Positions 1 through 64,000 of a DNA stretch of 64,000 nucleotides are shown here, piece after piece. A program made the position numbers and the translations under genes. How positions within the stretch are numbered: the stretch's first letter is position 1; the number at the start of each line of letters is the position of its first letter. Below the pieces are notes generated by a model. That model searched no databases and was not told the origin of the DNA. It saw nothing but the letters and a program-made list of their open reading frames with translations. The stretch comes from Lachnospiraceae bacterium (GTDB taxonomy: Bacteria > Bacillota > Clostridia > Lachnospirales > Lachnospiraceae): positions 61,196 through 125,195 of the forward strand of contig JAFYYN010000138.1 in the NCBI GenBank assembly GCA_017557525.1, read 5' to 3'.

Positions 1-1105
1 CAGCTTCCTTAGCATCGATAAGGCAGTAGCCTACTTTACCGCGCTTGCCGTCCTTAACTGCGTTGATAACAAGACCAACACCGTTAACTGCAGTAACGAT
101 ATCAGCAATAGCCTCTGCGTCGTAACGAACTGCGATTCTTACACCCTGCTTAGCACCAAGATCTACTCTAGGGTAGTTAACTGAGTTGATGATGTTTCCG
201 TTCTCTACATAATCAACAACCTGCTTAACTGCCATAGCTGCACAGTTATCCTCTGCCTCTTCAGTAGATGCTCCGAGGTGAGGTATAGCGATAGCGCCTG
301 CCATATTTGCAGATGCGGGGTTCGGGAAATCTGTTACGTACTTACGTACCTTACCGCTCTCAAGCGCTGCTTTCATAGCCTCGTCATCTACAAGGAGATC
401 ACGAGCAAGGTTAAGTACGATAACGCCGTCCTTCATAAGAGCAATCTTATCAGCGTTGATCATCTTCTTTGTATTCTTCTCAGGATCGGGATCATCGATA
501 AGAGGAGTATGTACTGAGATGAAATCAGAGTTCTTGTAGATCTCATCACGGCTTCCTACTATCTCGATAGCGGGATCAAGAGCTGCCTTAGCTGCATCAC
601 TTAAGAAAGGATCGAATCCGATAACCTTCATTCCAAGTCCGAGTGCTGCGTTACCAAGAGGTCCGCCTATTGCGCCCAGACCGATGATACCGAGGGTCTT
701 ACCCTTGATCTCTGTACCTGCGAACTTGCTCTTTCCTTTTTCAACGAGCTTAGCTACTGTCTCGTCATCCTTTACAGTCTGTACCCAGTTGATACCGCCA
801 ACGATGTCCCTAGATGCAAGAAGCATAGCTGCGATAGCAAGCTCCTTAACTGCGTTAGCATTTGCACCGGGAGTATTAAATACTACGATATTTTCATCTG
901 CGCAGCGATCAAGCGGGATGTTGTTTACGCCTGCACCTGCACGAGCGATAGCCTTGAGGCTTGCAGGGAACTGCATCTCATGCATAGCTGCTGAACGTAC
1001 AAGTACGATATCAGCCTCGTCAAAATTCTCTGTTACTGTATAATTGTCGGTAAGGTTAGCCATTCCGACAGGTGAAATTTTATTTAAGCAATTTACCTTG
1101 AACAT
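1..1105 (-). CDS. serA: D-3-phosphoglycerate dehydrogenase, 3' end cut by window edge
   Basis: Catalyses the first step of serine synthesis, NAD-dependent oxidation of 3-phosphoglycerate to 3-phosphohydroxypyruvate, in the cytoplasm. The minus-strand frame is open from the ATG at 1105 to the left edge, about 368 codons, so the C-terminus is missing. The translation begins MFKVNCLNKISPVG. It carries the Rossmann motif GIIGLGAIGGPLG, the catalytic region with the NLARDLLVDD segment and the IPHLGAST segment of the family. The last visible residues (GVGLVINAVKDGKRGKVGYC) look like the start of a C-terminal ACT-type regulatory domain. It follows serC by 84 bases in the same direction and probably shares its T-box-controlled transcript. 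A good ribosome site (AAAGGAGAAGT) precedes the ATG. Confidence 0.93.
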   Translation of the reverse strand, partial: MFKVNCLNKISPVGMANLTDNYTVTENFDEADIVLVRSAAMHEMQFPASLKAIARAGAGVNNIPLDRCADENIVVFNTPGANANAVKELAIAAMLLASRDIVGGINWVQTVKDDETVAKLVEKGKSKFAGTEIKGKTLGIIGLGAIGGPLGNAALGLGMKVIGFDPFLSDAAKAALDPAIEIVGSRDEIYKNSDFISVHTPLIDDPDPEKNTKKMINADKIALMKDGVIVLNLARDLLVDDEAMKAALESGKVRKYVTDFPNPASANMAGAIAIPHLGASTEEAEDNCAAMAVKQVVDYVENGNIINSVNYPRVDLGAKQGVRIAVRYDAEAIADIVTAVNGVGLVINAVKDGKRGKVGYCLIDAKEA

Positions 1106-1189
1106 GATACTTCTCCTTTTCAATTTATCTAATGTATGACAATCATTGCTTGTGAAGGGAGAACTGTCTCCTTGTCACACCTTTTATTC

Positions 1190-2272
1190 TCAAGCATTCT
1201 TTGCTTCGTAGTCTTTTAAGAAATCAACAAGTGCCTGTACACCTTCGATAGGCATTGCGTTGTAGATAGAAGCACGAAGACCGCCAACGCTTCTGTGACC
1301 CTTAAGGTTATCAAAGCCTGCTGCCTTTGTAGCTGCAACAACTGCTGCATCCTTATCTGCATCGCCTGTTACGAAAGGAACGTTCATAAGTGAACGATAC
1401 TTCTTCTCTACAGTACCCTTGAAGAGCTTGCTTGAATCAAGGAAGTCATAAAGGATAGCTGCCTTCTTCTTGTTAATCTCATCCATAGCACTAAGTCCGC
1501 CAAGGCTCTTTAAGTACTTAAATACCTTGCCGCATACATAGATAGCCCAGCAGTTAGGAGTATTGTACATAGAACCGTTCTTAGCGTGTGTGTCAAATCT
1601 GCAGTATGTAGGCACGAAATCAGGAAGGTCCTCACGGATAAGGTCCTCACGAATGATAACGATTGCAAGACCAGCAGGACCTACATTCTTCTGAACACCA
1701 CCGTAGATAAGACCATACTTTGTTACGTCTACGGGTTTACTTAAGAACATTGAAGACTGGTCAGCTACTAAAATCTTACCCTTTGTGTTGGGGAGCTCTG
1801 CATAAGTAGTACCATGGATAGTCTCATTCTCGCAGATATATACATAATCAGCATCATCATCGATAGGAAGATCTGAACAATCAGGAATGTAGCTGTAGTT
1901 CTTGTCTTCACTTGATGCTATTACATTTACCTTACCATACTTCTTAGCCTCAGAAGCAGCCTTCTTTGACCAAGCACCTGTAACAATATAATCAGCTACG
2001 CCGTTCTTCATAAGGTTCATAGGGATCATAGCGAACTCTAATGTTGCACCGCCCTGAACAAAGAGAACCTTGTAGTTATCCGGAATACCCATAAGATCAC
2101 GAAGATCAGCCTCAGCCTCATCTATGATCTGCTGATATACCTTGGAACGATGGGACATTTCCATAACGCTCATACCACAACCACGGTAATCAACTACCTC
2201 TTTTGCGATCTCCTCAAGTACGGGCAGGGGCATCATAGCGGGACCTGCTGAAAAATTGAAAACTCTTGCCAT
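1190..2272 (-). CDS. serC: Phosphoserine aminotransferase
   Basis: PLP-dependent transamination of 3-phosphohydroxypyruvate with glutamate to give O-phosphoserine, step two of serine synthesis. The 360-residue length is normal. It opens with the family signature NFSAGPAMMP, has the VQGGATLEFAMIPMN phosphate-binding region near residue 75, and the PLP lysine context YGGVQKNVGPAG near residue 195. The ATG is preceded by an AAAGGAGGA ribosome site. It is the first gene after the T-box leader and is followed by serA, so the two form a serine-regulated operon. A dispersed palindromic element lies between the leader terminator and this start codon. Confidence 0.95.
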   Translation of the reverse strand: MARVFNFSAGPAMMPLPVLEEIAKEVVDYRGCGMSVMEMSHRSKVYQQIIDEAEADLRDLMGIPDNYKVLFVQGGATLEFAMIPMNLMKNGVADYIVTGAWSKKAASEAKKYGKVNVIASSEDKNYSYIPDCSDLPIDDDADYVYICENETIHGTTYAELPNTKGKILVADQSSMFLSKPVDVTKYGLIYGGVQKNVGPAGLAIVIIREDLIREDLPDFVPTYCRFDTHAKNGSMYNTPNCWAIYVCGKVFKYLKSLGGLSAMDEINKKKAAILYDFLDSSKLFKGTVEKKYRSLMNVPFVTGDADKDAAVVAATKAAGFDNLKGHRSVGGLRASIYNAMPIEGVQALVDFLKDYEAKNA

Positions 2273-2345
2273 TTCTAATAATCCTCCTTTTTATATAGGG
2301 CAGTACTCATCTAAAGAGCCTGCAAATATGTACATAGTCAATCAT

Positions 2346-2420
2346 GGGTCGATCATAGGGACGGTTCTGCGGTTGACGCATTTCCTGTCAACCACAGAAC
2401 CGTCCCCGTGATCGACTCCC
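2346..2420. repeat. Dispersed palindromic element, copy 1 (serC leader)
   Basis: Two arms of about 31 bases (2346-2376 and 2387-2420), each containing GGGACGGTTCTG or its complement, face each other around a 9-base spacer. The same arms recur at 18448, 25924, 43428, 45518, 48798, 49921 and 50675. Here the element lies between the T-box terminator and the serC ribosome site, so the read-through transcript would fold it as a long hairpin. No open frame or transposase is associated. Confidence 0.9.
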
Positions 2421-2426
2421 TACTAC

Positions 2427-2460
2427 AAAAAAGCCCCATATGCATAAAAGCATATGGGGC
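2427..2460 (-). terminator. T-box attenuator terminator
   Basis: On the minus strand GCCCCATATGC pairs with GCATATGGGGC around a TTTTAT loop, followed by six T's. It is mutually exclusive with the antiterminator formed by the T-box core just upstream. Confidence 0.92.
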
Positions 2461-2667
2461 GAAAAATCATTATAATCCGCGGTACCACCCAATTTATCAT
2501 GAAAGCCATGATATCTCTTGCGACGATATAAAGGTCGTCTCCCTCCGACTCATCGCCGGCAGCTCCGAAAGTGGAGTGGCCAGTTTCCTTATACTGCCTT
2601 GCACCAAACGGCAGCTCTCTGAATAAGTACTTTCAAGCCGTAGCTTTCATCTTTGCTGAAACGTTAC
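2427..2667 (-). ncRNA. T-box riboswitch leader of serC-serA, probably serine-specific
   Basis: Read on the minus strand, the T-box core GGGTGGTACCGCGG is at 2490-2477 and can form the antiterminator. The upstream part carries the AGAGAG stem I motif (near 2620) and a GGAGC element. In the stem I position matching the thrS leader of this window the triplet is TCC followed by A (2575-2573), a serine codon. This fits the two downstream serine-synthesis genes. Uncharged tRNA-Ser would stabilise the antiterminator and switch on serC and serA. The T-box identity is certain from the core; the specifier assignment is an alignment by eye. Confidence 0.9.
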
Positions 2668-2671
2668 GGCT

Positions 2672-2700
2672 ATCATACATCTATCCAAAAGAAATGTCAA
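2672..2700 (-). promoter_or_regulatory. Promoter of the serC-serA T-box transcript
   Basis: On the minus strand TTGACA (2700-2695) and TATGAT (2677-2672) are 17 bases apart, a near-consensus vegetative sigma promoter. Transcription would start near 2666, at the beginning of the T-box leader. Confidence 0.85.
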
Positions 2701-2807
2701 GAACTTTTTTCTTTTTCAATTTAGGTTTCAATTATTATTGATTCTTCATATAAAAAGTATACCAAAAAGTCAATTTCATTGATTATGATATTCCCCTAGC
2801 ACATATA

Positions 2808-2836
2808 TTGACCAAAATATTCAGAAATGATATAAT
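2808..2836 (+). promoter_or_regulatory. Promoter of the acyltransferase gene
   Basis: TTGACC (2808-2813) and TATAAT (2831-2836) are separated by 17 bases, about 45 bases ahead of the ATG at 2882. An AGGAGA ribosome site is at 2865-2870. An intact strong promoter suggests the broken gene downstream is still transcribed. Confidence 0.8.
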
Positions 2837-2881
2837 TTCATTATATATTAAAAATCGAGTTAAGAGGAGACAAACTCTGTT

Positions 2882-4008
2882 ATGACAGTCAATCAAACAT
2901 ATGAGGAGACAAGGGATTTAAGGATAACTAAAAGCCATACACAAATTGCAAAAGGACTGGGTATTTTGTTAATGGTGTACCACCATTTATTTGTTATTCC
3001 AGAAAGATTAGGAAATAATTATATCTCATTTATAAATTTTTCTGGGTTAGACTTACAATCTATTGTTGCGAATTTTGCTAAAATATGTGTATGCATTTTT
3101 GTTTTTTGTAGCGGAATAGGGTTATACTATTCCCTCATAGAAATTAAATCATTAAAGGATATGTATAAAAAAGTATTGGTTCACGGATTAAAGTTTCTGA
3201 TGAACTTTTGGATAATCCTTATATTTATTTTTCCAATAGGGTTATATATTCATTATCTTGATTTTAACATACGAACAATTATTCTTCTAATAACAGCATC
3301 ATTCGGTAGTTTTTATGAGTGGTGGTTTGTTCACTTATATCTACTTTTACTTCTTATATCACCTATTATAGTTAGATTGTTTCAAAGCATAGATGTTATA
3401 AAAAAATCATTCCTGTAATAATTCTTTTTTTAATACTTATTTTAGACAAAGTCTTCCTCAATTTGCCTCTTAATGAAAATGGTATATTGATAAAAATAGT
3501 CCGTTTTGTAGACCATCTTAATAACTTTGACTGTGTTATAACTTTTATCGTTGGTATAATGTGCGGTTGTTTTAATATAATCTACTATTACCAAAGAAAT
3601 ATAGGATATAAAAGGTGGCTATTGTGCATAATTTCTATTTTCGTAGCTTATTACACTAGATTGGTATTTTCTAATTCACCTAAGTCTACAAATGTTGATT
3701 TTATTGTAGTTCCGCTACTCATCCTACCTCTTATGACTCTTTTTTATAATACAAAAATAGGAACTGTTTTACAATATTTTGCAAAACACTCAACCAACAT
3801 CTGGCTGACACATACTTTTTGGTGTTATTACTTCGGACAACAAATCGTATTACTTCCGAAATACTCAATTTTAATCTATCTTTGGTTGTTAATACTTTCG
3901 TTATTAAGTTCATATATCATTAACCTCTTGTATATACCTATCAACAATTTATTATTCAACAAATTACATAAGCTTAGTTATAAGGGTTATTTCTATAAAA
4001 ATATATAA
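2882..4008 (+). pseudogene. Acyltransferase-3 family membrane protein split by a frameshift
   Basis: Two consecutive frames (2882-3418 and one reopening after about 3400 and running to 4008) together read as one integral membrane O-acyltransferase of about 375 residues, normal for the acyltransferase-3 family that acetylates surface polysaccharides. The first part has the family opening KGLGILLMVYHHLF near residue 25. The break is at A AAA AAA (3400-3406). Moving to the -1 frame there restores continuous hydrophobic sequence (IIPVIILFLILILDK) with no stop. It could be a pseudogene, a phase-variable tract, or a gene expressed by -1 frameshifting or transcript slippage. The region is clearly richer in A and T than its neighbours, suggesting foreign origin. 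Confidence 0.8.
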
Positions 4009-4027
4009 CTTTGACGAGGAATAAAAG

Positions 4028-5113
4028 ATGTTATTGAGTGAATTAAAGATTTTGATCATATATAATCCTATGGCTGGTAAGGGCAAGATAAAGAAGCTGA
4101 TGCCACGGGTTAAGAAAATGTATGAAAAGGCAGGTCTTAAGCCTTTGTTTCATGCTACTAAGTGCAGGGACGATGCATACAGGATAACAAAGGGCTATAT
4201 AAATAAGTTTTACACAGAGACCGGAGATATAGCTAAAACTGAACATCCACACGAATCTGACGAAATAATATCCGGCTCAAGCTATGATGCAGAGGAAAGA
4301 AAGCATTCTCTATATGTTATAGCAGCCGGAGGGGACGGTACTCTTAATGAGGTTATGCGTGGTGTGCTGGATACCGGCAAAGATGTACCTATCGGTATAA
4401 TCCCCGCAGGTTCGACCAATGATTTCGGGTATTCTTTAGGGATAAATAACGGAATGCTTGATGCTGCTGAGAAGGCTCTTAATGCCATACTTATGGATGA
4501 GGCATTTAAATGTGATGTTGCGGAATTTAACGGAAAATATATCACATACACTGCTGCGTTTGGATTGTTTTCCGATGTTTCGTATGCAACGCCGCAAAAT
4601 CTGAAAAATAAGCTTGGGCATTCGGCATATCTTATGTATGGCGCGAAAAATATCTTAAAGACCAGACCGGTGCATGCTGATATAGAGTATTTAAGTGAAA
4701 ATAATAGCAATAACGCAGATGAGTCAGGTGTGATGAAAAAGATCAGTGCAGATTTCCTGCTGGGCATGGTGGTAAGCGCCAAATCCGTGGGTGGATTTAG
4801 AGGTATTACCGGGGCAGGCGTCGAGCTAGATGACGGAAAGGACGAACTGTTATTTGTGAGATGGCCGGATAATCCCGTAAATCTTGTTAAGACCATAGGG
4901 CATGCAATCGGTATGGTTAGAAAGGACCTTAAGGCGAGAGAAAAGGCGTTAGATTTAAGCATTGATTATGGCATTAAGGTCATCCGGGTAAAGGAAGCTA
5001 AGTTTGCTTTCGAAAAGCCTGTTGCATGGGCATTAGACGGAGAAGACGGCGGAAGTCAGAAAGAGGATACTATAACTGTCAGGAAGCAGGCTGTGTCGTA
5101 TCTGGTTATTTGA
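4028..5113 (+). CDS. Diacylglycerol/lipid kinase family protein
   Basis: Member of the DagK/YegS/LCB5 lipid-kinase family, which phosphorylates diacylglycerol or related lipids at the inner membrane face. At 361 residues it is slightly longer than the usual 290-330. The N-terminal YNPMAGKGKIKK, the nucleotide-binding AAGGDGTLNEV near residue 105 and GIIPAGSTNDFGYSLGI near residue 130 are the family motifs. An insertion rich in D, E and S (about residues 70-85) separates strands in the N-terminal domain. The start is 19 bases after the broken acyltransferase, with a GAGGA ribosome site. Whether the substrate is diacylglycerol or another lipid cannot be told. Confidence 0.88.
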   Translation: MLLSELKILIIYNPMAGKGKIKKLMPRVKKMYEKAGLKPLFHATKCRDDAYRITKGYINKFYTETGDIAKTEHPHESDEIISGSSYDAEERKHSLYVIAAGGDGTLNEVMRGVLDTGKDVPIGIIPAGSTNDFGYSLGINNGMLDAAEKALNAILMDEAFKCDVAEFNGKYITYTAAFGLFSDVSYATPQNLKNKLGHSAYLMYGAKNILKTRPVHADIEYLSENNSNNADESGVMKKISADFLLGMVVSAKSVGGFRGITGAGVELDDGKDELLFVRWPDNPVNLVKTIGHAIGMVRKDLKAREKALDLSIDYGIKVIRVKEAKFAFEKPVAWALDGEDGGSQKEDTITVRKQAVSYLVI

Positions 5114-5149
5114 AATACTTTTATACATTGGTGATCTTTGGAGAAAAAC

Positions 5150-6757
5150 ATGAAGAAAACTTTTGAACTCCCTAACGGGATCAGCGACTGTCTGCAATAC
5201 CTGCAGGAGGTTTTTGAAAATTTTAAGCTTAAAAAGGCGGAAAAAAACAGAGCGCTGCTTATGCTGGAGGAAAGCCTGACAAGTCTTTCCAAGCATGGGA
5301 ATGACAGCGAACTCACTGTGACGATTAAGAGAAGCGTGGGAAAGATCAAGGTAGATTTACTGACAGAAGGAGAACGGTTTGATCCTTTCGAGGACGCATC
5401 TGATGCTAATGTTCTGCTGATGAAGTCTTTTTCTACGGATCTTAAATACGTTCATACAAAGACGAAAAACCGAATAAGTATTTCAGCATACAAGTCAAGG
5501 AATCTTTTTTTATACCGCATAGTTGGTGCTGCTCTGTTGGCAGGACTGGTTTCTCTGCTGCTCAGGAGTTTCTGCTCTGATGAAACACGTACATATCTTA
5601 CGGACAACGTTTTTACCGTAATGAAAGATATTTATATGAATGCGTTGACCATGATGATCGCACCGCTGATATTCTTTTCAATAGCTTCATCAATAGCAGG
5701 CTTTGGAAATGCAGCGGATATAGGCAGGGTGGGTGCCAGGATAATGAGCATTTACCTGATGACCACGATTATCTGTATATCTGTTGGTTTCGGTCTGACA
5801 TTCCTTTTAAAGCCGTATAATTACGCGGAGGCGGTTTCACAGGGTGCGGCCGATATGTCCCAGTATACGACTACCCAGATAGATACCTCGGTCAAGGGCT
5901 TTTTGATGAGCATAGTCCCGAATAATTTCTTTGAACCATTTGTAAAGAACGACACGATAGCCATAATGTTCCTGGCTTTTCTGGTCGGACTTGCCACACT
6001 TCTTTCAGGTGAGAAGACAAGACCGTTTGCTACTTTTCTTGATTCCGGTAATGCGGTATTTATGAAAATAGCGGATGTTGTAATGCAACTGATCCCTATC
6101 ATGATCTTTTCATATGTATGTGTGACACTCGTGCCTCCTAAGAGCGGGGTTAACAGCGGAGCCTTAAAGTCCATGCTGGCGGCAGCGGTTGCTTTTGTTC
6201 TTACTATTATAATAATGATGGGAGTCTATATCCTGCTCTTAAGGGTAATGGGCGGACTAAACCCTGTTAAGCTTATAAAGAAATATGCTCCTCATGCGTT
6301 AAAGGTTATAGTTATGGGCTCGAGCAGCGCTGCAATCCCTATCAACATGGGTGTATGTGAGGAACTGGGTGTTCCTTCAAAGATTTATTCACTGACCATC
6401 CCTCTGGGCGCTACTATAAATATGGATGGCGTCAGTATGTACCTGGCTGTGTTCGGACTAACCTTTGCTAAGATTTATGGAATCGAGATTACCCTGCCGG
6501 TACTGCTTTCAATGGCATTTACTATCATAATGCTTTCAGCAGGTGCTCCGACAATATACGGCGTCAGTCTTATTTGTTTGTCTGTTATGCTCACTTCACT
6601 GGGAGTGCCCGTGGATGAGGCTCTCGGACAGGCAGTCGGCATGGAGGTTATCGCCGGTATGTTCCGTACGGTAAATAATTCTATCGGAGATATGGTAGGT
6701 ACGCTTATCACAGCATCTAAGGAAGGGGTGCTGGATTTGGAGAAATATAATAAGTAA
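5150..6757 (+). CDS. ATPase-domain/dicarboxylate symporter fusion protein
   Basis: The protein joins two domains. Residues 1-115 resemble a small GHKL (HATPase, anti-sigma-type) domain, with KAEKNRALLMLEESLTSL in the position of the N-box helix. Residues about 120-530 are a dicarboxylate/amino acid:cation symporter of the DAACS family, with multiple membrane segments, the serine-rich GSSSAAIPINMG loop, NMDGVSMY and the late RTVNNSIGDMVGTL helix that lines the substrate site. Na+ or H+-coupled uptake of glutamate, aspartate or a C4-dicarboxylate is likely. The ATG at 5150 is preferred because the upstream TTG (5138) lies in its ribosome site TTTGGAG. Typical symporters are about 420 residues, so the N-terminal domain is a true addition. 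Confidence 0.85.
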   Translation: MKKTFELPNGISDCLQYLQEVFENFKLKKAEKNRALLMLEESLTSLSKHGNDSELTVTIKRSVGKIKVDLLTEGERFDPFEDASDANVLLMKSFSTDLKYVHTKTKNRISISAYKSRNLFLYRIVGAALLAGLVSLLLRSFCSDETRTYLTDNVFTVMKDIYMNALTMMIAPLIFFSIASSIAGFGNAADIGRVGARIMSIYLMTTIICISVGFGLTFLLKPYNYAEAVSQGAADMSQYTTTQIDTSVKGFLMSIVPNNFFEPFVKNDTIAIMFLAFLVGLATLLSGEKTRPFATFLDSGNAVFMKIADVVMQLIPIMIFSYVCVTLVPPKSGVNSGALKSMLAAAVAFVLTIIIMMGVYILLLRVMGGLNPVKLIKKYAPHALKVIVMGSSSAAIPINMGVCEELGVPSKIYSLTIPLGATINMDGVSMYLAVFGLTFAKIYGIEITLPVLLSMAFTIIMLSAGAPTIYGVSLICLSVMLTSLGVPVDEALGQAVGMEVIAGMFRTVNNSIGDMVGTLITASKEGVLDLEKYNK

Positions 6758-6781
6758 TGTCAGATATTAAATGATTTCTAT

Positions 6782-6814
6782 GAGACAGGTGATGCGCCTT
6801 GTCTCTTTTTATTT
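6782..6814 (+). terminator. Terminator after the symporter gene
   Basis: GAGACAGG and CCTTGTCTC form a hairpin with one bulged base, followed by TTTTTATTTT. Confidence 0.75.
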
Positions 6815-6858
6815 TAGCTTTATATCACTTACGGGGTTTTTTGTTATCACATCTTTAG

Positions 6859-6933
6859 CTGTTTAAGCGAATAAACAGCGGAATTTTTACTTCTTGGGAC
6901 TAAATATTTACCTCTTGGCTAAAAGGTATTTAC
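6859..6933 (+). promoter_or_regulatory. Candidate LytTR operator region
   Basis: Three copies of TTTAC begin at 6886, 6907 and 6929, so they are spaced 21 and 22 bases, two helical turns. The first two are followed by TTCTTGG and CTCTTGG. Further up, CTGTTTAAGCG (6859-6869) recurs in the operator region of the second LytTR gene (30400-30411, minus strand). LytTR proteins are known to bind paired direct repeats with this period, so autoregulation of the gene at 7075 is a reasonable inference. Confidence 0.55.
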
Positions 6934-6957
6934 TTTTTTACAGGTATCAAGTATATT
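6929..6957 (+). promoter_or_regulatory. Candidate promoter of the LytTR/LiaF-like operon
   Basis: TTTACT (6929-6934) and TATATT (6952-6957) are 17 bases apart. The -35 box coincides with the third 21-base-spaced repeat, so a bound regulator would touch polymerase here. The -35 is a poor match to consensus, in keeping with an activated promoter. Confidence 0.5.
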
Positions 6958-7000
6958 AAACTCATTAAACGTCATCATACGCAGTATGATGACAGTCGGT

Positions 7001-7058
7001 CCGCGCGACGCCTGGCGCGGTAAAATAATATAAAACCCTGAATGCAATGAAGGGTTTT
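7001..7058 (+). repeat. Leader with two hairpins, related to the thrS leader element
   Basis: CCGCGC/GCGCGG (7001-7020) forms one hairpin and AAAACCCT/AGGGTTTT (7032-7058) a second, directly ahead of the LytTR ribosome site. The same order (GTCCGCGC, TGGCGCGGTA, then an AAACCC/GGGTTT pair, then the gene) occurs at 27479-27563 before thrS. The loops differ. No function is known to me. Confidence 0.6.
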
Positions 7059-7074
7059 CACATTCGGAGACGAT

Positions 7075-7542
7075 ATGAAAATACGCGTAGAGATAGATGA
7101 TCGTCTGAACGAGGATGAAGAGGAGGTTGTTATCCGGTGCAGCTCACTTTCTGAAGAGGTCATGATGCTTCAGAAACAGGTATCGGAGATTGTAAGCTCA
7201 AAGCTAAAGCTTGAGGTATTTAAGCAGGATACGGTTCTGTATCTTAAACCGGAGGAAATACTTTTCCTGGAGACTGCGGATAATTTCCTGGCTGTACATA
7301 CCGCAAAAGACATTTTTTCTGCGAAGCAGAGGCTTTACGAACTGGAGGAAATACTTCCGTCATCCTTTGTAAGGATATCAAAATCGGCAATTGTGAATAT
7401 AGCAACGATCAGGTCTGTAAAAAGAAATATCACGGGACCCTCTGAAATCGAATTTGAAGGCACGGTTAAGAGGGCATATGCTTCGAGAAATTATTTAAAG
7501 CAACTGATGAACAGACTTGAGGAAAAGAGGTTGAACAAATGA
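7075..7542 (+). CDS. LytTR-domain transcription regulator
   Basis: A 155-residue DNA-binding protein without a receiver domain. Residues 1-50 form a charged N-terminal segment. Residues about 55-150 are a LytTR domain, with the characteristic LYLKPEEILFLETADNFLAVHT and FVRISKSAIVNIATIRSV blocks. Stand-alone LytTR proteins of this shape usually regulate the membrane-protein gene encoded with them. Here the stop overlaps the start of a LiaF-like membrane protein by four bases (ATGA), so the two are translationally coupled. Upstream direct repeats spaced 21-22 bases suggest autoregulation. A second protein of the same layout is encoded at 29799-30287. Confidence 0.9.
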   Translation: MKIRVEIDDRLNEDEEEVVIRCSSLSEEVMMLQKQVSEIVSSKLKLEVFKQDTVLYLKPEEILFLETADNFLAVHTAKDIFSAKQRLYELEEILPSSFVRISKSAIVNIATIRSVKRNITGPSEIEFEGTVKRAYASRNYLKQLMNRLEEKRLNK

Positions 7543-8390
7543 AGGCTAGAAGAATACTTTTTGGAGTTGGACTGTTGGCTCTGGCCGGTGGGCTTGTGGG
7601 AAGGAAAATGGGAATAATACCTTATATTGATATACCTACGATCATTTTAGGTGTGGTTTGCGTAATACTGATCGGGGACGGACTAAAGCATCGGAATTTC
7701 TTCCTTATACTGCTTCCGCTGGCATTTATTGCGTCGAGACTTGTATTTGCGTATTCCGGTCATACGGTATTTGAGGCGATGGGGATTGCAGCTATAGCAG
7801 CAGCAGGGCTGACGGTACTTTTCGGGAAAAAGAGGAAGTCTATCGGCAGCCGTAATCGTGGATATATAAATTACAACGGGACATGGGGTAATAACGGTGC
7901 ACCTGGACAGCCCGGAGGGTTCGGCGGAGCCGGTGGTCAGGGAGGTGCCGGTGGAACTGGTACGGAAATCGATAAAAACCGTTTCGTTCAGCAGCCGGGA
8001 TTTCGCAGCAACGGTGAACCTGTGCAGGACAATTTCGGGTATCCGGATGATGACGGAGACAATGTGGTGATCGAAAATGGGTTCGGAAAGCTTACCAGAT
8101 ATCTTCATTCGAGTAATCTTAAAAAGGTAAAGATTGATAACGGATTCGGAAACTGCATCGTTTACTATGACAACGTTTATGTGGATCAGGACGGATCAAA
8201 GCTTGAGATAGATAACGGATTCGGACAGGTAGATGTCTATATTCCTCCGTTTTACAGATTTAAGATGAAGCAGGACAACGGTTTCGGGTCGATAAATGTT
8301 TACGGAAACTGCAGTATGGATCCAAACGCGCCGCTGATTGACGCCGATATTGATAATGGGATGGGGAAGGTTAACATTTATTTTGGATAA
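7539..8390 (+). CDS. LiaF-like membrane protein with glycine-rich linker
   Basis: The first 95 residues hold four short membrane segments (for example RILFGVGLLALAGGLVG). Residues about 115-140 are a flexible glycine-rich stretch with GGAGGQGGAGG. The C-terminal 110 residues repeat the motif (D/E)NGFGxxxVY five times (IENGFGKLTRY, IDNGFGNCIVY, IDNGFGQVDVY, QDNGFGSINVY, IDNGMGKVNIY). This is the beta-repeat seen in LiaF/DUF2154 C-terminal domains, proteins tied to cell-envelope stress sensing. It is co-translated with the LytTR regulator before it. A role as membrane sensor or as the target of that regulator is inferred. Confidence 0.8.
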   Translation: MKARRILFGVGLLALAGGLVGRKMGIIPYIDIPTIILGVVCVILIGDGLKHRNFFLILLPLAFIASRLVFAYSGHTVFEAMGIAAIAAAGLTVLFGKKRKSIGSRNRGYINYNGTWGNNGAPGQPGGFGGAGGQGGAGGTGTEIDKNRFVQQPGFRSNGEPVQDNFGYPDDDGDNVVIENGFGKLTRYLHSSNLKKVKIDNGFGNCIVYYDNVYVDQDGSKLEIDNGFGQVDVYIPPFYRFKMKQDNGFGSINVYGNCSMDPNAPLIDADIDNGMGKVNIYFG

Positions 8391-8398
8391 TGAAAAGT

Positions 8399-8434
8399 GT
8401 CAATGGGAATAACGATTCTCATTGACCTTTTTTT
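8399..8434 (+). terminator. Terminator of the LytTR/LiaF-like operon
   Basis: GTCAATG-GAAT and ATTC-CATTGAC form a hairpin with an AACG loop, followed by CTTTTTTT. Confidence 0.88.
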
Positions 8435-8471
8435 GTATGTCATATCCCCCTGTTTTTAAACCAACGGTTTA

Positions 8472-8499
8472 TTGATAAAAATCCATCACGTGATATACT
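8472..8499 (+). promoter_or_regulatory. Promoter of the coiled-coil protein gene
   Basis: TTGATA (8472-8477) and TATACT (8494-8499), 16 bases apart, about 70 bases ahead of the start codon at 8569. Confidence 0.65.
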
Positions 8500-8568
8500 G
8501 TTCTACAGTTAAAGACAAGCGATAATGATTTCCTATTGGTCAACACACATAAAAGGAGGAATGTGACC

Positions 8569-9192
8569 ATGATACTTAAAGAATCTTTCCGTATGCAAAA
8601 TCACCTAAATGCCCTCTCAGCTGAGGCTCTGTATTTCATGACTACCTATGAAAATATGATGAGCGTCAAAGAGGAACACTTAAAAAGCAGGAGCAATCCG
8701 AAAGCCGAGGACGAAACGGTCGAGGTTAAGAAAGTACTTAACCTGGTTCCTAACGAGGTGATCGGCCTTTATACCGATATTCTCAAGGAAAAAGAAAAGC
8801 TCAGCACCGCTATCAGCCGTGCTAAGGCAAAGTCCGAGATTGATATGGACTCGGCACTCGCCATAAACAAGGCAAAGCAGGACGCTGTGAGCCGCTTAAA
8901 GAGCATTGCTTATCTGCAGGCATCCGATACGGTTACTACCGGCAAAGATTACCTGATCAACTCAGAAGGTAACCAGACTCCATACTACTACAACATTCGT
9001 ACCGTAAAAACCATCGATTTCGACAGAGACCTGCTGAAAGGCATTATCAGGCGCCTCCAAAGAGAATCCGATGAGGTTTCATCAAAGATCGATCTGATCA
9101 ATGTCACCCTCGAGGTCGATTACGAGCCAAAGTATGATTTAAGCCTCTCTTTCGAAGAGGCATACGAGCAGTATATCGCCACCAAAGCCTGA
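8569..9192 (+). CDS. Unrecognised 207-residue soluble protein with coiled-coil character
   Basis: I do not recognise this family. The protein has no signal peptide, membrane segment, cysteine cluster or nucleotide motif. Residues about 70-125 are a charged helix (LYTDILKEKEKLSTAISRAK and on) likely to form a coiled coil. A polar segment with YYYNIRTVKTIDFDRDLL near residue 140 follows, then a second helix (LLKGIIRRLQRESDEVSSK) and an acidic C-terminus. The ATG at 8569 is chosen because AAAGGAGG lies nine bases before it; reading further upstream would need a TTG at 8536. It has its own promoter, sits alone between two terminator-like hairpins, and precedes two small HTH genes. Confidence 0.75.
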   Translation: MILKESFRMQNHLNALSAEALYFMTTYENMMSVKEEHLKSRSNPKAEDETVEVKKVLNLVPNEVIGLYTDILKEKEKLSTAISRAKAKSEIDMDSALAINKAKQDAVSRLKSIAYLQASDTVTTGKDYLINSEGNQTPYYYNIRTVKTIDFDRDLLKGIIRRLQRESDEVSSKIDLINVTLEVDYEPKYDLSLSFEEAYEQYIATKA

Positions 9193-9763
9193 AAAACGGC
9201 TTTCCGGTATACTGCCAAAAGCTGGCAAATAAACTTCAAAAGAGTCCGGCTCCCGTAGCCGGACTCTGATAAAAGAAATACCACATATAAAGACAATGAC
9301 CTGCGGTCTGCCGCTTCGGTACATCGAAGTACGGAATGTACAGCAGCAGCGGCTAAACAGCGCAAAAAGAATACTACGCTATTTTTAGCGATCTAAATAA
9401 CAGCTTGGTTTAAGGGAATGGTCCGTTATACCATACTCCATACGCCGGCCGCTATTTCCAGCATTCGAAAGCCTGATACTTCGACAGGTCGAAACACAAA
9501 CAACGCTTCGCTATAAACTCAAAGGTTCAATGGAGCCTTCATTTGGGAATATAAATCTGAAAAATCGCCTTTTCCCTTAAGTTTCGGAGCCCGGTTTCCG
9601 GTTCCTGGATTCTTTAGGAGAAAAGCAAATTGGCAGGAGCGGTCATGGTCTTTATATGTGGCATTTCGATTTTTCTTTTTTGTCACAAATAGTCCTTGAA
9701 TTTGCCATATTTTCATGTTATACTGAAAAGCCGCTGTGTTTGGGATTTACAGGAGGTGACAAA
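9193..9763. other. 571-base stretch without a convincing gene
   Basis: Nothing codes convincingly here. It holds a perfect 11-base hairpin, AGAGTCCGGCT/AGCCGGACTCT with a five-base loop (9241-9267), which may end the preceding transcript. On the minus strand the hairpin is followed by TTTT. The promoter of the HTH gene pair lies near its right end (9696-9724). The middle (about 9300-9600) shows short dyads such as TTCGACAGGTCGAA (9479-9492) but no recognised RNA family. Confidence 0.5.
9696..9724 (+). promoter_or_regulatory. Promoter of the HTH gene pair
   Basis: TTGAAT (9696-9701) and TATACT (9719-9724), 17 bases apart, 40 bases before the ATG at 9764. Confidence 0.7.
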
Positions 9764-10036
9764 ATGAGGACTGCATATTACGATCCGAAAGAGTTAAACC
9801 GTAAAGTGTTCGAGCACGCTAAAGCCCTAGGTCTTAAGGACTGGCAGATAGCCCAAAAACTTTCCATCACCCCGCAGCTTATCACCAAGTGGCGCAGGGG
9901 GACGGGATCACCATCGATAGATGATGTGGTCCAGCTGTCAGACATTTTCAATGTTACCGTACACGAATTGCTTGTATGCGAAGCTTCCATTGCAGAAAAG
10001 GAGGATATAGCTTATGAGGATTTACAAGCATCTTGA
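9764..10036 (+). CDS. Small HTH (XRE-like) DNA-binding protein
   Basis: Ninety residues. Residues 15-65 form a helix-turn-helix of the Cro/C1 (XRE) kind: LKDWQIAQKLSITPQLITKW followed by a helix with SPSIDDVVQLSDIFNVTVHELL. No other domain is present. The ATG at 9764 follows an excellent AGGAGGTGA site and lies just after a promoter, so upstream extension of the frame is not needed. The gene overlaps the next HTH gene by 23 bases, and both are probably on one transcript. Such pairs occur in prophages, plasmid-like elements and regulatory loci; no partner that fixes the role is seen. Confidence 0.85.
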   Translation: MRTAYYDPKELNRKVFEHAKALGLKDWQIAQKLSITPQLITKWRRGTGSPSIDDVVQLSDIFNVTVHELLVCEASIAEKEDIAYEDLQAS

Positions 10037-10268
10037 AACCACAGGAAACGTGCTAAAGCTTGCCGAGTCCAGAAATTTATCGGATTCAGAGCTCGCCAGA
10101 GGACTCGGGGTTACCCCTCAGGCCATTAACAAATGGCGAAACTGTGGCGGTGGCTTATCAAAACTTCTACTAGTCAATGCTGCACTATTCTTTAATGTAA
10201 AAGTAGATGACATCCTGGTCTTCGAAGAGGGCCGGGATGTCCTTTTATTATACCGCTTAAACACAAAA
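10014..10268 (+). CDS. Second HTH (XRE-like) gene with no stop codon before its terminators
   Basis: Starts at an ATG after AAAGGAGGATAT, inside the end of the preceding HTH gene. The first 70 residues are a clear HTH: LSDSELARGLGVTPQAINKW then a helix leading to FNVKVDDILVF. After that the frame stays open through two terminator hairpins (10209-10251 and 10269-10298) and on for about 330 bases antisense to malQ, with a nominal stop at 10631. The antisense part is not credible protein, so the end given here is set at the second hairpin. Either the stop was lost or the mRNA is naturally non-stop. Confidence 0.6.
10209..10251 (+). terminator. Terminator-like hairpin inside the second HTH reading frame
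   Basis: GACATCC (10209-10215) pairs with GGATGTC (10235-10241), with further GG/CC pairing inside, followed by CTTTTATTAT. It lies within the open frame of the HTH gene, before any stop codon. Confidence 0.7.
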
Positions 10269-10298
10269 ATGGTTCCCGACAAATGGGAACCATTTTTT
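10269..10298. terminator. Bidirectional terminator between the HTH gene and malQ
   Basis: AATGGTTCCC and GGGAACCATT with a six-base loop. T runs follow on the plus strand and TTTTTG on the minus strand, so it can serve both convergent genes. Confidence 0.88.
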
Positions 10299-10309
10299 CA
10301 TATCATATA

Positions 10310-11797
10310 TCAGAATTTATGTCTTTCATACATCCAGTTACATCTTGCCAGCTTATCCGAAAGAGCTCTTGTAGCCTCACCCTTTACCATACGCCATTTC
10401 CAGTTCTCGCCAAAGGTTGAAGGAGCATTGAGTCTTGCCTCCGAGCCATGGTTTAAGATGTCCTGCATGGGGATAACGGCAAGCTTTGCCGGGCTTCTTA
10501 AGGCTGCCCTGATAAATACCCAGGCAATCTCCTCATCCTTTACGTTATCGCAGCCCAAATACTCACCGATGTACTTCTTCTCTTCTAGGCTCAGATTCTT
10601 ATACCAGCCACGTGTAGTATCATTATCATGAGTACCTGTATAAACCACACAGTTCTCGATGTGATTATGCGGCAGATATACACTCGGAGTATGCGGATCA
10701 AATGCGAACTGCAGTACCTTCATCCCCGGGAAACCTGAATCCTTAAGCAGCTTTAAAACAGAAGGTGTCAGGAAACCAAGATCTTCTGCAATAATATCCT
10801 TCTCGCCCAGAGCCTTTTTGATAGCCTTAAACAGTTCAATGCCGGGACCCTTTTTCCACTTTCCATGCTCGGCAGTCTCATCCTTAGCCGGTATAGCATA
10901 ATATTCGTCAAATCCCCTGAAATGGTCAACACGCACTACATCATACAGCTCATAACAATGGCTTATCCTTGAAATCCACCACTTAAAACCTGACTCCTTA
11001 TGTACCTTCCAGTTATATAACGGATTGCCCCAGAGCTGACCGGTAGCACTGAAAGCATCCGGAGGACAGCCTGCAACCGACTTGGGATTACAATTCTTGT
11101 CAAACTCAAAGAGCTCGGTGTTTGCCCATGCATCCGCACTATCAAAAGCAACATAGATCGGTATATCACCTATGATCCTTATTCCGTTCTCATTTGCATA
11201 AGTCTTAAGCTTAACCCACTGCTCCATGAATTTAAACTGGTTAAACTTATAGAAAGCTATCTCATCAGCATACTTCTTTTTATACACTTCAAGTGCCTTG
11301 GGTGTTCTTGTCTTTATATCCTTTTCCCATGATGTCCAGCACGCACCGTTAAGAGAATTCTTTATCGATACAAAAAGAGCGTAATCATCCAGCCAGTATG
11401 CATTTTTCTCGCAGAAATCCTTAAAAGCCTTTGTATTCTGGTGCTTGCTCTTCTTAAACGCCTTCTTTAAAAGAGCAAGTCTTGTGTTGTACATAGCACC
11501 ATAGTCAACATATTTAGGATTCTTGCCGCAGTCTGCTTCCTTGCACTCTGCCTCTGTAAGCAGCCCTTCCTCAGTCAAGGTCTCAAGGTCTATAAAATAA
11601 GGGTTCCCTGCAAATGTTGAAATGCTCTGATAAGGAGAATCCCCATAACCTGTAGGTCCTAATGGCAGGATTTGCCAGTAGTCAACTCCTGCTGCCTTTA
11701 ACCAGTCCACAAAATCATATGCTTCCTTGGAAAATCCGCCGATACCGTACTTGGTAGGAAGACTTGCAATCGGAAGTAAAACGCCTGTGCTTCTCAT
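10310..11797 (-). CDS. malQ: 4-alpha-glucanotransferase (amylomaltase)
   Basis: GH77 enzyme that transfers glucan segments between maltodextrins in the cytoplasm. The 495 residues match bacterial MalQ. It begins MRSTGVLLPIASLPTKYGIG, followed by WQILPLGPTGYGDSPYQS, a typical opening. The conserved GDIPIYVAFDSADAW near residue 215, the nucleophile region DVVRVDHFRGFDEYY near residue 293, and IIAEDLGFLTPSV near residue 340 are all present. It stands alone, ending at a shared terminator opposite the HTH genes. Confidence 0.95.
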   Translation of the reverse strand: MRSTGVLLPIASLPTKYGIGGFSKEAYDFVDWLKAAGVDYWQILPLGPTGYGDSPYQSISTFAGNPYFIDLETLTEEGLLTEAECKEADCGKNPKYVDYGAMYNTRLALLKKAFKKSKHQNTKAFKDFCEKNAYWLDDYALFVSIKNSLNGACWTSWEKDIKTRTPKALEVYKKKYADEIAFYKFNQFKFMEQWVKLKTYANENGIRIIGDIPIYVAFDSADAWANTELFEFDKNCNPKSVAGCPPDAFSATGQLWGNPLYNWKVHKESGFKWWISRISHCYELYDVVRVDHFRGFDEYYAIPAKDETAEHGKWKKGPGIELFKAIKKALGEKDIIAEDLGFLTPSVLKLLKDSGFPGMKVLQFAFDPHTPSVYLPHNHIENCVVYTGTHDNDTTRGWYKNLSLEEKKYIGEYLGCDNVKDEEIAWVFIRAALRSPAKLAVIPMQDILNHGSEARLNAPSTFGENWKWRMVKGEATRALSDKLARCNWMYERHKF

Positions 11798-11868
11798 TTG
11801 TTTTTCCTCTTTTCTATGATTTTTACCGGCATTACATTAAATATCGGTAATTCTATTTCTTAAAATAT

Positions 11869-11908
11869 GAAAGGTCATCGCACAAACACCGTCTGTAGAT
11901 GACCTTTC
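11869..11908 (-). terminator. Probable terminator after the Bax-inhibitor-1 gene
   Basis: GAAAGGTCATC pairs with GATGACCTTTC across an 18-base loop. On the minus strand it is followed by ATATTTT; on the plus strand by TCCTTTT. Confidence 0.6.
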
Positions 11909-11960
11909 TCCTTTTCAAAATTATTATCCCCCAAAATACTTTTCGCCGGGGTTAGCGTAT

Positions 11961-12824
11961 TTATCTTCTCTTACCAAATATCCTTAAAAGATATAAGAAC
12001 AGGTTGATAAAATCAAGGTAGAGCTCAAATGCTCCGTTTATTGAAAGAGCGGTAACATTGCTCTCATCAGCAAATGCTGTCTTAGCCTTAATCTTCTGGG
12101 TATCGTAAGCTGTAAGACCTACGAAAATTGCAACTCCGATAAAAGAAGCTGCATATCCGAGTCCGTCGCTCTTAAGGAAGATATTAACAATTCCCACAAG
12201 GATCATGCCGATAAGACCCATTAAGCAAAGGCTGCCAACTGAAGAAAGATCCTTTTTGCAGACAAGCCCGTAGAAAGCGGTAACTGCAAACATAACAGCA
12301 GTAATGATAAATACCTTGGTAACCGAAGTCTCAACATAGCCCATACATACAACACCAAGTGTAGCACCGTTGATAAACGAATATGCTGTAAGCAGGCTTG
12401 CTGAAAGTACCACATTATTCTTCTTTAAAGCGATGTTTGATACAATAACTATAGCAACTTCTGCAACAAACAGGATGATAAGGTTTACCGGATTGGTTAT
12501 CATCCATTGAAGCATGAACTCTGTTCCGATCTTCGCACCAACAGCTGTGACAGCAAGCGCAGCAACCATAAACAGGAAGGACTGTGCAACAACCTTCTGT
12601 CTTAAGGCCTCTGCAGCCTCACTGAACGCATTTGAGAAACCACTGATCCCGTTATTTACGTTATAGCCGTTAAAATTCTGCTGATAACCAAACTGATTGT
12701 TCTGGTACCCATTCTGCTGGTATCCATTCTGCTGGTACCCATTCTGCTGGTATCCGTTCTGAGGATATCCATTCTGAGAGGTACCCTGCAAATTATAGTT
12801 GTTATTTTCATAATTAGGTTCCAT
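11961..12824 (-). CDS. Bax inhibitor-1 family membrane protein with YQQNG repeats
   Basis: Seven-helix membrane protein of the BI-1/YbhL/TMBIM family (287 residues). In bacteria and eukaryotes the family forms pH-sensitive Ca2+ leak channels or affects stress survival; the role here is unknown. The N-terminal 60 residues are a polar tail with tandem NGYQQNGYQQ repeats, then seven hydrophobic segments from about residue 80. The end, LDFINLFLYLLRIFGKRR, is typical of the family, including the acidic residues between the last helices. The ATG at 12824 is chosen because the family-like tail starts there and a G-rich ribosome site (AAAGGCGGGG) precedes it. It has its own promoter and follows the aldolase terminator. 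Confidence 0.88.
   Translation of the reverse strand: MEPNYENNNYNLQGTSQNGYPQNGYQQNGYQQNGYQQNGYQNNQFGYQQNFNGYNVNNGISGFSNAFSEAAEALRQKVVAQSFLFMVAALAVTAVGAKIGTEFMLQWMITNPVNLIILFVAEVAIVIVSNIALKKNNVVLSASLLTAYSFINGATLGVVCMGYVETSVTKVFIITAVMFAVTAFYGLVCKKDLSSVGSLCLMGLIGMILVGIVNIFLKSDGLGYAASFIGVAIFVGLTAYDTQKIKAKTAFADESNVTALSINGAFELYLDFINLFLYLLRIFGKRR
12708..12775. repeat. 15-base tandem repeat encoding YQQNG
   Basis: About four consecutive copies of a 15-base unit (ATTCTGCTGGTATCC, with small changes) encode the YQQNG repeats at the N-terminus of the Bax-inhibitor-1 protein. Copy number could vary by slippage without breaking the frame. Confidence 0.8.
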
Positions 12825-12898
12825 AATAGTCCCCGCCTTTCCCGTCCCAAATGGACGATTCTCATTAAACGACCGTACTTTTCCACGTCGCAAAATAC

Positions 12899-12927
12899 AT
12901 GATAACACAAACATAAGCGAAAATCAA
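12899..12927 (-). promoter_or_regulatory. Promoter of the Bax-inhibitor-1 gene
   Basis: On the minus strand TTGATT (12927-12922) and TATCAT (12904-12899) are 17 bases apart, just downstream of the aldolase terminator. Confidence 0.7.
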
Positions 12928-12953
12928 TCTAATTCACAGAAGTTTAACAATAT

Positions 12954-12982
12954 AAAAAGCCGGTTTCACAGCGAAACCGGCT
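12954..12982 (-). terminator. Terminator of the aldolase gene
   Basis: AGCCGGTTTC pairs with GAAACCGGCT around a five-base loop and is followed on the minus strand by TTTTATATT. Confidence 0.92.
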
Positions 12983-12997
12983 GGTCTATTTTGGAAA

Positions 12998-13966
12998 TCA
13001 AGCCTTGCCATCTGAACCAAGAACGTTCTTGATCTTATGAGCAACCATTTCCTTAACAGCCTGACGAGCGGGCTTTAAGTACTGACGAGGATCGAAGTGT
13101 GAAGGATTCTCAGCGAAGTACTTTCTGATGGTACCTGTCATAGCAAGACGGATATCTGAGTCGATATTGATCTTACATACAGCAAGCTGAGCTGCCTTAC
13201 GAAGCTGCTCCTCAGGGATACCTACTGCATCGGGCATGCTTCCGCCGTACTGGTTAACCATCTTAACAAATTCCTGAGGAACTGAAGATGAACCATGAAG
13301 AACGATAGGGAAGCCGGGAAGTCTCTTAATGCACTCCTCAAGTACGTCGAAACGAAGGGGAGGGGGAACAAGTACGCCGTCAGCATTTCTTGTACACTGA
13401 GCAGCTGTAAACTTGTATGCGCCGTGTGATGTTCCGATAGCGATTGCAAGTGAATCACAACCTGTCTTAGAAACAAAATCCTCAACCTCTTCAGGACGAG
13501 TATAGCTCTCGTGACCAGCCTCTACAACTACTTCATCCTCGATACCTGCAAGTGTTCCAAGCTCTGCCTCAACAACAACGCCATGAGCATGAGCATACTC
13601 AACTACCTGCTTTGTTAAAGCAACGTTCTCCTCATAGGGCTTTGAAGAAGCATCGATCATAACTGATGTAAATCCGCCATCGATACAGCTCTTGCAAAGC
13701 TCAAAAGAATCACCATGATCAAGATGAAGAGCGATCGGGATGTCAGGATTCTCTGCAACTGCTGCTTCAACAAGCTTAACAAGATAAGTATGGTTAGCGT
13801 ATGCACGCGCACCCTTTGAAACCTGAAGGATAACAGGACTCTTTAACTCGCCTGCTGCTTCTGTGATACCCTGGACAATCTCCATGTTGTTTACGTTGAA
13901 AGCACCAATAGCATATCCGCCATTATAAGCCTTCTTGAACATTTCGGTCGTTGTAACTAATGCCAT
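12998..13966 (-). CDS. fba: Class II fructose-1,6-bisphosphate aldolase
   Basis: Zinc-dependent glycolytic aldolase splitting fructose 1,6-bisphosphate to dihydroxyacetone phosphate and glyceraldehyde 3-phosphate. It has 322 residues from the ATG at 13966, which follows a GAAAGGATGG site. The start MALVTTTEMFKKAYNGGYA is typical. Zinc ligands lie in ALHLDHGDSFELC (near residue 85) and in the GTSHGAYKF and VLHGSSSVPQEFV segments. It is monocistronic, with its own promoter and a strong terminator. Confidence 0.95.
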   Translation of the reverse strand: MALVTTTEMFKKAYNGGYAIGAFNVNNMEIVQGITEAAGELKSPVILQVSKGARAYANHTYLVKLVEAAVAENPDIPIALHLDHGDSFELCKSCIDGGFTSVMIDASSKPYEENVALTKQVVEYAHAHGVVVEAELGTLAGIEDEVVVEAGHESYTRPEEVEDFVSKTGCDSLAIAIGTSHGAYKFTAAQCTRNADGVLVPPPLRFDVLEECIKRLPGFPIVLHGSSSVPQEFVKMVNQYGGSMPDAVGIPEEQLRKAAQLAVCKINIDSDIRLAMTGTIRKYFAENPSHFDPRQYLKPARQAVKEMVAHKIKNVLGSDGKA

Positions 13967-14061
13967 AAAATAAACCATCCTTTCATAATATGTATCGCAC
14001 CATACGGCACGTTTACACCTCTGTAACATAATTTAGGGCACAGAGGTTTTTAATCAGAAAC

Positions 14062-14089
14062 ATTATATCACAGATTTTGGATATTACAA
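14062..14089 (-). promoter_or_regulatory. Promoter of the aldolase gene
   Basis: On the minus strand TTGTAA (14089-14084) and TATAAT (14067-14062) are 16 bases apart. The leader then contains an ACCTCTGTG/TACAGAGGT hairpin (about 14050-14015). Confidence 0.75.
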
Positions 14090-14254
14090 GAAAATTTTTA
14101 TTAATAAACATTTTTTATATTGTAATGCTCCCTCCACTCCTTTATAATATTCTAGGATATGTTCTACGTAACCACAATTTATTTAAACCTATACCTTTAA
14201 CTTACCCGGTAGGAACGAGCATATTACCACATTTTTTAGTAGTCCGGAGGAGCT

Positions 14255-15661
14255 ATGAACAAAGTATCAAGGCTGTTACTCATAACAATTATATTGAGCT
14301 TGTTTTCTGTCATATCCATGAAAGCAACACCTGTTCCCGCTTCTGACAAGCCTGTCATAACCGCCGACAGGACAGTTCTAAAGCCCGGACAAAAGCTAAA
14401 TCTTTCTATTACCTGGCCCGGTACCGAAACCGACACCGGAAATCAGGATCCCATAGACTCCCCAAGCATCATCTCCATAACCTGGACCTCGGGCAACACA
14501 GATATTGCAACGGTCAGCAGAAAAGGAAAGGTTACCGCTATAAACGACGGCAAGGTTTATATAGCAGCAAAGGTAAATTATATTGATGAGGAAACCGGTA
14601 AGGGGAAAACCGTTAAATGTAAGATAAAGCTTAAAGTAGAGTCCGAAAAAACCGTTACCTTGGCAGCAGTAGGTGATGCCCTGATACACGAGAATATCTT
14701 AAACTCGGGTAAACAAAAGGACGGAAGCTACAACTATGACCATATATTCGAAAACATGACGGATTACCTGTCAAACTTTGATGTAAAGATAATCAACCAG
14801 GAAACCATATTTGTCTATGACAGCAGTAAATTTGCCGGTTATCCCAGCTTTGGTACTCCGAAGGAGGTCGGAGACGCCATGAGAAAGGCCGGCTTTAATG
14901 TCATTACCTGTGCCACAAACCATGCCTATGACCGTGGCGCTACAGGCATACAGAACACCCTTGACTACTGGAGAAAGTATAAGGAATCCGTCCTGGTGAC
15001 CGGCATCTACGGCACACAGGAAGACTACGACACTTTATCCATCAGGGAATATAACGGGATAAAGATAGCATTCCTAAACTATACGACACTACTCAATTCA
15101 AGTGCAAAGCGTGAACCCTATTATATCAGAAAATACAAGGAATCCGAAGCCATAAAGGAAATCAAGGCAGCAAAGAAACAGGCTGATTTCGTCATAGTCC
15201 TCCCCCATTGGGGCATAGAGTACGAGCACGAGCCCTCAGAAGAACAGGAAAAAATGGCAAAAAAATTTGCCGAGGCTGGAGCAGATGCCATCATCGGCTG
15301 CCACCCCCATGTGGTTCAGCCCATGAAGGTGATAAAAACCTCTGACGGCAGGCGTGTGCCCTGCTATTACTCTCTCGGCAATTTCGTATCTAATATGTTC
15401 TGGTTTAAATGCCAGCTTGAAGGTCTTGCGGAACTTACCATAACCAAATGGAATGGGAAAACCACCTTAAAGTCAGCAGAATACACCCCCATCGTCAATC
15501 ACATGAACAAGGATGACACAAGCTTTACCGTGTACCTGCTTTCCGATTACACGGGTGACCTTTATAAAGACCACTACATGAACCACAGGTACTGGATGGG
15601 TGATGTTACACCCGAACGTCTGAAAAATCTTTTCAAATCCTTAGGTAATGATACGTACTGA
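14255..15661 (+). CDS. Secreted CapA-family protein with an Ig-like (BIG2) domain
   Basis: 468 residues. Residues 1-30 are a signal peptide (LLLITIILSLFSVISMKA, then polar). Residues about 35-130 are a bacterial Ig-like BIG2 domain, with ITWTSGNTDIATVSRKGKVT and VYIAAKVNY. Residues about 135-440 are a CapA/PgsA metallophosphatase-like domain: LAAVGDALIHENIL, CATNHAYDRGATG, VVLPHWGIEY and GCHPHVVQPMKV supply the metal-binding D, N and H residues. The family is linked to poly-gamma-glutamate capsule synthesis, but stand-alone copies are common in Firmicutes and their substrate is unknown. A strong GGAGGAGC site precedes the ATG. No pgs or cap partners are adjacent. Confidence 0.88.
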   Translation: MNKVSRLLLITIILSLFSVISMKATPVPASDKPVITADRTVLKPGQKLNLSITWPGTETDTGNQDPIDSPSIISITWTSGNTDIATVSRKGKVTAINDGKVYIAAKVNYIDEETGKGKTVKCKIKLKVESEKTVTLAAVGDALIHENILNSGKQKDGSYNYDHIFENMTDYLSNFDVKIINQETIFVYDSSKFAGYPSFGTPKEVGDAMRKAGFNVITCATNHAYDRGATGIQNTLDYWRKYKESVLVTGIYGTQEDYDTLSIREYNGIKIAFLNYTTLLNSSAKREPYYIRKYKESEAIKEIKAAKKQADFVIVLPHWGIEYEHEPSEEQEKMAKKFAEAGADAIIGCHPHVVQPMKVIKTSDGRRVPCYYSLGNFVSNMFWFKCQLEGLAELTITKWNGKTTLKSAEYTPIVNHMNKDDTSFTVYLLSDYTGDLYKDHYMNHRYWMGDVTPERLKNLFKSLGNDTY

Positions 15662-15681
15662 TAATTCCGTCACCACTAAAT

Positions 15682-15706
15682 ATGGGGCTGCACCGGTCAG
15701 CCCCAT
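15682..15706. terminator. Hairpin between convergent capA-like gene and proC
   Basis: ATGGGGCTG pairs with CAGCCCCAT around a seven-base loop, followed by TTAATTT on the plus strand and ATTTAG on the minus strand. It probably ends both genes. Confidence 0.7.
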
Positions 15707-15711
15707 TTAAT

Positions 15712-16506
15712 TTACAGATTCTTTGAAATCTCAGCACATGCGTCCATAGCCTCAATAAGAGAACTTCTGAATCCCATTTCTTCAAGTACTCTTACAGCCT
15801 CAATAGTTGTACCCGCAGGTGAGCATACCATATCCTTTAATTCTCCGGGATGCTTTCCTGTTTCAAGTACCATCTTTGCACTTCCGTAAACAGCCTGAGC
15901 TGCAAACTGATAAGCCAAAGCTCTCGGCATTCCGAGCCTTACAGCTCCGTCAGCCATAGCCTCTATCATCATAAATACATAGGCGGGCGAGCTACCGGAA
16001 ACAGCTACAACAGCATCCATCAAAGACTCGGGAACTACTGCTGCCTTACCGAGTGCTGAAAGAATGCTTAAGGTCTTCTCCAGCTCATCCTGCTCAACCT
16101 TTGCACTCAAACATACCGCAGTCATGCCCTCGCCAACAAGTGCGGGAGTATTGGGCATGGTACGTACCAGCTTAAAGCTCTTTCCTGCCACACCCTCAAA
16201 CCATTCTATGCTCTTTCCTGCTACTATCGAGATAAACAGTGTTGTTTCATCAATATCATCCTTAACCTCTTCGATAACGCGGGGTATAACCTGAGGCTTA
16301 ACTGCAAAGATAACAATTTCTGATTCCTGGACTACCGCCCTGTTATTTTCCGTAACCTTTATTCCAAAGGATATCTGGGCTTTGTCACGTTCAGCTTTTA
16401 CAGGTGATGAACAAAGTATCTCATCACTCTCGATCAAACCCTTCTTAACAATACCGCCTATTATGGCACTTGCCATATTTCCTGCACCGATCACACCAAG
16501 TTTCAT
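15712..16506 (-). CDS. proC: Pyrroline-5-carboxylate reductase
   Basis: Last step of proline synthesis, NAD(P)H reduction of 1-pyrroline-5-carboxylate. The 264 residues match the family. It opens with the Rossmann motif MKLGVIGAGNMASAIIGGI. VFAVKPQVIPRVIEEV, LVRTMPNTPALVGEGMT near residue 113 and the C-terminal signature MVCSPAGTTIEAVRVLEE are all present. It has its own promoter at 16658-16687 and a long leader that carries a hairpin near the ribosome site. Confidence 0.95.
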   Translation of the reverse strand: MKLGVIGAGNMASAIIGGIVKKGLIESDEILCSSPVKAERDKAQISFGIKVTENNRAVVQESEIVIFAVKPQVIPRVIEEVKDDIDETTLFISIVAGKSIEWFEGVAGKSFKLVRTMPNTPALVGEGMTAVCLSAKVEQDELEKTLSILSALGKAAVVPESLMDAVVAVSGSSPAYVFMMIEAMADGAVRLGMPRALAYQFAAQAVYGSAKMVLETGKHPGELKDMVCSPAGTTIEAVRVLEEMGFRSSLIEAMDACAEISKNL

Positions 16507-16522
16507 GTAACATTACCTTGTC

Positions 16523-16554
16523 GCAGGCATGGTACACACCGGTGTCGTGCCTGC
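16523..16554 (-). promoter_or_regulatory. Leader hairpin of proC
   Basis: GCAGGCA pairs with TGCCTGC, with an inner ACACCGGTGT palindrome, in the roughly 145-base leader between promoter and proC. It lies just upstream of the AAGG ribosome site, so it could affect initiation. No riboswitch class is recognised. Confidence 0.45.
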
Positions 16555-16657
16555 GGCGGCACCGATGAAAGACTGAAAACCTGTCTTTTCGTCTTTATCC
16601 TCTTATAACAGAACCGGATAGCCCGAACAAGGACTTCCAAAGAACTTTCCAAATTGT

Positions 16658-16687
16658 ATAATACCACAAAACAGCATAAAAGGTCAA
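16658..16687 (-). promoter_or_regulatory. Promoter of proC
   Basis: On the minus strand TTGACC (16687-16682) and TATTAT (16663-16658) are 18 bases apart, right after the end of the SpoU gene. Confidence 0.7.
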
Positions 16688-16690
16688 AGA

Positions 16691-17536
16691 TTATTTTAGT
16701 ATTTCCCAAAAAGCAACCGCACTAGCAGCTGCCACATTTAATGAATCCACATCGTTGTACATAGGGATCTTAACCGTATATGTACATGCCTTAATAACAT
16801 CCTTTGGCAGACCGTCGCCCTCAGTACCGAGCACTATGGCAAGCCTGTCTTCTTTTTTAAGCCTTTCATCACTTACAGACACGGAATCATCAGAAAGAGC
16901 CATAGCTGCCGTCCTAAACCCGTATGAGTGAAGTATCTCTATCAGCCTATCTTCTCCGCTTTCCTCCGGAAGCGCCATAGTCCAAGGCACCTGGAAAATC
17001 GTGCCCATGCTGACTCTTGCTGATCTACGTGACAGAGGGTTTACAGACCCGCTGGTCAGCACCACTCCTTCCACTCCAAGTGCCGCTGCAGATCTTATAA
17101 TAGCACCTGCATTGGTAGGGTTCATTATATCATAGAGCACTGCCATCTTCCGCTTTCCCCTGCAGAAATCCTCAAGTCTTTCCAAAGGCTTTCTCCTAAG
17201 TACTGCCCACAGGCCTCTTACAAGAGCATAGCCTGTCAGATCCTTTACAGTCTCATGATCCGCAATATATACCTTAACCCCATCATTGGCACTACCAGGA
17301 TATAGCTTCTCTATCATATCAAGCACAGGGCGTGCTTCCTTTTCAAGCCTCTGCTCTTCAACCAGCAGTGAAATCGGCTCATATCCTGCTTCCAGGGCTC
17401 TTAGCACCACATTTGCACTTTCTGATACAAATACTCCTATATCCGGCTCGTAGTACCTATAAAGCTGCACCTCAGAAAGCTTTGTATAGACCTCAAGCTC
17501 CGGCGCTTCTATATCTTCAATACGTATAAACTCCAT
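16691..17536 (-). CDS. TrmH/SpoU-family RNA 2'-O-methyltransferase
   Basis: SAM-dependent ribose methyltransferase of the SPOUT superfamily acting on rRNA or tRNA. It has 281 residues. The N-terminal 115 residues form a substrate-binding region. The C-terminal knot domain contains LYDIMNPTNAGAIIRSAAAL (motif 1), VVLTSGSVNPLSRRSARVSMG, VLGTEGDGLP (motif 2) and the ending IPMYNDVDSLNVAAASAVAF (motif 3). The target nucleotide cannot be told. The start at 17536 (MEFIRIEDIEA) is preferred over an ATG at 17572 because neither has a strong ribosome site and the protein is conserved-looking from there. It may be read with the two-component genes upstream. Confidence 0.88.
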   Translation of the reverse strand: MEFIRIEDIEAPELEVYTKLSEVQLYRYYEPDIGVFVSESANVVLRALEAGYEPISLLVEEQRLEKEARPVLDMIEKLYPGSANDGVKVYIADHETVKDLTGYALVRGLWAVLRRKPLERLEDFCRGKRKMAVLYDIMNPTNAGAIIRSAAALGVEGVVLTSGSVNPLSRRSARVSMGTIFQVPWTMALPEESGEDRLIEILHSYGFRTAAMALSDDSVSVSDERLKKEDRLAIVLGTEGDGLPKDVIKACTYTVKIPMYNDVDSLNVAAASAVAFWEILK

Positions 17537-17616
17537 ACCAATCCGTTTTTTCCCCGCACTTCTGCATATCATAAACTGTTGATTTTATGACATAACAATC
17601 ATTCTTAAAAATATCT

Positions 17617-18240
17617 TCAGTTCTTGTTCTGATAGTAAAATATCGCCAGATTTGTCCTGTCCCTTAAGTCAAGCTTCCTTAAAACATTGCTGAGATAATT
17701 GCGCACGGTTCCCTCAGACAGGCAGAGCTTATCCGCAATTTCCTTATTTGAAAGCCCGCGTGCAACCTCTTCTATTATTTCCTTTTCCTGTGGAGTTATG
17801 CCATGTGCCTCATAGTCAAACTCTTTCTTCTTATTTATAATATCGGGCAGCTTTTCAGTTATGGCATTTCCAAACACGCTCTGACCCTTATAAACGGTTT
17901 TTACTGCAGGTATGATGCTTTCAAAATCCTGCTTTATTATGTATCCCTTGGCGCCTATTGAAATAGCTCTTATGATATATTCATCATCATTAAAGGTAGT
18001 AAGATAAAGGATTTTTGCGTCGTTATGCTTTGAAAGTATCTCGCTCCCGGCATCAAGTCCCGACATTCCGCTCATCCTGATATCCATAAGGAGTACATCG
18101 GGCTTCTGTTCCTCATACAGCTTTATTGCCTCTGTCCCATCATTTCCAAGACCAACAACCTCTATCTCCTCATCCGAAGATAATATCGTCTTTAAGCTCA
18201 TAGCTACCAGACTGTCATCATCCACAATTAAAACTTTCAT
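17617..18240 (-). CDS. NarL/LuxR-type response regulator
   Basis: 207 residues. Residues 1-120 are a receiver domain, with the acidic pair DDD at 7-9, phospho-acceptor aspartate 53 in LLMDIRMSGMSG and the TTF/K switch residues. Residues about 145-205 are a LuxR-type HTH (ITPQEKEIIEEVARGLSNKE and following). It lies 87 bases after the histidine kinase in the same direction and is its obvious partner. Being the last gene of the ABC-2 transporter operon, it may control that transporter. Confidence 0.93.
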   Translation of the reverse strand: MKVLIVDDDSLVAMSLKTILSSDEEIEVVGLGNDGTEAIKLYEEQKPDVLLMDIRMSGMSGLDAGSEILSKHNDAKILYLTTFNDDEYIIRAISIGAKGYIIKQDFESIIPAVKTVYKGQSVFGNAITEKLPDIINKKKEFDYEAHGITPQEKEIIEEVARGLSNKEIADKLCLSEGTVRNYLSNVLRKLDLRDRTNLAIFYYQNKN

Positions 18241-18327
18241 GCCTTACCCTGCCTTTTCCTGCTAATCTCATCTCTTTACACCCATCAAGCAGATTATCCC
18301 TTGTCATCAAAACTAATGATGGGTTTA

Positions 18328-19509
18328 TTATTTGGGTATCCTCACAAATACCCTGAATCCGTTTTCATCTGTAAACGTAGCATTTCCACCAAGTTTCTCA
18401 GCCCTTGTCCTTATATTTTCAAGTCCCATGCCCTCTCCGGATACAGGATCGATCACAGGGACGGTTCTGCGGTTGACCTTTTTATCGTCAATCACAAAAC
18501 CGTCCCCGTGATTGACCGCATAATCATGAACAATTATCTGATACATGGACGGATGCTCGTAAAACCTGATATCAACATTCTCATTTTTGCTGTACTTGAT
18601 GATATTTGAAACCGATTCCTTGACTATATTTATGGTGGCATACTTAATCTCTTTCGAAATCTCTCCCACCTCAGCATCAAATTCAAAAGTCACATTGAAA
18701 TCTGACTTCAAAGGCTCCGCAATCTCCTCCAGAGCAGTTTTTAAGTCAATAGCCTCATCCCTTAAGTCATGTACGCTATTCCTGATATTGTTCATGGCTG
18801 TGTCCAAAGTCTCACGCAGGCTCATTAATTCCTGCTTCATATTCTCATCCTTATTCACAACCATCATGGCCCCGACCTGAAGTATGGAACGACTGAGCAT
18901 ATGACCCACATTATCGTGTATCTCACGGGCAATGCGGTTTCTCTCGGATAGCTGTGCCGCCGAGATACTCTTATCCTGCTCTTCCAAAAGATTCTTATTC
19001 TGCTTGCGCAGGTTCTCCTTATTTATCTCACCCTCGTCCCTGATCTTTCGGTTCTCAACCAGAAGCTTACCCATTTTTTCCGTCCTGTACGCCAGGAATA
19101 CCGCCAATCCTATGACTGCCCCCAGCATTAACCTGGCGCTTAAAACCATTTTCAAAGAAGATATTACAAACCCGGCAGCGAGCATTATTCCGACTATGAT
19201 CTGACGGTCAAGAAAAGCTTCATAGGAAATTACGGGTATAAAAATAATGACTTCCGGGAAAAATACCGAAAGTATCCCAAAAAGATACTCCAGTATCTTA
19301 TCCGCCAGAATACCCTTCTTCTCCACAATACGCAGATAAGACATAAGCGCCGAGATTGTGATCAGTGAAAAAATAACCAAGACCTTCCAGGTATCAGTAT
19401 AAATCCCTATCAAGATAAATATTGACAAAATGATTATAAACAGTTTATCAACAAACTCCTTCAAAATACCACCCGTCCCATAAAAAAATGTGCCAAACCA
19501 TGTTGACAC
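18328..19509 (-). CDS. HisKA_3-type sensor histidine kinase carrying an in-frame palindromic insertion
   Basis: 393 residues from a GTG at 19509; a later start is possible because no good ribosome site is seen. About five hydrophobic segments fill residues 20-140, then a coiled linker. The phospho-acceptor is His198 in ERNRIAREIHDNVGHMLSRS. The ATPase domain shows the N box (KESVSNIIKYS, about 298-307), the G1 region around HDY at 328-330 and G2 GEGMGLENI near 358. Residues 331-354 are encoded by a copy of the dispersed palindromic element, lengthening the ATP lid by about 23 residues. Its partner is the regulator downstream. Whether it is active cannot be judged. Confidence 0.9.
   Translation of the reverse strand: MSTWFGTFFYGTGGILKEFVDKLFIIILSIFILIGIYTDTWKVLVIFSLITISALMSYLRIVEKKGILADKILEYLFGILSVFFPEVIIFIPVISYEAFLDRQIIVGIMLAAGFVISSLKMVLSARLMLGAVIGLAVFLAYRTEKMGKLLVENRKIRDEGEINKENLRKQNKNLLEEQDKSISAAQLSERNRIAREIHDNVGHMLSRSILQVGAMMVVNKDENMKQELMSLRETLDTAMNNIRNSVHDLRDEAIDLKTALEEIAEPLKSDFNVTFEFDAEVGEISKEIKYATINIVKESVSNIIKYSKNENVDIRFYEHPSMYQIIVHDYAVNHGDGFVIDDKKVNRRTVPVIDPVSGEGMGLENIRTRAEKLGGNATFTDENGFRVFVRIPK
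18448..18517. repeat. Dispersed palindromic element, copy 2 (inside kinase gene)
   Basis: Same two-arm structure as the copy at 2346, with a 9-base spacer (about CTTTTTATC). It keeps the reading frame of the histidine kinase open and adds about 23 codons between the G1 and G2 boxes. Confidence 0.92.
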
Positions 19510-19548
19510 ATTTATTCTACATCAAAATCATAAATAAGGCAATCTATT

Positions 19549-20688
19549 TTACTCAGCCTTCCTTAAATTATACCTTCCGTAAAGCATTCCTATCACCATT
19601 ACCATAAGGCCGAACAGGAGCTGGATTCCAAGACATATTGCGATGTCATTTAATCCTCCTCCACTCTTTATCCTTTCAATGGCTTCAGAATACCAGTATG
19701 TGGGAAGAAACTGTCCGATAGCTTTTGCAGTTCCTCCGAGATGTTCGATCGGTACGAATATTCCTCCAAGGAATGAGAAGGAAAGTGCAACGATATTCGT
19801 TATTGCGGGAGCTGCTTCGGGATTGATACCAAAGCTTGATAGTGCGATTATTATCATGACAGCGGTCATACTAAATACTATTACGTCGATTGCTATCAAA
19901 GCCCATCGTGCAGTAAGCATTTCCCCTGACAGAAGTGAAGAGATTATGATAAGTACACATATCATCCCTATTGTAACCAGGGCACTCGCCAAAGCAAGCA
20001 TCGACTGTTTTTTTACTGAAGGCAGGGAGGATATTCCTGTCCTTCTGCTTATCAGCATTGTTCCGAACCTTAAAATAACAGGCAGTACCGCCGAGCAGAG
20101 CAGGGTAAGCAAAGCATAAGGAAGAATGGTAAATACTGTAAATATCTTATCATCCTGTATTACGACCTCAGAAACCATATTAACTGCGCTCATATCCGCC
20201 AGGGACTCTCTTGACAGTTCATCAGCTTCTGAGAAGCTATAGCCACCCTTCATATAATTAGCGGTAAGCTTCAAGTAGCTGTCCATCTCAGCCTCTACGG
20301 TATACCCCATTCTGGTATCAACTTCTTTTGTACTTTCAATCTTCAGTGGATTGCCTGAGTCCGAAAGGAAAGCCTCACCAAAGCCTTCGGGTATTATCAG
20401 ATAATTGGATGCTTTTGTATAGTAGATCATATCCGTTATCTGTTCTTCCGTATAGTCGTCTTCATAAATATAATTTATTGTTTCCAGATATGCTATAAGT
20501 CCCCTTGATACCTCCGACTTATCATTGTCCAAAACGATAATTCCCTGGCTGACCGAATAATAAGAGGCATTCCCGCTCGAATTGAAGCCTGACATTATCG
20601 TTATTATTGCTAAAGCGATAGCCAGATACATTATCATCGAAAACTTGTATCTGCTCAATACCTTAAAAAATGTCTTAAATACTATCAT
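19549..20688 (-). CDS. ABC-2 type transporter permease (second subunit)
   Basis: 379 residues, ABC-2 membrane family: one N-terminal membrane segment (FSMIMYLAIALAIITIMSG), a large extracellular domain (about 35-175) and five C-terminal membrane segments with FLGGIFVPIEHLGG between them. It overlaps the preceding permease gene by 14 bases, so the two are translationally coupled and likely form a heterodimeric channel with the ATPase at 21825-22775. Substrate unknown; such systems with an adjacent two-component pair often confer resistance to peptides or export small molecules. Confidence 0.88.
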   Translation of the reverse strand: MIVFKTFFKVLSRYKFSMIMYLAIALAIITIMSGFNSSGNASYYSVSQGIIVLDNDKSEVSRGLIAYLETINYIYEDDYTEEQITDMIYYTKASNYLIIPEGFGEAFLSDSGNPLKIESTKEVDTRMGYTVEAEMDSYLKLTANYMKGGYSFSEADELSRESLADMSAVNMVSEVVIQDDKIFTVFTILPYALLTLLCSAVLPVILRFGTMLISRRTGISSLPSVKKQSMLALASALVTIGMICVLIIISSLLSGEMLTARWALIAIDVIVFSMTAVMIIIALSSFGINPEAAPAITNIVALSFSFLGGIFVPIEHLGGTAKAIGQFLPTYWYSEAIERIKSGGGLNDIAICLGIQLLFGLMVMVIGMLYGRYNLRKAE

Positions 20689-21823
20689 AGCTGACCTTCC
20701 TTCCGAGGAGCAAGCCTCCTATAGTCAAAATGAGGCTTAGTCCGACCATGTACATGACCGTTTCAAAAAACCTTCCTCCAACACCAAACATGTTTAAGGC
20801 ATAATACGAATCACTTATAACTGCTGCCGGATTGATCTTGTTGATGAACGGAGCCTTTTCGGCTATAATTATCTTCATATCCCCATACATAAGTCCCGAA
20901 AGGGCACATCCAAGAAGCGTAATGCCTACAAGAATGCCTTCCTTCTTATCAAGTGAAAAGCTTCCGAGATTTCCAACGAAGAAGCCCAGCGAAACACCGA
21001 GCAGTGCTGCCAGCGCGGAAGTCAGGTATATCATCAGAATATTTCCGCCGAACTCAACCCTCAAGATAAAAATCATGACGGTAAGTCCTATCTCAACTAC
21101 CGCAAGCGAAACCAAAAACGATGCGATAAAGCCTGCTATCTGAAAGCTCATACGCCTGACAGGTGATGCATTTGCCCTGGCCCCTACCTTGGACATGTTT
21201 GCCTGGGTATTGTTTCCAATCCTTAAGCTGTGCATTGAGGCAAACAATGTAGTCATGGCTAAAAGATTATAAAAGTAACTGATGAAGGGATCCTTGTTGT
21301 CACCGCCAAGACTTTTAGGAAGTACATAGGAAGTATTTTCCGAAACACCCTTTATAACCTCGTACAGCTTTTCCGGATGTTCCTTAGCCACCTTCTCTAT
21401 CATGGTCACATTCTGATTGTATCCCGTAACTATACTCTGCTGGATGGTAGATAGAACTCCGTTGCTCAATATGTCCAGAGTCAGTTTGCCGTCTTCCTTC
21501 ACCCTTATAATGCCGTTTACCTTTTCTCCGTCCTTTAAAAGTGCTTCTGCCTCATCATATTCCAGATACTGAATGTCGAGCAGCTTCTTTCCGTCATTCG
21601 ATATACCTTCCAGGAAAGTCTTTGCATTCTCGACCACCTGCTCATTATCCGTATCAAACACTACAGCAGTTTTGACCTGCTCAAACTTATAGCTTTCAAA
21701 TATGCCGCCAAATGCTATCGTAAACAACGTTCCCAATATAATAGGAAACATCAGTGTCCAGAATATATTCTGTTTGTTGTTTACACATATTTTTAATTTC
21801 TTACACAGTATGTTCAAAAACAT
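20675..21823 (-). CDS. ABC-2 type transporter permease (first subunit)
   Basis: 382 residues with the same plan as its partner: an N-terminal membrane segment (FWTLMFPIILGTLFTIAFGG), an extracellular domain to about residue 190, and a C-terminal membrane region with FASMHSLRIGNNTQANMSKV before it. The ATG at 21823 is preferred over upstream in-frame starts because AGGAGG precedes it and it follows the ATPase stop by one base. It is part of the operon ATPase, permease, permease, kinase, regulator. Confidence 0.88.
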   Translation of the reverse strand: MFLNILCKKLKICVNNKQNIFWTLMFPIILGTLFTIAFGGIFESYKFEQVKTAVVFDTDNEQVVENAKTFLEGISNDGKKLLDIQYLEYDEAEALLKDGEKVNGIIRVKEDGKLTLDILSNGVLSTIQQSIVTGYNQNVTMIEKVAKEHPEKLYEVIKGVSENTSYVLPKSLGGDNKDPFISYFYNLLAMTTLFASMHSLRIGNNTQANMSKVGARANASPVRRMSFQIAGFIASFLVSLAVVEIGLTVMIFILRVEFGGNILMIYLTSALAALLGVSLGFFVGNLGSFSLDKKEGILVGITLLGCALSGLMYGDMKIIIAEKAPFINKINPAAVISDSYYALNMFGVGGRFFETVMYMVGLSLILTIGGLLLGRKVSYDSI

Positions 21824-21824
21824 A

Positions 21825-22775
21825 TCATGCCTCCTGATCCCTGAGTGAAGTACCTGTAATCTCCAAGAACACATCATTTAATGTGGGCAGCTCCGAATAA
21901 ATCCTGTCATAATCAAGATTGTTGTCTGCAAAATAATCTATAACATGTGAGATGTTATGCCTGCCGCCCGCGCATTTGATCACCAACCTGTCAGACATAT
22001 ACTTTACTTCATATACATGATTAAGTTTCTTCATTGCCTCGACATGCTTTTCATCAAGATTCCTCACATCAACTATCACGTTCTCGGTATTCTTTATGCT
22101 GCGCTTGAGCTCATCACTTGTGCCTTCAGCCACATTCTTTCCCTTATCCATTATAAGGATATGTGTACAGATCTGTTCTACCTCTTCCATGTAGTGGCTG
22201 GTATATATTATTGTCGCACCCTTGCGGTTAAGCTCCGTGATGCCCTCTAAGATTTTGTTCCTGCTCTGCGGGTCAACAGCAACCGTAGGCTCATCAAGTA
22301 TTATCAGCTCAGGTTTATGAGCAATTCCGCAGGCTATATTTAATCTTCTGAGCAGACCTCCCGAAAGCTTCTTGGGTCTGAACTTTTTAAAATTCTCAAG
22401 CCCTACAAATTCTATAGCCTCTTCAACATACTTTTTTCTGGTTTCCTTATCTCCAATGTATAGGCCGCAGAAATAATCGATATTGTCATACACGTTCAAC
22501 TCATCAAATACCGCTACATCCTGCATGACCACTCCTATTTTCTTTTTAAGATCGTATCTGGTATTCTTCATCTCCTCGCCGAAGACCTTTATCTCTCCGT
22601 TATTATAATTAAGAAGCGAAAGTATGCAGTTGATCGTAGTGGTCTTTCCGGAACCGTTAGGTCCTAAAAGTCCAAAGACCTCTCCCTTTTCTATCTTCAT
22701 GTTGAAATTGTCAAGAGCTATCAGCTCCTTGTACCTCTTTACCAGGTTTTTAACTTCTACTACTGTTTGAGACAT
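21825..22775 (-). CDS. ABC transporter ATP-binding protein
   Basis: 316 residues, the ATPase of an ABC-2 exporter. Walker A GLLGPNGSGKTTTINC is near residue 40, the signature KLSGGLLRRLNIACG near 138, Walker B LIILDEPTVAVDPQS near 158 and the switch histidine in IYTSHYMEEVE near 193. The last 90 residues form the accessory domain common in drug- and sodium-exporter ATPases. The ATG at 22775 follows AGGAGGAAAGAG. It is the first gene of a five-gene operon with two permeases and a two-component system. Confidence 0.93.
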   Translation of the reverse strand: MSQTVVEVKNLVKRYKELIALDNFNMKIEKGEVFGLLGPNGSGKTTTINCILSLLNYNNGEIKVFGEEMKNTRYDLKKKIGVVMQDVAVFDELNVYDNIDYFCGLYIGDKETRKKYVEEAIEFVGLENFKKFRPKKLSGGLLRRLNIACGIAHKPELIILDEPTVAVDPQSRNKILEGITELNRKGATIIYTSHYMEEVEQICTHILIMDKGKNVAEGTSDELKRSIKNTENVIVDVRNLDEKHVEAMKKLNHVYEVKYMSDRLVIKCAGGRHNISHVIDYFADNNLDYDRIYSELPTLNDVFLEITGTSLRDQEA

Positions 22776-22810
22776 CTCTTTCCTCCTATGCCTTTCCTGT
22801 TTATTCACAT

Positions 22811-22835
22811 GGGTTACATCTTTTTCATGTAACCC
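22811..22835. promoter_or_regulatory. Perfect palindrome in the leader of the ABC-2/two-component operon
   Basis: GGGTTACAT and ATGTAACCC with a seven-base centre, 36 bases ahead of the ATPase ribosome site. It could be an operator or an RNA hairpin. A TATAAT-like box lies upstream on the minus strand near 22870, without a clear -35. Confidence 0.5.
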
Positions 22836-22901
22836 CGCTGATCTATCTTACAGTGCACATTATATATCCTCATTTTTCTCTTCGGTAGTGTTATGTGTAA
22901 C

Positions 22902-22935
22902 AAAAAAAGTGTGACATTTGTCACAAATGCCACAC
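22902..22935 (-). terminator. Terminator after the 2-hydroxyacid dehydrogenase
   Basis: GTGTGGCATTTG pairs with CAAATGTCACAC on the minus strand (one mismatch), followed by seven T's. Confidence 0.85.
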
Positions 22936-22982
22936 CTTTATAAACATCCAATTTTATTCAACAAGTCTTCCGATTTAAGTAA

Positions 22983-23915
22983 TTACTTCTGCCATTCCTT
23001 TATCTGATCTTCGATGATTGCCATTAGTCTTCTTCTTGCTTCAACAGACGCCCAGGCAATATGAGGAGTGATAAACACTCTCTCGGGATGCTTCAGTTTA
23101 ATGAAAGGACTGTCCTTTCTCATCGGCTCAACTGAAAGTACATCAAGACCTGCGCCTGCTATTTTTCCACTGTCAAGTGCCTCGCACAGATCCTCTTCAT
23201 TAACTATAGGCCCTCTGCCAAGGTTAAGCAGTATAGCAGAAGTTTTCATCTGATCAAGCGCTTTCTTATTTATCAGGTTTTCCGTATCACTGTTTAAAGG
23301 CGCATGTATGGAAATTATATCCGAGGTAGCCAGCAATTCATTAAAATCCACCTCTTTATATACAGCATCATGATTTTTGCCCGATGTTGAAAAATACTGT
23401 ACCCTGCAACCAAAGCTTGTCGCAATTTCAGCAACTCTGTGACCTATCGCACCAAGCCCTATGATACCCCAGGTCTTTCCGTTAATTTCATGGAAATTCT
23501 GCGCAAAATGTGTAAAAAGCTTATCTCCTGCATATTTCCCACTCTTTACATACTCATCGTAATAAGGGAGATGCTCGTAAAGATAGAAAAGGAGTGCAAA
23601 TGTATGCTGAGCCACTGTCTCGGTAGAGTAACCTGCGACATTTCTCCACTCTATACCACGCCTTGCCAGATAATCCTTATCAAGGTTATTGGTGCCTGTA
23701 GCAGTCACACATACAAGCTTAAGCTTTTCGGCAGTATATATTGTGCTCTCATCTATCCTCGTCTTATTTAAAACTATGATATCCGCATCCTTAACTCTTT
23801 CCGGTACCTCCGAAGGGTCGGAAAAATCATACATTACTACCTCGCCCAGCCGGTCATACCCTGAAAGATCCAGGTCCTCTCCAATTGTTTTTCTGTCAAG
23901 AAATACTATCTTCAT
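22983..23915 (-). CDS. D-isomer-specific 2-hydroxyacid dehydrogenase
   Basis: NAD-dependent oxidoreductase of 310 residues. The Rossmann motif WGIIGLGAIGHRVAEIA is near residue 150. The catalytic residues are in the usual blocks: Arg in LLNLGRGPIVNEEDL, Glu in the following strand, and His in VFITPHIAWASVEARRR. It resembles hydroxypyruvate/glycerate dehydrogenases more than SerA, having no ACT domain. Substrate (hydroxypyruvate, phenylpyruvate or another 2-ketoacid) is not determined. It lies 23 bases after the MutS2-like gene in the same direction and ends in a strong terminator. Confidence 0.9.
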   Translation of the reverse strand: MKIVFLDRKTIGEDLDLSGYDRLGEVVMYDFSDPSEVPERVKDADIIVLNKTRIDESTIYTAEKLKLVCVTATGTNNLDKDYLARRGIEWRNVAGYSTETVAQHTFALLFYLYEHLPYYDEYVKSGKYAGDKLFTHFAQNFHEINGKTWGIIGLGAIGHRVAEIATSFGCRVQYFSTSGKNHDAVYKEVDFNELLATSDIISIHAPLNSDTENLINKKALDQMKTSAILLNLGRGPIVNEEDLCEALDSGKIAGAGLDVLSVEPMRKDSPFIKLKHPERVFITPHIAWASVEARRRLMAIIEDQIKEWQK

Positions 23916-23938
23916 ATATCAAATGCTCCTCTAAAGTA

Positions 23939-25900
23939 TTACTCGTCATAGCTAATGGTTTCTTCCGTATACTTTCGCTCCATATCATGTCTTTTCTTTC
24001 TGTTTTCCACAGAGTCAAAAATAATCGAAAAATCATAATCCTCCGGGTACAGCTCCTCTGCTTTGACATGCAGCTTTACCCTTTTATGATTGATATAGAT
24101 CTTCTTGTCCGCAATCTGTACCCTGAGCACTCCCTTGTCGTTAATGGGTTCACAGACAATTCCGATCTTTTTATCCGGATAAACCATTACGCTGTCTCCG
24201 ATATTATATTTTGTCCCGAGCCTGCTGTCAATATGTGTCTCTTTAATCCTGGAGATTTTTCTAGTATTCTCCTCCTTGATTGTCTCGTTATTATGGAAAC
24301 GGTAATTCTTTACAGCTTTCTTCCCATATGCCGCAGCAACGGCACACTTTAGCATCTCCTCTGGCATACCCAGACGGTCTGCGATATAAAAAGCGCAGCT
24401 TTCTCCCGCTTCACCTATCACCATCCGGTAGGTCGGCATCAGAGTTTCCTTATCGAAAGTCATCCTGGCATTAATTATATTTTCGGTCCTGTCGGCATAT
24501 TCCTTTATCTCCGGATAATGAGTCGTAACCAGGAAATTGGCTCCGCTTTTCTTGAGCTCTTCAAGTATTGCCGTAGCAATGCCCATACCCTCGGCAGGAT
24601 CCGTTCCGGAGCCTAACTCATCCATTATAACAAAGCTGTCCTTGTTTACCTGCTTTAATATCTCCAGTACATTCTTTATATGAGCAGAAAATGTCGAAAG
24701 GTTTTCAGAAAGATTCTGTCCGTCACCGATGTCGCTTAGGTAATTGCTGTTCATGCAGATATCAGCTTCCTTACAGGGTACATGCAGTCCGCACTGTGCC
24801 ATATAGCTGTTGATCATAACTGTTTTTATGGCCACAGTTTTACCACCGGTATTAGGTCCGGTAATTACGATACCCCTGATTCTTTCCGGTGTTTCAGCTC
24901 TGTTTCCGTTAATATCATCACCTACTTTAGTTTCAGGGTGCCCTGTATTTCCAAGTTCAAAGTTCAGCGGAACATTAATATTTCTGTCCATCAGAGGGTG
25001 CCTTGCCTCTTTTAAGCTTATATATCTCGCAAAATTAATCCTTGGCTCTGTACAATCGAGATCTATACTTAGCTTACCCTTAGAAAATATGAAATCAAGC
25101 TTCTCTATCATACTCATATTTTCTTCCATCGAAGGGATCGCATCCGAAACCAGCGCGGTAAGAGTATATAAAACCTGATATACCTCATTCTCCTCTTCTA
25201 CGCGTAGCATCTGCAGCTCTTCATAATGCTTCCCAAGTGCTGCCGGTTCTACAAAAACGGTATTTCCTGATGCAGATTTATCTATAACGCTTCCGGGGAT
25301 CCTGTATCGGTATTCCTTTTTCACCGGAACACAGATTCTCCCATTCCTCATAGTATAATAGGTATCAGCCATGCAGTCTTTATTATTTCTTATTACCTGC
25401 TCAGCCTTCTGCTTAACAGCCTCTTCTGCCCTTGCAATTTTTGTCCTTATCTCAAACAGCGTGTTTGTTGCCCGGTCATCAACTGCTTCATACCTGATCT
25501 GCCTGCAAATCTCTTCCCTTAAATCCTTTAACTCATCAAGATTCTCGTCATAGTAGGCTAAAGGGTTTTCATACTGCTTGCCCCTTCCGAGATAGTCCTT
25601 AAGCCGTTCCACAACAACCAGCACTTTTTCCACGCGCTCCAGCTGATAAGGGGTTAGACAGCTGCCCTTCCCCGCTTCGGTCAGTATTTCTCTTATCTCC
25701 GTTACATCCTGCAGGGGTGGATTTCCCAGCTTTTCTATCATCCTTTTACTGTTTGTTGTATCCCGCAGTCTGCTGCTAAGCTCCATTTCATCGAGATACA
25801 CTGAAGCCTCTGCAATCTCCTTTTTTGCAGCACCGGTTACCGCCAGTTCTGCCCATATTTCCTTTATCTTATCAAATTCTATCTGTTGTTCTGTATTCAT
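23939..25900 (-). CDS. MutS2-like DNA-binding ATPase without Smr domain
   Basis: 653 residues. The N-terminal half is helical (core/lever region, RIPGSVIDKSASGNTVFVEP is typical of MutS2). The ATPase domain has Walker A ITGPNTGGKTVAIKT near residue 350, the segment ENLSTFSAHIKNV, Walker B SFVIMDELGSGTDPAEG and the TTHYPEIK switch. Canonical MutS2 is about 780 residues and ends in an Smr nuclease domain; here about 130 residues follow the ATPase and no Smr motif is seen. MutS2 proteins act on branched DNA or on collided ribosomes; which applies here is open. Followed by the 2-hydroxyacid dehydrogenase gene. Confidence 0.88.
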   Translation of the reverse strand: MNTEQQIEFDKIKEIWAELAVTGAAKKEIAEASVYLDEMELSSRLRDTTNSKRMIEKLGNPPLQDVTEIREILTEAGKGSCLTPYQLERVEKVLVVVERLKDYLGRGKQYENPLAYYDENLDELKDLREEICRQIRYEAVDDRATNTLFEIRTKIARAEEAVKQKAEQVIRNNKDCMADTYYTMRNGRICVPVKKEYRYRIPGSVIDKSASGNTVFVEPAALGKHYEELQMLRVEEENEVYQVLYTLTALVSDAIPSMEENMSMIEKLDFIFSKGKLSIDLDCTEPRINFARYISLKEARHPLMDRNINVPLNFELGNTGHPETKVGDDINGNRAETPERIRGIVITGPNTGGKTVAIKTVMINSYMAQCGLHVPCKEADICMNSNYLSDIGDGQNLSENLSTFSAHIKNVLEILKQVNKDSFVIMDELGSGTDPAEGMGIATAILEELKKSGANFLVTTHYPEIKEYADRTENIINARMTFDKETLMPTYRMVIGEAGESCAFYIADRLGMPEEMLKCAVAAAYGKKAVKNYRFHNNETIKEENTRKISRIKETHIDSRLGTKYNIGDSVMVYPDKKIGIVCEPINDKGVLRVQIADKKIYINHKRVKLHVKAEELYPEDYDFSIIFDSVENRKKRHDMERKYTEETISYDE

Positions 25901-25923
25901 TTCTTTATTCCTTTTTATTTTTT

Positions 25924-25949
25924 CAATCAGAGGGACGGTTCTGTGATTG
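25924..25949. repeat. Dispersed palindromic element, single unit
   Basis: CAATCAGAGGGACGGTTCTGTGATTG: one unit of the element, with its own CAATCA/TGATTG stem. It lies 14 bases after the stop of the methyltransferase gene and before the MutS2-like gene. Confidence 0.8.
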
Positions 25950-25963
25950 ATTTTTTTATTGTT

Positions 25964-26689
25964 CTATAATCTTCGGATCACCAGTCCTATAAAAGACAGA
26001 TATTTTCCCATCCCCTTGTCAAAGTAACCCTTGTCTTTAATTCCATATTCATGTCCCGACTTAAACCAGTCATCCCATGCCTCATCAAAGCAGTCCAGAT
26101 CAAAATCCATAACGACTTCAAAATCGTCACCTTTTCCTATTAAATTGACCCACCATTCTCTGGTTTGAAACTCATTATAAGCTTCTTTGTCATCTTCAAA
26201 CCATTCCATCATCATCTCGTAATCCTCACCTTTAGGAGCCTCCTTCAATCCGGGAACAGCTATTATCAGAGAACCGCCTTTCTTCAGGTAGGGTAATATC
26301 TTCTCCTGCATATAGCCTTTTTTGTTTGCAAAATAATGATATGCATCAATGCTCACTATGGCATCAAAATACTCTGTCGCATAAGGAAGATCATTTGCAT
26401 CTGCATGAATCGGGATAACACTGTCCGCTATTCCCCATTTTTCAAAAGTCCTTGCGTTCTGGGTAGCAGAAATCCAAAGGTCTGTTGCAAATACATTGAC
26501 CGCTGCTTCTTTTGCCAGAAAAAGGCTTGTAATTCCCGCCCCACATCCAAGATCCATTACGCGGCTGCCTTCCTTTAACGGATATTTAGCAAGCATCTCA
26601 TCTAGAAGCCGCAGACTGTTAGGTCCCATTAAATATTCTTTTGTAAAGTATTCTTTGTAGTTATCAATTCTTCTTATATTTTTATTCAT
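25964..26689 (-). CDS. Class I SAM-dependent methyltransferase
   Basis: 241 residues. Motif I is RVMDLGCGAGITSLFLAKE near residue 42, motif II around VFATDLW, and the post-I acidic and Ser-rich segment ADANDLPYATEYFDAIVSID follows. The long C-terminal part (GKGDDFEVVMDFDLDCFDEA) resembles the small-molecule methyltransferase group rather than rRNA enzymes. Substrate unknown. The start at 26689 follows AGAAAGGTTGG. Upstream lies a terminator-like hairpin that could attenuate it. Confidence 0.85.
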   Translation of the reverse strand: MNKNIRRIDNYKEYFTKEYLMGPNSLRLLDEMLAKYPLKEGSRVMDLGCGAGITSLFLAKEAAVNVFATDLWISATQNARTFEKWGIADSVIPIHADANDLPYATEYFDAIVSIDAYHYFANKKGYMQEKILPYLKKGGSLIIAVPGLKEAPKGEDYEMMMEWFEDDKEAYNEFQTREWWVNLIGKGDDFEVVMDFDLDCFDEAWDDWFKSGHEYGIKDKGYFDKGMGKYLSFIGLVIRRL

Positions 26690-26766
26690 TTTTCCAACCT
26701 TTCTGTTTGCAGATATTCTGACCGCAAACCTATTCTAAGTGATTTACAACAATTTTCATTTTGTCA

Positions 26767-26811
26767 CAAAAAAACAGACCATAAATCTTTACGCAAAGAT
26801 ATCATGGTCCG
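26767..26811 (-). terminator. Terminator-like hairpin upstream of the methyltransferase gene
   Basis: On the minus strand CGGACCAT and ATCTTT pair with AAAGAT and ATGGTCTG (small internal loop), followed by seven T's. It lies between the candidate 6S RNA and the methyltransferase. A TATAAT-like box is about 20 bases before it (near 26835). It may be a second terminator of the RNA gene or an attenuator. Confidence 0.65.
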
Positions 26812-26904
26812 AATTGTTTCTTATCGTTATTATACTTACACCGAGTAAATAAACTTGCATCCCATATTTTAAAAAGGAGCATGCATATATTTCCCCGAGG
26901 CATC

Positions 26905-27099
26905 AAAAAAACGAGGGTATTATAATCCATGATATTAAGCGCAATTAACTAAGCCGGCAGTAAATACTGTCAACCCTGTAAAAGTTAAAATATTGCAATT
27001 CTCGTGCCATGCCGAAAGCTTATCAGGTCGCACACAGCTGATCATGCAATGGTTATCTCACCACGCTTAACATAAAATACCTCGTTCTTTCCTCAAATT
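26905..27099 (-). ncRNA. ssrS: Probable 6S RNA (about 195 nt)
   Basis: A consensus promoter (27106-27134) drives a transcript of about 195 bases that ends at a T7 tract. The ends pair (ACGAGG-TATT with AATACCCTCGT), then GTTAAGCG with CGCTTAAT, then ATTGCA with TGCAAT, and an apical ATCAG/CTGAT stem. This makes a long rod. A small hairpin (ACAGT/ACTGC, near 26965) sits in the 3' strand of the central open region, as in known Firmicute 6S RNAs. There is no open frame. Length, rod shape, central bubble and strong promoter fit 6S RNA, which mimics an open promoter and binds housekeeping RNA polymerase. A different structured RNA is not excluded. Confidence 0.6.
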
Positions 27100-27105
27100 T
27101 TCTTT

Positions 27106-27134
27106 ATTATATGCTATAGACTCAAATCTGTCAA
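27106..27134 (-). promoter_or_regulatory. Consensus promoter of the candidate 6S RNA
   Basis: On the minus strand TTGACA (27134-27129) and TATAAT (27111-27106), 17 bases apart: a perfect match to the vegetative consensus. Confidence 0.88.
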
Positions 27135-27173
27135 TCCTTTATTTTCGCTCTTACCGTGTATAAAAAAAAATAG

Positions 27174-27202
27174 TTGACAAAATATTTTTAATATGGTATT
27201 TT
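27174..27202 (+). promoter_or_regulatory. Promoter of the thrS T-box transcript
   Basis: TTGACA (27174-27179) and TATTTT (27197-27202), 17 bases apart. The T-box leader follows. Confidence 0.8.
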
Positions 27203-27208
27203 ACAAAC

Positions 27209-27464
27209 TAACATAAGAAAAGCAACGACGGAAAGAGTAATTCATTACGAATCATCCAGAGAGAGCGACATTTTGGTGAAAGCCGTTTATGAGGACGATG
27301 GACGAAAACCATTCCTGAGCTGTAATGCCGAATTAAAGTAAGCGTTACCGTACTCCTGCGTTAAGGGATAGGATTTGTTAGAATCTGAAGTGAAAAGTTA
27401 AGGTGGAACCGTGCTAAATGCACCCTTAAGATTACTATATGGTAATCTTTGGGGTGCTTTTCTT
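27209..27464 (+). ncRNA. T-box riboswitch leader of thrS (threonine specifier ACC)
   Basis: The leader has the AGAGAG stem I motif (27258-27264), a specifier segment GAAAACCATTCCTGAGC in which ACC (27308-27310) is a threonine codon followed by the usual A, and the T-box core AGGTGGAACCGTG (27401-27413), a mild variant of the common TGGTACCGCG form. The attenuator terminator pairs GCACCC with GGGGTGC (27420-27457), with an inner AAGATTAC/GTAATCTT stem, followed by TTTTCTT. Uncharged tRNA-Thr would promote thrS expression. Confidence 0.93.
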
Positions 27465-27478
27465 ATGTTACGCAGCTA

Positions 27479-27563
27479 GTCCGCGCAAGAGTTTGCCCCT
27501 TCGGGGCACACGTAGCTTGGCGCGGTATATTTAAAAGAAACCCAAAGTAAAGCGGAGGGTTTC
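27479..27563 (+). repeat. Two-hairpin leader element, second copy (before thrS)
   Basis: CCGCGC (27481-27486) pairs with GCGCGG (27520-27525), enclosing GCCCCTTCGGGGC. GAAACCC (27538-27544) then pairs with GGGTTTC (27557-27563), 30 bases before the thrS start. The same layout occurs before the LytTR gene at 7001-7058. Confidence 0.6.
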
Positions 27564-27592
27564 TACCAACATAAGAAAGAAGGTAAACGATT

Positions 27593-29338
27593 ATGAACAA
27601 GGAGTATTTATTTGACAACGAACAAAACAGAAAGATTTACTGGCACACATGTTCTCACATTCTGGCACAGGCAGTAAAGCGCCTGTTTCCTGAGGTTAAG
27701 CTGGCTATAGGACCGGCTATTGAAAACGGATTTTATTATGACCTGGATGCGCCTTTTAGTTTTAATCCTGAGATCATGGAAAAGATTGAAATTGAAATGC
27801 GCAAGATCTGTAAGGAAAATCTTGAACTTAAAAGATTTGAACTTGCAAGGGAAGAGGCTCTATGTTTAATGAAGGACGAGCCATATAAGATCGAACTTAT
27901 CAATGATCTGCCGGAGGATGCGGTTATATCATTTTACAGTCAGGGAGAATTTACAGACCTCTGTGCTGGTCCGCATCTTGAATCGACAGGTATTGTAGAC
28001 GGAGAGGGGATCAAGCTCTTATCATGCGCCGGAGCTTACTGGAGAGGGGATTCTAATAGGGAATCACTTCAGAGGATTTACGGGATTGCTTTCCCTCAAA
28101 AAGAAAAGCTTGAGGAATATCTCGAACAGCTTGAAGAAGCAAAAAGACGTGATCATCGTAAGATAGGTAAGGAATTAGGACTTTTCTTTTTAGCTGACGA
28201 GGGACCGGGTTTCCCGTTCTTTATGCCAAAGGGGTTGGTACTAAAAAACACTCTGATTGAATATTGGAGGGAGATCCATAAGAGATACGGGTATGTGGAA
28301 ATTTCAACACCTATGATGCTTAACCGGGACCTGTGGGAAAGATCTGGTCACTGGGCACATTATAAGGACAAGATGTATACAACAGTTATCGACGATACAG
28401 ACTTTGCAATAAAGCCGATGAACTGTCCAGGAGGTATGCTCGTATACCGCTCTGAACAGCATTCTTACAGGGAACTCCCCTTACGTGTGGGTGAGCTGGG
28501 GCTGGTCCACAGGCACGAGCTTTCGGGCACACTTCACGGTCTTTTCAGGGTACGCTGCTTTACACAGGATGACGCACATATTTTCATGACATGGGATCAG
28601 ATGCGAGATGAGATAAAGAATGTCATAAAGCTTTTTGATGAGGTATATTCTGTTTTCGGACTTTCGTATCAGATAGAGGTTTCAACAATGCCCGAGGACC
28701 ATATGGGAGACCTTGAGACATGGGAGTTTGCTACAGATACACTAAAGGCTGCATGTGATGATATGGGAAAGAGCTATATAATAAATGAGGGTGACGGTGC
28801 TTTTTACGGACCCAAGCTTGATTTCCATCTTTCAGATTCGCTGGGAAGGACATGGCAGTGTGGTACAATCCAGCTTGATATGCAGCTGCCGGAAAGATTT
28901 GAGCTCGAGTATATCGGTGCAGACGGAAAGAAACATCGTCCTGCGATGATACACAGGGTGGTATTTGGTTCTATAGAGCGTTTTATCGGCATAATCACAG
29001 AACAATTCGCAGGGGCATTTCCTTTGTGGCTTGCTCCGGTACAGGCTATAGTTTTACCGGTAACAGACAGAGCCGGAGAATATGCTGACGGTATAGTAAA
29101 GAAGCTTGAGGCAGCAGGATTCAGGGCTGAGGCCGATCACAGACCTGAAAAACTCGGATATAAGATAAGAGAGGCACAGGGGCAAAAAATCCCTTACATG
29201 ATAATCGTAGGCGATAAGGATATGGAAAACGAAACAATTTCCGTCCGCCACCGTGCAGGTGAGGATCTTGGTGCATTAAAGTACGAGGACTTCGAAAGAC
29301 TTATCATGAAAGAGAGAGACAGTAAGGCAAGTAAATGA
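27593..29338 (+). CDS. thrS: Threonyl-tRNA synthetase lacking the TGS domain
   Basis: Charges tRNA-Thr. At 581 residues it is about 60 shorter than standard ThrRS because it starts directly in the editing domain (HTCSHILAQAVKRLFP near residue 19, and FTDLCAGPHLEST with the zinc-type Cys and His residues near 125). The N-terminal TGS domain is absent. The class II catalytic core follows: GLVHRHELSGTLHGLFRVR (motif 2, near 305), FTQDDAHIF, and HRPAMIHRVVFGSIERF (motif 3, near 455). The C-terminal 110 residues are the anticodon-binding domain. The ATG follows an AAGAAGG site after the T-box. Some bacteria keep a second, full-length ThrRS; this may be a stress-induced paralogue. Confidence 0.95.
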   Translation: MNKEYLFDNEQNRKIYWHTCSHILAQAVKRLFPEVKLAIGPAIENGFYYDLDAPFSFNPEIMEKIEIEMRKICKENLELKRFELAREEALCLMKDEPYKIELINDLPEDAVISFYSQGEFTDLCAGPHLESTGIVDGEGIKLLSCAGAYWRGDSNRESLQRIYGIAFPQKEKLEEYLEQLEEAKRRDHRKIGKELGLFFLADEGPGFPFFMPKGLVLKNTLIEYWREIHKRYGYVEISTPMMLNRDLWERSGHWAHYKDKMYTTVIDDTDFAIKPMNCPGGMLVYRSEQHSYRELPLRVGELGLVHRHELSGTLHGLFRVRCFTQDDAHIFMTWDQMRDEIKNVIKLFDEVYSVFGLSYQIEVSTMPEDHMGDLETWEFATDTLKAACDDMGKSYIINEGDGAFYGPKLDFHLSDSLGRTWQCGTIQLDMQLPERFELEYIGADGKKHRPAMIHRVVFGSIERFIGIITEQFAGAFPLWLAPVQAIVLPVTDRAGEYADGIVKKLEAAGFRAEADHRPEKLGYKIREAQGQKIPYMIIVGDKDMENETISVRHRAGEDLGALKYEDFERLIMKERDSKASK

Positions 29339-29343
29339 TTTTA

Positions 29344-29377
29344 AAAGGAGTGTCCGGTGGACTGGGCACTCCTTTTA
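29344..29377. terminator. Terminator between thrS and the convergent DUF3021 gene
   Basis: AAGGAGTGTCC pairs with GGA...GCACTCCTT, followed by TTTATTTC on the plus strand. Confidence 0.85.
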
Positions 29378-29806
29378 TTTCTTTTCCTGTATCTTCTCAA
29401 GATCGTTATTCATTTCTTTCACTGCTCTTTTGTATGCAAGATAATTTGCCAGCCATATAATGATATATACCACGATAAAGACAATTGTTATTATCCAGAA
29501 TACCGCATCGCCAAAGTTCAGCCAGCCCTGAATGGTTCCTAAGGTATAAAAGCTGGCCAGTGTGATTACAAAGTGGGTAATGGTTACGCCGGCAATGCTC
29601 CAGTCCTCTTTTTCATAGATTATCGATGAACCCATTGCTATCGCACCATGTATGCCACCTGCCAGCAGATAAATAAGACGTGACCATAGATTTGTCGGCG
29701 TTTCTTCAGAAGATGCTGTAAGCAATGAAATAATTATCCCGATCAAAATACCCGCAATAAATCCTGCAATACTTAAGATGATCGCTTTTTTCTTTAACCT
29801 ATTCAT
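29375..29806 (-). CDS. DUF3021 family membrane protein
   Basis: 143 residues with four membrane segments (AIILSIAGFIAGILIGIIIS, LIYLLAGGIHGAIAMGSSII, ITHFVITLASFYTLGTI and VFWIITIVFIVVYIIIWLAN) and a charged C-terminal tail. DUF3021 proteins are nearly always encoded with a LytTR regulator, as here. The ATG at 29806 overlaps the end of the LytTR gene by eight bases and is preceded by a GGGGGTGA site. Function unknown; a role in controlling the regulator at the membrane is inferred from the constant pairing. Confidence 0.88.
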   Translation of the reverse strand: MNRLKKKAIILSIAGFIAGILIGIIISLLTASSEETPTNLWSRLIYLLAGGIHGAIAMGSSIIYEKEDWSIAGVTITHFVITLASFYTLGTIQGWLNFGDAVFWIITIVFIVVYIIIWLANYLAYKRAVKEMNNDLEKIQEKK

Positions 29807-30287
29807 GGCGATCACCCCCGGATGCTCTCTTTTTAAGCTTTTCCTGGATAGAGCGTACACATCTCCTGGCTACCCAAGTCTCGGTCCCATTTTCAAAGAT
29901 TACTTTTATGGTACCAGAAATGCTCAGATCAAAGCTTGAAACCTTCTTAAGATTTATAAGTTCAAATCTGCTTATCCTTACAAAAATTTCATCATCAAGG
30001 ATTTCCTCAAGCTCCTTTAATGACATTCTTGATCCGTAGGTTTTATCTTTGGTGCATATGGTAAGCTTGCGGTTTTCTGTGTATATGCGTATTATATCCC
30101 ATTGATTGAGCAGTATCACTTCGTTACCATTATATGCGGTGATATTTGGGTATTCATCGCTAACACAACGCTCGACGGCATATATTATTTTTTCAATCAG
30201 CCCTGAATGCTGATCTGCTTTTATGATCACCTGTGGGGAAGCACAGGTTTGATCTATCTCTACTTTGATATCTATCCTGTTGTCCAT
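29799..30287 (-). CDS. LytTR-domain transcription regulator (DUF3021 partner)
   Basis: 162 residues without a receiver domain. The N-terminal 60 residues resemble those of the regulator at 7075 (opening IDIKVEIDQTCASPQVII). The LytTR domain spans about 62-155, with IYTENRKLTICTKDKTY, FVRISRFELINLKKVSSF and the closing WVARRCVRSIQEKL. It is co-translated with a DUF3021 gene. Two repeats of CTGTTTAAxCGG, 21 bases apart, lie just above its promoter, suggesting autoregulation. Confidence 0.92.
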   Translation of the reverse strand: MDNRIDIKVEIDQTCASPQVIIKADQHSGLIEKIIYAVERCVSDEYPNITAYNGNEVILLNQWDIIRIYTENRKLTICTKDKTYGSRMSLKELEEILDDEIFVRISRFELINLKKVSSFDLSISGTIKVIFENGTETWVARRCVRSIQEKLKKRASGGDRHE

Positions 30288-30348
30288 TATCCGTATCTTG
30301 CTCCGGGCGTATTTTCTTTTGATAAGTCTCTATATTGATGCAACATTA

Positions 30349-30377
30349 ATAATAGCAAAAAAGTAAAATGCGGTCAA
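30349..30377 (-). promoter_or_regulatory. Promoter of the LytTR/DUF3021 operon
   Basis: On the minus strand TTGACC (30377-30372) and TATTAT (30354-30349), 17 bases apart, directly downstream of the paired repeats. Confidence 0.75.
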
Positions 30378-30378
30378 T

Positions 30379-30411
30379 CCGTTTAAACAGAAAAAAATAC
30401 CGCTTAAACAG
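30379..30411 (-). promoter_or_regulatory. Candidate LytTR operator, two repeats 21 bases apart
   Basis: Minus-strand repeats CTGTTTAAGCGG (30411-30400) and CTGTTTAAACGG (30390-30379) start exactly 21 bases apart and abut the -35 box. This is the period used by LytTR dimers. CTGTTTAAGCG also occurs at 6859-6869 before the other LytTR gene. Confidence 0.65.
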
Positions 30412-30522
30412 AAAAGGTTTGCCTGCACTTAAGTTTTTTGTTATCATATCCGATATAAAAATATATTTATAGCAAATCTGCAGACAGTATGAAATAAGCT
30501 TTCGGATTATATGAGGTTGACC

Positions 30523-31332
30523 ATGGAACTAAAGATACTTATTACCGGGAAAAATGATAATGTTGCTTCAGATCTGCTTGAACACTTAAAGGCAGACACA
30601 GAATATAATGTTGTAAGATGCGCACCGCTAAAATCAGATCTCTTTGACGCTCTTTTAGATGAATCACCGGAGGTAGTGATCATCTGTCTTGGTGATGAAA
30701 CTTCAGAGACGATCACACCATTTGATATGCTTAAAAACGGCACGCATAAGGGCAACTGCATAACCATAGTTATCGCAAATGAAAAGGATGAAAAGCTGTT
30801 CTTAAGATATACTAAACTTGATCGGGCATACCTGCTTTCAAGACCGGTCTCTTATGATGCTCTATATGAAAAGTTATTAAGCATCGAAGAAGAGGTTGTA
30901 AAAGAGAGGGAAAAGAATAAGTCAAAGGTAAGGGAATTCATTAACGAAAGACCGGAAAAGGAATACAAAAGAAAACATATTCTTGTGGTAGACGACGATA
31001 CCGATCAGTTGCTTAACATCCGGGAACAGTTGAAGGAGTTTTATGATGTTACACTTGTAAGATCCGGTGATGATGCGTTCAAGTTTTTAAAGAAAAAAAT
31101 ACCCGACCTTATCCTGCTGGACTATCTGATGCCCGAGAAGGACGGTTCGGATGTAGCCAAAGAGCTTAGGGAAATTGAAGAATATGCCGATATCCCGATC
31201 GTATTTTTGACCGGTATGACTGAGAGAAATGCAATACTTGATATACTGGCAGAGTTAAAGCCTCAGGGATTTATCATTAAGCCGGCAAAAAAATCCGAGC
31301 TGGTTGCAAAGATAATTGACGTACTTGGATAA
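30523..31332 (+). CDS. Response regulator with one degenerate and one intact receiver domain
   Basis: 269 residues from the ATG at 30523, which follows GAGGTTG; an ATG four codons earlier is possible. Residues 1-120 fold like a receiver but the phospho-acceptor strand reads VVIICLGDE, without a normal Asp-containing LxD site. A charged linker follows. Residues about 150-269 are an intact receiver, with VVDDD, Asp200 in LILLDYLMPEKDG, FLTG and IIKPAKKSE. There is no DNA-binding or enzymatic output. Followed by an Hpt protein and a hybrid kinase, so it is probably a phosphorelay intermediate or sink. Confidence 0.88.
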   Translation: MELKILITGKNDNVASDLLEHLKADTEYNVVRCAPLKSDLFDALLDESPEVVIICLGDETSETITPFDMLKNGTHKGNCITIVIANEKDEKLFLRYTKLDRAYLLSRPVSYDALYEKLLSIEEEVVKEREKNKSKVREFINERPEKEYKRKHILVVDDDTDQLLNIREQLKEFYDVTLVRSGDDAFKFLKKKIPDLILLDYLMPEKDGSDVAKELREIEEYADIPIVFLTGMTERNAILDILAELKPQGFIIKPAKKSELVAKIIDVLG

Positions 31333-31375
31333 TCAGATTTTACAAATCTACCAAAGAAGGAAAATCGTCTAAATT

Positions 31376-31984
31376 ATGATAGTGGATAATAAGCTTGAAA
31401 TTTTAAAAGAAACCGGACTTGATATTGAGCAGGGTTTAAGGTATACTGGTGGTGAGGATAATTATATCTCAGCTGTTCAGCGTTTCTATAAAAGTTACGA
31501 AAAAAACAGACCGAAGATCATGGAATATTATTACGCCAAGGACTATAATAACTATATGATCACAGTGCATGCTTTAAAGAGCAATGCAAAAATGATAGGT
31601 GCCATCGATCTCAGTAATGTTTTTGAAGAACTTGAAGCTGCAGCCAAAAACAATAATGTTGATGTTATCGAAGACAAAAATACCCCGGCTCTTATATCAT
31701 ATAAAAAATTAGTAGAAGGTCTCAAGCCGATAGGTGAAATGGAAGAGGTTCATCCTGCTGATGAAATATCGGCAGATGAGGCAAAAGAAGTGGCTGACAG
31801 GCTGCTATCGGCGCTTGATGATTTTGATGACAGTCTGGCAAAGGAACTGGCAGAAAAGCTTGCGGGATACCCTTTCAGGATCACGCAGCGTGAAAAGCTG
31901 AAGGAAGCTGCCGGACTGATAGAAGATTTTATGTATGATGACGCCGCGACCATAATAAAAGAAATATATCCGTGCATAGAGTAG
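31376..31984 (+). CDS. Histidine phosphotransfer (Hpt) domain protein
   Basis: 202 residues. Residues about 20-120 are an Hpt four-helix bundle with the phospho-histidine at about 65 in MITVHALKSNAKMIGA and the following helix LSNVFEELEAAAKNNN. The remainder is acidic and helical (EISADEAKEVADRLL and on), with no recognised domain. It should carry phosphate between the hybrid kinase downstream and a receiver. It lies 43 bases after the receiver protein and 21 before the kinase. Confidence 0.9.
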   Translation: MIVDNKLEILKETGLDIEQGLRYTGGEDNYISAVQRFYKSYEKNRPKIMEYYYAKDYNNYMITVHALKSNAKMIGAIDLSNVFEELEAAAKNNNVDVIEDKNTPALISYKKLVEGLKPIGEMEEVHPADEISADEAKEVADRLLSALDDFDDSLAKELAEKLAGYPFRITQREKLKEAAGLIEDFMYDDAATIIKEIYPCIE

Positions 31985-32005
31985 CGGACTTAAGAAAGGC
32001 GGTTC

Positions 32006-33988
32006 ATGAAGAAAATAGGTTTCTTAAATAAAAATCTTTTCTTGTATTGCGGTCTGAAAAAAGAAGAATTTGAAAGTATCAATACCCTGATCATGGAACG
32101 AAATGTGAATCTTGTAGCAAAGACATCAATCGGAGTAATGATCCTGGGTATTTTTTTTCTTGCGCTCAATTTTTTCCTGGGAACAGATAACCTTTTAGCA
32201 TACTGGGTATTGATAATTGGCGGGCTTATTCTGTCACTTATCGGGAAATACATAAAAAATGTTACCAGCTTATATGCTCTGGTATATTGCTATGCGTTTA
32301 TACTTACAGTAATCCTATACGGAATGGTATTAAGCATTCAGCCTTCAAATATGGACTCACCATCTACCAGTATTGTAGTATTTCTGGCGCTGATACCACT
32401 GGTAGTAATGGATAAGCCATATAGAATGGGTACGATCGTATTTTTGTCGACTGCACTGTATCTTTTCATAAGTCATGATATAAAAAGTCCCCAGGCCTTC
32501 AGTACGGATATCATGAATACAATAACATTCGCTGTTATGGGCTTCCTGATGTATCTGAGCCTTACCCACAGAAATGTAAAGGAGATCTTTTACTGGGTAC
32601 AGGCTGCAGAAAACGAGCGTATAAAAGAAGAAGCAAGAGTCGCCGAAAAGGCTAACCGGGCCAAAAGCGTATTTTTAGCCAATGTTTCTCATGAGATCAG
32701 AACCCCTATGAACGCCATAATCGGTATGGATGAGATGATACTCAGAGAAACACATGATAAGGATGTTGAAAAATATGCGCTTGATATACAGAGTGCAGGA
32801 AAGACTCTTTTGTCAATAGTCAACAATCTCTTGGACCTAAGCAAGATAGAGTCCGGCAAGATGGAGCTTAATCCGGTGGAGTACGGGGTTTCTTCCGTGC
32901 TAAACGATTTGGTCAATATGACTATGAAAAAGGCTATGGATAAAGGCCTGAAATATAATCTTGAGGTTTCTAAGGATATCCCTTCAAAGCTATGGGGTGA
33001 TGAGATAAGGATCAGGCAGATAATGCTTAATCTGATAAATAATGCCATAAAATATACACATGAAGGCAGAGTTGACATCAATGTATCCTTTGATGAGAAA
33101 AGCAAAAAGCTGATCTGCAGGGTATCGGATACCGGTATAGGCATTAAACCTGAAGATATGGAAAAACTCTTTACATCCTTCCAGAGACTTGATGAGAATA
33201 AAAACAGGAATATTGAAGGAACCGGTCTGGGACTGAATATTTCAAAACAGCTTACCGAGATGATGGATGGTACTGTGGATGTAGAAAGCGAATACGGGAA
33301 GGGTACTACATTTACCGCCTTTATGGTCCAGAAGATTATAGATAATACACCTATAGGCAATTTTGCAGAAAATCTGGCCAAGCTGCAGGAGGAGAAAGAA
33401 AAATACAAACCTACCCTGGTTGCCCCTGATGCACACATACTCGTTGTTGATGATAACGATATGAACCTTAAGGTATTAAAGGGGTTACTCAAGAAAACAA
33501 AGATACAGGTTGAAACAGCCGAATCAGGTGACGAGTGTATAGAGCTGCTTAAGAAAAAATCTTATCATTTGGTGCTTCTTGACCAGATGATGCCCGGAAA
33601 AACCGGTACAGAAACCCTTAAGATTATAAAGAATGAACGGATAGCTGATTCGACACCTGTCATTGCACTTACCGCCGATGCAGTATCCGACGCAAGAGAT
33701 ACATATCTGAAAGAAGGCTTTACGGATTATCTTTCAAAGCCTGTTATCTACCAGGAGCTTGAAGAGATTTTAAGGAAATATCTTGATAAAGGCCTTATAA
33801 AAATGGAAGATGCACAGGCAGATACTAAGAGTCAATCTGCAGATCTGACCGGAAAACCTCTGGTAATTGTTATAGATCCTTCATCTGATAATCTCAGAAG
33901 CATGAAAAATCAGCTGGGTGACAGCTGCAAGGGAGTATATGTTAAGGATGTGGAAAGCGCAGCCAGATATTTGGAGAAACATAAATAA
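32006..33988 (+). CDS. Hybrid sensor histidine kinase/response regulator with truncated extra receiver
   Basis: 660 residues. About six membrane segments (40-190) form a sensor without a large external loop. A coiled linker leads to HisKA, with His229 in VFLANVSHEIRTPMNAII. The ATPase domain has NLINNAIKYT, DTGIGIKPEDMEKLF and GTGLGLNISKQL. A receiver follows (about 472-590), with VVDDNDMN, the Asp in LVLLDQMMPGKTG, ALTADA and LSKP. The last 50 residues (PLVIVIDPSSDNLRSM and following) look like the first half of another receiver that stops early. With the Hpt and receiver proteins upstream it makes a complete phosphorelay. Confidence 0.93.
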   Translation: MKKIGFLNKNLFLYCGLKKEEFESINTLIMERNVNLVAKTSIGVMILGIFFLALNFFLGTDNLLAYWVLIIGGLILSLIGKYIKNVTSLYALVYCYAFILTVILYGMVLSIQPSNMDSPSTSIVVFLALIPLVVMDKPYRMGTIVFLSTALYLFISHDIKSPQAFSTDIMNTITFAVMGFLMYLSLTHRNVKEIFYWVQAAENERIKEEARVAEKANRAKSVFLANVSHEIRTPMNAIIGMDEMILRETHDKDVEKYALDIQSAGKTLLSIVNNLLDLSKIESGKMELNPVEYGVSSVLNDLVNMTMKKAMDKGLKYNLEVSKDIPSKLWGDEIRIRQIMLNLINNAIKYTHEGRVDINVSFDEKSKKLICRVSDTGIGIKPEDMEKLFTSFQRLDENKNRNIEGTGLGLNISKQLTEMMDGTVDVESEYGKGTTFTAFMVQKIIDNTPIGNFAENLAKLQEEKEKYKPTLVAPDAHILVVDDNDMNLKVLKGLLKKTKIQVETAESGDECIELLKKKSYHLVLLDQMMPGKTGTETLKIIKNERIADSTPVIALTADAVSDARDTYLKEGFTDYLSKPVIYQELEEILRKYLDKGLIKMEDAQADTKSQSADLTGKPLVIVIDPSSDNLRSMKNQLGDSCKGVYVKDVESAARYLEKHK

Positions 33989-34001
33989 GCTATAAAAATT
34001 T

Positions 34002-34027
34002 ACGCCCACGATTTGTGGGCGTTTTTT
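34002..34027. terminator. Terminator after the phosphorelay operon
   Basis: ACGCCCAC pairs with GTGGGCGT around a GATTT loop, followed by TTTTT. On the minus strand TAAATTTTT follows, so it may also end the convergent radical SAM gene. Confidence 0.9.
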
Positions 34028-34063
34028 CTCGTCATTTTATATCAGGCATATCAGCATGTCGTA

Positions 34064-34942
34064 TTACAGATCAAACAGGCTCATCTGTTTATACTTTTCC
34101 GGAAATTCATGCATATACTTAAAACACTCATCTGCGTTAGATATGATCCCGTTTTCCTTACAGATTTTCTGGAACGCCTCCCATAGCTCCTTTGATCTTG
34201 GGCTCGGTACTTCATAAGCATTTCCATACTGCTTAATATATTTTTCCTTTAAACCCGGGAAATGCCTGTCAAGTGCAGCATAATAATACTCTCTGTCACC
34301 TTCCCTTAGAGTCAGCCCCATGCCAAAAGCAATTACGCCTTTTACTCCTACTCTCACACACTCCTTTAGGATAGCGGTTATGTTTTCCACTGTATCATTG
34401 ATGTAGGGAAGTATCGGAGTCAACCATACAACTGTCGGTATTCCTCTCTCCTGCATTTTTTCAAGTACTTCTATCCTGCGCTTTGTATTGCATACATTAG
34501 GCTCTAAGGTTTTACACAGTTCATCGTCATATGTCGTAAGCGTCATCTGGACTACTGCTTTTGCAGAATGATTAATTTCCTCGAGCAGGTCAATATCTCT
34601 TAATATCCGGTCCGACTTTGTCTGTATGGCTATGCCGAAACCATACTTCAGGATAATCTCGAGGCAGCTTTTTGTTAGACCTAATTTCTCCTCACAATGC
34701 ATATACGGATCCGACATTGACCCAGTTCCTATCATGCATTTCTGTCTTTTTGATCTCAGTACCTTTTCGAGCAATTCCGGAGCGTTCCGCTTTACTTCAA
34801 TATCCTCAAAATCATGTGTAAACTGATAACACCGGCTTCTGCTGTCACAATATATGCATCCATGTGTACATCCACGATAAATATTCATCCCGTTATACCC
34901 GCCGCTGGCGGTGAGTATCCCTTTTGCATCAACAAAATGCAT
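34064..34942 (-). CDS. Radical SAM protein of the spore photoproduct lyase-like group
   Basis: 292 residues. The iron-sulfur motif CxxxCxxC is in RGCTHGCIYCDSRSRC near residue 25. The TIM-barrel core continues with MIGTGSMSDPYMHCEEKL, IAIQTKSDRILRDIDLL and VWLTPILPYINDT. This is the SplB-like/Rv2578c-type subfamily whose substrate is unknown; it lacks proof of photolyase function. The C-terminal 60 residues are not part of the barrel. It is 18 bases downstream of the MEMO-AMMECR1 gene and probably in its operon. Confidence 0.85.
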   Translation of the reverse strand: MHFVDAKGILTASGGYNGMNIYRGCTHGCIYCDSRSRCYQFTHDFEDIEVKRNAPELLEKVLRSKRQKCMIGTGSMSDPYMHCEEKLGLTKSCLEIILKYGFGIAIQTKSDRILRDIDLLEEINHSAKAVVQMTLTTYDDELCKTLEPNVCNTKRRIEVLEKMQERGIPTVVWLTPILPYINDTVENITAILKECVRVGVKGVIAFGMGLTLREGDREYYYAALDRHFPGLKEKYIKQYGNAYEVPSPRSKELWEAFQKICKENGIISNADECFKYMHEFPEKYKQMSLFDL

Positions 34943-34960
34943 CTCTCGGCTCCTTTCATG

Positions 34961-36352
34961 TCAGGTATGCCGTACAACCTCGAAACGATATAAATCAATA
35001 TTGCTTCCGGGGTTAATCCCACCTTTTCGCATGGCTATGGAAATCTGCTGTTCAACAGTATCCACCCCATCGAGATCAGGAAGAAGAAGTCCTCTTTTAT
35101 GCCCGCTCTGAACTATAACCCCGTATTTTTTTACATCAAGCTGCTCTTCAGACTCTATTTTTTCCGGACTCTCAAGCACGTCAACATTAATATCCAGCCA
35201 TTTAAGCTCCTCAGGCTCCACCGGGTCAAATCTGTTATCTTCCGATACAGCACTTACGGCATTCCGGATAATCTCTTCTGCAAGGCTGTTTTTAGTGGGA
35301 AGTATGGTTCCTATGCAGCCGCGTAAAGCCCCAAATTTATGTATTGAAACAAAGGCCCCGGCCTTAGTGTTCAATAATTCTTCAGGCACCCATTCCGGCA
35401 CCTTCATAACCTTTTTATTTTTCACATAATATTCTGCCGAAGCCCTTGCAAGCTTTACATAAACATCGGATCTTGCTTTCTTTTCCTCTAAAGCAGTTTC
35501 TTCTTCAGCAAGCTTTAGGTCTAAAAAATGCCTGCCCTCATCAGTTCCTTTAGGGATAAAAGAGCATATCCCGTAACCAACGCCCGTCACATCCTCATGG
35601 GAATACTGAGTTGCCGTTACTGCAGTACCGTCAAGCGCTCCTGCCATGATAACGAATGATTTATGTCCGCATTCAGCAGCTTTGTTGCAGAAATTCTCAT
35701 CAAAATCAAATAATTTCCCAAACCGTGCACTAGAGCATACATCCATTATCCTTCTATCGTACTCGGGACCTTCCTCTGCAAAACCGTATGGCCCATATTC
35801 CTGAAGCTTATGTGAAAGATCTCCGCTTGCTACATAAACAACACGTCTGTCAAGTTCACTTACTGCCTCTTTTATCATGATACCATACTCATAATGCTTT
35901 AACAGATCATAACCTGAAAGCCCGGTCCTTACCAGTTTAAAGTCCGAGTATTTCTTTGTGATGAACCAGAGAGGAACCATAGTTCCGTGATCAAGCTCTT
36001 TTCTCTTCTCTCCCAGACACCCTGCTGGAAAGCCTGTATACATAGCCTTATTCGCAAGGAGATTCACCAGTTCGGCATCATAATTAACCTCAAATTTAAC
36101 CTGAGGTGCACCAAACTCTGCAAATGAGCCTGTAGCCTTAACACCCGGAGATATATGAAAATAATCTGCATACATTACGCTGTGCGGACTTGATATAATA
36201 ATGGTCTCTGGCTTTAATGCCGCTATTTCATCTGCAACCCTTTCATATGCTGCAATGGTTTTCTCTATCTGCTTTTCACTTCCCCGACCTACCGCAGGCA
36301 CTATCATCGGCGGATGCGGTACCATAAAAGCTCCAACTATAGCCATTTTCAA
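34961..36352 (-). CDS. MEMO-AMMECR1 fusion protein of the AmmeMemoRadiSam system
   Basis: 463 residues in two domains. Residues 1-270 are a MEMO/LigB-type fold (GAFMVPHPPMIVPAVG, then ETIIISSPHSVMYADYFHIS and ASGDLSHKLQEYGPYG), with His residues that could bind metal. Residues about 285-463 are an AMMECR1 domain with the hallmark LRGCIG in FGALRGCIGTILPT, followed by NRFDPVEPEELKWLDINVDV. The two domains plus a radical SAM enzyme (here at 39344-40201) form the conserved AmmeMemoRadiSam trio, of unknown reaction. Its ATG overlaps the stop of the flavin reductase gene by four bases. Confidence 0.92.
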   Translation of the reverse strand: MKMAIVGAFMVPHPPMIVPAVGRGSEKQIEKTIAAYERVADEIAALKPETIIISSPHSVMYADYFHISPGVKATGSFAEFGAPQVKFEVNYDAELVNLLANKAMYTGFPAGCLGEKRKELDHGTMVPLWFITKKYSDFKLVRTGLSGYDLLKHYEYGIMIKEAVSELDRRVVYVASGDLSHKLQEYGPYGFAEEGPEYDRRIMDVCSSARFGKLFDFDENFCNKAAECGHKSFVIMAGALDGTAVTATQYSHEDVTGVGYGICSFIPKGTDEGRHFLDLKLAEEETALEEKKARSDVYVKLARASAEYYVKNKKVMKVPEWVPEELLNTKAGAFVSIHKFGALRGCIGTILPTKNSLAEEIIRNAVSAVSEDNRFDPVEPEELKWLDINVDVLESPEKIESEEQLDVKKYGVIVQSGHKRGLLLPDLDGVDTVEQQISIAMRKGGINPGSNIDLYRFEVVRHT

Positions 36353-36942
36353 TGCCCCCTTGTATTTTTCTTTACGGAATACCCAAATTTCCCAAGTTTC
36401 TTTCCCAAAGTAAAATATTCACCGTGAGAGTACGCAATAAGACCTGTAGCAGAAAGATCAAATCTCCCATTTTCATCCATATAGGATTCATCCACCGTTA
36501 CACCGGTAACCTCGGCCAGAAACATGTCATGTGAACCAAGTTTAAGTACATCCTTAACTTTACAGTATATATTTACCGGACTTTCTGCTATTGCCGGAGT
36601 TTCCATAAAATCGGAAATAAAGGGGTGGAGCTTCATTTCCTTAAATTTATCATAATTCTTTCCGGAACGTACTCCACACCAGTCACAAGCCTTTGTCAAG
36701 CTCTCTGTAACAAGGTTTACCACAAATTCTCCGCTTTTTTCTATGATATCATGAGAATGCCTTTCCGGTCTGACTGATATTGACAGCATCACCGGATCAG
36801 AACATACTGTCCCGGCCCATGCCACCGTTATAATATTTGGCTTTGCGTTCTCTTCTTTGGCCTTGCAGCTGACCATAACTGCCGGTACAGGATAAAGCAT
36901 ATTTCCGGCTTTCCAATTTTGTTTTTTCAATTTATCCTCCAC
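36349..36942 (-). CDS. Flavin reductase-like FMN-binding protein
   Basis: 197 residues of the flavoredoxin/flavin-reductase family, FMN-binding split-barrel. The opening MLYPVPAVMVSCKAKEENAK and NIITVAWAGTVCSDPVMLSI, then PERHSHDIIEKSGEFVVNL, are typical. Its stop overlaps the start of the MEMO-AMMECR1 gene (ATGA), so the two are translationally coupled. A redox partner role for the AmmeMemoRadiSam enzymes is possible but unproven. Confidence 0.88.
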   Translation of the reverse strand: MEDKLKKQNWKAGNMLYPVPAVMVSCKAKEENAKPNIITVAWAGTVCSDPVMLSISVRPERHSHDIIEKSGEFVVNLVTESLTKACDWCGVRSGKNYDKFKEMKLHPFISDFMETPAIAESPVNIYCKVKDVLKLGSHDMFLAEVTGVTVDESYMDENGRFDLSATGLIAYSHGEYFTLGKKLGKFGYSVKKNTRGH

Positions 36943-36981
36943 GGTTTTCTACAAAAGTTGGCACAACCTTCAGTCACCACG

Positions 36982-38016
36982 TTATAAAGATGCCTGCTCC
37001 ACGGTATAACGGTATCCGTCACAGACTTCTGTATAAATAACTTTTGAAGCAGGGAACTTCCCGTCAAGCCCCGGTTTATCTTCTCCCATAAGCGGCACGG
37101 TCTCACACTCTTTCTCTACCTTTAATACCAAGTCCCCATATATCCGGACCATCGACTGCGACTTTCCGATAGCGCCCGCAGTATATTCTTTTCCATCAAA
37201 CATCTCTTTTATCTTATCAGGGAAAAAATCATCCAGATAATGTATATTATAATCCTTCGATTTAAGGACGATCGAGTTTTCAGGGAATACTTCACGTAAA
37301 ATCCTTAATTCCAAAACAGTCCTATGCTCAAGATGTTTTACAAGTCCGTCAAAACCCGTTAATCCATGATTTCTGCCGTACGGACAATCCTCTAAAAATC
37401 CCATCATAAGCTGGAACCATATTTCATTACCCTTGTCATCCACACGCTCTTTACGGATTATATCTATAGTCTCTGAAATGTTTTCTGCTTCAAGATACAG
37501 TATCTTTACATCCTTTTCCTTTATAACATCCTTCAATTTTCTATAAAAATCAACAATCTCATCATCTGTCATTTCAAAGAAAAGAATCTGATTCTCGATT
37601 ATGTTCTGAAAAATCGAGCATTCAAATATCTGATTTTCCCCATCCCATGCTGAAAATCTTGAAAGAATGGTCTCTTCAAAAGCAGCCCTGTCCACACGTC
37701 CGTTATAGATTTCGTACTGCTCCAAATCCTTATGAAATCCGGGGATATCTGTAAGTATCTGAGTATAAGTTACAACGTATCGGTCTTCATCTTTCCTGTG
37801 TTCAATAGTAGTATGCTTCTTTATTTCATCAATTATCTCTTGAAATTCCTTAAGCATGGCATAATACTGATCCCTCTTCATATATGCACACCATGCAAGT
37901 TCTACAGGGTTGTAATCACCCTCTCTGAACACATGATAGTCATAGTAAATTTCAGATATTTTTCCTACCAGGGTACTCTTTCCTGCACCCTGGATCCCCT
38001 CTATAAAATAATTCAT
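36982..38016 (-). CDS. P-loop kinase-like protein fused to a truncated aminoglycoside-phosphotransferase N-lobe
   Basis: 344 residues from an ATG after GGAGGGTGT. Residues 1-200 are a P-loop kinase/NTPase (Walker A FIEGIQGAGKSTLVGKI), probably binding a small substrate. Residues about 265-344 look like the N-terminal lobe of an APH(3')-type kinase (AIGKSQSMVRIYGDLVLKVE, then GLDGKFPASKVIYTEVCDGY), but the chain stops before any catalytic loop, and the stretch between those two blocks seems shortened. The APH part cannot be active. It may be a fusion remnant from decay of a neighbouring kinase gene. Confidence 0.75.
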   Translation of the reverse strand: MNYFIEGIQGAGKSTLVGKISEIYYDYHVFREGDYNPVELAWCAYMKRDQYYAMLKEFQEIIDEIKKHTTIEHRKDEDRYVVTYTQILTDIPGFHKDLEQYEIYNGRVDRAAFEETILSRFSAWDGENQIFECSIFQNIIENQILFFEMTDDEIVDFYRKLKDVIKEKDVKILYLEAENISETIDIIRKERVDDKGNEIWFQLMMGFLEDCPYGRNHGLTGFDGLVKHLEHRTVLELRILREVFPENSIVLKSKDYNIHYLDDFFPDKIKEMFDGKEYTAGAIGKSQSMVRIYGDLVLKVEKECETVPLMGEDKPGLDGKFPASKVIYTEVCDGYRYTVEQASL

Positions 38017-38041
38017 ACACCCTCCAAAGCTTTCAATTTCA

Positions 38042-39301
38042 TCAATCACCGGTAGAAATCCAGTAACGTTTCATAATTGTTCCGTCAACATTAATGGTTT
38101 CCTCAAAAACACCGCCGTTACCCAGGATTGTTTTCTCGCTTGCGATATTATCATAATTACAGGTAACCAGCATCTTTGCAATTCCCAAACTCCGTTCATT
38201 CTGAATATTTAGTCTCAGCATTTCCTTTGCATATCCCTTGCCACGTTCAGAAGGTCGAACCGTATATCCGCAGTGTCCTCCCCATGTACCAAGTATCGGG
38301 TGGTTGATATGATGTCTTAGGTCTATGATCCCCACTATCCTGTTATCGCTGATCCTTACTGCCAGATACATATGTGACGGCACCTGTGTTCCTGCCTGAT
38401 TACAGGTTTCTTCACTCTTTCTTAATTCGCATATGTTTATCCATTTCTCGGCAGAACTGCTGGTATCAAGAGACAGGCAACCGGCAAACTGATCCTCATT
38501 ATCAGCATCATTTTCCAGCACCTCCTGCCTGAAAGCCCAGATATCCTCGTTATATTCCGGGCTGGGTTCAACCAGTTTTATTATATCGGCACCATCCTCT
38601 AAACGGTCTACTATATCCTTTAGCTCATTCGTTTCACCAATCTCATAGGCTGCATAATGCATTCTATCAGGCTCATTCTTACGATTGATCCAAACAGACT
38701 TAAGTCCGGCATTGTGTGCTCCTGTTACATCGGTTTCATACATATCTCCGATGAACAGTATATTCTCTTTTCTTTCCTTCGGATGTTCTGAAAAAACGGT
38801 CAAAAGTGCCTGTTCAAAGTATTCTTTATAAGGCTTTATCCTGCCAAAATCGGCACTTGACCAAACATTTGAAAAATACTTTCCTATTTCAAAACGGTCA
38901 AGTACCTTCCAAAGAGCTTTTGCTGTAAAACCACTGTTTGAAAGCACATACATCGGAATCTGCTTTTTTGCAAATTCTTCAAGCATAGACTTAACACCCG
39001 GAAGAATTTCAAGATCATTACACCGCATCAGAAAATCAGCCTCTTCCTCCGTATCCATCGATACCGTTTCCCCGCCGTACTTCTTAGCATATAAAGGTAA
39101 TTCATCTTTTACGAAAGGAAACTCTACTCCCTCTTTATGCAAATTCTGTAAATGGGTAAATAATTCATCACCATATGCTTTTATATCTTCAAATGAGCAT
39201 TTATCTTTGTAATGCTGTTCCCATAAAACCTTTAATCCGCGATTAAAATCTATGGATCTGTTATTTAGCAAAGTTTCAAAAAAATCAAATATAAGTATCA
39301 T
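38042..39301 (-). CDS. HAD hydrolase-GNAT acetyltransferase fusion
   Basis: 419 residues. Residues 1-230 are a HAD-family phosphatase: ILIFDFFETLLNNRS carries a motif I in which the second Asp is replaced by Glu, MYVLSNSGFTAKAL is motif II, and ILFIGDMYETDVTGA is motif IV. Residues about 245-419 are a GNAT acetyltransferase, with acetyl-CoA loop VRPSERGKGYAKEMLRL and a typical end (CNYDNIASEKTILGNGGVF). The pairing of a phosphatase and an acetyltransferase in one chain is unusual. Substrate unknown. It lies 25 bases before the P-loop gene in the same direction. Confidence 0.87.
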   Translation of the reverse strand: MILIFDFFETLLNNRSIDFNRGLKVLWEQHYKDKCSFEDIKAYGDELFTHLQNLHKEGVEFPFVKDELPLYAKKYGGETVSMDTEEEADFLMRCNDLEILPGVKSMLEEFAKKQIPMYVLSNSGFTAKALWKVLDRFEIGKYFSNVWSSADFGRIKPYKEYFEQALLTVFSEHPKERKENILFIGDMYETDVTGAHNAGLKSVWINRKNEPDRMHYAAYEIGETNELKDIVDRLEDGADIIKLVEPSPEYNEDIWAFRQEVLENDADNEDQFAGCLSLDTSSSAEKWINICELRKSEETCNQAGTQVPSHMYLAVRISDNRIVGIIDLRHHINHPILGTWGGHCGYTVRPSERGKGYAKEMLRLNIQNERSLGIAKMLVTCNYDNIASEKTILGNGGVFEETINVDGTIMKRYWISTGD

Positions 39302-39343
39302 CTGTTACTCCATTTTATCAGAAACTACCTCATCATTTATACT

Positions 39344-40201
39344 TCAAATTTGGGGTATATTCCCTGGAAATACGTATTCAAGCTTCTCTTTTGAAACTTC
39401 AACCAGTCTCAAAATTTTACCGACAGGCGTTGGATCTTTGTCCGTCATATTAAATCTCGGGAAAAATCTTGTGATATGAAGCGGTATCTTTTTATTGTGT
39501 TTCACTTCCAACCCGGCAACCCAACTGCTTAAAGCATGCATTTCATCTTCGCTGTCATTTTCACAAGGTATTATCAAAGTAGTAAGCTCAACATGACATT
39601 TGGGGACAGCGCGTTCTATAAAACTTTTTGTCATTTCAAGGTCACCGTCTATCATATCATGATAAAAAGATTTTGAAAAGGCTTTAAGATCGATATTCAT
39701 TGCATCGATATAGTCAATGATCTCATTAAGGATCTTAACTTCAGCAGTCCCGTTTGTTACCAGCACATTTTCCATACCGGCTTCTTTAGAAAGTTTTGCG
39801 GTATCACGAACAAATTCATACCCTACCATAGGCTCATTGTAGGTAAATGCCACTCCGATATTTCCCTTTGGTTTAAGCTCCAATGCACGCTCAACGATTT
39901 CTTCCGGAGAAAAATACTCCGCATATTTATCATATTCAAAGGCCTGTTTTGACCATGAAATATCGCTATTCTGGCAAAACGGACATCTTAAATTACAGCC
40001 GTATGAGCCTATCGATAATACCTTCTTGCCCGGCCTGAACATTTTTAACGGCTTTTTTTCTATCGGATCAAGTGCAGCGGAAGTTATCCTTCCATAATTG
40101 GCAGCCACCACCTTGCCATCTTTGCAGGTCCTTGCTCCGCAGAATCCTTTTTTACCTTCTTCTATCTTACAGTGTCTGAAACATACATCACAGATTGGCA
40201 T
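39344..40201 (-). CDS. Radical SAM enzyme of the AmmeMemoRadiSam system
   Basis: 285 residues, PflA-like. An N-terminal cysteine cluster (ICDVCFRHCKIEEGKKGFCG) precedes the radical SAM motif CxxxCxxC in SYGCNLRCPFCQNSDISW near residue 70. Then come FTYNEPMVGYEFV and NVLVTNGTAEVKILNEI. These are features of the radical SAM member of the AmmeMemoRadiSam trio. Its partner MEMO-AMMECR1 protein is 3 kb downstream on the same strand, with two unrelated genes and a flavin reductase in between. The ATG at 40201 with a GAGG site is preferred to a TTG six codons earlier. Confidence 0.9.
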   Translation of the reverse strand: MPICDVCFRHCKIEEGKKGFCGARTCKDGKVVAANYGRITSAALDPIEKKPLKMFRPGKKVLSIGSYGCNLRCPFCQNSDISWSKQAFEYDKYAEYFSPEEIVERALELKPKGNIGVAFTYNEPMVGYEFVRDTAKLSKEAGMENVLVTNGTAEVKILNEIIDYIDAMNIDLKAFSKSFYHDMIDGDLEMTKSFIERAVPKCHVELTTLIIPCENDSEDEMHALSSWVAGLEVKHNKKIPLHITRFFPRFNMTDKDPTPVGKILRLVEVSKEKLEYVFPGNIPQI

Positions 40202-40226
40202 ATTTACCTCGCTTGACAATAATCAA

Positions 40227-41291
40227 TCACTTCGTGCCCATTAAAAAACAAAGCGTCGGTATCCTAAGACATATTTCCGAACAGATAAAAGTCACCGGAT
40301 ATGCGAGCAGCATGGGTACAAAATACATTAGGACGATATTCGAACCAAATATACCGGAAAACCAGTATTGGAACAATACTACCCACAAGAAATGCCAGCT
40401 GAAATAAGGGAACGATCTGCGTGACATATAAGTTGAAACTTTTCCCGTATGATCAAGCTTATTCTTTCCGATCCCTATAAGCCCCAGTATCATGAACCAT
40501 TCCGCAAAAGCCTTAGCGATAACGTTTATCGTTCCAAAATCTTTTCCGGACCATATAAACATATATACATTAGCTGCACATGCGATAAGTCCCATTGCCA
40601 GTGTAACATACCTGTATTTTTCAGTTTTCTCTATCGCTTTATCACCTGACATAATATAGTAGCCGATAAGAAAAACAAACAGATACTCCGCAAAGCTCTT
40701 TCCACCCACAGAAAGAAGCTCATAAAGAAACGGCAGCGGAACACCAAAAAGACAGATTACCCAAAAAGGTATATCCCTTTCTTTCTTACTTTGGAATATG
40801 CGGTTAACCAGTGCTATGATCCCAATTGCCACAAACGAGATCACAAACAGAAAATAAAGGAACCAGAACTGTCCGACTCCAAATCCGCCATCAAACCCCG
40901 ACAGATCCGTCCACTTGGTAAAGAATACTTTGTAATGCTCAAAAAAACCGCCGCTGTACCCAAAGTTTGTCTTATCCCCAATATATGCCAAGATCGGACA
41001 AAATACGATTACTCCGAACAGGAAAGGTACGATCAGTCTCTTAACTCTTTCAACAATATACTGTCCGTATGAACGTTTTTTCAGTGCATACCTTGTGCTC
41101 ATGCCAGCCAGTAAAAAAAGCAGCGGCATGAAATAAGGGCTAAGGAATACTATAAAGCTGCTGCAAACCTTATTTCCCGGGAATGTAACATAATTCAGCT
41201 CCCCCCATGTATTAAATGCCTGTGCGGCATGGTAAGGGATCAGAAGAAAGACATCCATCCATCTTAAATTATCAATAAAGTATTTTCTCAT
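40227..41291 (-). CDS. Acyltransferase-3 family membrane protein
   Basis: 354 residues with about ten membrane segments. The opening MRKYFIDNLRWMDVFLLIPY matches OpgC/acyltransferase-3 proteins, with the conserved His in the following helix (PYHAAQAFNTWG) and an Arg near RYALKKRSYGQYIVERVKRL. Likely O-acylates a surface glycan or other extracytoplasmic acceptor. Its ATG overlaps the stop of the DinB-like gene (ATGA). The first 13 codons recur, slightly diverged, at 49971-50010, marking a lost relative. Confidence 0.88.
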   Translation of the reverse strand: MRKYFIDNLRWMDVFLLIPYHAAQAFNTWGELNYVTFPGNKVCSSFIVFLSPYFMPLLFLLAGMSTRYALKKRSYGQYIVERVKRLIVPFLFGVIVFCPILAYIGDKTNFGYSGGFFEHYKVFFTKWTDLSGFDGGFGVGQFWFLYFLFVISFVAIGIIALVNRIFQSKKERDIPFWVICLFGVPLPFLYELLSVGGKSFAEYLFVFLIGYYIMSGDKAIEKTEKYRYVTLAMGLIACAANVYMFIWSGKDFGTINVIAKAFAEWFMILGLIGIGKNKLDHTGKVSTYMSRRSFPYFSWHFLWVVLFQYWFSGIFGSNIVLMYFVPMLLAYPVTFICSEICLRIPTLCFLMGTK

Positions 41292-41938
41292 AGTTTCCCC
41301 GCAATCCTGCACATTGCTTCTATGTGCATGATCCAGTGTCTGGAAAACGGCATCTTGATCAAACCTTTAACATCTTTTCCGCACCAATAATCAACAAGCC
41401 AGAATGCATTTTCATCGGTACTTACGCATTTGCTGTCTGTTATTATTTTCTTATCTTCATCGGAGAATTTCCGTTTTAATTCTTTATAATCCAGACCTTT
41501 CAGAAGATCATTTGAAGCTTCCATAACAGCCTTACAATAATTAAACACGGCTTTCACATCAAGTTTTTTAGAGAATTCCGCAATCTCTTCTCCATGCAGT
41601 TCATTACCTGTAGTAATGATAGGGCTTTTTGTCTTCTTTATCCAATTTCCACTAAAAAGCACCTGCTCATCCTGCTTTATCAATGTATGCGCCACTATAT
41701 CCTCTATCCTGAATATATGCCACATGGAATAACTCAGTGTTTTGCTGTGATACCCATCAGCTTTCGCGAAAGGCATCTTATAAAACGCATCTTCCGGATA
41801 TGTATTTACAATTGAAGTTATCTGCCCGAAAAGATCGTTTCTTAAATCTATAAGAACATCAATTCCCTCATTAAAGCTTGCTTCTTTCCCGATCAGCGAC
41901 TGCATTTTTTTATTCTTTTCTGACCAATCCTTATTCAT
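41288..41938 (-). CDS. DinB-superfamily protein (putative)
   Basis: 216 residues, helical. SYSMWHIFRIEDIVAHTLIK near residue 75 and the C-terminal PFSRHWIMHIEAMCRIAG supply histidines in the pattern of the DinB/YfiT four-helix bundle, which binds a divalent metal and includes thiol-dependent transferases. The match is by pattern only. The ATG at 41938 follows AAAGGAGAACTT and overlaps the stop of the phosphoesterase gene. Function unknown. Confidence 0.65.
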   Translation of the reverse strand: MNKDWSEKNKKMQSLIGKEASFNEGIDVLIDLRNDLFGQITSIVNTYPEDAFYKMPFAKADGYHSKTLSYSMWHIFRIEDIVAHTLIKQDEQVLFSGNWIKKTKSPIITTGNELHGEEIAEFSKKLDVKAVFNYCKAVMEASNDLLKGLDYKELKRKFSDEDKKIITDSKCVSTDENAFWLVDYWCGKDVKGLIKMPFSRHWIMHIEAMCRIAGKL

Positions 41939-42882
41939 AAGTTCTCCTTTTCCCACAATTCAAATGCCTTCTCCCAGGTATCTACCGCAAGCGGTCTTCG
42001 GGTATCATTTATTTCTTCCGCATATTTATTTGCAAACTGCAAGAAGAATGTCAGATGCTCCTTTGCACTTCTTAGTTCTTTTATGATCACTTTGCTCCAT
42101 ACATTAGCTTCATAGTACTGTGTAGTTGTTTTCAGAACTTCTATATATTCCTCTGTATCAAAAGGTATCCTGCACTTTTCAACTGTAACCTTTCCAGCAT
42201 CCGAAATATCCAATATCGTATAAGGAATTGTGCCTGTTACTCCATCCAGTGGCAAACCACAAGAACCAGGATTTACCAGAAATATCTTCTTATCTTTATC
42301 TTCGTAATCCCACTGGATATGCATATGTCCGAAAATATAAACACCTGCGTCCAGATTCCTTAAAGTTTTGTCATAATCCGAATTGTTCTTTATTGATGTT
42401 TCAACAAATTCTTCAAGCCTTTCAGGAGTTAAGGATTTATCTTTAAACTCATAAGCCAAAACATCAGAACGTATCTTTTCTTCCGGTCCGTCTTCCCCTA
42501 AAAAAGCATTCTTTGAATGTGCGATATGAATATTCACGCCGTTACAGTAAAAATCAATAATATGAGGAAGACTAAAAAGATAGTCCAGGTTCTCTTTCGA
42601 AATATTTCGATAACACCAATATGATATCTGCATCTGCCCGTCAGTCCAGCTTTCCTGATTCTGTCCTATCAGGTTTTCAAGATACTGTTCTTCATTTCCT
42701 CTTATGATATGAGCATTCTTAAGATTTCTGATTATCGAGATACACTCATCAGGATACGGTCCGCTAAGGCAATAATCGCCAGCTATTATATAATCTGTAA
42801 TTCCTTTGTTTTTCACATCTTCAAGAACGGCCTTTAAAGCTGTCGCATTTCCATGAATATCTGATATGATCGCGTATTTCAT
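41935..42882 (-). CDS. Metallophosphoesterase (calcineurin-like, YfcE/MJ0936 type)
   Basis: 315 residues. The dimetal motifs of the family are all seen: MKYAIISDIHGNATAL (DxH), IIAGDYCLSGPYP (GDxx), IIRGNEEQYL (GN[H/E]), and the late IAHSKN and FGHMHIQWDY. A C-terminal 70-residue helical extension follows. These enzymes hydrolyse phosphomonoesters or diesters; the substrate is not known. Short spacing and overlap with the DinB-like and acyltransferase genes make a three-gene unit. Confidence 0.9.
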   Translation of the reverse strand: MKYAIISDIHGNATALKAVLEDVKNKGITDYIIAGDYCLSGPYPDECISIIRNLKNAHIIRGNEEQYLENLIGQNQESWTDGQMQISYWCYRNISKENLDYLFSLPHIIDFYCNGVNIHIAHSKNAFLGEDGPEEKIRSDVLAYEFKDKSLTPERLEEFVETSIKNNSDYDKTLRNLDAGVYIFGHMHIQWDYEDKDKKIFLVNPGSCGLPLDGVTGTIPYTILDISDAGKVTVEKCRIPFDTEEYIEVLKTTTQYYEANVWSKVIIKELRSAKEHLTFFLQFANKYAEEINDTRRPLAVDTWEKAFELWEKENL

Positions 42883-42914
42883 AAAACTCCTTCATTTTTG
42901 AATACCCATCTGTT

Positions 42915-43406
42915 TCAATCCGTAAGGTATGATCTTCTGATACATTTCCACTCTTCGACCAGTCTTTCGGTATTCCATACGGCATTGGCCGGGCTCGTGG
43001 AAGGCAGGCATTTTGCAGGTCTGCCAAGCTTCTTTTCCGTATACTTTTGATAAAACTTAGATGCAGTTTTCCCGTTTACAAATATCTCTTTAATATCCGC
43101 AACATTCAGTATTACATTAAGATCATTTGCTACAACATTTTTTATACTTGAATCCGAAGAGCCTTCAATATCACAGGACCTGATCACATCCCATACTGCT
43201 ACATGATTCTTAAGCAAAAAGGCTTTCTTTTCTTCAATGGTCTGAGGTGTGTTTTCACCAAATACTCCGGCTACAACCTTCCAGAAACGATTCTGCGGAT
43301 GTCCGTAGAAGAAACCTGCCTCTCTGGATTTTACAGAAGGGAAGCTGCCAAGTATCAGTATCTTGGAATTCTCATCATATAGCGGAGCTATCGGATGTAT
43401 TATCAT
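42915..43406 (-). CDS. Uracil-DNA-glycosylase-fold DNA repair protein (deoxyinosine-glycosylase type)
   Basis: 163 residues. The motif LILGSFPSVKSREAGFFYGHPQNRFW near residue 17 and the closing LPSTSPANAVWN are typical of the family annotated as DNA-deoxyinosine glycosylase in the UDG superfamily, which removes hypoxanthine or uracil from DNA. It lacks a cysteine cluster. The ATG at 43406 is chosen over a start eight codons earlier because that would run into the palindromic element. An AAGG site precedes it. Confidence 0.85.
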   Translation of the reverse strand: MIIHPIAPLYDENSKILILGSFPSVKSREAGFFYGHPQNRFWKVVAGVFGENTPQTIEEKKAFLLKNHVAVWDVIRSCDIEGSSDSSIKNVVANDLNVILNVADIKEIFVNGKTASKFYQKYTEKKLGRPAKCLPSTSPANAVWNTERLVEEWKCIRRSYLTD

Positions 43407-43427
43407 AATATTAAACCTTCTTTCTTT

Positions 43428-43482
43428 CAATCAGGGGACGGTTCTGCGGTTGGATTCAATCACAGAACCGTCCCTGTGATTG
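43428..43482. repeat. Dispersed palindromic element, copy 4
   Basis: Two inverted units with almost no spacer, between the stop of the DUF3795-APH gene and the glycosylase gene. It encodes the last nine codons and stop (QSQGRFCD) of the DUF3795-APH protein. Confidence 0.92.
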
Positions 43483-44667
43483 AATTTTATCCCACAATTT
43501 TTCTTTCTGTTCAATACCAAACAATAGAATCTTCCATAGCGAATCAACAGCATAGGGGCCATATGACTGCATATAAGAGATATGCATCTGAATTGCACCG
43601 GCAAATATAAGGTCATACTCTTCTCTTAAAATAGGATCATCACCAAAATACCCTTTAAGGAAGCTCTCCGCCAGATCAAAGCGGTAATCCATCTCATCTG
43701 TAGCATCATCTAAATTCACGAACTGCATTATGAAAGGCCAGCCAAGGTCCAGATACCTGCTACCATACCCCGAATCATCCAGATCAATAAATACTACATC
43801 CCCGTTCTTTTTCATCATCGTATTATGCGGCCCGATATCGGTGTGAACAAAACACTGATCAAGCTTTTCAAAATCAGGGAGAGAATTCAGTATTGCGTCG
43901 AACTCTTTAACAAATTCGAGATTCCTAAACCAAGTATAATAACGCATCTTTGACTGCGTCATAGGGGACTTGATGCTGTAGTCGCTTAGACGGTGAAGCC
44001 TTCTCGTCACTTGGGCTATTCTGTATTCATCTTCGGGAGTTTCTTCCATTTTTCTTCCGTCGATATACTCTATAAGATAAAACCAAAAACTTTCTACCTG
44101 TATATAATAAGTTCCATCCTTGACCGGGTAGATCATAGGAGCCAAACCATGTTCATTCCCCAAGAAAATATGAGCCTGAACATTGCTCTTTATTGTAGAT
44201 TCAGATGTACTGCTTGGCAGACCTTTCAGAATATAATCCCGTTTTTCCGTATGTATCCTAAATATCAGTCTCTCGGAGTCTTCATTATACTGCTCGCAAA
44301 CATCGGGATCATCTATATCCCAGTTTTTAAGGACCAACTTCAGCTTATCTTTATCTATGCTATTATCAGGGTTTTTAAAAGCATTGATCTGAGCATTATA
44401 TATGTCTCTGAGCTCTGAAAGATGATTTACTATATCGGCGTTCCAAGGGATCATCTGCTTTAAGTTTTCGCAAGGGAACTCACTACACAACCCACAGAAC
44501 AAAGCCTCATGTTCTTTGCAACAGGCATATACTCTGCATATCCCCGACTCTGCCCACTCCGGAACCTTTCCTTCAGCTTCTATACATCCCGGACATATCC
44601 CGTCCTTTTTCTTTGTACATCCTACACAGCATTCACCACATGCTGTGATCAAACTAAAATCTGTCAT
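43456..44667 (-). CDS. DUF3795-aminoglycoside phosphotransferase fusion
   Basis: 403 residues. Residues 1-75 are a cysteine-rich DUF3795 module (ACGECCVGCTKKKDGICPGC and CCKEHEALFCGLC), probably zinc-binding. Residues about 110-395 are an APH-fold kinase, with FVHTDIGPHNTMM (Brenner HxDxxxxN motif) near residue 282 and VVFIDLDDSGYG (metal Asp) near 298. The substrate may be an aminoglycoside, choline or another small hydroxyl compound. The C-terminal QSQGRFCD is encoded by a palindromic element, so the native end has been replaced or extended. Confidence 0.88.
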   Translation of the reverse strand: MTDFSLITACGECCVGCTKKKDGICPGCIEAEGKVPEWAESGICRVYACCKEHEALFCGLCSEFPCENLKQMIPWNADIVNHLSELRDIYNAQINAFKNPDNSIDKDKLKLVLKNWDIDDPDVCEQYNEDSERLIFRIHTEKRDYILKGLPSSTSESTIKSNVQAHIFLGNEHGLAPMIYPVKDGTYYIQVESFWFYLIEYIDGRKMEETPEDEYRIAQVTRRLHRLSDYSIKSPMTQSKMRYYTWFRNLEFVKEFDAILNSLPDFEKLDQCFVHTDIGPHNTMMKKNGDVVFIDLDDSGYGSRYLDLGWPFIMQFVNLDDATDEMDYRFDLAESFLKGYFGDDPILREEYDLIFAGAIQMHISYMQSYGPYAVDSLWKILLFGIEQKEKLWDKIQSQGRFCD

Positions 44668-44704
44668 TTATTCCTCACTTCTCAATCTATATATAGAACA
44701 TTCT

Positions 44705-45505
44705 TTATTTTTTCTCTGCCGCCAGTGTTAATATCATATCAGGTAGTATCACATTTCTTCCGTAATCATATTTAGCTTGCTGCTCTTCGGTACGGCCTAC
44801 CAAAGCTACTCCCGAAGCTGAATTATCAGATACCACCAACAAAGCTATACCAGGAAGTTCAAATAAATCAGTCATAAGATAGAACGAACTTGTTTCCATC
44901 TCTATAAGATCAGTATCAAAAGCCCTGATTTCATCCAAATGTGTGTATTCTAGTGCTACCGAAGGAGTACAGAATACACTTGCTTTTTTAATATCATATC
45001 CTTTTTGTTTACCGATATCTACTACCTTGTCAACATACTTCATATCAGGAAATACCTTCTCAAAAAGCATATTGTCTCTAATAGTTTCCTTCATAAGGTA
45101 TGCATCGGCATAACTTCCGGAAATTGAATATGACGGGGTACAAACATCTCCGGGATTAAAACCTTCTTTTAATGCACCTACCGCACCTATAAATATAGCC
45201 CTTTTGAAAGTCAGTTCAGCACATAATGACATATGGTCGATCAGGTTTCCTGCAGATGATCCTATCTTTATCCATGCGATTTTAAGACCATCTTTTTCAA
45301 CCAGATAACCTGCAATATATGCCCCTTCTTTCAATGTAGTAACCTTACAAGTATCCTCCATATGAAGCTTATAAGGAGAAAAACTCGGTGCGATCACAAG
45401 TACGTCATATACAACATCCTCGCTCAAGCCAAATGCCTGTGCCGCCATATGTTCTGAATTATGTTGATGTAATTTCTCAACTATTTTCTTCAATGCTTCC
45501 TTCAT
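44705..45505 (-). CDS. Nucleoside phosphorylase-family protein
   Basis: 266 residues of the PNP/UDP phosphorylase superfamily. Visible elements are DVLVIAPSFSPYKL, the phosphate-binding FIGAVGALKEGFNPGD and the ribose-binding LIEMETSSFYLMTDL (with the EMET-type motif of uridine-phosphorylase-like proteins), then LVVSDNSASG. It probably cleaves a nucleoside with phosphate; which base is unknown. A palindromic element separates it from the nucleotidyltransferase gene upstream. Confidence 0.85.
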   Translation of the reverse strand: MKEALKKIVEKLHQHNSEHMAAQAFGLSEDVVYDVLVIAPSFSPYKLHMEDTCKVTTLKEGAYIAGYLVEKDGLKIAWIKIGSSAGNLIDHMSLCAELTFKRAIFIGAVGALKEGFNPGDVCTPSYSISGSYADAYLMKETIRDNMLFEKVFPDMKYVDKVVDIGKQKGYDIKKASVFCTPSVALEYTHLDEIRAFDTDLIEMETSSFYLMTDLFELPGIALLVVSDNSASGVALVGRTEEQQAKYDYGRNVILPDMILTLAAEKK

Positions 45506-45517
45506 TACACCCTCCTA

Positions 45518-45583
45518 TCAATCACCGGGACGGTTCTGTGGTTGAAATAATATCGTCAGTCAGAGAACCGTCCCTCTGATTGA
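45518..45583. repeat. Dispersed palindromic element, copy 5
   Basis: Two inverted units around an AATAATATCGT spacer, between the nucleotidyltransferase and nucleoside phosphorylase genes. The right unit encodes SIRGTVL and the stop of the nucleotidyltransferase. Confidence 0.92.
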
Positions 45584-46390
45584 TTCATGGTAACTTCTCC
45601 ATATATCAAAAAACACTTCACTTCGACTATTATACTCCGGATAGAAGTTTTTCGCCAACCTGTCATAAGATAAAGCTACGGCATAAAGATAATCCGAAAT
45701 GCGATTAAAAGTCTGATCCTCACACTTAAACGGACTTTGTCCAAGATACTTTACATATTCAAGTTCTTCCGAATATCCATACCTATGGTGATTTGTTCCA
45801 TATTTAATATCTCTTAAGACCATCTGCATTACAAGTGTTTCATTACAGTTCATATTCGCCAGATGACTTCCGATAAGATAATCATTTCGATACAACTTTC
45901 CCAGTGCCTGAACCTGAACAAACCAGAACCTGTTGATGTTTTCCCGGGGCCAGTTTTCATTATTTACTACTTTTTTACCGGCGCTGTTCTTTGCATCCAG
46001 ATTAAGTTCAGCATCTTCAACATATTCAAAATCAAATCCGAAATCATATCTCATACCGTTTTTGAATATTATACGGTACATACGGTTTTCAGGTACGAAA
46101 CAGAAACCAAGTGTGGTATTCTCATCAACAACAAACCTGTCAATCCGTCTCATATACTCTTCGGATGTAACAGTTCCATCCTTCGGAAGACATACCATAA
46201 CCGAAAGATCTATATCACTACAGCAGTCATGGTATCCTGTTTCAAATGCCCGTCCTACAGTATCTTTCTTGTTGTCACGAGTTATGGTGATATCCCGTAC
46301 CTTAGCGCTCATAATTTCCGGGAGCGAAAATATTCTATCTATATACTCTTCAAAATATTTTTCTGTCGCTTCTTTTGATATATCAATCAT
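45560..46390 (-). CDS. Nucleotidyltransferase-fold protein
   Basis: 276 residues. The polymerase-beta-type nucleotidyltransferase motif is in GYHDCCSDIDLSVMV near residue 52 (DxD) with a third acidic residue in RYDFGFDFEYVED near 118. The rest is helical and resembles streptomycin/lincosamide adenylyltransferase-type proteins only in layout. The chain ends in SIRGTVL, encoded by a palindromic element, as does the unrelated kinase at 48832. The gene starts nine bases after the P-loop gene stop. Confidence 0.8.
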   Translation of the reverse strand: MIDISKEATEKYFEEYIDRIFSLPEIMSAKVRDITITRDNKKDTVGRAFETGYHDCCSDIDLSVMVCLPKDGTVTSEEYMRRIDRFVVDENTTLGFCFVPENRMYRIIFKNGMRYDFGFDFEYVEDAELNLDAKNSAGKKVVNNENWPRENINRFWFVQVQALGKLYRNDYLIGSHLANMNCNETLVMQMVLRDIKYGTNHHRYGYSEELEYVKYLGQSPFKCEDQTFNRISDYLYAVALSYDRLAKNFYPEYNSRSEVFFDIWRSYHESIRGTVL

Positions 46391-46399
46391 ATATTATCC

Positions 46400-46987
46400 T
46401 TAAACTAGTCCTCTACTTTGTACCCATGATAGGTAATTATGTTCATCATCTAGTTTGTAATCATATTCTTTTAGTGGATGGAAATTATCAATTACATTAA
46501 TTACCTCATTCAAAACTTCTTCCTTTGTCTTTCCTGCGACATCGATCATTACTTCATTAGGCAACAACGCTCTACCAATAATAACTGAGTTTGCCCTTTC
46601 AACATAGTCAGGAACAAATAATCCGCCTTCGTTCTCATTTCTATGTTCCATCTGACGTTTTATTTGGTCAGGATCACTTGAAACCAGTTTAATTGTAATG
46701 AAATCATAACCTTTAAACTCTATAGGCAGTTCCCGGGTTCTTATATCATCAAAATCTAATGCTACTATATTTTTCAATCCTTTTTCATGGAAAAATCTCA
46801 GCTGTATCAAAACATTTTCCCAGCATAACTGTTCCTCATAAATCCCAATATCCGGCACATCCTCCGGGATAATAAATTCAGGAATCATATTTTGTTCAAT
46901 ATATACCCCATTATAATGTTGATAAAGCCCTTTGGCTAAAGTAGTCTTTCCTACAGCACTGGGACCAATGATAAAAATAAAATCCAT
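46400..46987 (-). CDS. P-loop nucleoside-kinase-like protein
   Basis: 195 residues. Walker A is FIIGPSAVGKTTLAKGLY at the N-terminus; IVALDFDDIRTREL near residue 73 serves as a Walker B-like strand and KRQMEHRNENEGG near 112 may be the lid. The size and plan resemble shikimate/adenylate-kinase-type small-molecule kinases. Substrate unknown. Compositionally richer in A and T than its neighbours. Confidence 0.78.
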   Translation of the reverse strand: MDFIFIIGPSAVGKTTLAKGLYQHYNGVYIEQNMIPEFIIPEDVPDIGIYEEQLCWENVLIQLRFFHEKGLKNIVALDFDDIRTRELPIEFKGYDFITIKLVSSDPDQIKRQMEHRNENEGGLFVPDYVERANSVIIGRALLPNEVMIDVAGKTKEEVLNEVINVIDNFHPLKEYDYKLDDEHNYLSWVQSRGLV

Positions 46988-47077
46988 TTATTCCTTACCT
47001 TTTCTTTTATTCGTCAACCTAAGAGCCATCCCACTGTCATAAATTCCTCCTCGGATTTATTGTCGGGAAACATAATT

Positions 47078-47836
47078 TTAAGACGTTGGAACTGTCTTTC
47101 TGATTGATTCTAACATGTATTCCGCATACTTAACAGAAAGTTCTTTATCGTACTGTGGAACCACACTTGATCCGTACTCCGATAGTGCATTTTCAATCAG
47201 AGAATGATACTCTTCTGGTACATTTTTCAACCCCCACTCTCCGCCTTCTTTCTTGGAAAGTACAAGACCGTCCTTAGCAAACGCCAATACCCTTGCCAGG
47301 TTCAAAGTCAGATACATAGTGTTTTCTGTTATCTCTTCGGGTGCTTCAGCTATATCATTCCATATTGAATCCATATAATCCGCTTTAGGTACTTCAGAAA
47401 ATACATCTTCTATCGAAAGTCCGTAAAGGCACTTCCCTCTTTTCTTGATGATTGTAAAATGAGCCGCAAGATCCTTATCAGTACCGTTCATTTTCCGGAT
47501 ATAGTCCTCGGGATTATCCTTATACCATTTAAGATGCATAGCTGAGAAATGCAATTCAAAAGGTGTAGGGTAAATGAACGGATTACAGACTTCCTTTCGC
47601 ACTATACTCATCTCTATACCTTTAGCCGGAGCATACGAATTTAGGTTAACAACCATTTCCATATATGCCTTCTTGATGGCATCAGACATCTTATCATTAA
47701 CCACAACGATAAGGTCGATATCACTTTTTTCAGGATTAAAACACCCCATAACAGCTGAGCCATGAAGATATATGCCGGCAAGGCTATCTTTTAAAACATC
47801 CTTTGTTTTATTTACAAATTCATTTATCAAGTCCAT
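47078..47836 (-). CDS. AadA-like aminoglycoside nucleotidyltransferase family protein
   Basis: 252 residues, the size and layout of ANT(3'')/ANT(9) adenylyltransferases. The N-terminal nucleotidyltransferase motif is GIYLHGSAVMGCFNPEKSDIDLIVVV near residue 22, with a third acidic residue around KGIEMSIVRKEV. The C-terminal helical domain (TMYLTLNLARVLAFAKDGLV and following) matches the substrate-binding half of the family. Activity on spectinomycin or streptomycin is plausible but must be treated as family-level only. The tail SIRKTVPTS looks like a decayed version of the SIRGTVL tail encoded by the palindromic element. Confidence 0.87.
   Translation of the reverse strand: MDLINEFVNKTKDVLKDSLAGIYLHGSAVMGCFNPEKSDIDLIVVVNDKMSDAIKKAYMEMVVNLNSYAPAKGIEMSIVRKEVCNPFIYPTPFELHFSAMHLKWYKDNPEDYIRKMNGTDKDLAAHFTIIKKRGKCLYGLSIEDVFSEVPKADYMDSIWNDIAEAPEEITENTMYLTLNLARVLAFAKDGLVLSKKEGGEWGLKNVPEEYHSLIENALSEYGSSVVPQYDKELSVKYAEYMLESIRKTVPTS
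47088..47109. repeat. Decayed unit of the palindromic element
   Basis: Reads, on the minus strand, AATCAATCAGAAAGACAGTTCC, differing from the intact AATCAATCAGAGGGACGGTTCT at four positions. Lies at the 3' end of the AadA-like gene. Confidence 0.55.
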
Positions 47837-47850
47837 TTTTATTCCTTTAC

Positions 47851-48783
47851 TCAGATATCTCCCTTTGCAAAAAGATTATCCTTTCCCATACCGCATACAT
47901 ATGGATTGCTGTCATACATATGGGAGAATTCAAGGAAATCTTTCTTCTGTTCGGGATCATTCATAATCTTAACAAGTATTTCATTGGGAATCGTTCTGGC
48001 GTATGCTCCAGGACCGGCCATAGAAATATTCTTTACTCCAAATTTCTTTAGGATTGCTTCTAGTTCCTGCGGCATAAATTGGTATGAAATACTCCAGGGC
48101 GTTTCTCCCCTGTCATATGCCTGTTTTGTTTCCTCCACATCACAGAGAAGCCCTGTTTCATACGCTTTTTTCAGATTGTCCAAATTAAAAGAAAAGTTTT
48201 CTACCATCTGTTCTTTACTATTCAGGCACCACTGCACAAAAGGATCCGGACTGTTTTTGTCCAAAATAAACTGGTTTTTCTGTACCGGATTAGCCAGATA
48301 AGGCAATGCTCCAAGTCTGCTCGAAACACTGATCATAATCTTTTTCTTTGCTATCCTTACAAGTTCACCGATTACCTTTTCCTGGTTCGGATAAGTATAT
48401 GATATCGGCGAATCAAATGACATAACAAGGTCAAATGACCGGTTCGCATATACGGAAAGATCCTCCAGAGCTCCTTTAACAAAGGTAATATTTTCAATCA
48501 CACCTTCTTTTTTCGCTATCTCCTTTGCCTTGTCTATCATCGGCTGGGAAATATCAAAATGCGTAACCTTTACTCCATGCTTTGCAAGTAAAATTGAAAA
48601 CCTGCCGCATCCGGCACCACCGTCAAATGCAGTTTCAATGCCTTCTAAAGACTGCAAAAGTTCGCACTCTATATGTGCTTTCTGCACTATATCATCTATA
48701 AATGTTTTTTCTCTATCCGCCTCAAGCTCTCCCTTATCCGGAAGATTCCACATGCGCTCAGAGATTTTTGTACTATAATCCAT
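47851..48783 (-). CDS. Class I SAM-dependent methyltransferase
   Basis: 310 residues. Motif I is ETAFDGGAGCGRFSILLAKH near residue 55, followed by VTHFDISQPMIDKAK and FVKGALEDLSVYANRSFDLV. The C-terminal 150 residues are helical and variable. Probably a small-molecule methyltransferase. The ATG at 48783 (MDYSTKISERM) follows AAAGGAAAGAAA. Between it and the kinase gene upstream lies a palindromic element. Confidence 0.87.
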   Translation of the reverse strand: MDYSTKISERMWNLPDKGELEADREKTFIDDIVQKAHIECELLQSLEGIETAFDGGAGCGRFSILLAKHGVKVTHFDISQPMIDKAKEIAKKEGVIENITFVKGALEDLSVYANRSFDLVMSFDSPISYTYPNQEKVIGELVRIAKKKIMISVSSRLGALPYLANPVQKNQFILDKNSPDPFVQWCLNSKEQMVENFSFNLDNLKKAYETGLLCDVEETKQAYDRGETPWSISYQFMPQELEAILKKFGVKNISMAGPGAYARTIPNEILVKIMNDPEQKKDFLEFSHMYDSNPYVCGMGKDNLFAKGDI

Positions 48784-48797
48784 TTTCTTTCCTTTCT

Positions 48798-48855
48798 TCA
48801 ATCACTGGGACGGTTCTGCGGTTGAAATCAATCAGAGAACCGTCCCTCTGATTGA
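48798..48855. repeat. Dispersed palindromic element, copy 6
   Basis: Two inverted units with no real spacer. The right unit encodes SIRGTVL and the stop codon of the APH-like kinase at 48832-49842. Confidence 0.92.
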
Positions 48856-49842
48856 TTTCAAATAGTATTTCACTTCATCCTCAACTTCATGTATGTATTT
48901 TATCCGAGCCACAGTGTTATTCACTTCAGATATGCCCATTTGTCGCTCGTTTTCATCCACGCAATTTCCCAGTGCACGGTTAATATTAAATTCCAGCCAT
49001 TCAACCCAGGTATATGCAAGTCCGAAAACTTCTGCATATTTATTAAATCCGTTATCATATGATTCAAGGTATCCTTCAAAGAAAGCCTTCATTTTTTGAA
49101 GATCCAGAGAACAAGTTGTTATACCGGCCCATTGCAAAGAAAGCTGTATCGCACTCGATACCGGATTCCCATAGTCCAGACACTCAAGATCGATCACAAC
49201 AGGCTCATCATTAAGCCACATGACGTTTTTCGGATCCATATCTTCATCAATGATACATTCTATACCGGGCAGATATTTTCTTGCTGAATTCATCTGCTCC
49301 AAAGCATATTCAAGTAGGCTTACATTTTCGTTTAATATCGAAAAAACTTCACTGTTTTGGGCCTTTGCTTTCTCAATCATTTCCCTAAAATCGATGCTTT
49401 CAGTTTCCTGTTCCATGCAACCTATACTATGGGAGTCTATCGCATGTATCCTGCCCTGGATGCTGCCAGCCTTCCTACATTGTTCCAAAGTAATAGCATT
49501 CCAGTCCGTGACAGATCCTTCCTGCCAGTTGAATATATAGAAATACTCTCCGTCAAACTCAAACATTTTTGTATTGTTTATACTGATTGCGGGAACTATC
49601 GGAATCTTATTCTCCTCAAGTATGCTCTCCAATCTCTCTGCTTTTTCGTAGTTTTTCCGTGCCTCGGGGCGTTTCATTATCTCCCGGTTAAGATGTTTTA
49701 CCGCATAGTACTTTCCCTCTGCATAAACCTTATACATTTTATGCATAAAGCCCCCTGAGACAGGAATTATAGGAGGTTCAACCACCCCAAGTCCTTTTGA
49801 TACAAAAAGACGTTTTATTATCTCATCACTATTCTTTTTCAT
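48832..49842 (-). CDS. APH-fold phosphotransferase with altered catalytic loop
   Basis: 336 residues of the aminoglycoside/choline-kinase fold. N-lobe: GGFMHKMYKVYAEGKYYAVKH (nucleotide lysine near 48). The catalytic loop reads CIIDEDMDPKNVMW near residue 200, so the usual His of HxDxxxxN is Asp while the catalytic Asp and Asn remain. The metal Asp is in VVIDLECLDYGNP. CotS/spore-coat-type kinases of similar length exist. The final SIRGTVL comes from a palindromic element. A short 3' fragment of another frame overlaps its start (49829-49920). Confidence 0.83.
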   Translation of the reverse strand: MKKNSDEIIKRLFVSKGLGVVEPPIIPVSGGFMHKMYKVYAEGKYYAVKHLNREIMKRPEARKNYEKAERLESILEENKIPIVPAISINNTKMFEFDGEYFYIFNWQEGSVTDWNAITLEQCRKAGSIQGRIHAIDSHSIGCMEQETESIDFREMIEKAKAQNSEVFSILNENVSLLEYALEQMNSARKYLPGIECIIDEDMDPKNVMWLNDEPVVIDLECLDYGNPVSSAIQLSLQWAGITTCSLDLQKMKAFFEGYLESYDNGFNKYAEVFGLAYTWVEWLEFNINRALGNCVDENERQMGISEVNNTVARIKYIHEVEDEVKYYLKSIRGTVL

Positions 49843-49920
49843 ATAAAACCTTTAAATCCTCAGTAGTTTTCACTTCCATCACGTGAGTATACTTATCCTG
49901 TATCAATGGTTTAAGTTCGG
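49829..49920 (-). pseudogene. 3' stub of an unknown gene
   Basis: In the minus frame ending at TAG 49829 the sequence reads ELKPLIQDKYTHVMEVKTTE and on to a stop that overlaps the start of the APH-like gene by 14 bases, as in a coupled gene pair. Upstream it runs straight into the palindromic element and then a stop. It looks like the C-terminal 30 residues of a lost gene. No family recognised. Confidence 0.4.
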
Positions 49921-49975
49921 CAATCACCGGGACGGTTCTGCGGTTGAAATAATATCGTCAATCAGAGAACCGTCC
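49921..49975. repeat. Dispersed palindromic element, copy 7
   Basis: Two inverted units around an AATAATATCGT spacer, the same spacer as the copy at 45518. It joins the stub of an acyltransferase gene (49971-50010) to the 3' stub of another gene (49829-49920). Confidence 0.92.
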
Positions 49976-50010
49976 ATCCACCTTAGATTATCAATAAAGT
50001 ATTTTCTCAT
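49971..50010 (-). pseudogene. 5' stub of an acyltransferase gene
   Basis: Minus-strand ATG at 50010 begins MRKYFIDNLRWMD and then enters the palindromic element. The same 13 residues, with three silent base changes, start the intact acyltransferase at 41291. It overlaps the end of the HAD gene by 20 bases, so HAD stop and acyltransferase start were once coupled. The rest of the gene is gone. Confidence 0.7.
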
Positions 50011-50656
50011 AAGCATCCATCAAACTTTTTATACTTTCCACTCCATCCGGGACATTCTTTCCGAAACGGTTCAGCCACAACGCTCTTATCCCAACAACTG
50101 AGGCACCTTTAACATCACTGCTGACGGAATCCCCGATATGGATCACTTCATTAGCTTTAAGTCCTGTCCTCTTAAGTGCCAGTTCAAATAATTCCTTCCG
50201 AGGCTTATAACTCTTTGCATCCTCCGAAGTAAAAACCCCGGCAGGTTTTAAGCCATGATAAGCTATTGCCTCAAGGATATCGGAAGTATCTATATTTGAA
50301 ACTACATAAACCGGCAAAGGACTCTTTTCAAAAAATTCTTTGGAGTCCTCAAAAATCGGAGGTTTTACCCAATGAGCAAACATCATTTCACTAAGTTCCT
50401 TTGCATTTGCATTCGAATTAAACCTCTCCAGGGTATGAACCAAAGACTTTTCTTCCAGAGCTCTCTGTGTCTCAAATGTATCTCCGTAAGAGTTCATGAA
50501 CATAGTCTGAAAATCCTTCCACCAGAAAAAATCTATATCTGAATGATTCTCTACCTTTCCGGTCTCACATATGATCTTTGTGATCTTCTTGATCACTTCT
50601 CCGTCCTCGTGTACTATAGTTCCGTAAAAATCCACAAAAAATGCTTTTATGCTCAT
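49991..50656 (-). CDS. HAD-family hydrolase
   Basis: 221 residues. Motif I FFVDFYGTIVHEDG (nucleophile Asp with Tyr where the second Asp is usual), motif II VYVVSNIDTSD near residue 115, the Lys of motif III in DAKSYKPRKELF, and motif IV VIHIGDSVSSDVKGA near 172. A haloacid-dehalogenase-type or phosphatase activity is expected, although the motif I change makes the phosphatase acid/base uncertain. Substrate unknown. It lies between two palindromic elements. Confidence 0.87.
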   Translation of the reverse strand: MSIKAFFVDFYGTIVHEDGEVIKKITKIICETGKVENHSDIDFFWWKDFQTMFMNSYGDTFETQRALEEKSLVHTLERFNSNANAKELSEMMFAHWVKPPIFEDSKEFFEKSPLPVYVVSNIDTSDILEAIAYHGLKPAGVFTSEDAKSYKPRKELFELALKRTGLKANEVIHIGDSVSSDVKGASVVGIRALWLNRFGKNVPDGVESIKSLMDAYEKILY

Positions 50657-50674
50657 AAGTATTCCATCTCCTTT

Positions 50675-50771
50675 TCAATCACCGGGACGGTTCTGCGGTT
50701 GAAATGTCTGGCATCTGCACGTTCCTCGATTAAATGCTTTTTCTCAATCAGAGAACCGTCCCTCTGATTGA
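50675..50771. repeat. Dispersed palindromic element, copy 8 (long spacer)
   Basis: Left unit 50675-50704 and right unit 50743-50771 are intact, but the spacer is about 38 bases of unrelated sequence instead of 0-11. Lies between the HD/beta-lactamase-fold gene and the HAD gene. Confidence 0.88.
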
Positions 50772-52241
50772 TTAAATATAACAGGAATAATCCTCAATCA
50801 GCCACTTCTCCATGCTGTCTTTAAGATCACTCCCGGGATCCTCAATGTTTGAAAGATATGTTACTATTATTCCACTATTCGGCAGAATATAACACTTCTG
50901 TCCTAACTTTCCGTTTATACTGTAGCCGTCACGGTATTTCCATATAAAATAACCATAACCGCCTTCGCGGTTCATCTGCTGTATTGATGTTGCCATCTCC
51001 ACATATTTCTCAGAAACAATACGTTGCCCGTTATAACTCCCCTTATTCATGAGCAGGAGCCCAAATTTACTCAGGTCATGAACCGTAAGTTTCATCCCCG
51101 ATGCCCCGTAAAAATATCCGTCCGGACATCTGGTGTATTCAAACCTCGTTATATCCAGCGGTCTGAGCAGCCTTTCCTCTATAAACTCCCCTAAATCCTT
51201 CCCTAATGCATTCGTGAGCGCTACTCCGACAAGATAAGAGTTTATATTACTGTAATTAAACACCTTCTCTTCGGGATTTTTAATCTCGCAGGCAATTGAA
51301 AAATCCAGCCAGCTTTCCCCTTCGGCTCTAAACGGCAGATCACCTACCGACATAGTAAGAAGCCTGTGAATTGTTATTTTCTCAAATGTCTTTACCTGTT
51401 TTTCGGACATTTTTTTCAGATTCTTTTCAGGCAGATAATCAAGTATGCATTTATTCAGATTAAACAAACCTTCATCATATGCGATACCAACGGCAATCGA
51501 CAAAATTGTTTTGGTCGCTGAATACAGCTCATGAAGATTCTCCGTCGTATCTCCAAAACTATGAAGCAGGACTCCATCTCTATATACTTCGGTTCCGTAT
51601 ACATTCCATTTGTTTTTTATGATATCGTTGACAAATGCGGTAAAGTTCATCGGATCAGGTTTAAAGGTGTCTTTTTCTACAGCTTTATAAAGATCCCTAC
51701 CCATTCTTTTTTCAAAAGATTCCTTTAATGCGATATTTGCGTCCCACTTTTCCTGATCATATGAACCGTATCTTCTCTTTACGTCACTCATGCGGTCAAC
51801 AATGTCCATTACACCATCAGCTCCGGAAATGGCGTCACAGAGCTGTATCAGTCTGTCATAGTCATCAAACTCGACTTTCTTCAAGTTATCAAGTATGAGC
51901 TTTGTTTCTTCTTCGGAAGTATCAATCTTTCCTACATATCCCTTCAGACTGTTTCCGTTTTTAAACGAATGTGTGAGACAGATCCTTGCCGCCTCATCAT
52001 ACCCTAATGACATCATATAAGAATATCCGTCCGATACATGCCCGAGATGCCTTTTTCCGAATTTTCTCCCTATATCATGTAACAGGCCGATTATATATGC
52101 CTTTTCCGGATCAAGTCCAGAATACTGTGCAATTTTTTCCGCACAATGTGCCGCAGTCCTGCTGTGATTTCCCCATGGTCCGGGATTACATTTTTCAGCC
52201 TCTTTAAGTATCTCTTCCGCCTTTTCTCTTGTAGGTAGCAT
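50772..52241 (-). CDS. HD-domain/beta-lactamase-fold fusion protein
   Basis: 489 residues. Residues 1-175 are an HD phosphohydrolase-like domain (WGNHSRTAAHCAEKIAQYSG, IIGLLHDIGRKFGKRH, and a late LIQLCDAISG Asp). Residues about 195-489 are a class C beta-lactamase/penicillin-binding-protein fold: SATKTILS (SxxK, near 245), FNYSNINSYL (YxN, near 330) and a C-terminal NGKLGQKCYILP in the KTG position. No signal peptide is visible, so the serine hydrolase would be cytosolic, pointing to an esterase or amidase rather than cell-wall or beta-lactam action. The stop lies at the edge of a palindromic element. Confidence 0.87.
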   Translation of the reverse strand: MLPTREKAEEILKEAEKCNPGPWGNHSRTAAHCAEKIAQYSGLDPEKAYIIGLLHDIGRKFGKRHLGHVSDGYSYMMSLGYDEAARICLTHSFKNGNSLKGYVGKIDTSEEETKLILDNLKKVEFDDYDRLIQLCDAISGADGVMDIVDRMSDVKRRYGSYDQEKWDANIALKESFEKRMGRDLYKAVEKDTFKPDPMNFTAFVNDIIKNKWNVYGTEVYRDGVLLHSFGDTTENLHELYSATKTILSIAVGIAYDEGLFNLNKCILDYLPEKNLKKMSEKQVKTFEKITIHRLLTMSVGDLPFRAEGESWLDFSIACEIKNPEEKVFNYSNINSYLVGVALTNALGKDLGEFIEERLLRPLDITRFEYTRCPDGYFYGASGMKLTVHDLSKFGLLLMNKGSYNGQRIVSEKYVEMATSIQQMNREGGYGYFIWKYRDGYSINGKLGQKCYILPNSGIIVTYLSNIEDPGSDLKDSMEKWLIEDYSCYI

Positions 52242-52326
52242 TTTTTTCTCCCTTTTCTCCTTTAATTTTTGTATAAAGGATACTCCCCTAATCTTACATT
52301 AAAAATCGAAAAATATTAACCGAACA

Positions 52327-53496
52327 TTAAAAATGTCCCTTAATCGAAATTCCCTTTTTGAAAACATCATTTATTTCCAGCCTATCATTACATACAATAA
52401 AGTCAGCATCATTCCCAACCTTAATGGAACCTATCTTGTTTTCAAGCCCAAGAAGCTTTGCTGGAGTCATTGTGACCGATTCGACAGCGTTAACAATCGG
52501 AATTCCGAATTCAATCGCCTTCTTCATACAGTCAAAAAGATTTCTAGCCGACCCGGCCAAAGTACCGTCTTTTAGTCTTGCCTCACCTGACTTAAGGACA
52601 ACGCGCTGTCCTGAAAGCTCATATTCACCATCCGGCATACCACAGCATCTCAAAGAGTCAGATATCAGGCATATCCTGTGAGGAAAAAGTTTGAACGCCA
52701 TTCTCACGACAGAAGGATGAACATGTATTCCGTCACATATCAATTCTACCGTTACATCATCCCTCTCACAAGCAGCGCCTATTACTCCCGGTGCCCTATG
52801 ATGAACCGAAGGCATCCCATTGAAAAGGTGTGTCACATGTTTTATACCTAAAGAAAACGCATCTTTAGCAACCATATAATCCGCATCTGTATGGGCGATA
52901 GAGATTATCGGAATTTCATGTTCTTTTTCATCATGAGTCAATTTTTTTATAAAGTCTGTTGCTCCTCTGATTTCAGGAGCAACATCCAATATTTTTATCA
53001 AATTATCACATGCCCTTTGTAACTTTTTATAATAATCATAATCCGGAGAGCATAAATATTTCGAATTTTGTGCTCCTTTTCGTCCTTCTGATAAAAAGGG
53101 GCCCTCCATATGTATTCCTATTACTTCGGCACATTCCGGATGGTCATGCAAGGTAAAATCATATGCATTACAAAATGCCTTTTTCAATGAATCAAAAGGC
53201 AAGGTCATTGAAGTCGGTAAAAATGAAGTGATTCCATTTTGAAGCTGGTACTTAGCAATCTTATAAAGCCCTTCCGGTTTTCCATCGGAAAAATCCTCAT
53301 TAGAGTTTCCATGTGTATGAATATCAATAAGCCCCGGAATGATATAAGCACCATTCAGATCAATCCCTAAAACTTCCATTTCTTCATGGTTGTATACTTC
53401 AGAGAAAATTCCATTTTCAACTTCAAAACCACCTAATTTGAAACCCCGTTCAGGAATAAAAATATTTGCATTAAAGAATTTCATCTTATGTACCAT
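52327..53496 (-). CDS. nagA: N-acetylglucosamine-6-phosphate deacetylase
   Basis: 389 residues of the amidohydrolase superfamily. It deacetylates GlcNAc-6-phosphate to glucosamine-6-phosphate in amino-sugar use or wall recycling. The motifs are present: YIIPGLIDIHTHGNSNEDFS (HxH, near 57), the metal Glu in GIHMEGPFLSEGRKGAQN, the His in IAHTDADY and HVTHLFNGM, and the catalytic Asp in CLISDSLRCCG. The ATG at 53496 follows AGGAGA and overlaps the stop of the ABC exporter gene. No nagB is next to it. Confidence 0.92.
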   Translation of the reverse strand: MVHKMKFFNANIFIPERGFKLGGFEVENGIFSEVYNHEEMEVLGIDLNGAYIIPGLIDIHTHGNSNEDFSDGKPEGLYKIAKYQLQNGITSFLPTSMTLPFDSLKKAFCNAYDFTLHDHPECAEVIGIHMEGPFLSEGRKGAQNSKYLCSPDYDYYKKLQRACDNLIKILDVAPEIRGATDFIKKLTHDEKEHEIPIISIAHTDADYMVAKDAFSLGIKHVTHLFNGMPSVHHRAPGVIGAACERDDVTVELICDGIHVHPSVVRMAFKLFPHRICLISDSLRCCGMPDGEYELSGQRVVLKSGEARLKDGTLAGSARNLFDCMKKAIEFGIPIVNAVESVTMTPAKLLGLENKIGSIKVGNDADFIVCNDRLEINDVFKKGISIKGHF

Positions 53497-55355
53497 CAAA
53501 CTTCATCTCCTACTGATTGATAATACTTAGCCTGGGCATTCCAGAGCTCAAAGTATTTGCCTTCCTTTTGGGATATAAGCTCTGCGTGTATTCCCTTCTG
53601 GACTATTTTTCCGGCATCAAATACTGTTATCTCATCACAGAATTTGCATGAAGAAAGCCTATGGCTTATGTATATGGCTGTTTTATCCTTTACTATGCTG
53701 TCAAAATCTGCATATACTGCCTCTTCAGCCTTGGGATCGAGCGCAGAAGTAGGTTCATCAAGAACTATTATCGGTGCATCCTTGTAAAGGGCTCTTGCAA
53801 GTGCAATTTTCTGAGCTTCACCACCCGATATCTCCACGCCTTTCTCCGACAACTCCTTATACAAACAGGTTTCAAGGCCTTCGGGCATGTTTTCGAACCT
53901 GTCGTAAAATGACACCTTTTTCATACATTCCACCGCTTTTTCACTGTCATAATCAATACTTGCAGCAATGTTTTGTCCAAGACTGAAGGCAAAAAGCTTA
54001 AAGTCCTGGAAAACGAATGAGAAAAGTTTAAGGTATTCTTCATAAGGATATTTTCTTATATCCACATTGTTAAGTAAGATTTCGCCTTCCGTAGGCTCAT
54101 ACAATCTGCAGAGCAGCTTTACAAATGTTGTTTTGCCGGCTCCGTTTGCCCCAACAAAAGCCTGCTTTTTACCTATTGTAAACGTTGTATTAATATTTTT
54201 CAAGGTATATTCTTCGGCATTTGGATATTTAAAGGAGACATTTCTGAATTCTATTGTAAGTTTACCGGAGTAAATATCCGCACTTATATTTCCTATTTTC
54301 TCTGACAGACTTTCTTTTTTCCCACTTTCAATATCCAGATATTCATAGAGTTTATCAAGATGTTCCGTGTATATCCTGTTTTCAGAAACAACCATGAACA
54401 TATCAGTGAAGCTCTGAACCAGCTTTGTCAATGCCCCTACATACTGGACTATGCTTCCAACCTCAAACGCACCCATACTTGCTTTTACAGAAACAAACAT
54501 ATAGCAAAGAGCATTTGCCAGCCCTAAAACGAAAACACTCTTTCCCTGATAACCGCTCATTTTATTTAAATATGTGTTATCATGCAGATTATGTTCCTCA
54601 AGTTTCTGCATCTCCCGATCCGCAGCCCTTTCCTGGCGGTATATCCTTACATCCTTGGCTCTGGCCAGATTTGAATACAATTCATGTCCGTAAAACATGA
54701 AGGCACGGTTATACCAGACAGTTCCGTCCATCCATTTTTCAAAAACCTTTTCTTCCCTGCTTTTAAATTTAGAATTTATGATCCCTGCGATACCCATTAT
54801 CAAAAGCAACGCGAGTATCCAGGCATAAGAATCGACTATACGGTTGCCTGTTTTTGAAGCAAATAGCATAAACGAAAGTGATACCGAAGCAGCTATGCCT
54901 ACAAAAGCCTCAACCAGTCCGGTGGTATCCCATACAAGCTGAGCAAGCCCGTTTCCGAACATAAAGAGGTTTTCCTGTGCCTGCTGTCTCTTTTTCTGTA
55001 TTTCCTTATTTTCAAGATCCTCAAAGTCCATAGACATCTGCTTATCTGCAAATATCTTAGGAAAATAATTCCACATTTCCGATTCTTTATTGCTTGCCAC
55101 CTTGGCTAAAGAATTCTTAACAAGATGTAATACAAACGCAAGCCCGATAGTAAGGCAGACGTACAGCGTAAGGATACCCGTTCTCTTTTCCCCGGCTATC
55201 TCATTAATGATCATTGCAGAAAACCAGATGGTCGCAAAAGGAGCCAAAGCACCTGCCGCTGCAGCCAAAACCTTTGCCCTGATCAGTCCGGGACAGTATT
55301 TCCCAAGGATCCTATAACCTCGTTTTGTTATTTCTATACGTTTTTTGATATTCAT
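53496..55355 (-). CDS. ABC exporter half-transporter (second subunit)
   Basis: 619 residues with an N-terminal six-helix membrane domain (1-330) and a C-terminal ATPase: Walker A FVGANGAGKTTFVKLLCRLY near 400, signature EISGGEAQKIALARAL near 508, Walker B PIIVLDEPTSALDPKAE and the IYISHRLSS switch. It overlaps the start of nagA by one base and the end of the preceding half-transporter by four, so the two half-transporters form one heterodimeric exporter. The signature here lacks the Leu of LSGGQ (ISGGE). Substrate unknown. Confidence 0.92.
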   Translation of the reverse strand: MNIKKRIEITKRGYRILGKYCPGLIRAKVLAAAAGALAPFATIWFSAMIINEIAGEKRTGILTLYVCLTIGLAFVLHLVKNSLAKVASNKESEMWNYFPKIFADKQMSMDFEDLENKEIQKKRQQAQENLFMFGNGLAQLVWDTTGLVEAFVGIAASVSLSFMLFASKTGNRIVDSYAWILALLLIMGIAGIINSKFKSREEKVFEKWMDGTVWYNRAFMFYGHELYSNLARAKDVRIYRQERAADREMQKLEEHNLHDNTYLNKMSGYQGKSVFVLGLANALCYMFVSVKASMGAFEVGSIVQYVGALTKLVQSFTDMFMVVSENRIYTEHLDKLYEYLDIESGKKESLSEKIGNISADIYSGKLTIEFRNVSFKYPNAEEYTLKNINTTFTIGKKQAFVGANGAGKTTFVKLLCRLYEPTEGEILLNNVDIRKYPYEEYLKLFSFVFQDFKLFAFSLGQNIAASIDYDSEKAVECMKKVSFYDRFENMPEGLETCLYKELSEKGVEISGGEAQKIALARALYKDAPIIVLDEPTSALDPKAEEAVYADFDSIVKDKTAIYISHRLSSCKFCDEITVFDAGKIVQKGIHAELISQKEGKYFELWNAQAKYYQSVGDEV

Positions 55356-57220
55356 ATCGAGCCTCCTTCCTTTTCATCGGAGGAAGCCTCTTGATCTTCG
55401 TTGTCGCCATCGCCTGTTTTTTTACCTTCTCTGTAGTACTTTGCCTGTGTTTCAAACAGCTCGTAATAACTGCCTTTACGGGCAAGAAGGTCTTCGTGAG
55501 TACCCTCTTCTATTATCTTTCCGTCTTCTATAAGGATAATCCTGCTGCAAAACCTTGTTGATGCAAGCCTGTGAGAGATAAATACCGTAGTCTTTCCGGA
55601 CATGACTTCATTATAAGTTTCATATAGCTTGTTTTCCGATACCGGGTCGAGCGCTGCCGTAGGTTCATCCAATAAAACCACGGGAGACTTCCTGTACAGA
55701 GCCCTGGCCAGGAGCAGCTTCTGCACTTCTCCTCCCGAAAGATTAACACCCTCATCCCAAAAGCTTCTGTCATACATTGTTTTCAAGCCGTTCTTAAAAG
55801 ACATGACCCTATCATAGAGTCCGGCCTGTTTTAAGCTTTCCGTAACCTTTTCTGTATCGATATTCCCCTCGGTTTCTTCGGAAACTATTTCTTCTATACT
55901 TACCGGAAGAATTGAGTAATCCTGAAATACTGCTCCGAAAAGCTTATAGTAATGATCCCTGTTAAGCTCCAGGACATCAGTCCCGTCATACAAGACTTTA
56001 CCGGATGTAGGCTCCGTAAGACCACAGAGCAATTTGATCAGAGTTGTTTTTCCTGCTCCGTTTAAACCTACGACAGCTATATGCTCTCCGGGTTCTATTG
56101 ACAAATTAATGTTCTTCAAAACATCTTCTCCATCCTCGCTATACCGGAAGCTTACATTTTTTAGTTCTATTCTTTTGGGTTCTTTATGATTATTAACCTT
56201 TTTACCATCTTCCCTTAAATATTTTTCCGGGAATTCCAGATAAGACCTAAACCGGTTCATGGATAGGTTCAGCCTCTCCAAAACAGATATCTGTCCCATC
56301 AGACTGCCAAGCCATGTCGAAAACCCTGCTATAACATTAAAATACAGGACAAATTCCGCTACGGATATACTACCTGAAAGAGTCATTTTAAGCAAAATCA
56401 GATATGTTATCCCCTCCCTTACCAGTGTTATCATACCATCGGCTGCAGAAACTCCAAAAAGCTTTGCAGTATACTTTCTGTACCATCCAAGTAGTCCGCT
56501 AAGATTCTTCTCATAGATGTGGTTAAACCAGATAGTCATATTGTAAAGACGGATATCCTTAGCGGCTCTTACATCATCCGAAACACTTATCACATATTGC
56601 AGGTTCTGCTCGTATCCTGACTTTTCATTAGTATTTTCAGAAACCCATTTGTTCACCTTTTTATTAAGGAAATACCCTATCAAGGTGGTCCCTATGATAA
56701 ACAATATGATCCATGGGCTAAGCGTGACCAGAATTCCTAAGAAAGCCAGAAATCCAAGAAGATTTGAGAAAAATTGCACTCCCGCATCATAAATTTGGGC
56801 GTAATACGAAAAATTTCCGTTACAGCTAGAGAAGCTTTCATTCTGAAGCTTCCTGAAATGCTCATTTTCCTGATTTTTGTAATCGGTCGTAAGTCCTTTT
56901 TTTACTACCATTCTCAAGAAAAAGGCATTCATTTTGAATTTGTTCCAATAAATAAGCTGCCCGACATATTTTTGAAGTCCCGAACAAACTGCAAGTGTCA
57001 CGGTAAAAACTGCTGTAATAATAAGCAGCCGTGACAAGTCATTGTTTTCCGTTATCTCCTCGATCACTACCTTCGGAAGATATGCGGAAATGACCGGTAG
57101 CAGGCAGTTAACCGGTATTATGATAAGACAGAACAAAAGCAGCTTGGGATAAGCCTTTTTTGTTGCTTTGATGCAATACGACAGGTTCTGCCGTATATTA
57201 TATTTTTTTAAGTAATCCAT
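55352..57220 (-). CDS. ABC exporter half-transporter (first subunit)
   Basis: 622 residues from the ATG at 57220, preceded by GAGGAA; an ATG five codons earlier is possible. Membrane domain to about residue 330, then ATPase: Walker A VVGLNGAGKTTLIKLLCGLT, signature NLSGGEVQKLLLARAL, Walker B PVVLLDEPTAALDPVSE and VFISHRLASTRF. A charged acidic C-terminal tail of 25 residues follows (GDGDNEDQEASSDEKEG). Pairs with the downstream half-transporter by four-base overlap. Not flanked by peptide-processing or lantibiotic genes, so peptide export is only one option. Confidence 0.92.
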   Translation of the reverse strand: MDYLKKYNIRQNLSYCIKATKKAYPKLLLFCLIIIPVNCLLPVISAYLPKVVIEEITENNDLSRLLIITAVFTVTLAVCSGLQKYVGQLIYWNKFKMNAFFLRMVVKKGLTTDYKNQENEHFRKLQNESFSSCNGNFSYYAQIYDAGVQFFSNLLGFLAFLGILVTLSPWIILFIIGTTLIGYFLNKKVNKWVSENTNEKSGYEQNLQYVISVSDDVRAAKDIRLYNMTIWFNHIYEKNLSGLLGWYRKYTAKLFGVSAADGMITLVREGITYLILLKMTLSGSISVAEFVLYFNVIAGFSTWLGSLMGQISVLERLNLSMNRFRSYLEFPEKYLREDGKKVNNHKEPKRIELKNVSFRYSEDGEDVLKNINLSIEPGEHIAVVGLNGAGKTTLIKLLCGLTEPTSGKVLYDGTDVLELNRDHYYKLFGAVFQDYSILPVSIEEIVSEETEGNIDTEKVTESLKQAGLYDRVMSFKNGLKTMYDRSFWDEGVNLSGGEVQKLLLARALYRKSPVVLLDEPTAALDPVSENKLYETYNEVMSGKTTVFISHRLASTRFCSRIILIEDGKIIEEGTHEDLLARKGSYYELFETQAKYYREGKKTGDGDNEDQEASSDEKEGGSI

Positions 57221-57313
57221 TTTAGTATTCCTCATAAAAATGAGTCTGTCTTGTATACGCAAAACAGACTCATACACTAAAACATATATCATCGCGATAT
57301 AAGCTTATTTTGC

Positions 57314-58969
57314 TTATTGTAGCAATTCGGTCGTATCTTCATCATATAACAGATAGTTTATAGTTTTGTTTCTAAGATCAAGTGTCGCTATCTGATTGTT
57401 TTTACATGATAACCAGTTAAGATTAGGATTCTGACTCAAATCAAGACCGGTGAGTTTATTGCCATTACATGATATGGATGTAATAGCTGTATTCTTGCTT
57501 AAATCAAGCTCTGTAAGCTCGTTCTGATCACACTTTAAATCCCATAGTTCAGTATTGTTACTTAAGTCAAGACTCGTAAGCTTGTTGGCATAACAAGTAA
57601 ACTGTCTTAAGTGTACATTATTCGATACATCTATCTCTGATATATCATTCGAACCTATGTCAAAGTAAACAAGCTCAGGATTTTTCGATACATCAATACT
57701 TGTAAATTTATTTTTCAGGCAGAACAGATCCTTCAGATGAGGATTGTTGCTCAAATCCAGCGATGAAATGTTGTTATGATCGATCCTTATATGCGCCAGC
57801 TCGGTATTTGCGCTCGTATCGAGTGATGTCAGCTTATTTTTCTTGATATTTATCTCACCTAACTTCAAGTTTTTACTTATGTCAATCGAAGTAAGGTTAT
57901 TCTCACCGCACACCAGGTTCACGAGTTCTAAATTGCTACTCACATCAAGTTCCGACAGCTGATTTTCCTGACATTCCAAAATACGAAGCACCTTATTGTG
58001 ACTTACATCAAGAGAGGTAAGATTGTTTTGATTACAATATAGAATCTCTAAATCAGGAAAATACTCAATACCTTTCAGGCTCTCTATTTTCATTTTCGGT
58101 ACCTTTATGCTGTCGATTTTCCTCTCATCACCTGACAGAATACCATCTTTGTCGATATCGATATTATCCGATACAAACTGCCTGAATATAGGATCCGGGA
58201 AATTTGCCTCGTTTATCTCAGGGTCAGATAACTCTGAAATAGCACTGTTACCATTATTTGTTCCGGAATCATTTCCGTTTACACCATTTTCAAAATAAGT
58301 CACAATCGACATCGGAGTATCATCTGCCCCTCTCAATTGATTTACATCTATATGATCAAATTCAAATTCATAACCAAATGACGGCTGGCTTTTCGTTACA
58401 TTTCCGGTATGATCCGTAACGGTCAGCCATCCCTCTCCTGCACCCAGGCTCTGTTCTGAACCATCCAAGTTTTGTATATCCGCCCTTCCTTCAAGAACAT
58501 AATTGATTGTCCTATAGCCGCCATCTTCAGTAGGATATGTCCGTATAGCCACAACCGTTCCTCTTATGGCCATTGTAGTGTTCGGTGTCCTGATATTCAG
58601 ATATTCATCAGGTGAATACTTTTTTTGAACCTCGACAACCATTTCACCTTTAAGGAGATTTATGGTCAGCTTCTTATCAGAATCAGCTATAAATGACGCC
58701 ACTGTATCATGCTCAAATCTTGAATATGTTTCTCGGTCGCAGTTAATACGAGAAAAACCGTCTGCAAGGACTTTTATAGTGTCTTTATCCCGCATTTTCA
58801 TTCCCTCATAAGCATCGATCGTATTTCCGTCCCTGTCAACCTTAACATTTCCTATGCTTTCCATTATAGAAATATTATAATAGGAATCGGATTTTTTAAG
58901 CAGTAAAAACAGTATTATACCGATAATCAATACCACTCCTGCAATTATCGGAATTACCATCTTTTTCAT
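57314..58969 (-). CDS. Membrane-anchored FecR-domain and leucine-rich-repeat protein
   Basis: 551 residues from an ATG after AGGAGGAATATAAAA. Residues 1-25 are a membrane anchor (VIPIIAGVVLIIGIILFLLL). Residues about 35-200 are a FecR-type domain with NIRTPNTTMAIRGTVVAIRT. A polar, Asn-rich linker follows (about 225-250), then an EF-hand-like loop DIDKDGILSGDERK near 275, then eleven or so leucine-rich repeats of about 21 residues (LTSLDLSNNTELWDLKCDQNE type) to the end. The layout suggests an extracellular sensor or adhesin. FecR domains normally signal iron uptake, which is not evident here. It precedes the ABC exporter genes on the same strand. Confidence 0.87.
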   Translation of the reverse strand: MKKMVIPIIAGVVLIIGIILFLLLKKSDSYYNISIMESIGNVKVDRDGNTIDAYEGMKMRDKDTIKVLADGFSRINCDRETYSRFEHDTVASFIADSDKKLTINLLKGEMVVEVQKKYSPDEYLNIRTPNTTMAIRGTVVAIRTYPTEDGGYRTINYVLEGRADIQNLDGSEQSLGAGEGWLTVTDHTGNVTKSQPSFGYEFEFDHIDVNQLRGADDTPMSIVTYFENGVNGNDSGTNNGNSAISELSDPEINEANFPDPIFRQFVSDNIDIDKDGILSGDERKIDSIKVPKMKIESLKGIEYFPDLEILYCNQNNLTSLDVSHNKVLRILECQENQLSELDVSSNLELVNLVCGENNLTSIDISKNLKLGEINIKKNKLTSLDTSANTELAHIRIDHNNISSLDLSNNPHLKDLFCLKNKFTSIDVSKNPELVYFDIGSNDISEIDVSNNVHLRQFTCYANKLTSLDLSNNTELWDLKCDQNELTELDLSKNTAITSISCNGNKLTGLDLSQNPNLNWLSCKNNQIATLDLRNKTINYLLYDEDTTELLQ

Positions 58970-59080
58970 TTTTATATTCCTCCTGATTTTACTTGATAAG
59001 CAATGTACTTCCGTACCCATCCATTCAAGGGCAGGTATATCTTTTATTATTACTCTTTTAAAGCAAATTAAAAGACTTGC

Positions 59081-59992
59081 TCATTTACAATAATGAGATA
59101 GAACATGGACACCCTGATATCCAACCTTTTTATAGAACTCATTCCCGCCTCCGGTCATAATCTCAGCCCCCAGCGGTCTTAATATACTGTCATAGTGTGA
59201 CAGCGCTGCCGCAGCAAGACCTTTGTGCTGATGCTCGGGTACTGTACAAAGAGGCTCCAAATATGCCAGACGGTTTTCCGGCACCCACCACATACCCGAA
59301 AAGCACACATAGTCCTCATTTTCATCAGCAATTATCGTGGTATACTGGTATGTCGCATGAGGTGCCGGGGAAATGGTAGCTCCGAGTACATTTTGATACA
59401 GTTCGTGAGGGCTTCTTCCATCATTTTGTGTCGGAATATCCCAGTCCTTAAACTCTCCGAGCTCCCATTTATTAAAGCCGTCCCAAAGACACTTTGCAAC
59501 CTTTAACGGGTCTGAAGTCTCTGGAGCGACAAAGTGATATCCTTCCGGTAGCGGAAAATCCAGCTTTCCGGTTCTGAAATCAAAAATCCTGTCAGTTTCG
59601 TTGTAATTAAGGCTGTATCCTTTTGCCTTTGCTGCTTCGATAAGTGCGGTCTGTCCGCTGCTAAATACCAGCTCAGTCGGATCCTCAAATTTGGGATAGT
59701 TGTTTTCAACATAATCTATCATCTCTCCCGCAAGATACTCATATCCCGGACGAAGCACAAAATAAACTTGAGTTACCGGGTTCTCATAGAAAACAAACCC
59801 GACCGGCATATCTCCATCCAGCCAGAATCTGTTCAGCCTCGCATATGTTTTGTCACACCAGGGTGAGGTAATGGCGTATTCAAAGAAAGGCGCAGCCGGT
59901 CCGTTGCTTTCCTCATGGTTATATACATCTGTCATAAGTTTCCAGACAAGATTTATATCCGTAAGTATTTGAAATTGTTTTGTTGTAATCAT
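59081..59992 (-). CDS. GNAT-family acetyltransferase
   Basis: 303 residues, likely two GNAT-like halves. The second half holds the acetyl-CoA motif AYLEPLCTVPEHQHKGLAAAALS near residue 258 and the end FYKKVGYQGVHVLSHYC. The first half (VYFVLRPGYEYLAGEMIDYV) is degenerate. Tandem GNAT proteins of this size include MshD-like and antibiotic acetyltransferases. The ATG at 59992 follows a GAGGTTGAT site. A decayed palindromic unit lies upstream at the end of the ceramidase-like gene. Confidence 0.82.
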   Translation of the reverse strand: MITTKQFQILTDINLVWKLMTDVYNHEESNGPAAPFFEYAITSPWCDKTYARLNRFWLDGDMPVGFVFYENPVTQVYFVLRPGYEYLAGEMIDYVENNYPKFEDPTELVFSSGQTALIEAAKAKGYSLNYNETDRIFDFRTGKLDFPLPEGYHFVAPETSDPLKVAKCLWDGFNKWELGEFKDWDIPTQNDGRSPHELYQNVLGATISPAPHATYQYTTIIADENEDYVCFSGMWWVPENRLAYLEPLCTVPEHQHKGLAAAALSHYDSILRPLGAEIMTGGGNEFYKKVGYQGVHVLSHYCK

Positions 59993-60123
59993 TTTTATCA
60001 ACCTCTTTTTCTGATTATTCTGATAAACTCCACTTCCGCTCAGCGGAGTTATAGCGTCATGGCTCCGTCACTCATTTTGTGACTAACTACTCATGCCAAA
60101 CACCGGTAAGTTTATGATATTGA

Positions 60124-60152
60124 TTTCAATTAGAGAACTTTTCCTCCAATTG
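60124..60152. repeat. Decayed unit of the palindromic element
   Basis: CAATTAGAGAACTTTTCCTCCAATTG at about 60127-60152 keeps the CAATTAGAG stem and matches the intact unit at about 20 of 26 positions. It encodes the C-terminal QLEEKFSN and stop of the ceramidase-like protein. Confidence 0.45.
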
Positions 60153-61451
60153 AAACGTTACAAACTCTACCACTCTATCCGCTTCTTCTCTATTAAACGG
60201 AAATACTCGTTTAAATGACCTAAAGTATATCAATAATGACCAATATACTTCATATCCTCCGATATCATACTCCTCCTTTGTAGGGAAATATGATAAGATT
60301 CCATTAGTATATCCATTCAGATAAAAGTATTCATTATTTAGTTTCTCAGCTGCCAAAATTGCAAATTCAGTCATTAGTTCATACGCCATACCGCAAAGAC
60401 ACAGCTCACCTATTCTAAAGTACTGAACCTCCGCCTTATCTTCCTGATATGATATGTGATATTCATTTAACCTTCTGACTTCAGAAATCCACGCCGTACC
60501 ATCTATATGGCATTCCCTTTTTGCATCAGCAGCTATATTGTTCGCTTCTTCAATACCAGGTACCCTCGATTTCAAAAGCATTTCGCATGAGTACATTTTG
60601 ATTGACACATCATCTTTTAAAGCTTTAAGCTTTGTGTTATCGGCTTCATCTAAAACCTTAAGCTTTTCAAGGATATTATCTGCCATCAGCTGTAATGCAT
60701 TTTCAGACCTCACATATTGTGGTCCCTGTGCATCAACCGGAGTGTTTTTCGAACAGAAGTACTTAGGTGCAATGTTTCCGGCAGAACCTTGAATAAGCAT
60801 AACATGACATTTATAAAATCTTTGAACCGTCTCACGCACATTACCAAAGTAATCCGGAGATATAAGATAGTTGTCAGCCTTAAGACAGTTACAATGTGCC
60901 GTCAAACGCAAAATAATCAGTTTTCTTTCATCAAATGTGGCTCTTTTACCATTATCATTACAATTCTTATCTTCAAAATTCCTGCGAAGCTCTATAATTC
61001 CTAATCTGTCATCTATGTTATTATTTCCTAATCGTCTGTTGACTCCAATATCGGATTTAGTATTCCCATAACGTATGACCACAGTTTCAATATCCATAAT
61101 AGCCGCATCAACGGCCTTAAGCACCTTTTCACATACAAAATCAAAATACCCTTCCATAGCTTCTGCATCCGGTGCTGCATGGGTATGTGAAAAACAGATC
61201 ATGACCTTTTCACGGGTTATCCCTAAATGCTTACCAATTTTGTCTCTCAGTATGACTGATAATTCAGTGGTAAATCCGATACTATCAATGGTTATCAAAA
61301 CGCACCGTTCCGTTTCTTCCCAAACAGACACTTGTGCCAGTAAAGGTTTCATTACCCCTCTTGAAATATCATCTTCCCTGTAAAACCCAACTAAAGGTGC
61401 CGGTCTGTCCGGAGTTATATCTACCTCTCCGAATCCAACTCTAATACTCAT
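60126..61451 (-). CDS. Neutral/alkaline ceramidase-like hydrolase
   Basis: 441 residues resembling the catalytic N-terminal domain of neutral/non-lysosomal ceramidases. Opening IRVGFGEVDITPDRPAPLVG; zinc-site histidines in MICFSHTHAAPDAEAMEG near residue 90; a second block QGSAGNIAPKYF near 222; and AYELMTEFAILAAEKL. Real ceramidases are about 650-700 residues and secreted; this one has no signal peptide and lacks the C-terminal domain, so a different amide or ester substrate is likely. Such shortened homologues are often annotated simply as alkaline ceramidase-like. Confidence 0.82.
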   Translation of the reverse strand: MSIRVGFGEVDITPDRPAPLVGFYREDDISRGVMKPLLAQVSVWEETERCVLITIDSIGFTTELSVILRDKIGKHLGITREKVMICFSHTHAAPDAEAMEGYFDFVCEKVLKAVDAAIMDIETVVIRYGNTKSDIGVNRRLGNNNIDDRLGIIELRRNFEDKNCNDNGKRATFDERKLIILRLTAHCNCLKADNYLISPDYFGNVRETVQRFYKCHVMLIQGSAGNIAPKYFCSKNTPVDAQGPQYVRSENALQLMADNILEKLKVLDEADNTKLKALKDDVSIKMYSCEMLLKSRVPGIEEANNIAADAKRECHIDGTAWISEVRRLNEYHISYQEDKAEVQYFRIGELCLCGMAYELMTEFAILAAEKLNNEYFYLNGYTNGILSYFPTKEEYDIGGYEVYWSLLIYFRSFKRVFPFNREEADRVVEFVTFQLEEKFSN

Positions 61452-61469
61452 ATTACTCCTTTTTCAAAC

Positions 61470-62054
61470 TCAAAATCTGCTGTCTCTTTTATCCAAAAAG
61501 AAGCCCATATTGAATCTTACTTCTTTTCTTTCAATGTCACGGTTTGTATAGCAGCAGGAATCATAGCCGATGAGTTCGAACCCCTGGCTTAAGTAAAATG
61601 CTATCGCCCTGGTATTGCATGACTGTGTTTCCAACATGATAGCTATTCGTCCCTGCTCCCTTGCTTTTTCCTTTGCAAGATTCATAAGCCTTGTACCAAT
61701 GCCCCGACGGTGAAGTTCATCCGCTACCCAGAGTTCGGTTACCATAAGGCGGTTGCTCCACTCTTCAGGACAAATCTCTATGCATGCCATAAGCTTCTTC
61801 TCACCATTTTCCTCTATAACAATTCCGTAAGCATCAGCATTTTCCCTATAATCCTGATATAGGCCATCCGGGAAATCATAATCTTCCGATTTATGTGTAA
61901 CAGGAGTGTCAAACTTCTTTTTCTTCATCTGTACAGCGAATCCATCAGGTCCCGTAATAGTTTCTACATCATAATAATATTCTGTTGTGTAATCCAACGG
62001 AATATTTGTGCCTTTCCATTCATTCTTAGGTAGTGCTATTATTTCGTAATCCAT
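61470..62054 (-). CDS. GNAT-family acetyltransferase
   Basis: 194 residues. The acetyl-CoA motif is VTELWVADELHRRGIGTRLM near residue 118, followed by ETQSCNTRAIAFYLSQGFEL. The pattern fits streptothricin-acetyltransferase/RimI-like small-molecule or peptide acetyltransferases. The ATG at 62054 follows AAAGGAGACG. The end MGFFLDKRDSRF has no known role. Confidence 0.88.
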   Translation of the reverse strand: MDYEIIALPKNEWKGTNIPLDYTTEYYYDVETITGPDGFAVQMKKKKFDTPVTHKSEDYDFPDGLYQDYRENADAYGIVIEENGEKKLMACIEICPEEWSNRLMVTELWVADELHRRGIGTRLMNLAKEKAREQGRIAIMLETQSCNTRAIAFYLSQGFELIGYDSCCYTNRDIERKEVRFNMGFFLDKRDSRF

Positions 62055-62224
62055 ATTTTTCGTCTCCTTTTTATTCAAATCGGATTATCCAGGGGATAAT
62101 CTTCCTCGCAAGCTTAATGCTTTGACTCTTTTTATCCCCCTGCTAATCCTGTACCCAGCGTATTTGGTCTCTTTGCTTCTGACATTCGCCAAAGGTGGAA
62201 CTTACAATACTTTTATCAGAATCC

Positions 62225-62704
62225 TCACCCGTCAATCACCTCACAGGCAAAGAGAACATTTCCTTCCTTTGTTGTGTAGTAGGGTGTTTCTTTCAAACCG
62301 CCCCCTGATAACGCGCATTCTATCATTTTCTTGGTAAGACCCGGTACAGTTTCATCCGAAAGCGCTTCTTCAACAGGTTTCCATATTACCTCGCTGTTTT
62401 CATCACCATCAGATCTGGCCTCTCCAGATACATATTCCACGTTGAAAACAGCATACCAATCCTTCAAGTTAAATCGGACTCCCAGAAGTTTTCCTGCCCT
62501 GACGGTCACTCCTGTTTCTTCAAGATATTCTCTGATCAAGGCCTCCTGAGGCAGCTCGCCAAACTTTACATATCCACCCGGAATGATCAGTTTACCTTTG
62601 CCGGCTCCATATGTATGTCTTCCAAGCAATACTTTACCATCCTTTATACATACGCCGGCAACTGACTGGCTCCAATTTGTGCTTTGAATCTCTTCTTCTG
62701 TCAT
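62225..62704 (-). CDS. Nudix hydrolase
   Basis: 159 residues. The Nudix box GYVKFGELPQEALIREYLEE followed by TGV starts near residue 44 and keeps the G-E-REUxEE spacing. The N-terminal GVCIKDGKVLLGRHTYGAGKG is typical of the NTP/ADP-ribose/NADH pyrophosphatase group. Substrate unknown. No ADP-ribosylation gene is adjacent. Confidence 0.9.
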   Translation of the reverse strand: MTEEEIQSTNWSQSVAGVCIKDGKVLLGRHTYGAGKGKLIIPGGYVKFGELPQEALIREYLEETGVTVRAGKLLGVRFNLKDWYAVFNVEYVSGEARSDGDENSEVIWKPVEEALSDETVPGLTKKMIECALSGGGLKETPYYTTKEGNVLFACEVIDG

Positions 62705-62722
62705 AGTATTTTATCTCCATTT

Positions 62723-63325
62723 CTATTCTCTCATAAATTCCTCTAATAATTCGTGTGAATACTCTTTCTTTCTGTCAGATTCCCTAACAATCTTCCATAA
62801 CTTAGCCGCTGCTTTAAGGCGGTTTTCAAAATGTAAAGTTGCTTCATCTGCACAGAAATCCTTTACAAACTTGTTCCACTGAAGAGCAGATTTGTCATAG
62901 GTGGCATAAGTCTGTTTCCCGTAATATATATCTAAAAGATCGCCCAGAGTGAAGGCCTTGTCACCAGTTTCCTTCACTCTCTTTGCTGTGGCTACCATAT
63001 CCACATTAAACTTAAACTTTTCGACTCCTGTCTGCTTTGAAAAGAAATCACGGAAATGATTACCAAAAGTGAAACCGCACTCAATAAGACCGGTATCAAG
63101 AGTAAGCTCTGTTACCTGTGATTTCTTCTTTGTTCTAACAGTCTTAACTTCAGGCTTCATCTTATCGCCGTTAAAATACGCCTCGATAACCTTATTCAAT
63201 TCTATTTTCCCGCCATCAGCCTTTAACCCGTGCGTTTTGCAGATCTTGATCAATTCTTCCCTGTACCAGTAGTACTTGCTGAATTCTTCAAAATCCTTTA
63301 TGTTGTCGAAATCCGGTCTTTGCAT
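62723..63325 (-). CDS. SAP-like-domain protein (DUF6434 type)
   Basis: 200 residues. The N-terminal 50 residues (EFSKYYWYREELIKICKTHG and following) form a SAP/HeH-like helix-extension-helix that may bind nucleic acid. The C-terminal part, with TLGDLLDIYYGKQTYATYD and ALQWNKFVKDFCADE, resembles a conserved domain usually paired with SAP in small proteins of this kind. Function unknown. The ATG at 63325 follows GGAGATTAAT. Confidence 0.7.
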   Translation of the reverse strand: MQRPDFDNIKDFEEFSKYYWYREELIKICKTHGLKADGGKIELNKVIEAYFNGDKMKPEVKTVRTKKKSQVTELTLDTGLIECGFTFGNHFRDFFSKQTGVEKFKFNVDMVATAKRVKETGDKAFTLGDLLDIYYGKQTYATYDKSALQWNKFVKDFCADEATLHFENRLKAAAKLWKIVRESDRKKEYSHELLEEFMRE

Positions 63326-63344
63326 ATTAATCTCCAATAACTTA

Positions 63345-63854
63345 TTAAAACAGTGCTTTTAGTATCTGATCTGCGCATTCTTCAGGTGAATTGACAGAAG
63401 TATCTACCCTTAGACTGTATGAAATGTCTTTACTCATCAACTGTACCTGTTCATCCGACTGACTTTCAAATCGGTCTCCACGCTCGATATTTCTCTGTCT
63501 GCATATATCCAGCGGACAATAAACCTCCACGATATCCATTGGACTATCTTTCATGATATCCTTTAGCTGCTGATAGTGAGGTTTAATTTCATCCCGTTCT
63601 ACCAAAATACTGTCTATCAGAACATTTTTACCCATATCGGAATACAGCTTTGCAGTATGGTACATCATGATTATCACTTCTGACAAATACTTCCAGTAGT
63701 CTTCCTCAAGATACTGCTCACCCACCATTTCTTGAAACAGGTCATTTGCCACAACATAGAAGAATACATCCCTTCTTTCCTGCAGGGCTTCTACTATTGA
63801 GGTCTTACCGGAACTGGTAACACCATTTAAATATATTATTTTTCCTTTTTCCAT
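63345..63854 (-). CDS. Chloramphenicol-phosphotransferase-like P-loop kinase
   Basis: 169 residues, the size of the CPT family that phosphorylates chloramphenicol at O3; many members act on other small substrates. Walker A is YLNGVTSSGKTSIVEAL, the Asp of DSILVERDE near residue 87 is in the catalytic-base region, and VEVYCPLDICRQRNIERGDR is the family's lid. The ATG at 63854 follows GAGGAGGTATAG and is the first gene visible of this minus-strand series. Confidence 0.83.
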   Translation of the reverse strand: MEKGKIIYLNGVTSSGKTSIVEALQERRDVFFYVVANDLFQEMVGEQYLEEDYWKYLSEVIIMMYHTAKLYSDMGKNVLIDSILVERDEIKPHYQQLKDIMKDSPMDIVEVYCPLDICRQRNIERGDRFESQSDEQVQLMSKDISYSLRVDTSVNSPEECADQILKALF

Positions 63855-64000
63855 ACTATACCTCCTCATATAATCAAGTACTTTTTGTTGAAAATTCAAG
63901 GTTTTTTAACCTTGTATATCTCAGAGAATGAGTCACGATCATGGATAATTCAATGTATCAAGTACAGAAATAGTGGTTTATGGGTATAAGAAATAGAACG

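Follow-up and report, generated by a model that had tools for sequence, protein, structure and literature searches.

Tiny mobile elements of the REP type are known mainly from Proteobacteria. Two described systems come closest to the repeats analysed here. One comprises the REPIN and BIME elements with their cognate RAYT, the TnpAREP of groups 2 and 3 (Bertels and Rainey 2011, PMC3116915), and the other TIRYT and the TIRtron (Di Nocera 2013, PMC3733652). TIRYT is probably the subclass 2.1 of Quentin 2018 (PMC6006769), a paper whose mapping also gives the correspondence with RAYT group 1 of Bertels 2017; for the surroundings of subclass 2.1, that survey reports no REP-like sequences.

In this work, we have analysed palindromes present in a window of 64,000 nt of a Lachnospiraceae genome. 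Our results show that they belong to a repeat family with about a hundred copies dispersed through the genome. Very probably, they are REPIN-like minimal non-autonomous elements spread, at least formerly, by a Y1/HUH RAYT with a putative HTH-like tail. Direct support comes from the family itself, the head-to-head rule, the bracketing of RAYT genes, a loop that recurs across genomes with complementary arms, the bias to gene ends, and the presence or absence of the RAYT and of units at orthologous sites.

With up to two mismatches, the core GGGACGGTTCT was counted 30 times in the window, where 8.8 were expected; none of 100 shuffles reached this number. Besides seven two-unit elements, the window holds a single unit and a decayed pair (two-unit elements are listed without a strand):

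2349..2415: two-unit element, upstream of the divergent genes 1190-2272(-) and 2882-3418(+)
18449..18515: two-unit element, in frame within the histidine kinase gene 18328-19509(-), in a part of the ATPase domain that varies in length
25923..25950, plus strand: single unit, past the stop of gene 25964-26689(-), which is 13 nt away
43426..43483: two-unit head-to-head element, overlapping the final 28 nt of gene 43456-44667(-)
43456..44667, minus strand: gene with its stop inside the element, a DUF3795 and phosphotransferase (APH fold) fusion
45518..45583: two-unit element, overlapping the final 24 nt of gene 45560-46390(-)
45560..46390, minus strand: gene with its stop inside the element, no Pfam match, C-terminus ...ESIRGTVL*
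48798..48855: two-unit element, overlapping the final 24 nt of gene 48832-49842(-)
48832..49842, minus strand: gene with its stop inside the element, phosphotransferase (APH fold), C-terminus ...KSIRGTVL*
49920..49985: two-unit element with the outer arm decayed on one side, just downstream of gene 49991-50656(-)
50675..50771: two-unit element whose spacer is the longest (57 nt from core to core), abutting the stop of gene 50772-52241(-)
60096..60153: decayed pair of units, at the 3' end of gene 60126-61451(-)

The seven pairs fold with z-scores of -3.1 to -10.1, and at the Rfam gathering score the elements have no match, the sole match in the window being a T-box elsewhere. The original prediction, in which a two-unit palindrome marks the 3' end of gene after gene, is correct in the main: its five two-unit copies and its single unit at 25924 lie where it placed them, and the decayed unit that it claimed at 60124 is plausible as the pair 60096-60153, whose halves face each other and differ from the unit consensus at 9 and 6 of 28 positions. 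Its decayed unit at 47088, in contrast, is indistinguishable from chance, being absent among the places with at most 10 mismatches, a criterion under which a Markov null alone yields 0-15 places. It also overlooked two full two-unit elements, neither of which lies just past a 3' end, the one upstream of divergent genes and the intragenic one.

Genome-wide, the exact core was found 113 times and its reversed form 0 times. The element analysis covers 82 elements, from 100 of the 113 core places, and distinguishes 31 inverted pairs, 50 singlets and 1 direct pair; all 31 inverted pairs are head-to-head. Gene contexts rest on a purpose-made hexamer gene finder, by which 64 elements lie between tandem, 4 between convergent and 5 between divergent genes, and 9 are intragenic. 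Placement relative to gene ends is not random: 46 of the 68 elements with a 3' gene neighbour lie at its stop or within 26 nt of it, against 27.9-29.1 under uniform placement (0 of 5000 placements as high). Overlap with gene 3' ends (14 elements) is not above a null that allows overlap (18.3), gene starts are avoided (0 overlaps versus 16.4 in the null), and 11 genes end inside an element. We looked for a better-paired arm beside the stop and saw no bias (7 versus 7).

A stem of at least 6 pairs can be formed by 96 of 100 units of this genome, whereas 23-45 (mean 29) do so once the flanks are shuffled; these units were selected by the core, whose constancy among them is by construction. Evidence on the loop that is in part unbiased comes from an arms-only search for palindromes of three arm types, run over 539 kb of the genome, mostly DNA retrieved around cores, where the loop contains the core in 33/33, 25/27 and 3/3 palindromes (5/5 within the window). 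TCAATCA-type arms are carried by 60 of the 100 units and by the window units.

The same genome codes for a Y1/HUH RAYT of 245 aa with inverted copies of the core on both sides. The genome-wide search recommended in the original prediction returned 113 exact cores, a bias to gene ends and a Y1 protein bracketed by the same core, and its REP/BIME reading is supported by this bracketing. The protein scores 53 bits with Pfam Y1_Tnp and 53 bits (E 2.5e-14) with NCBIfam REP_Tyr_transpos, under the cut-off of 80 of the latter, which is a naming model and no published definition of the class; at E 0.001 it is matched by 49 of the 49 relatives scanned. An HUH motif and, after it, the class 2 signature Y---NP occur in 91 of 92 RAYTs, this one included, and H60, H62, Y119, N123 and P124 are invariant across 17 alignment rows; the only match among solved structures at E 0.01 is TnpAREP 4er8 (E 8.9e-6). 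Proteins of subclass 2.1 and TIRYT carry a C-terminal HTH-like extension (HTH_23, HTH_28 or DnaA_C). Pfam HTH models at E 0.01 matched some of the 49 relatives (HTH_23 in 10, HTH_28 in 5), and the RAYT of this genome shows an aligned SIRQIERLTGI tail and no Pfam HTH match. It resembles subclass 2.1, RAYT group 1 and TIRYT, with a putative HTH-like tail. The arms bracketing it are of the TGACAATG type, whereas the units of the window, and the majority in the genome, are of the TCAATCA type, which matches no RAYT found in this genome, so that this RAYT is only a putative mover of those units.

The link to Y1 (RAYT) transposases of Firmicutes, also put forward in the original prediction, is supported. 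At the loci of 80 named RAYT relatives, which were picked by protein and give unbiased evidence on the loop, the exact core GGGACGGTTC lies on both sides in 38 and on either side in 44, and scrambled and reversed control cores in 0/80. The nearest units face the gene (plus upstream, minus downstream) in 30 of the 38 two-sided loci. Among 39 upstream units, picked by the core so that its constancy is by construction, the arms carry little sequence information and have a Watson-Crick stem score of 3.82, against 1.91 when the right arms were re-dealt (maximum over 500, 2.51). The loop is not universal, being of the GGGACGGTTC type in 53 of 92 RAYTs and of a related type in 30, with none found in 9; GGGACAG lies on both sides in 12 of the 92 loci, and the RAYTs of genomes G116 and G066 are flanked by other loops. 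Dispersed copies were sampled in two genomes: in G045, 15 of 23 units carry the arms of its own RAYT, and in G173, which has two RAYTs with different arms, 4 of 7 places match the arms of these two. Carriage of the RAYT by phages or plasmids was rejected: 1 of 50,697 phage records and 16 of 72,556 plasmid records contain a match, none of which reaches 60% identity.

A two-part address in the hairpin, read by this RAYT group in Firmicutes with the near-constant 12-nt loop as a family key and the self-complementary, exchangeable arms as a private key, is a tentative idea that we would sooner doubt than assert. If true, several RAYT/REPIN lineages with one loop could coexist in one genome, for which the two RAYTs of G173 and the copies matching each are our basis, and the recognition code would be unlike the foot-and-stem code of REP and IS200/IS605 systems as given in the sources consulted.

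Among 150 genomes of the family, at least 10 copies are present in 8 of the 10 that have a close RAYT (E <=1e-45) versus 4 of 140 without (p 4e-9, the limit in this comparison being chosen after seeing the data); G116 and G066 have a close RAYT, yet 8 and 0 exact cores. All 18 genomes taken from RAYT loci contain copies (8-203 each; reversed control 0-5). Inside the genus, where copies per genome range from 0 to 208, the link between RAYT and copies is weak: at least 30 copies are found in 4/4 genomes with RAYT and 9/20 without (p 0.098). At E 0.001 no Y1 protein was found in 6 of the 9 repeat-rich, RAYT-less genomes of the genus (G154, G155, G160, G161, G169 and G171), among them G154 with its 208 copies and 99% completeness, and the repeat-rich G009 and G039 of the family sample are likewise without a Y1 match. 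Loss of the RAYT, as seen in G158 (scar) and G034 (truncated RAYT), or broken assemblies may explain such genomes.

Copies are patchy among relatives; as they are also not random with respect to gene ends, neither outcome named as refuting the original prediction was found. Filled, empty and scarred RAYT alleles exist among sister species: at the site between iscS and rsmE, the RAYT is present in G000, G163 and G166, the aligned flanks are 15-38 nt apart in G156, G160, G169 and G153, and G158 has a unit and a 3' RAYT scar. At the thiI/iscS site, 6 of the 10 species read have a unit, of two arm families, and the other four have none. These are differences of presence and absence at the species level, among which we saw no clean target duplication and no movement. 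The paralogous methyltransferase sites of G153 were rejected as a clean empty site, one having a pair and the other an apparent single-hairpin remnant.

We propose that the unit works as a hairpin with variable arms and a nearly constant loop, GGGGACGGTTCT or close to it. The autonomous form would consist of a unit, the RAYT gene and an inverted unit, and the minimal form of a unit, a short spacer and an inverted unit, of which a single strand could fold as one long hairpin. The RAYT would recognise the hairpin through its loop, perhaps with the arms as a second, lineage-specific address, and would cut and rejoin single-stranded DNA at the element edges, so that the pair is copied or moved. 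Insertions would persist where they are least harmful, either over a stop codon or a little beyond it, or within tolerant parts of a few proteins. A unit over a gene end could itself provide both the stop codon and a short tail at the C-terminus. Single units may be remnants.

Could the elements instead be 3' end signals that serve the host (terminators, mRNA-stabilising hairpins or translation-damping REPs) and are maintained by selection, without being mobile? The strong preference for positions up to 26 nt past stops, the stable hairpins and the 11 genes ending inside an element would fit, as would the roles in ribosome stalling reported for E. coli REPs near stop codons (PMC12306157). We nevertheless consider it unlikely. 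In a test for a hairpin and T run, only one of the five array elements received a terminator score, and that on the strand opposite to the genes; a plain intrinsic terminator was rejected as the main explanation. Copies are also intragenic or upstream of divergent genes, their number varies from 0 to 208 within one genus, and terminators are not expected to share a loop across distant bacteria with differing arms, nor to bracket a transposase gene. Signalling at 3' ends may be a secondary function.

The gene-plus-repeat cassette array, also suggested at the outset, is not supported. Here the elements would be recombination sites for the capture and shuffling of the single-gene units of the 43-51 kb array, integron-like, which now appears very improbable. 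With five elements in 7.3 kb, the array is unusually dense (P 0.0034 in a uniform simulation of 93 elements, contig breaks ignored); homologs of its genes are ordered differently in sister species, and in G000, G158 and G153 an element lies at the 5' boundary of the methyltransferase gene, which is preceded by different genes in G000 and G158. All this would suit cassettes, but the integron integrase stayed below the cut-off (best 66 of 265 bits), as did 14 controls, the five array elements have no paired attC boxes (RYYYAAC box, none; GTTRRRY box, one), and the homologs are also scattered in G159, which has 0 exact cores; on these grounds an integron cassette array was rejected. There is equally little reason to favour another mover, such as a differently flanked Y1 protein or a nuclease that went unrecognised, with the adjoining RAYT as an additional user of the hairpin. 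It would accommodate the repeat-rich genomes without any Y1 match and the fact that no RAYT with TCAATCA-type arms was found in the genome studied. However, CAATC-type arms bracket RAYTs elsewhere (loci L275 and L307), and dispersed copies track the arms of local RAYTs in G045 and G173. The sole inverted TCAATCA pair 110-2500 nt apart in the retrieved loci of this genome (L069, units 804 nt apart) encloses ordinary-looking genes, and was rejected as an autonomous element for these arms.

As REPIN-like elements of a RAYT, the palindromes share with REPIN/BIME (PMC3116915, in the parts consulted) the dispersed inverted pairs folding as a hairpin, the singlets, the repeats beside a single RAYT gene and the mostly intergenic location. 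REPIN/BIME conserve the foot, whereas the family described here conserves the loop, and its RAYT has a putative HTH-like tail. Membership in the GTAG-type REPs was rejected on the foot, GTAG/GTGG being found at 3 units of 100 on one strand and 4 on the other. The CGTC REPs also form head-to-head palindromic dimers near gene ends, and CGTC occurs in the reverse strand of our loop, but in the account consulted (PMC3733652) CGTC is an unpaired foot, the loops have 4-5 nt and no transposase is associated. In the literature, no title among the matches listed for the core sequence concerned a bacterial repeat, and those listed for RAYT or REP together with Firmicutes, Clostridia or Lachnospiraceae included nothing on point. 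Our results would extend REPIN-like populations to Lachnospiraceae and other Firmicutes, and the filled, empty and scarred sites of sister species offer a natural series for the effects of elements on gene ends, new C-terminal tails included.

With TIRYT and the TIRtron (PMC3733652, as far as consulted), the likeness comprises a RAYT-like Y1/HUH protein, here with a tail that is putatively HTH-like, a single gene between inverted repeats, repeats with a GGGG-type motif, and some TIR families that are dispersed, in dimers or clusters. A RAYT between inverted repeats, as in a TIRtron, is found in this genome and in the 38 two-sided loci of relatives, facing in 30. The motif GGGGWSAS, present in some but not all of the published TIRs, compares with the loop GGGGACGGTTCT here, and occurs in 2 of 100 units. 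The rule of a shared loop with differing arms is not described in the parts of the TIRYT and subclass 2.1 literature consulted (PMC3733652, PMC6006769), and makes a sharp prediction on how an HUH transposase finds its hairpin. In comparison with subclass 2.1 as published (PMC6006769), we observe palindromic copies, as many as about 200 in a genome, that share a loop while their arms differ; RAYTs like those of subclass 2.1, which that survey left without REPs, would gain a dispersed repeat family.

In G000, the genome from which the window is taken (assembly of 3.93 Mb in 196 contigs, 92.5% complete), the genome-wide count of the core proposed in the original prediction gave 113 exact cores and 0 reversed ones. 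Our unit analysis covered 100 of these, chosen via their core, which form 82 elements: 31 inverted pairs, 50 singlets and 1 direct pair. In every inverted pair (31/31) the cores face each other (+ then -), at a core-to-core distance of 18-31 nt, and 57 nt once. A stem of at least 6 pairs is present in 96 of the 100 units, against a mean of 29 (23-45) after shuffling of the flanks, and the arms are of the TCAATCA type in 60 units, of the TGACA type in 35, of the AGACAG type in 3 and of other types in 2. When palindromes were searched by these three arm types instead, the core was held in 33/33, 25/27 and 3/3 of them, respectively, in 539 kb that is mostly DNA fetched around cores, and in 5/5 in the window, which was not so fetched.

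In the window, with at most 2 mismatches allowed, the core GGGACGGTTCT was found 30 times, versus 8.8 expected. The elements, with exact or one-mismatch cores except in the decayed pair, are the following:

2349-2415, two-unit element
18449-18515, two-unit element
25923-25950, single unit
43426-43483, two-unit element
45518-45583, two-unit element
48798-48855, two-unit element
49920-49985, two-unit element
50675-50771, two-unit element
60096-60153, decayed unit pair

Folding gave a hairpin with both cores paired to each other in 7/7 window pairs. The five two-unit elements and the single unit that had been described at gene 3' ends are present, but two more (2349-2415 and 18449-18515), both away from 3' ends, had been overlooked, and the decayed unit claimed at 47088 is indistinguishable from chance. 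The five elements of the 43-51 kb array are denser than under uniform scatter (P 0.0034). The region 42915-52241 is a one-strand array of small-molecule enzyme genes; in sister species their homologs are arranged in different orders, whether the repeats are present or not. Two genes are fusions (DUF3795 with an APH fold at 43456-44667, HD with a beta-lactamase fold at 50772-52241), and in sister species, G158 among them, the two halves of each have their matches at separate places. A T-box leader at 27216-27430 exceeds Rfam's gathering score.

Relative to gene calls from a home-made hexamer gene finder, the flanking genes are tandem for 64 of the 82 G000 elements, convergent for 4 and divergent for 5, and the other 9 elements are intragenic. 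The proposed bias towards gene ends withstood comparison with random placement: 46 of the 68 elements with a 3' neighbour lie at its stop codon or at most 26 nt from it, versus 28-29 under uniform placement in the same gaps, where 46 was reached in 0/5000 trials. None of the 82 elements overlaps a gene start, and overlap with 3' ends (14 elements) is no higher than under a null permitting it. In 11 genes the stop codon falls inside the element, with unit-encoded tails such as SIRGTVL and SEGRFSD. Intragenic units were examined in two cases, a kinase and prmA. The kinase reading frame stays open, in frame, through element 18449-18515, which occupies a length-variable stretch of this histidine kinase; at the corresponding place, the homologs of sister species G153 and G156 carry an RTVP stretch that resembles, by eye and at the protein level, a remnant unit. 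In prmA of G000 (unit at 11268 of locus L048) the open frame runs on, and core-like stretches are seen at the matching place in five sister species.

G000 encodes four Y1 proteins, two of which have short frames (172 and 131 aa), as is usual for IS200-type TnpA. A Y1 transposase flanked by the repeats, which the original prediction had proposed to seek, does exist in this genome:

L048, 9298-10035, - strand, 245-aa Y1 protein (REP-associated Y1 transposase, RAYT), with one inverted unit on each side, at 9272(+) and 10096(-)

This protein carries the HUH and Y---NP signature and a SIRQIERLTGI tail, and the profile built from its alignment matched TnpAREP 4er8. The second long Y1 protein of G000 (locus L086, 4527-5210) is bracketed by another motif, GGGGTCTGACCCC, of another TIR type.

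Among the best 80 named ones of at least 585 RAYT relatives, by record title mostly Firmicutes with a few Treponema, Prevotella, Coriobacteria and others, exact GGGACGGTTC lies within 600 nt on both sides in 38 and on at least one side in 44, versus 0/80 for scrambled and reversed control cores. At the 38 both-sided loci, the two units closest to the gene are both directed towards it in 30, both oriented like the gene in 5 and both directed away from it in 3. Related motifs flank most of those without exact GGGACGGTTC. With 12 further RAYTs added (92 in all), and with motif types as defined here, a GGGAC-type motif is found at 83, the GGGACGGTTC type at 53 of these (10 one-sided), and none of the GGGAC type at 9. 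Motif types cluster on the RAYT protein tree (29 changes versus 37.3 shuffled, 0/200), and the GGGACGGTTC type is spread across the whole of it. In 39 upstream units, where core constancy results from choosing units via the core, the arms are almost free in sequence, yet their complementarity is far above chance (stem score 3.82 versus 1.91 shuffled, highest of 500: 2.51), and the unselected base preceding the core is G in 35. A truncated RAYT of 130 aa in genome G034 (L232, 1564-2335) still has inverted units on both sides.

At the iscS/rsmE site, the RAYT and its two units are present in G000 and sister species G163 and G166, while in G156, G160, G169 and G153 the aligned flanks are just 15-38 nt apart; G158 retains one unit and about 57 nt aligning with the RAYT 3' end, G155 one unit, and the 98 nt found in G151 contain no unit. 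The RsmE tail of G000 extends into the unit, and that of the empty G156 allele ends, as read by eye, in ...GFIN. Between thiI and iscS, a TGACA-like unit is found in five species (G000, G156, G163, G166 and G155) and a TCAATCA-type unit in G151, with no unit in G153, G158, G160 and G162. Between species, units are thus gained or lost at gene ends. In G155 (L179) the unit is flanked by a duplicate of part of the iscS 3' end, and in the thiI/iscS gap of G160 (L176) another repeat family (TGCTACACAATA...) lies where sister species carry the unit.

Across the family, at least 10 exact cores were found in 12/150 genomes: 8/10 genomes carrying a close RAYT (E of 1e-45 or lower, a limit set after the flanks were seen) versus 4/140 others (Fisher 4e-9). 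In the exceptions having a RAYT, G116 and G066, other loops flank it. Copies were present in 18/18 genomes tried from RAYT loci (8 to 203 each); G187, with 9 versus 5 reversed, hardly exceeds the control. Among the 24 genomes of the genus, no significant link was seen: at least 30 copies are present in 4/4 genomes with this RAYT and in 9/20 without it, and at E 0.001 a Y1 protein is missing from six of these nine. This weak within-genus link is the main result against reading the family as a RAYT-mobile repeat. In G045, the arms of 15/23 sampled units are those of the genome's own RAYT. In G173, which has two local RAYTs, the units agree with one or the other at 4/7 sampled places, and a third arm type agrees with neither. 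Arms therefore frequently follow the local RAYT, for which recognition or mere inheritance could account.

By anatomy, the autonomous form would be a RAYT with inverted units, and the unit pairs its minimal derivatives, a relation likewise argued for REPINs (PMC3116915). According to PMC8266576, TnpAREP of E. coli and others binds folded single strands, the GTAG foot has a role, and loop demands differ by group. In contrast, the G000 units lack the GTAG foot (seen in 3 and 4 of 100 units on the two strands), and their recurrent part is the loop; since the foot is absent and the loop recurrent, we infer that the RAYT would recognise the hairpin by its loop. Di Nocera and colleagues (PMC3733652) reported TIRYT genes accompanied by inverted repeats, part of which share GGGGWSAS, as well as some dispersed TIR families; this strict motif differs from that of the G000 system. 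Quentin and colleagues (PMC6006769) mapped RAYT group 1 to subclass 2.1, whose members bear HTH-like tails and beside which they detected no REP-like sequences. In signature, tail and bracketing, the G000 system resembles this group. From its sequence features, it may represent a variant within the RAYT-repeat kind, hitherto unpublished as far as the literature searched shows.
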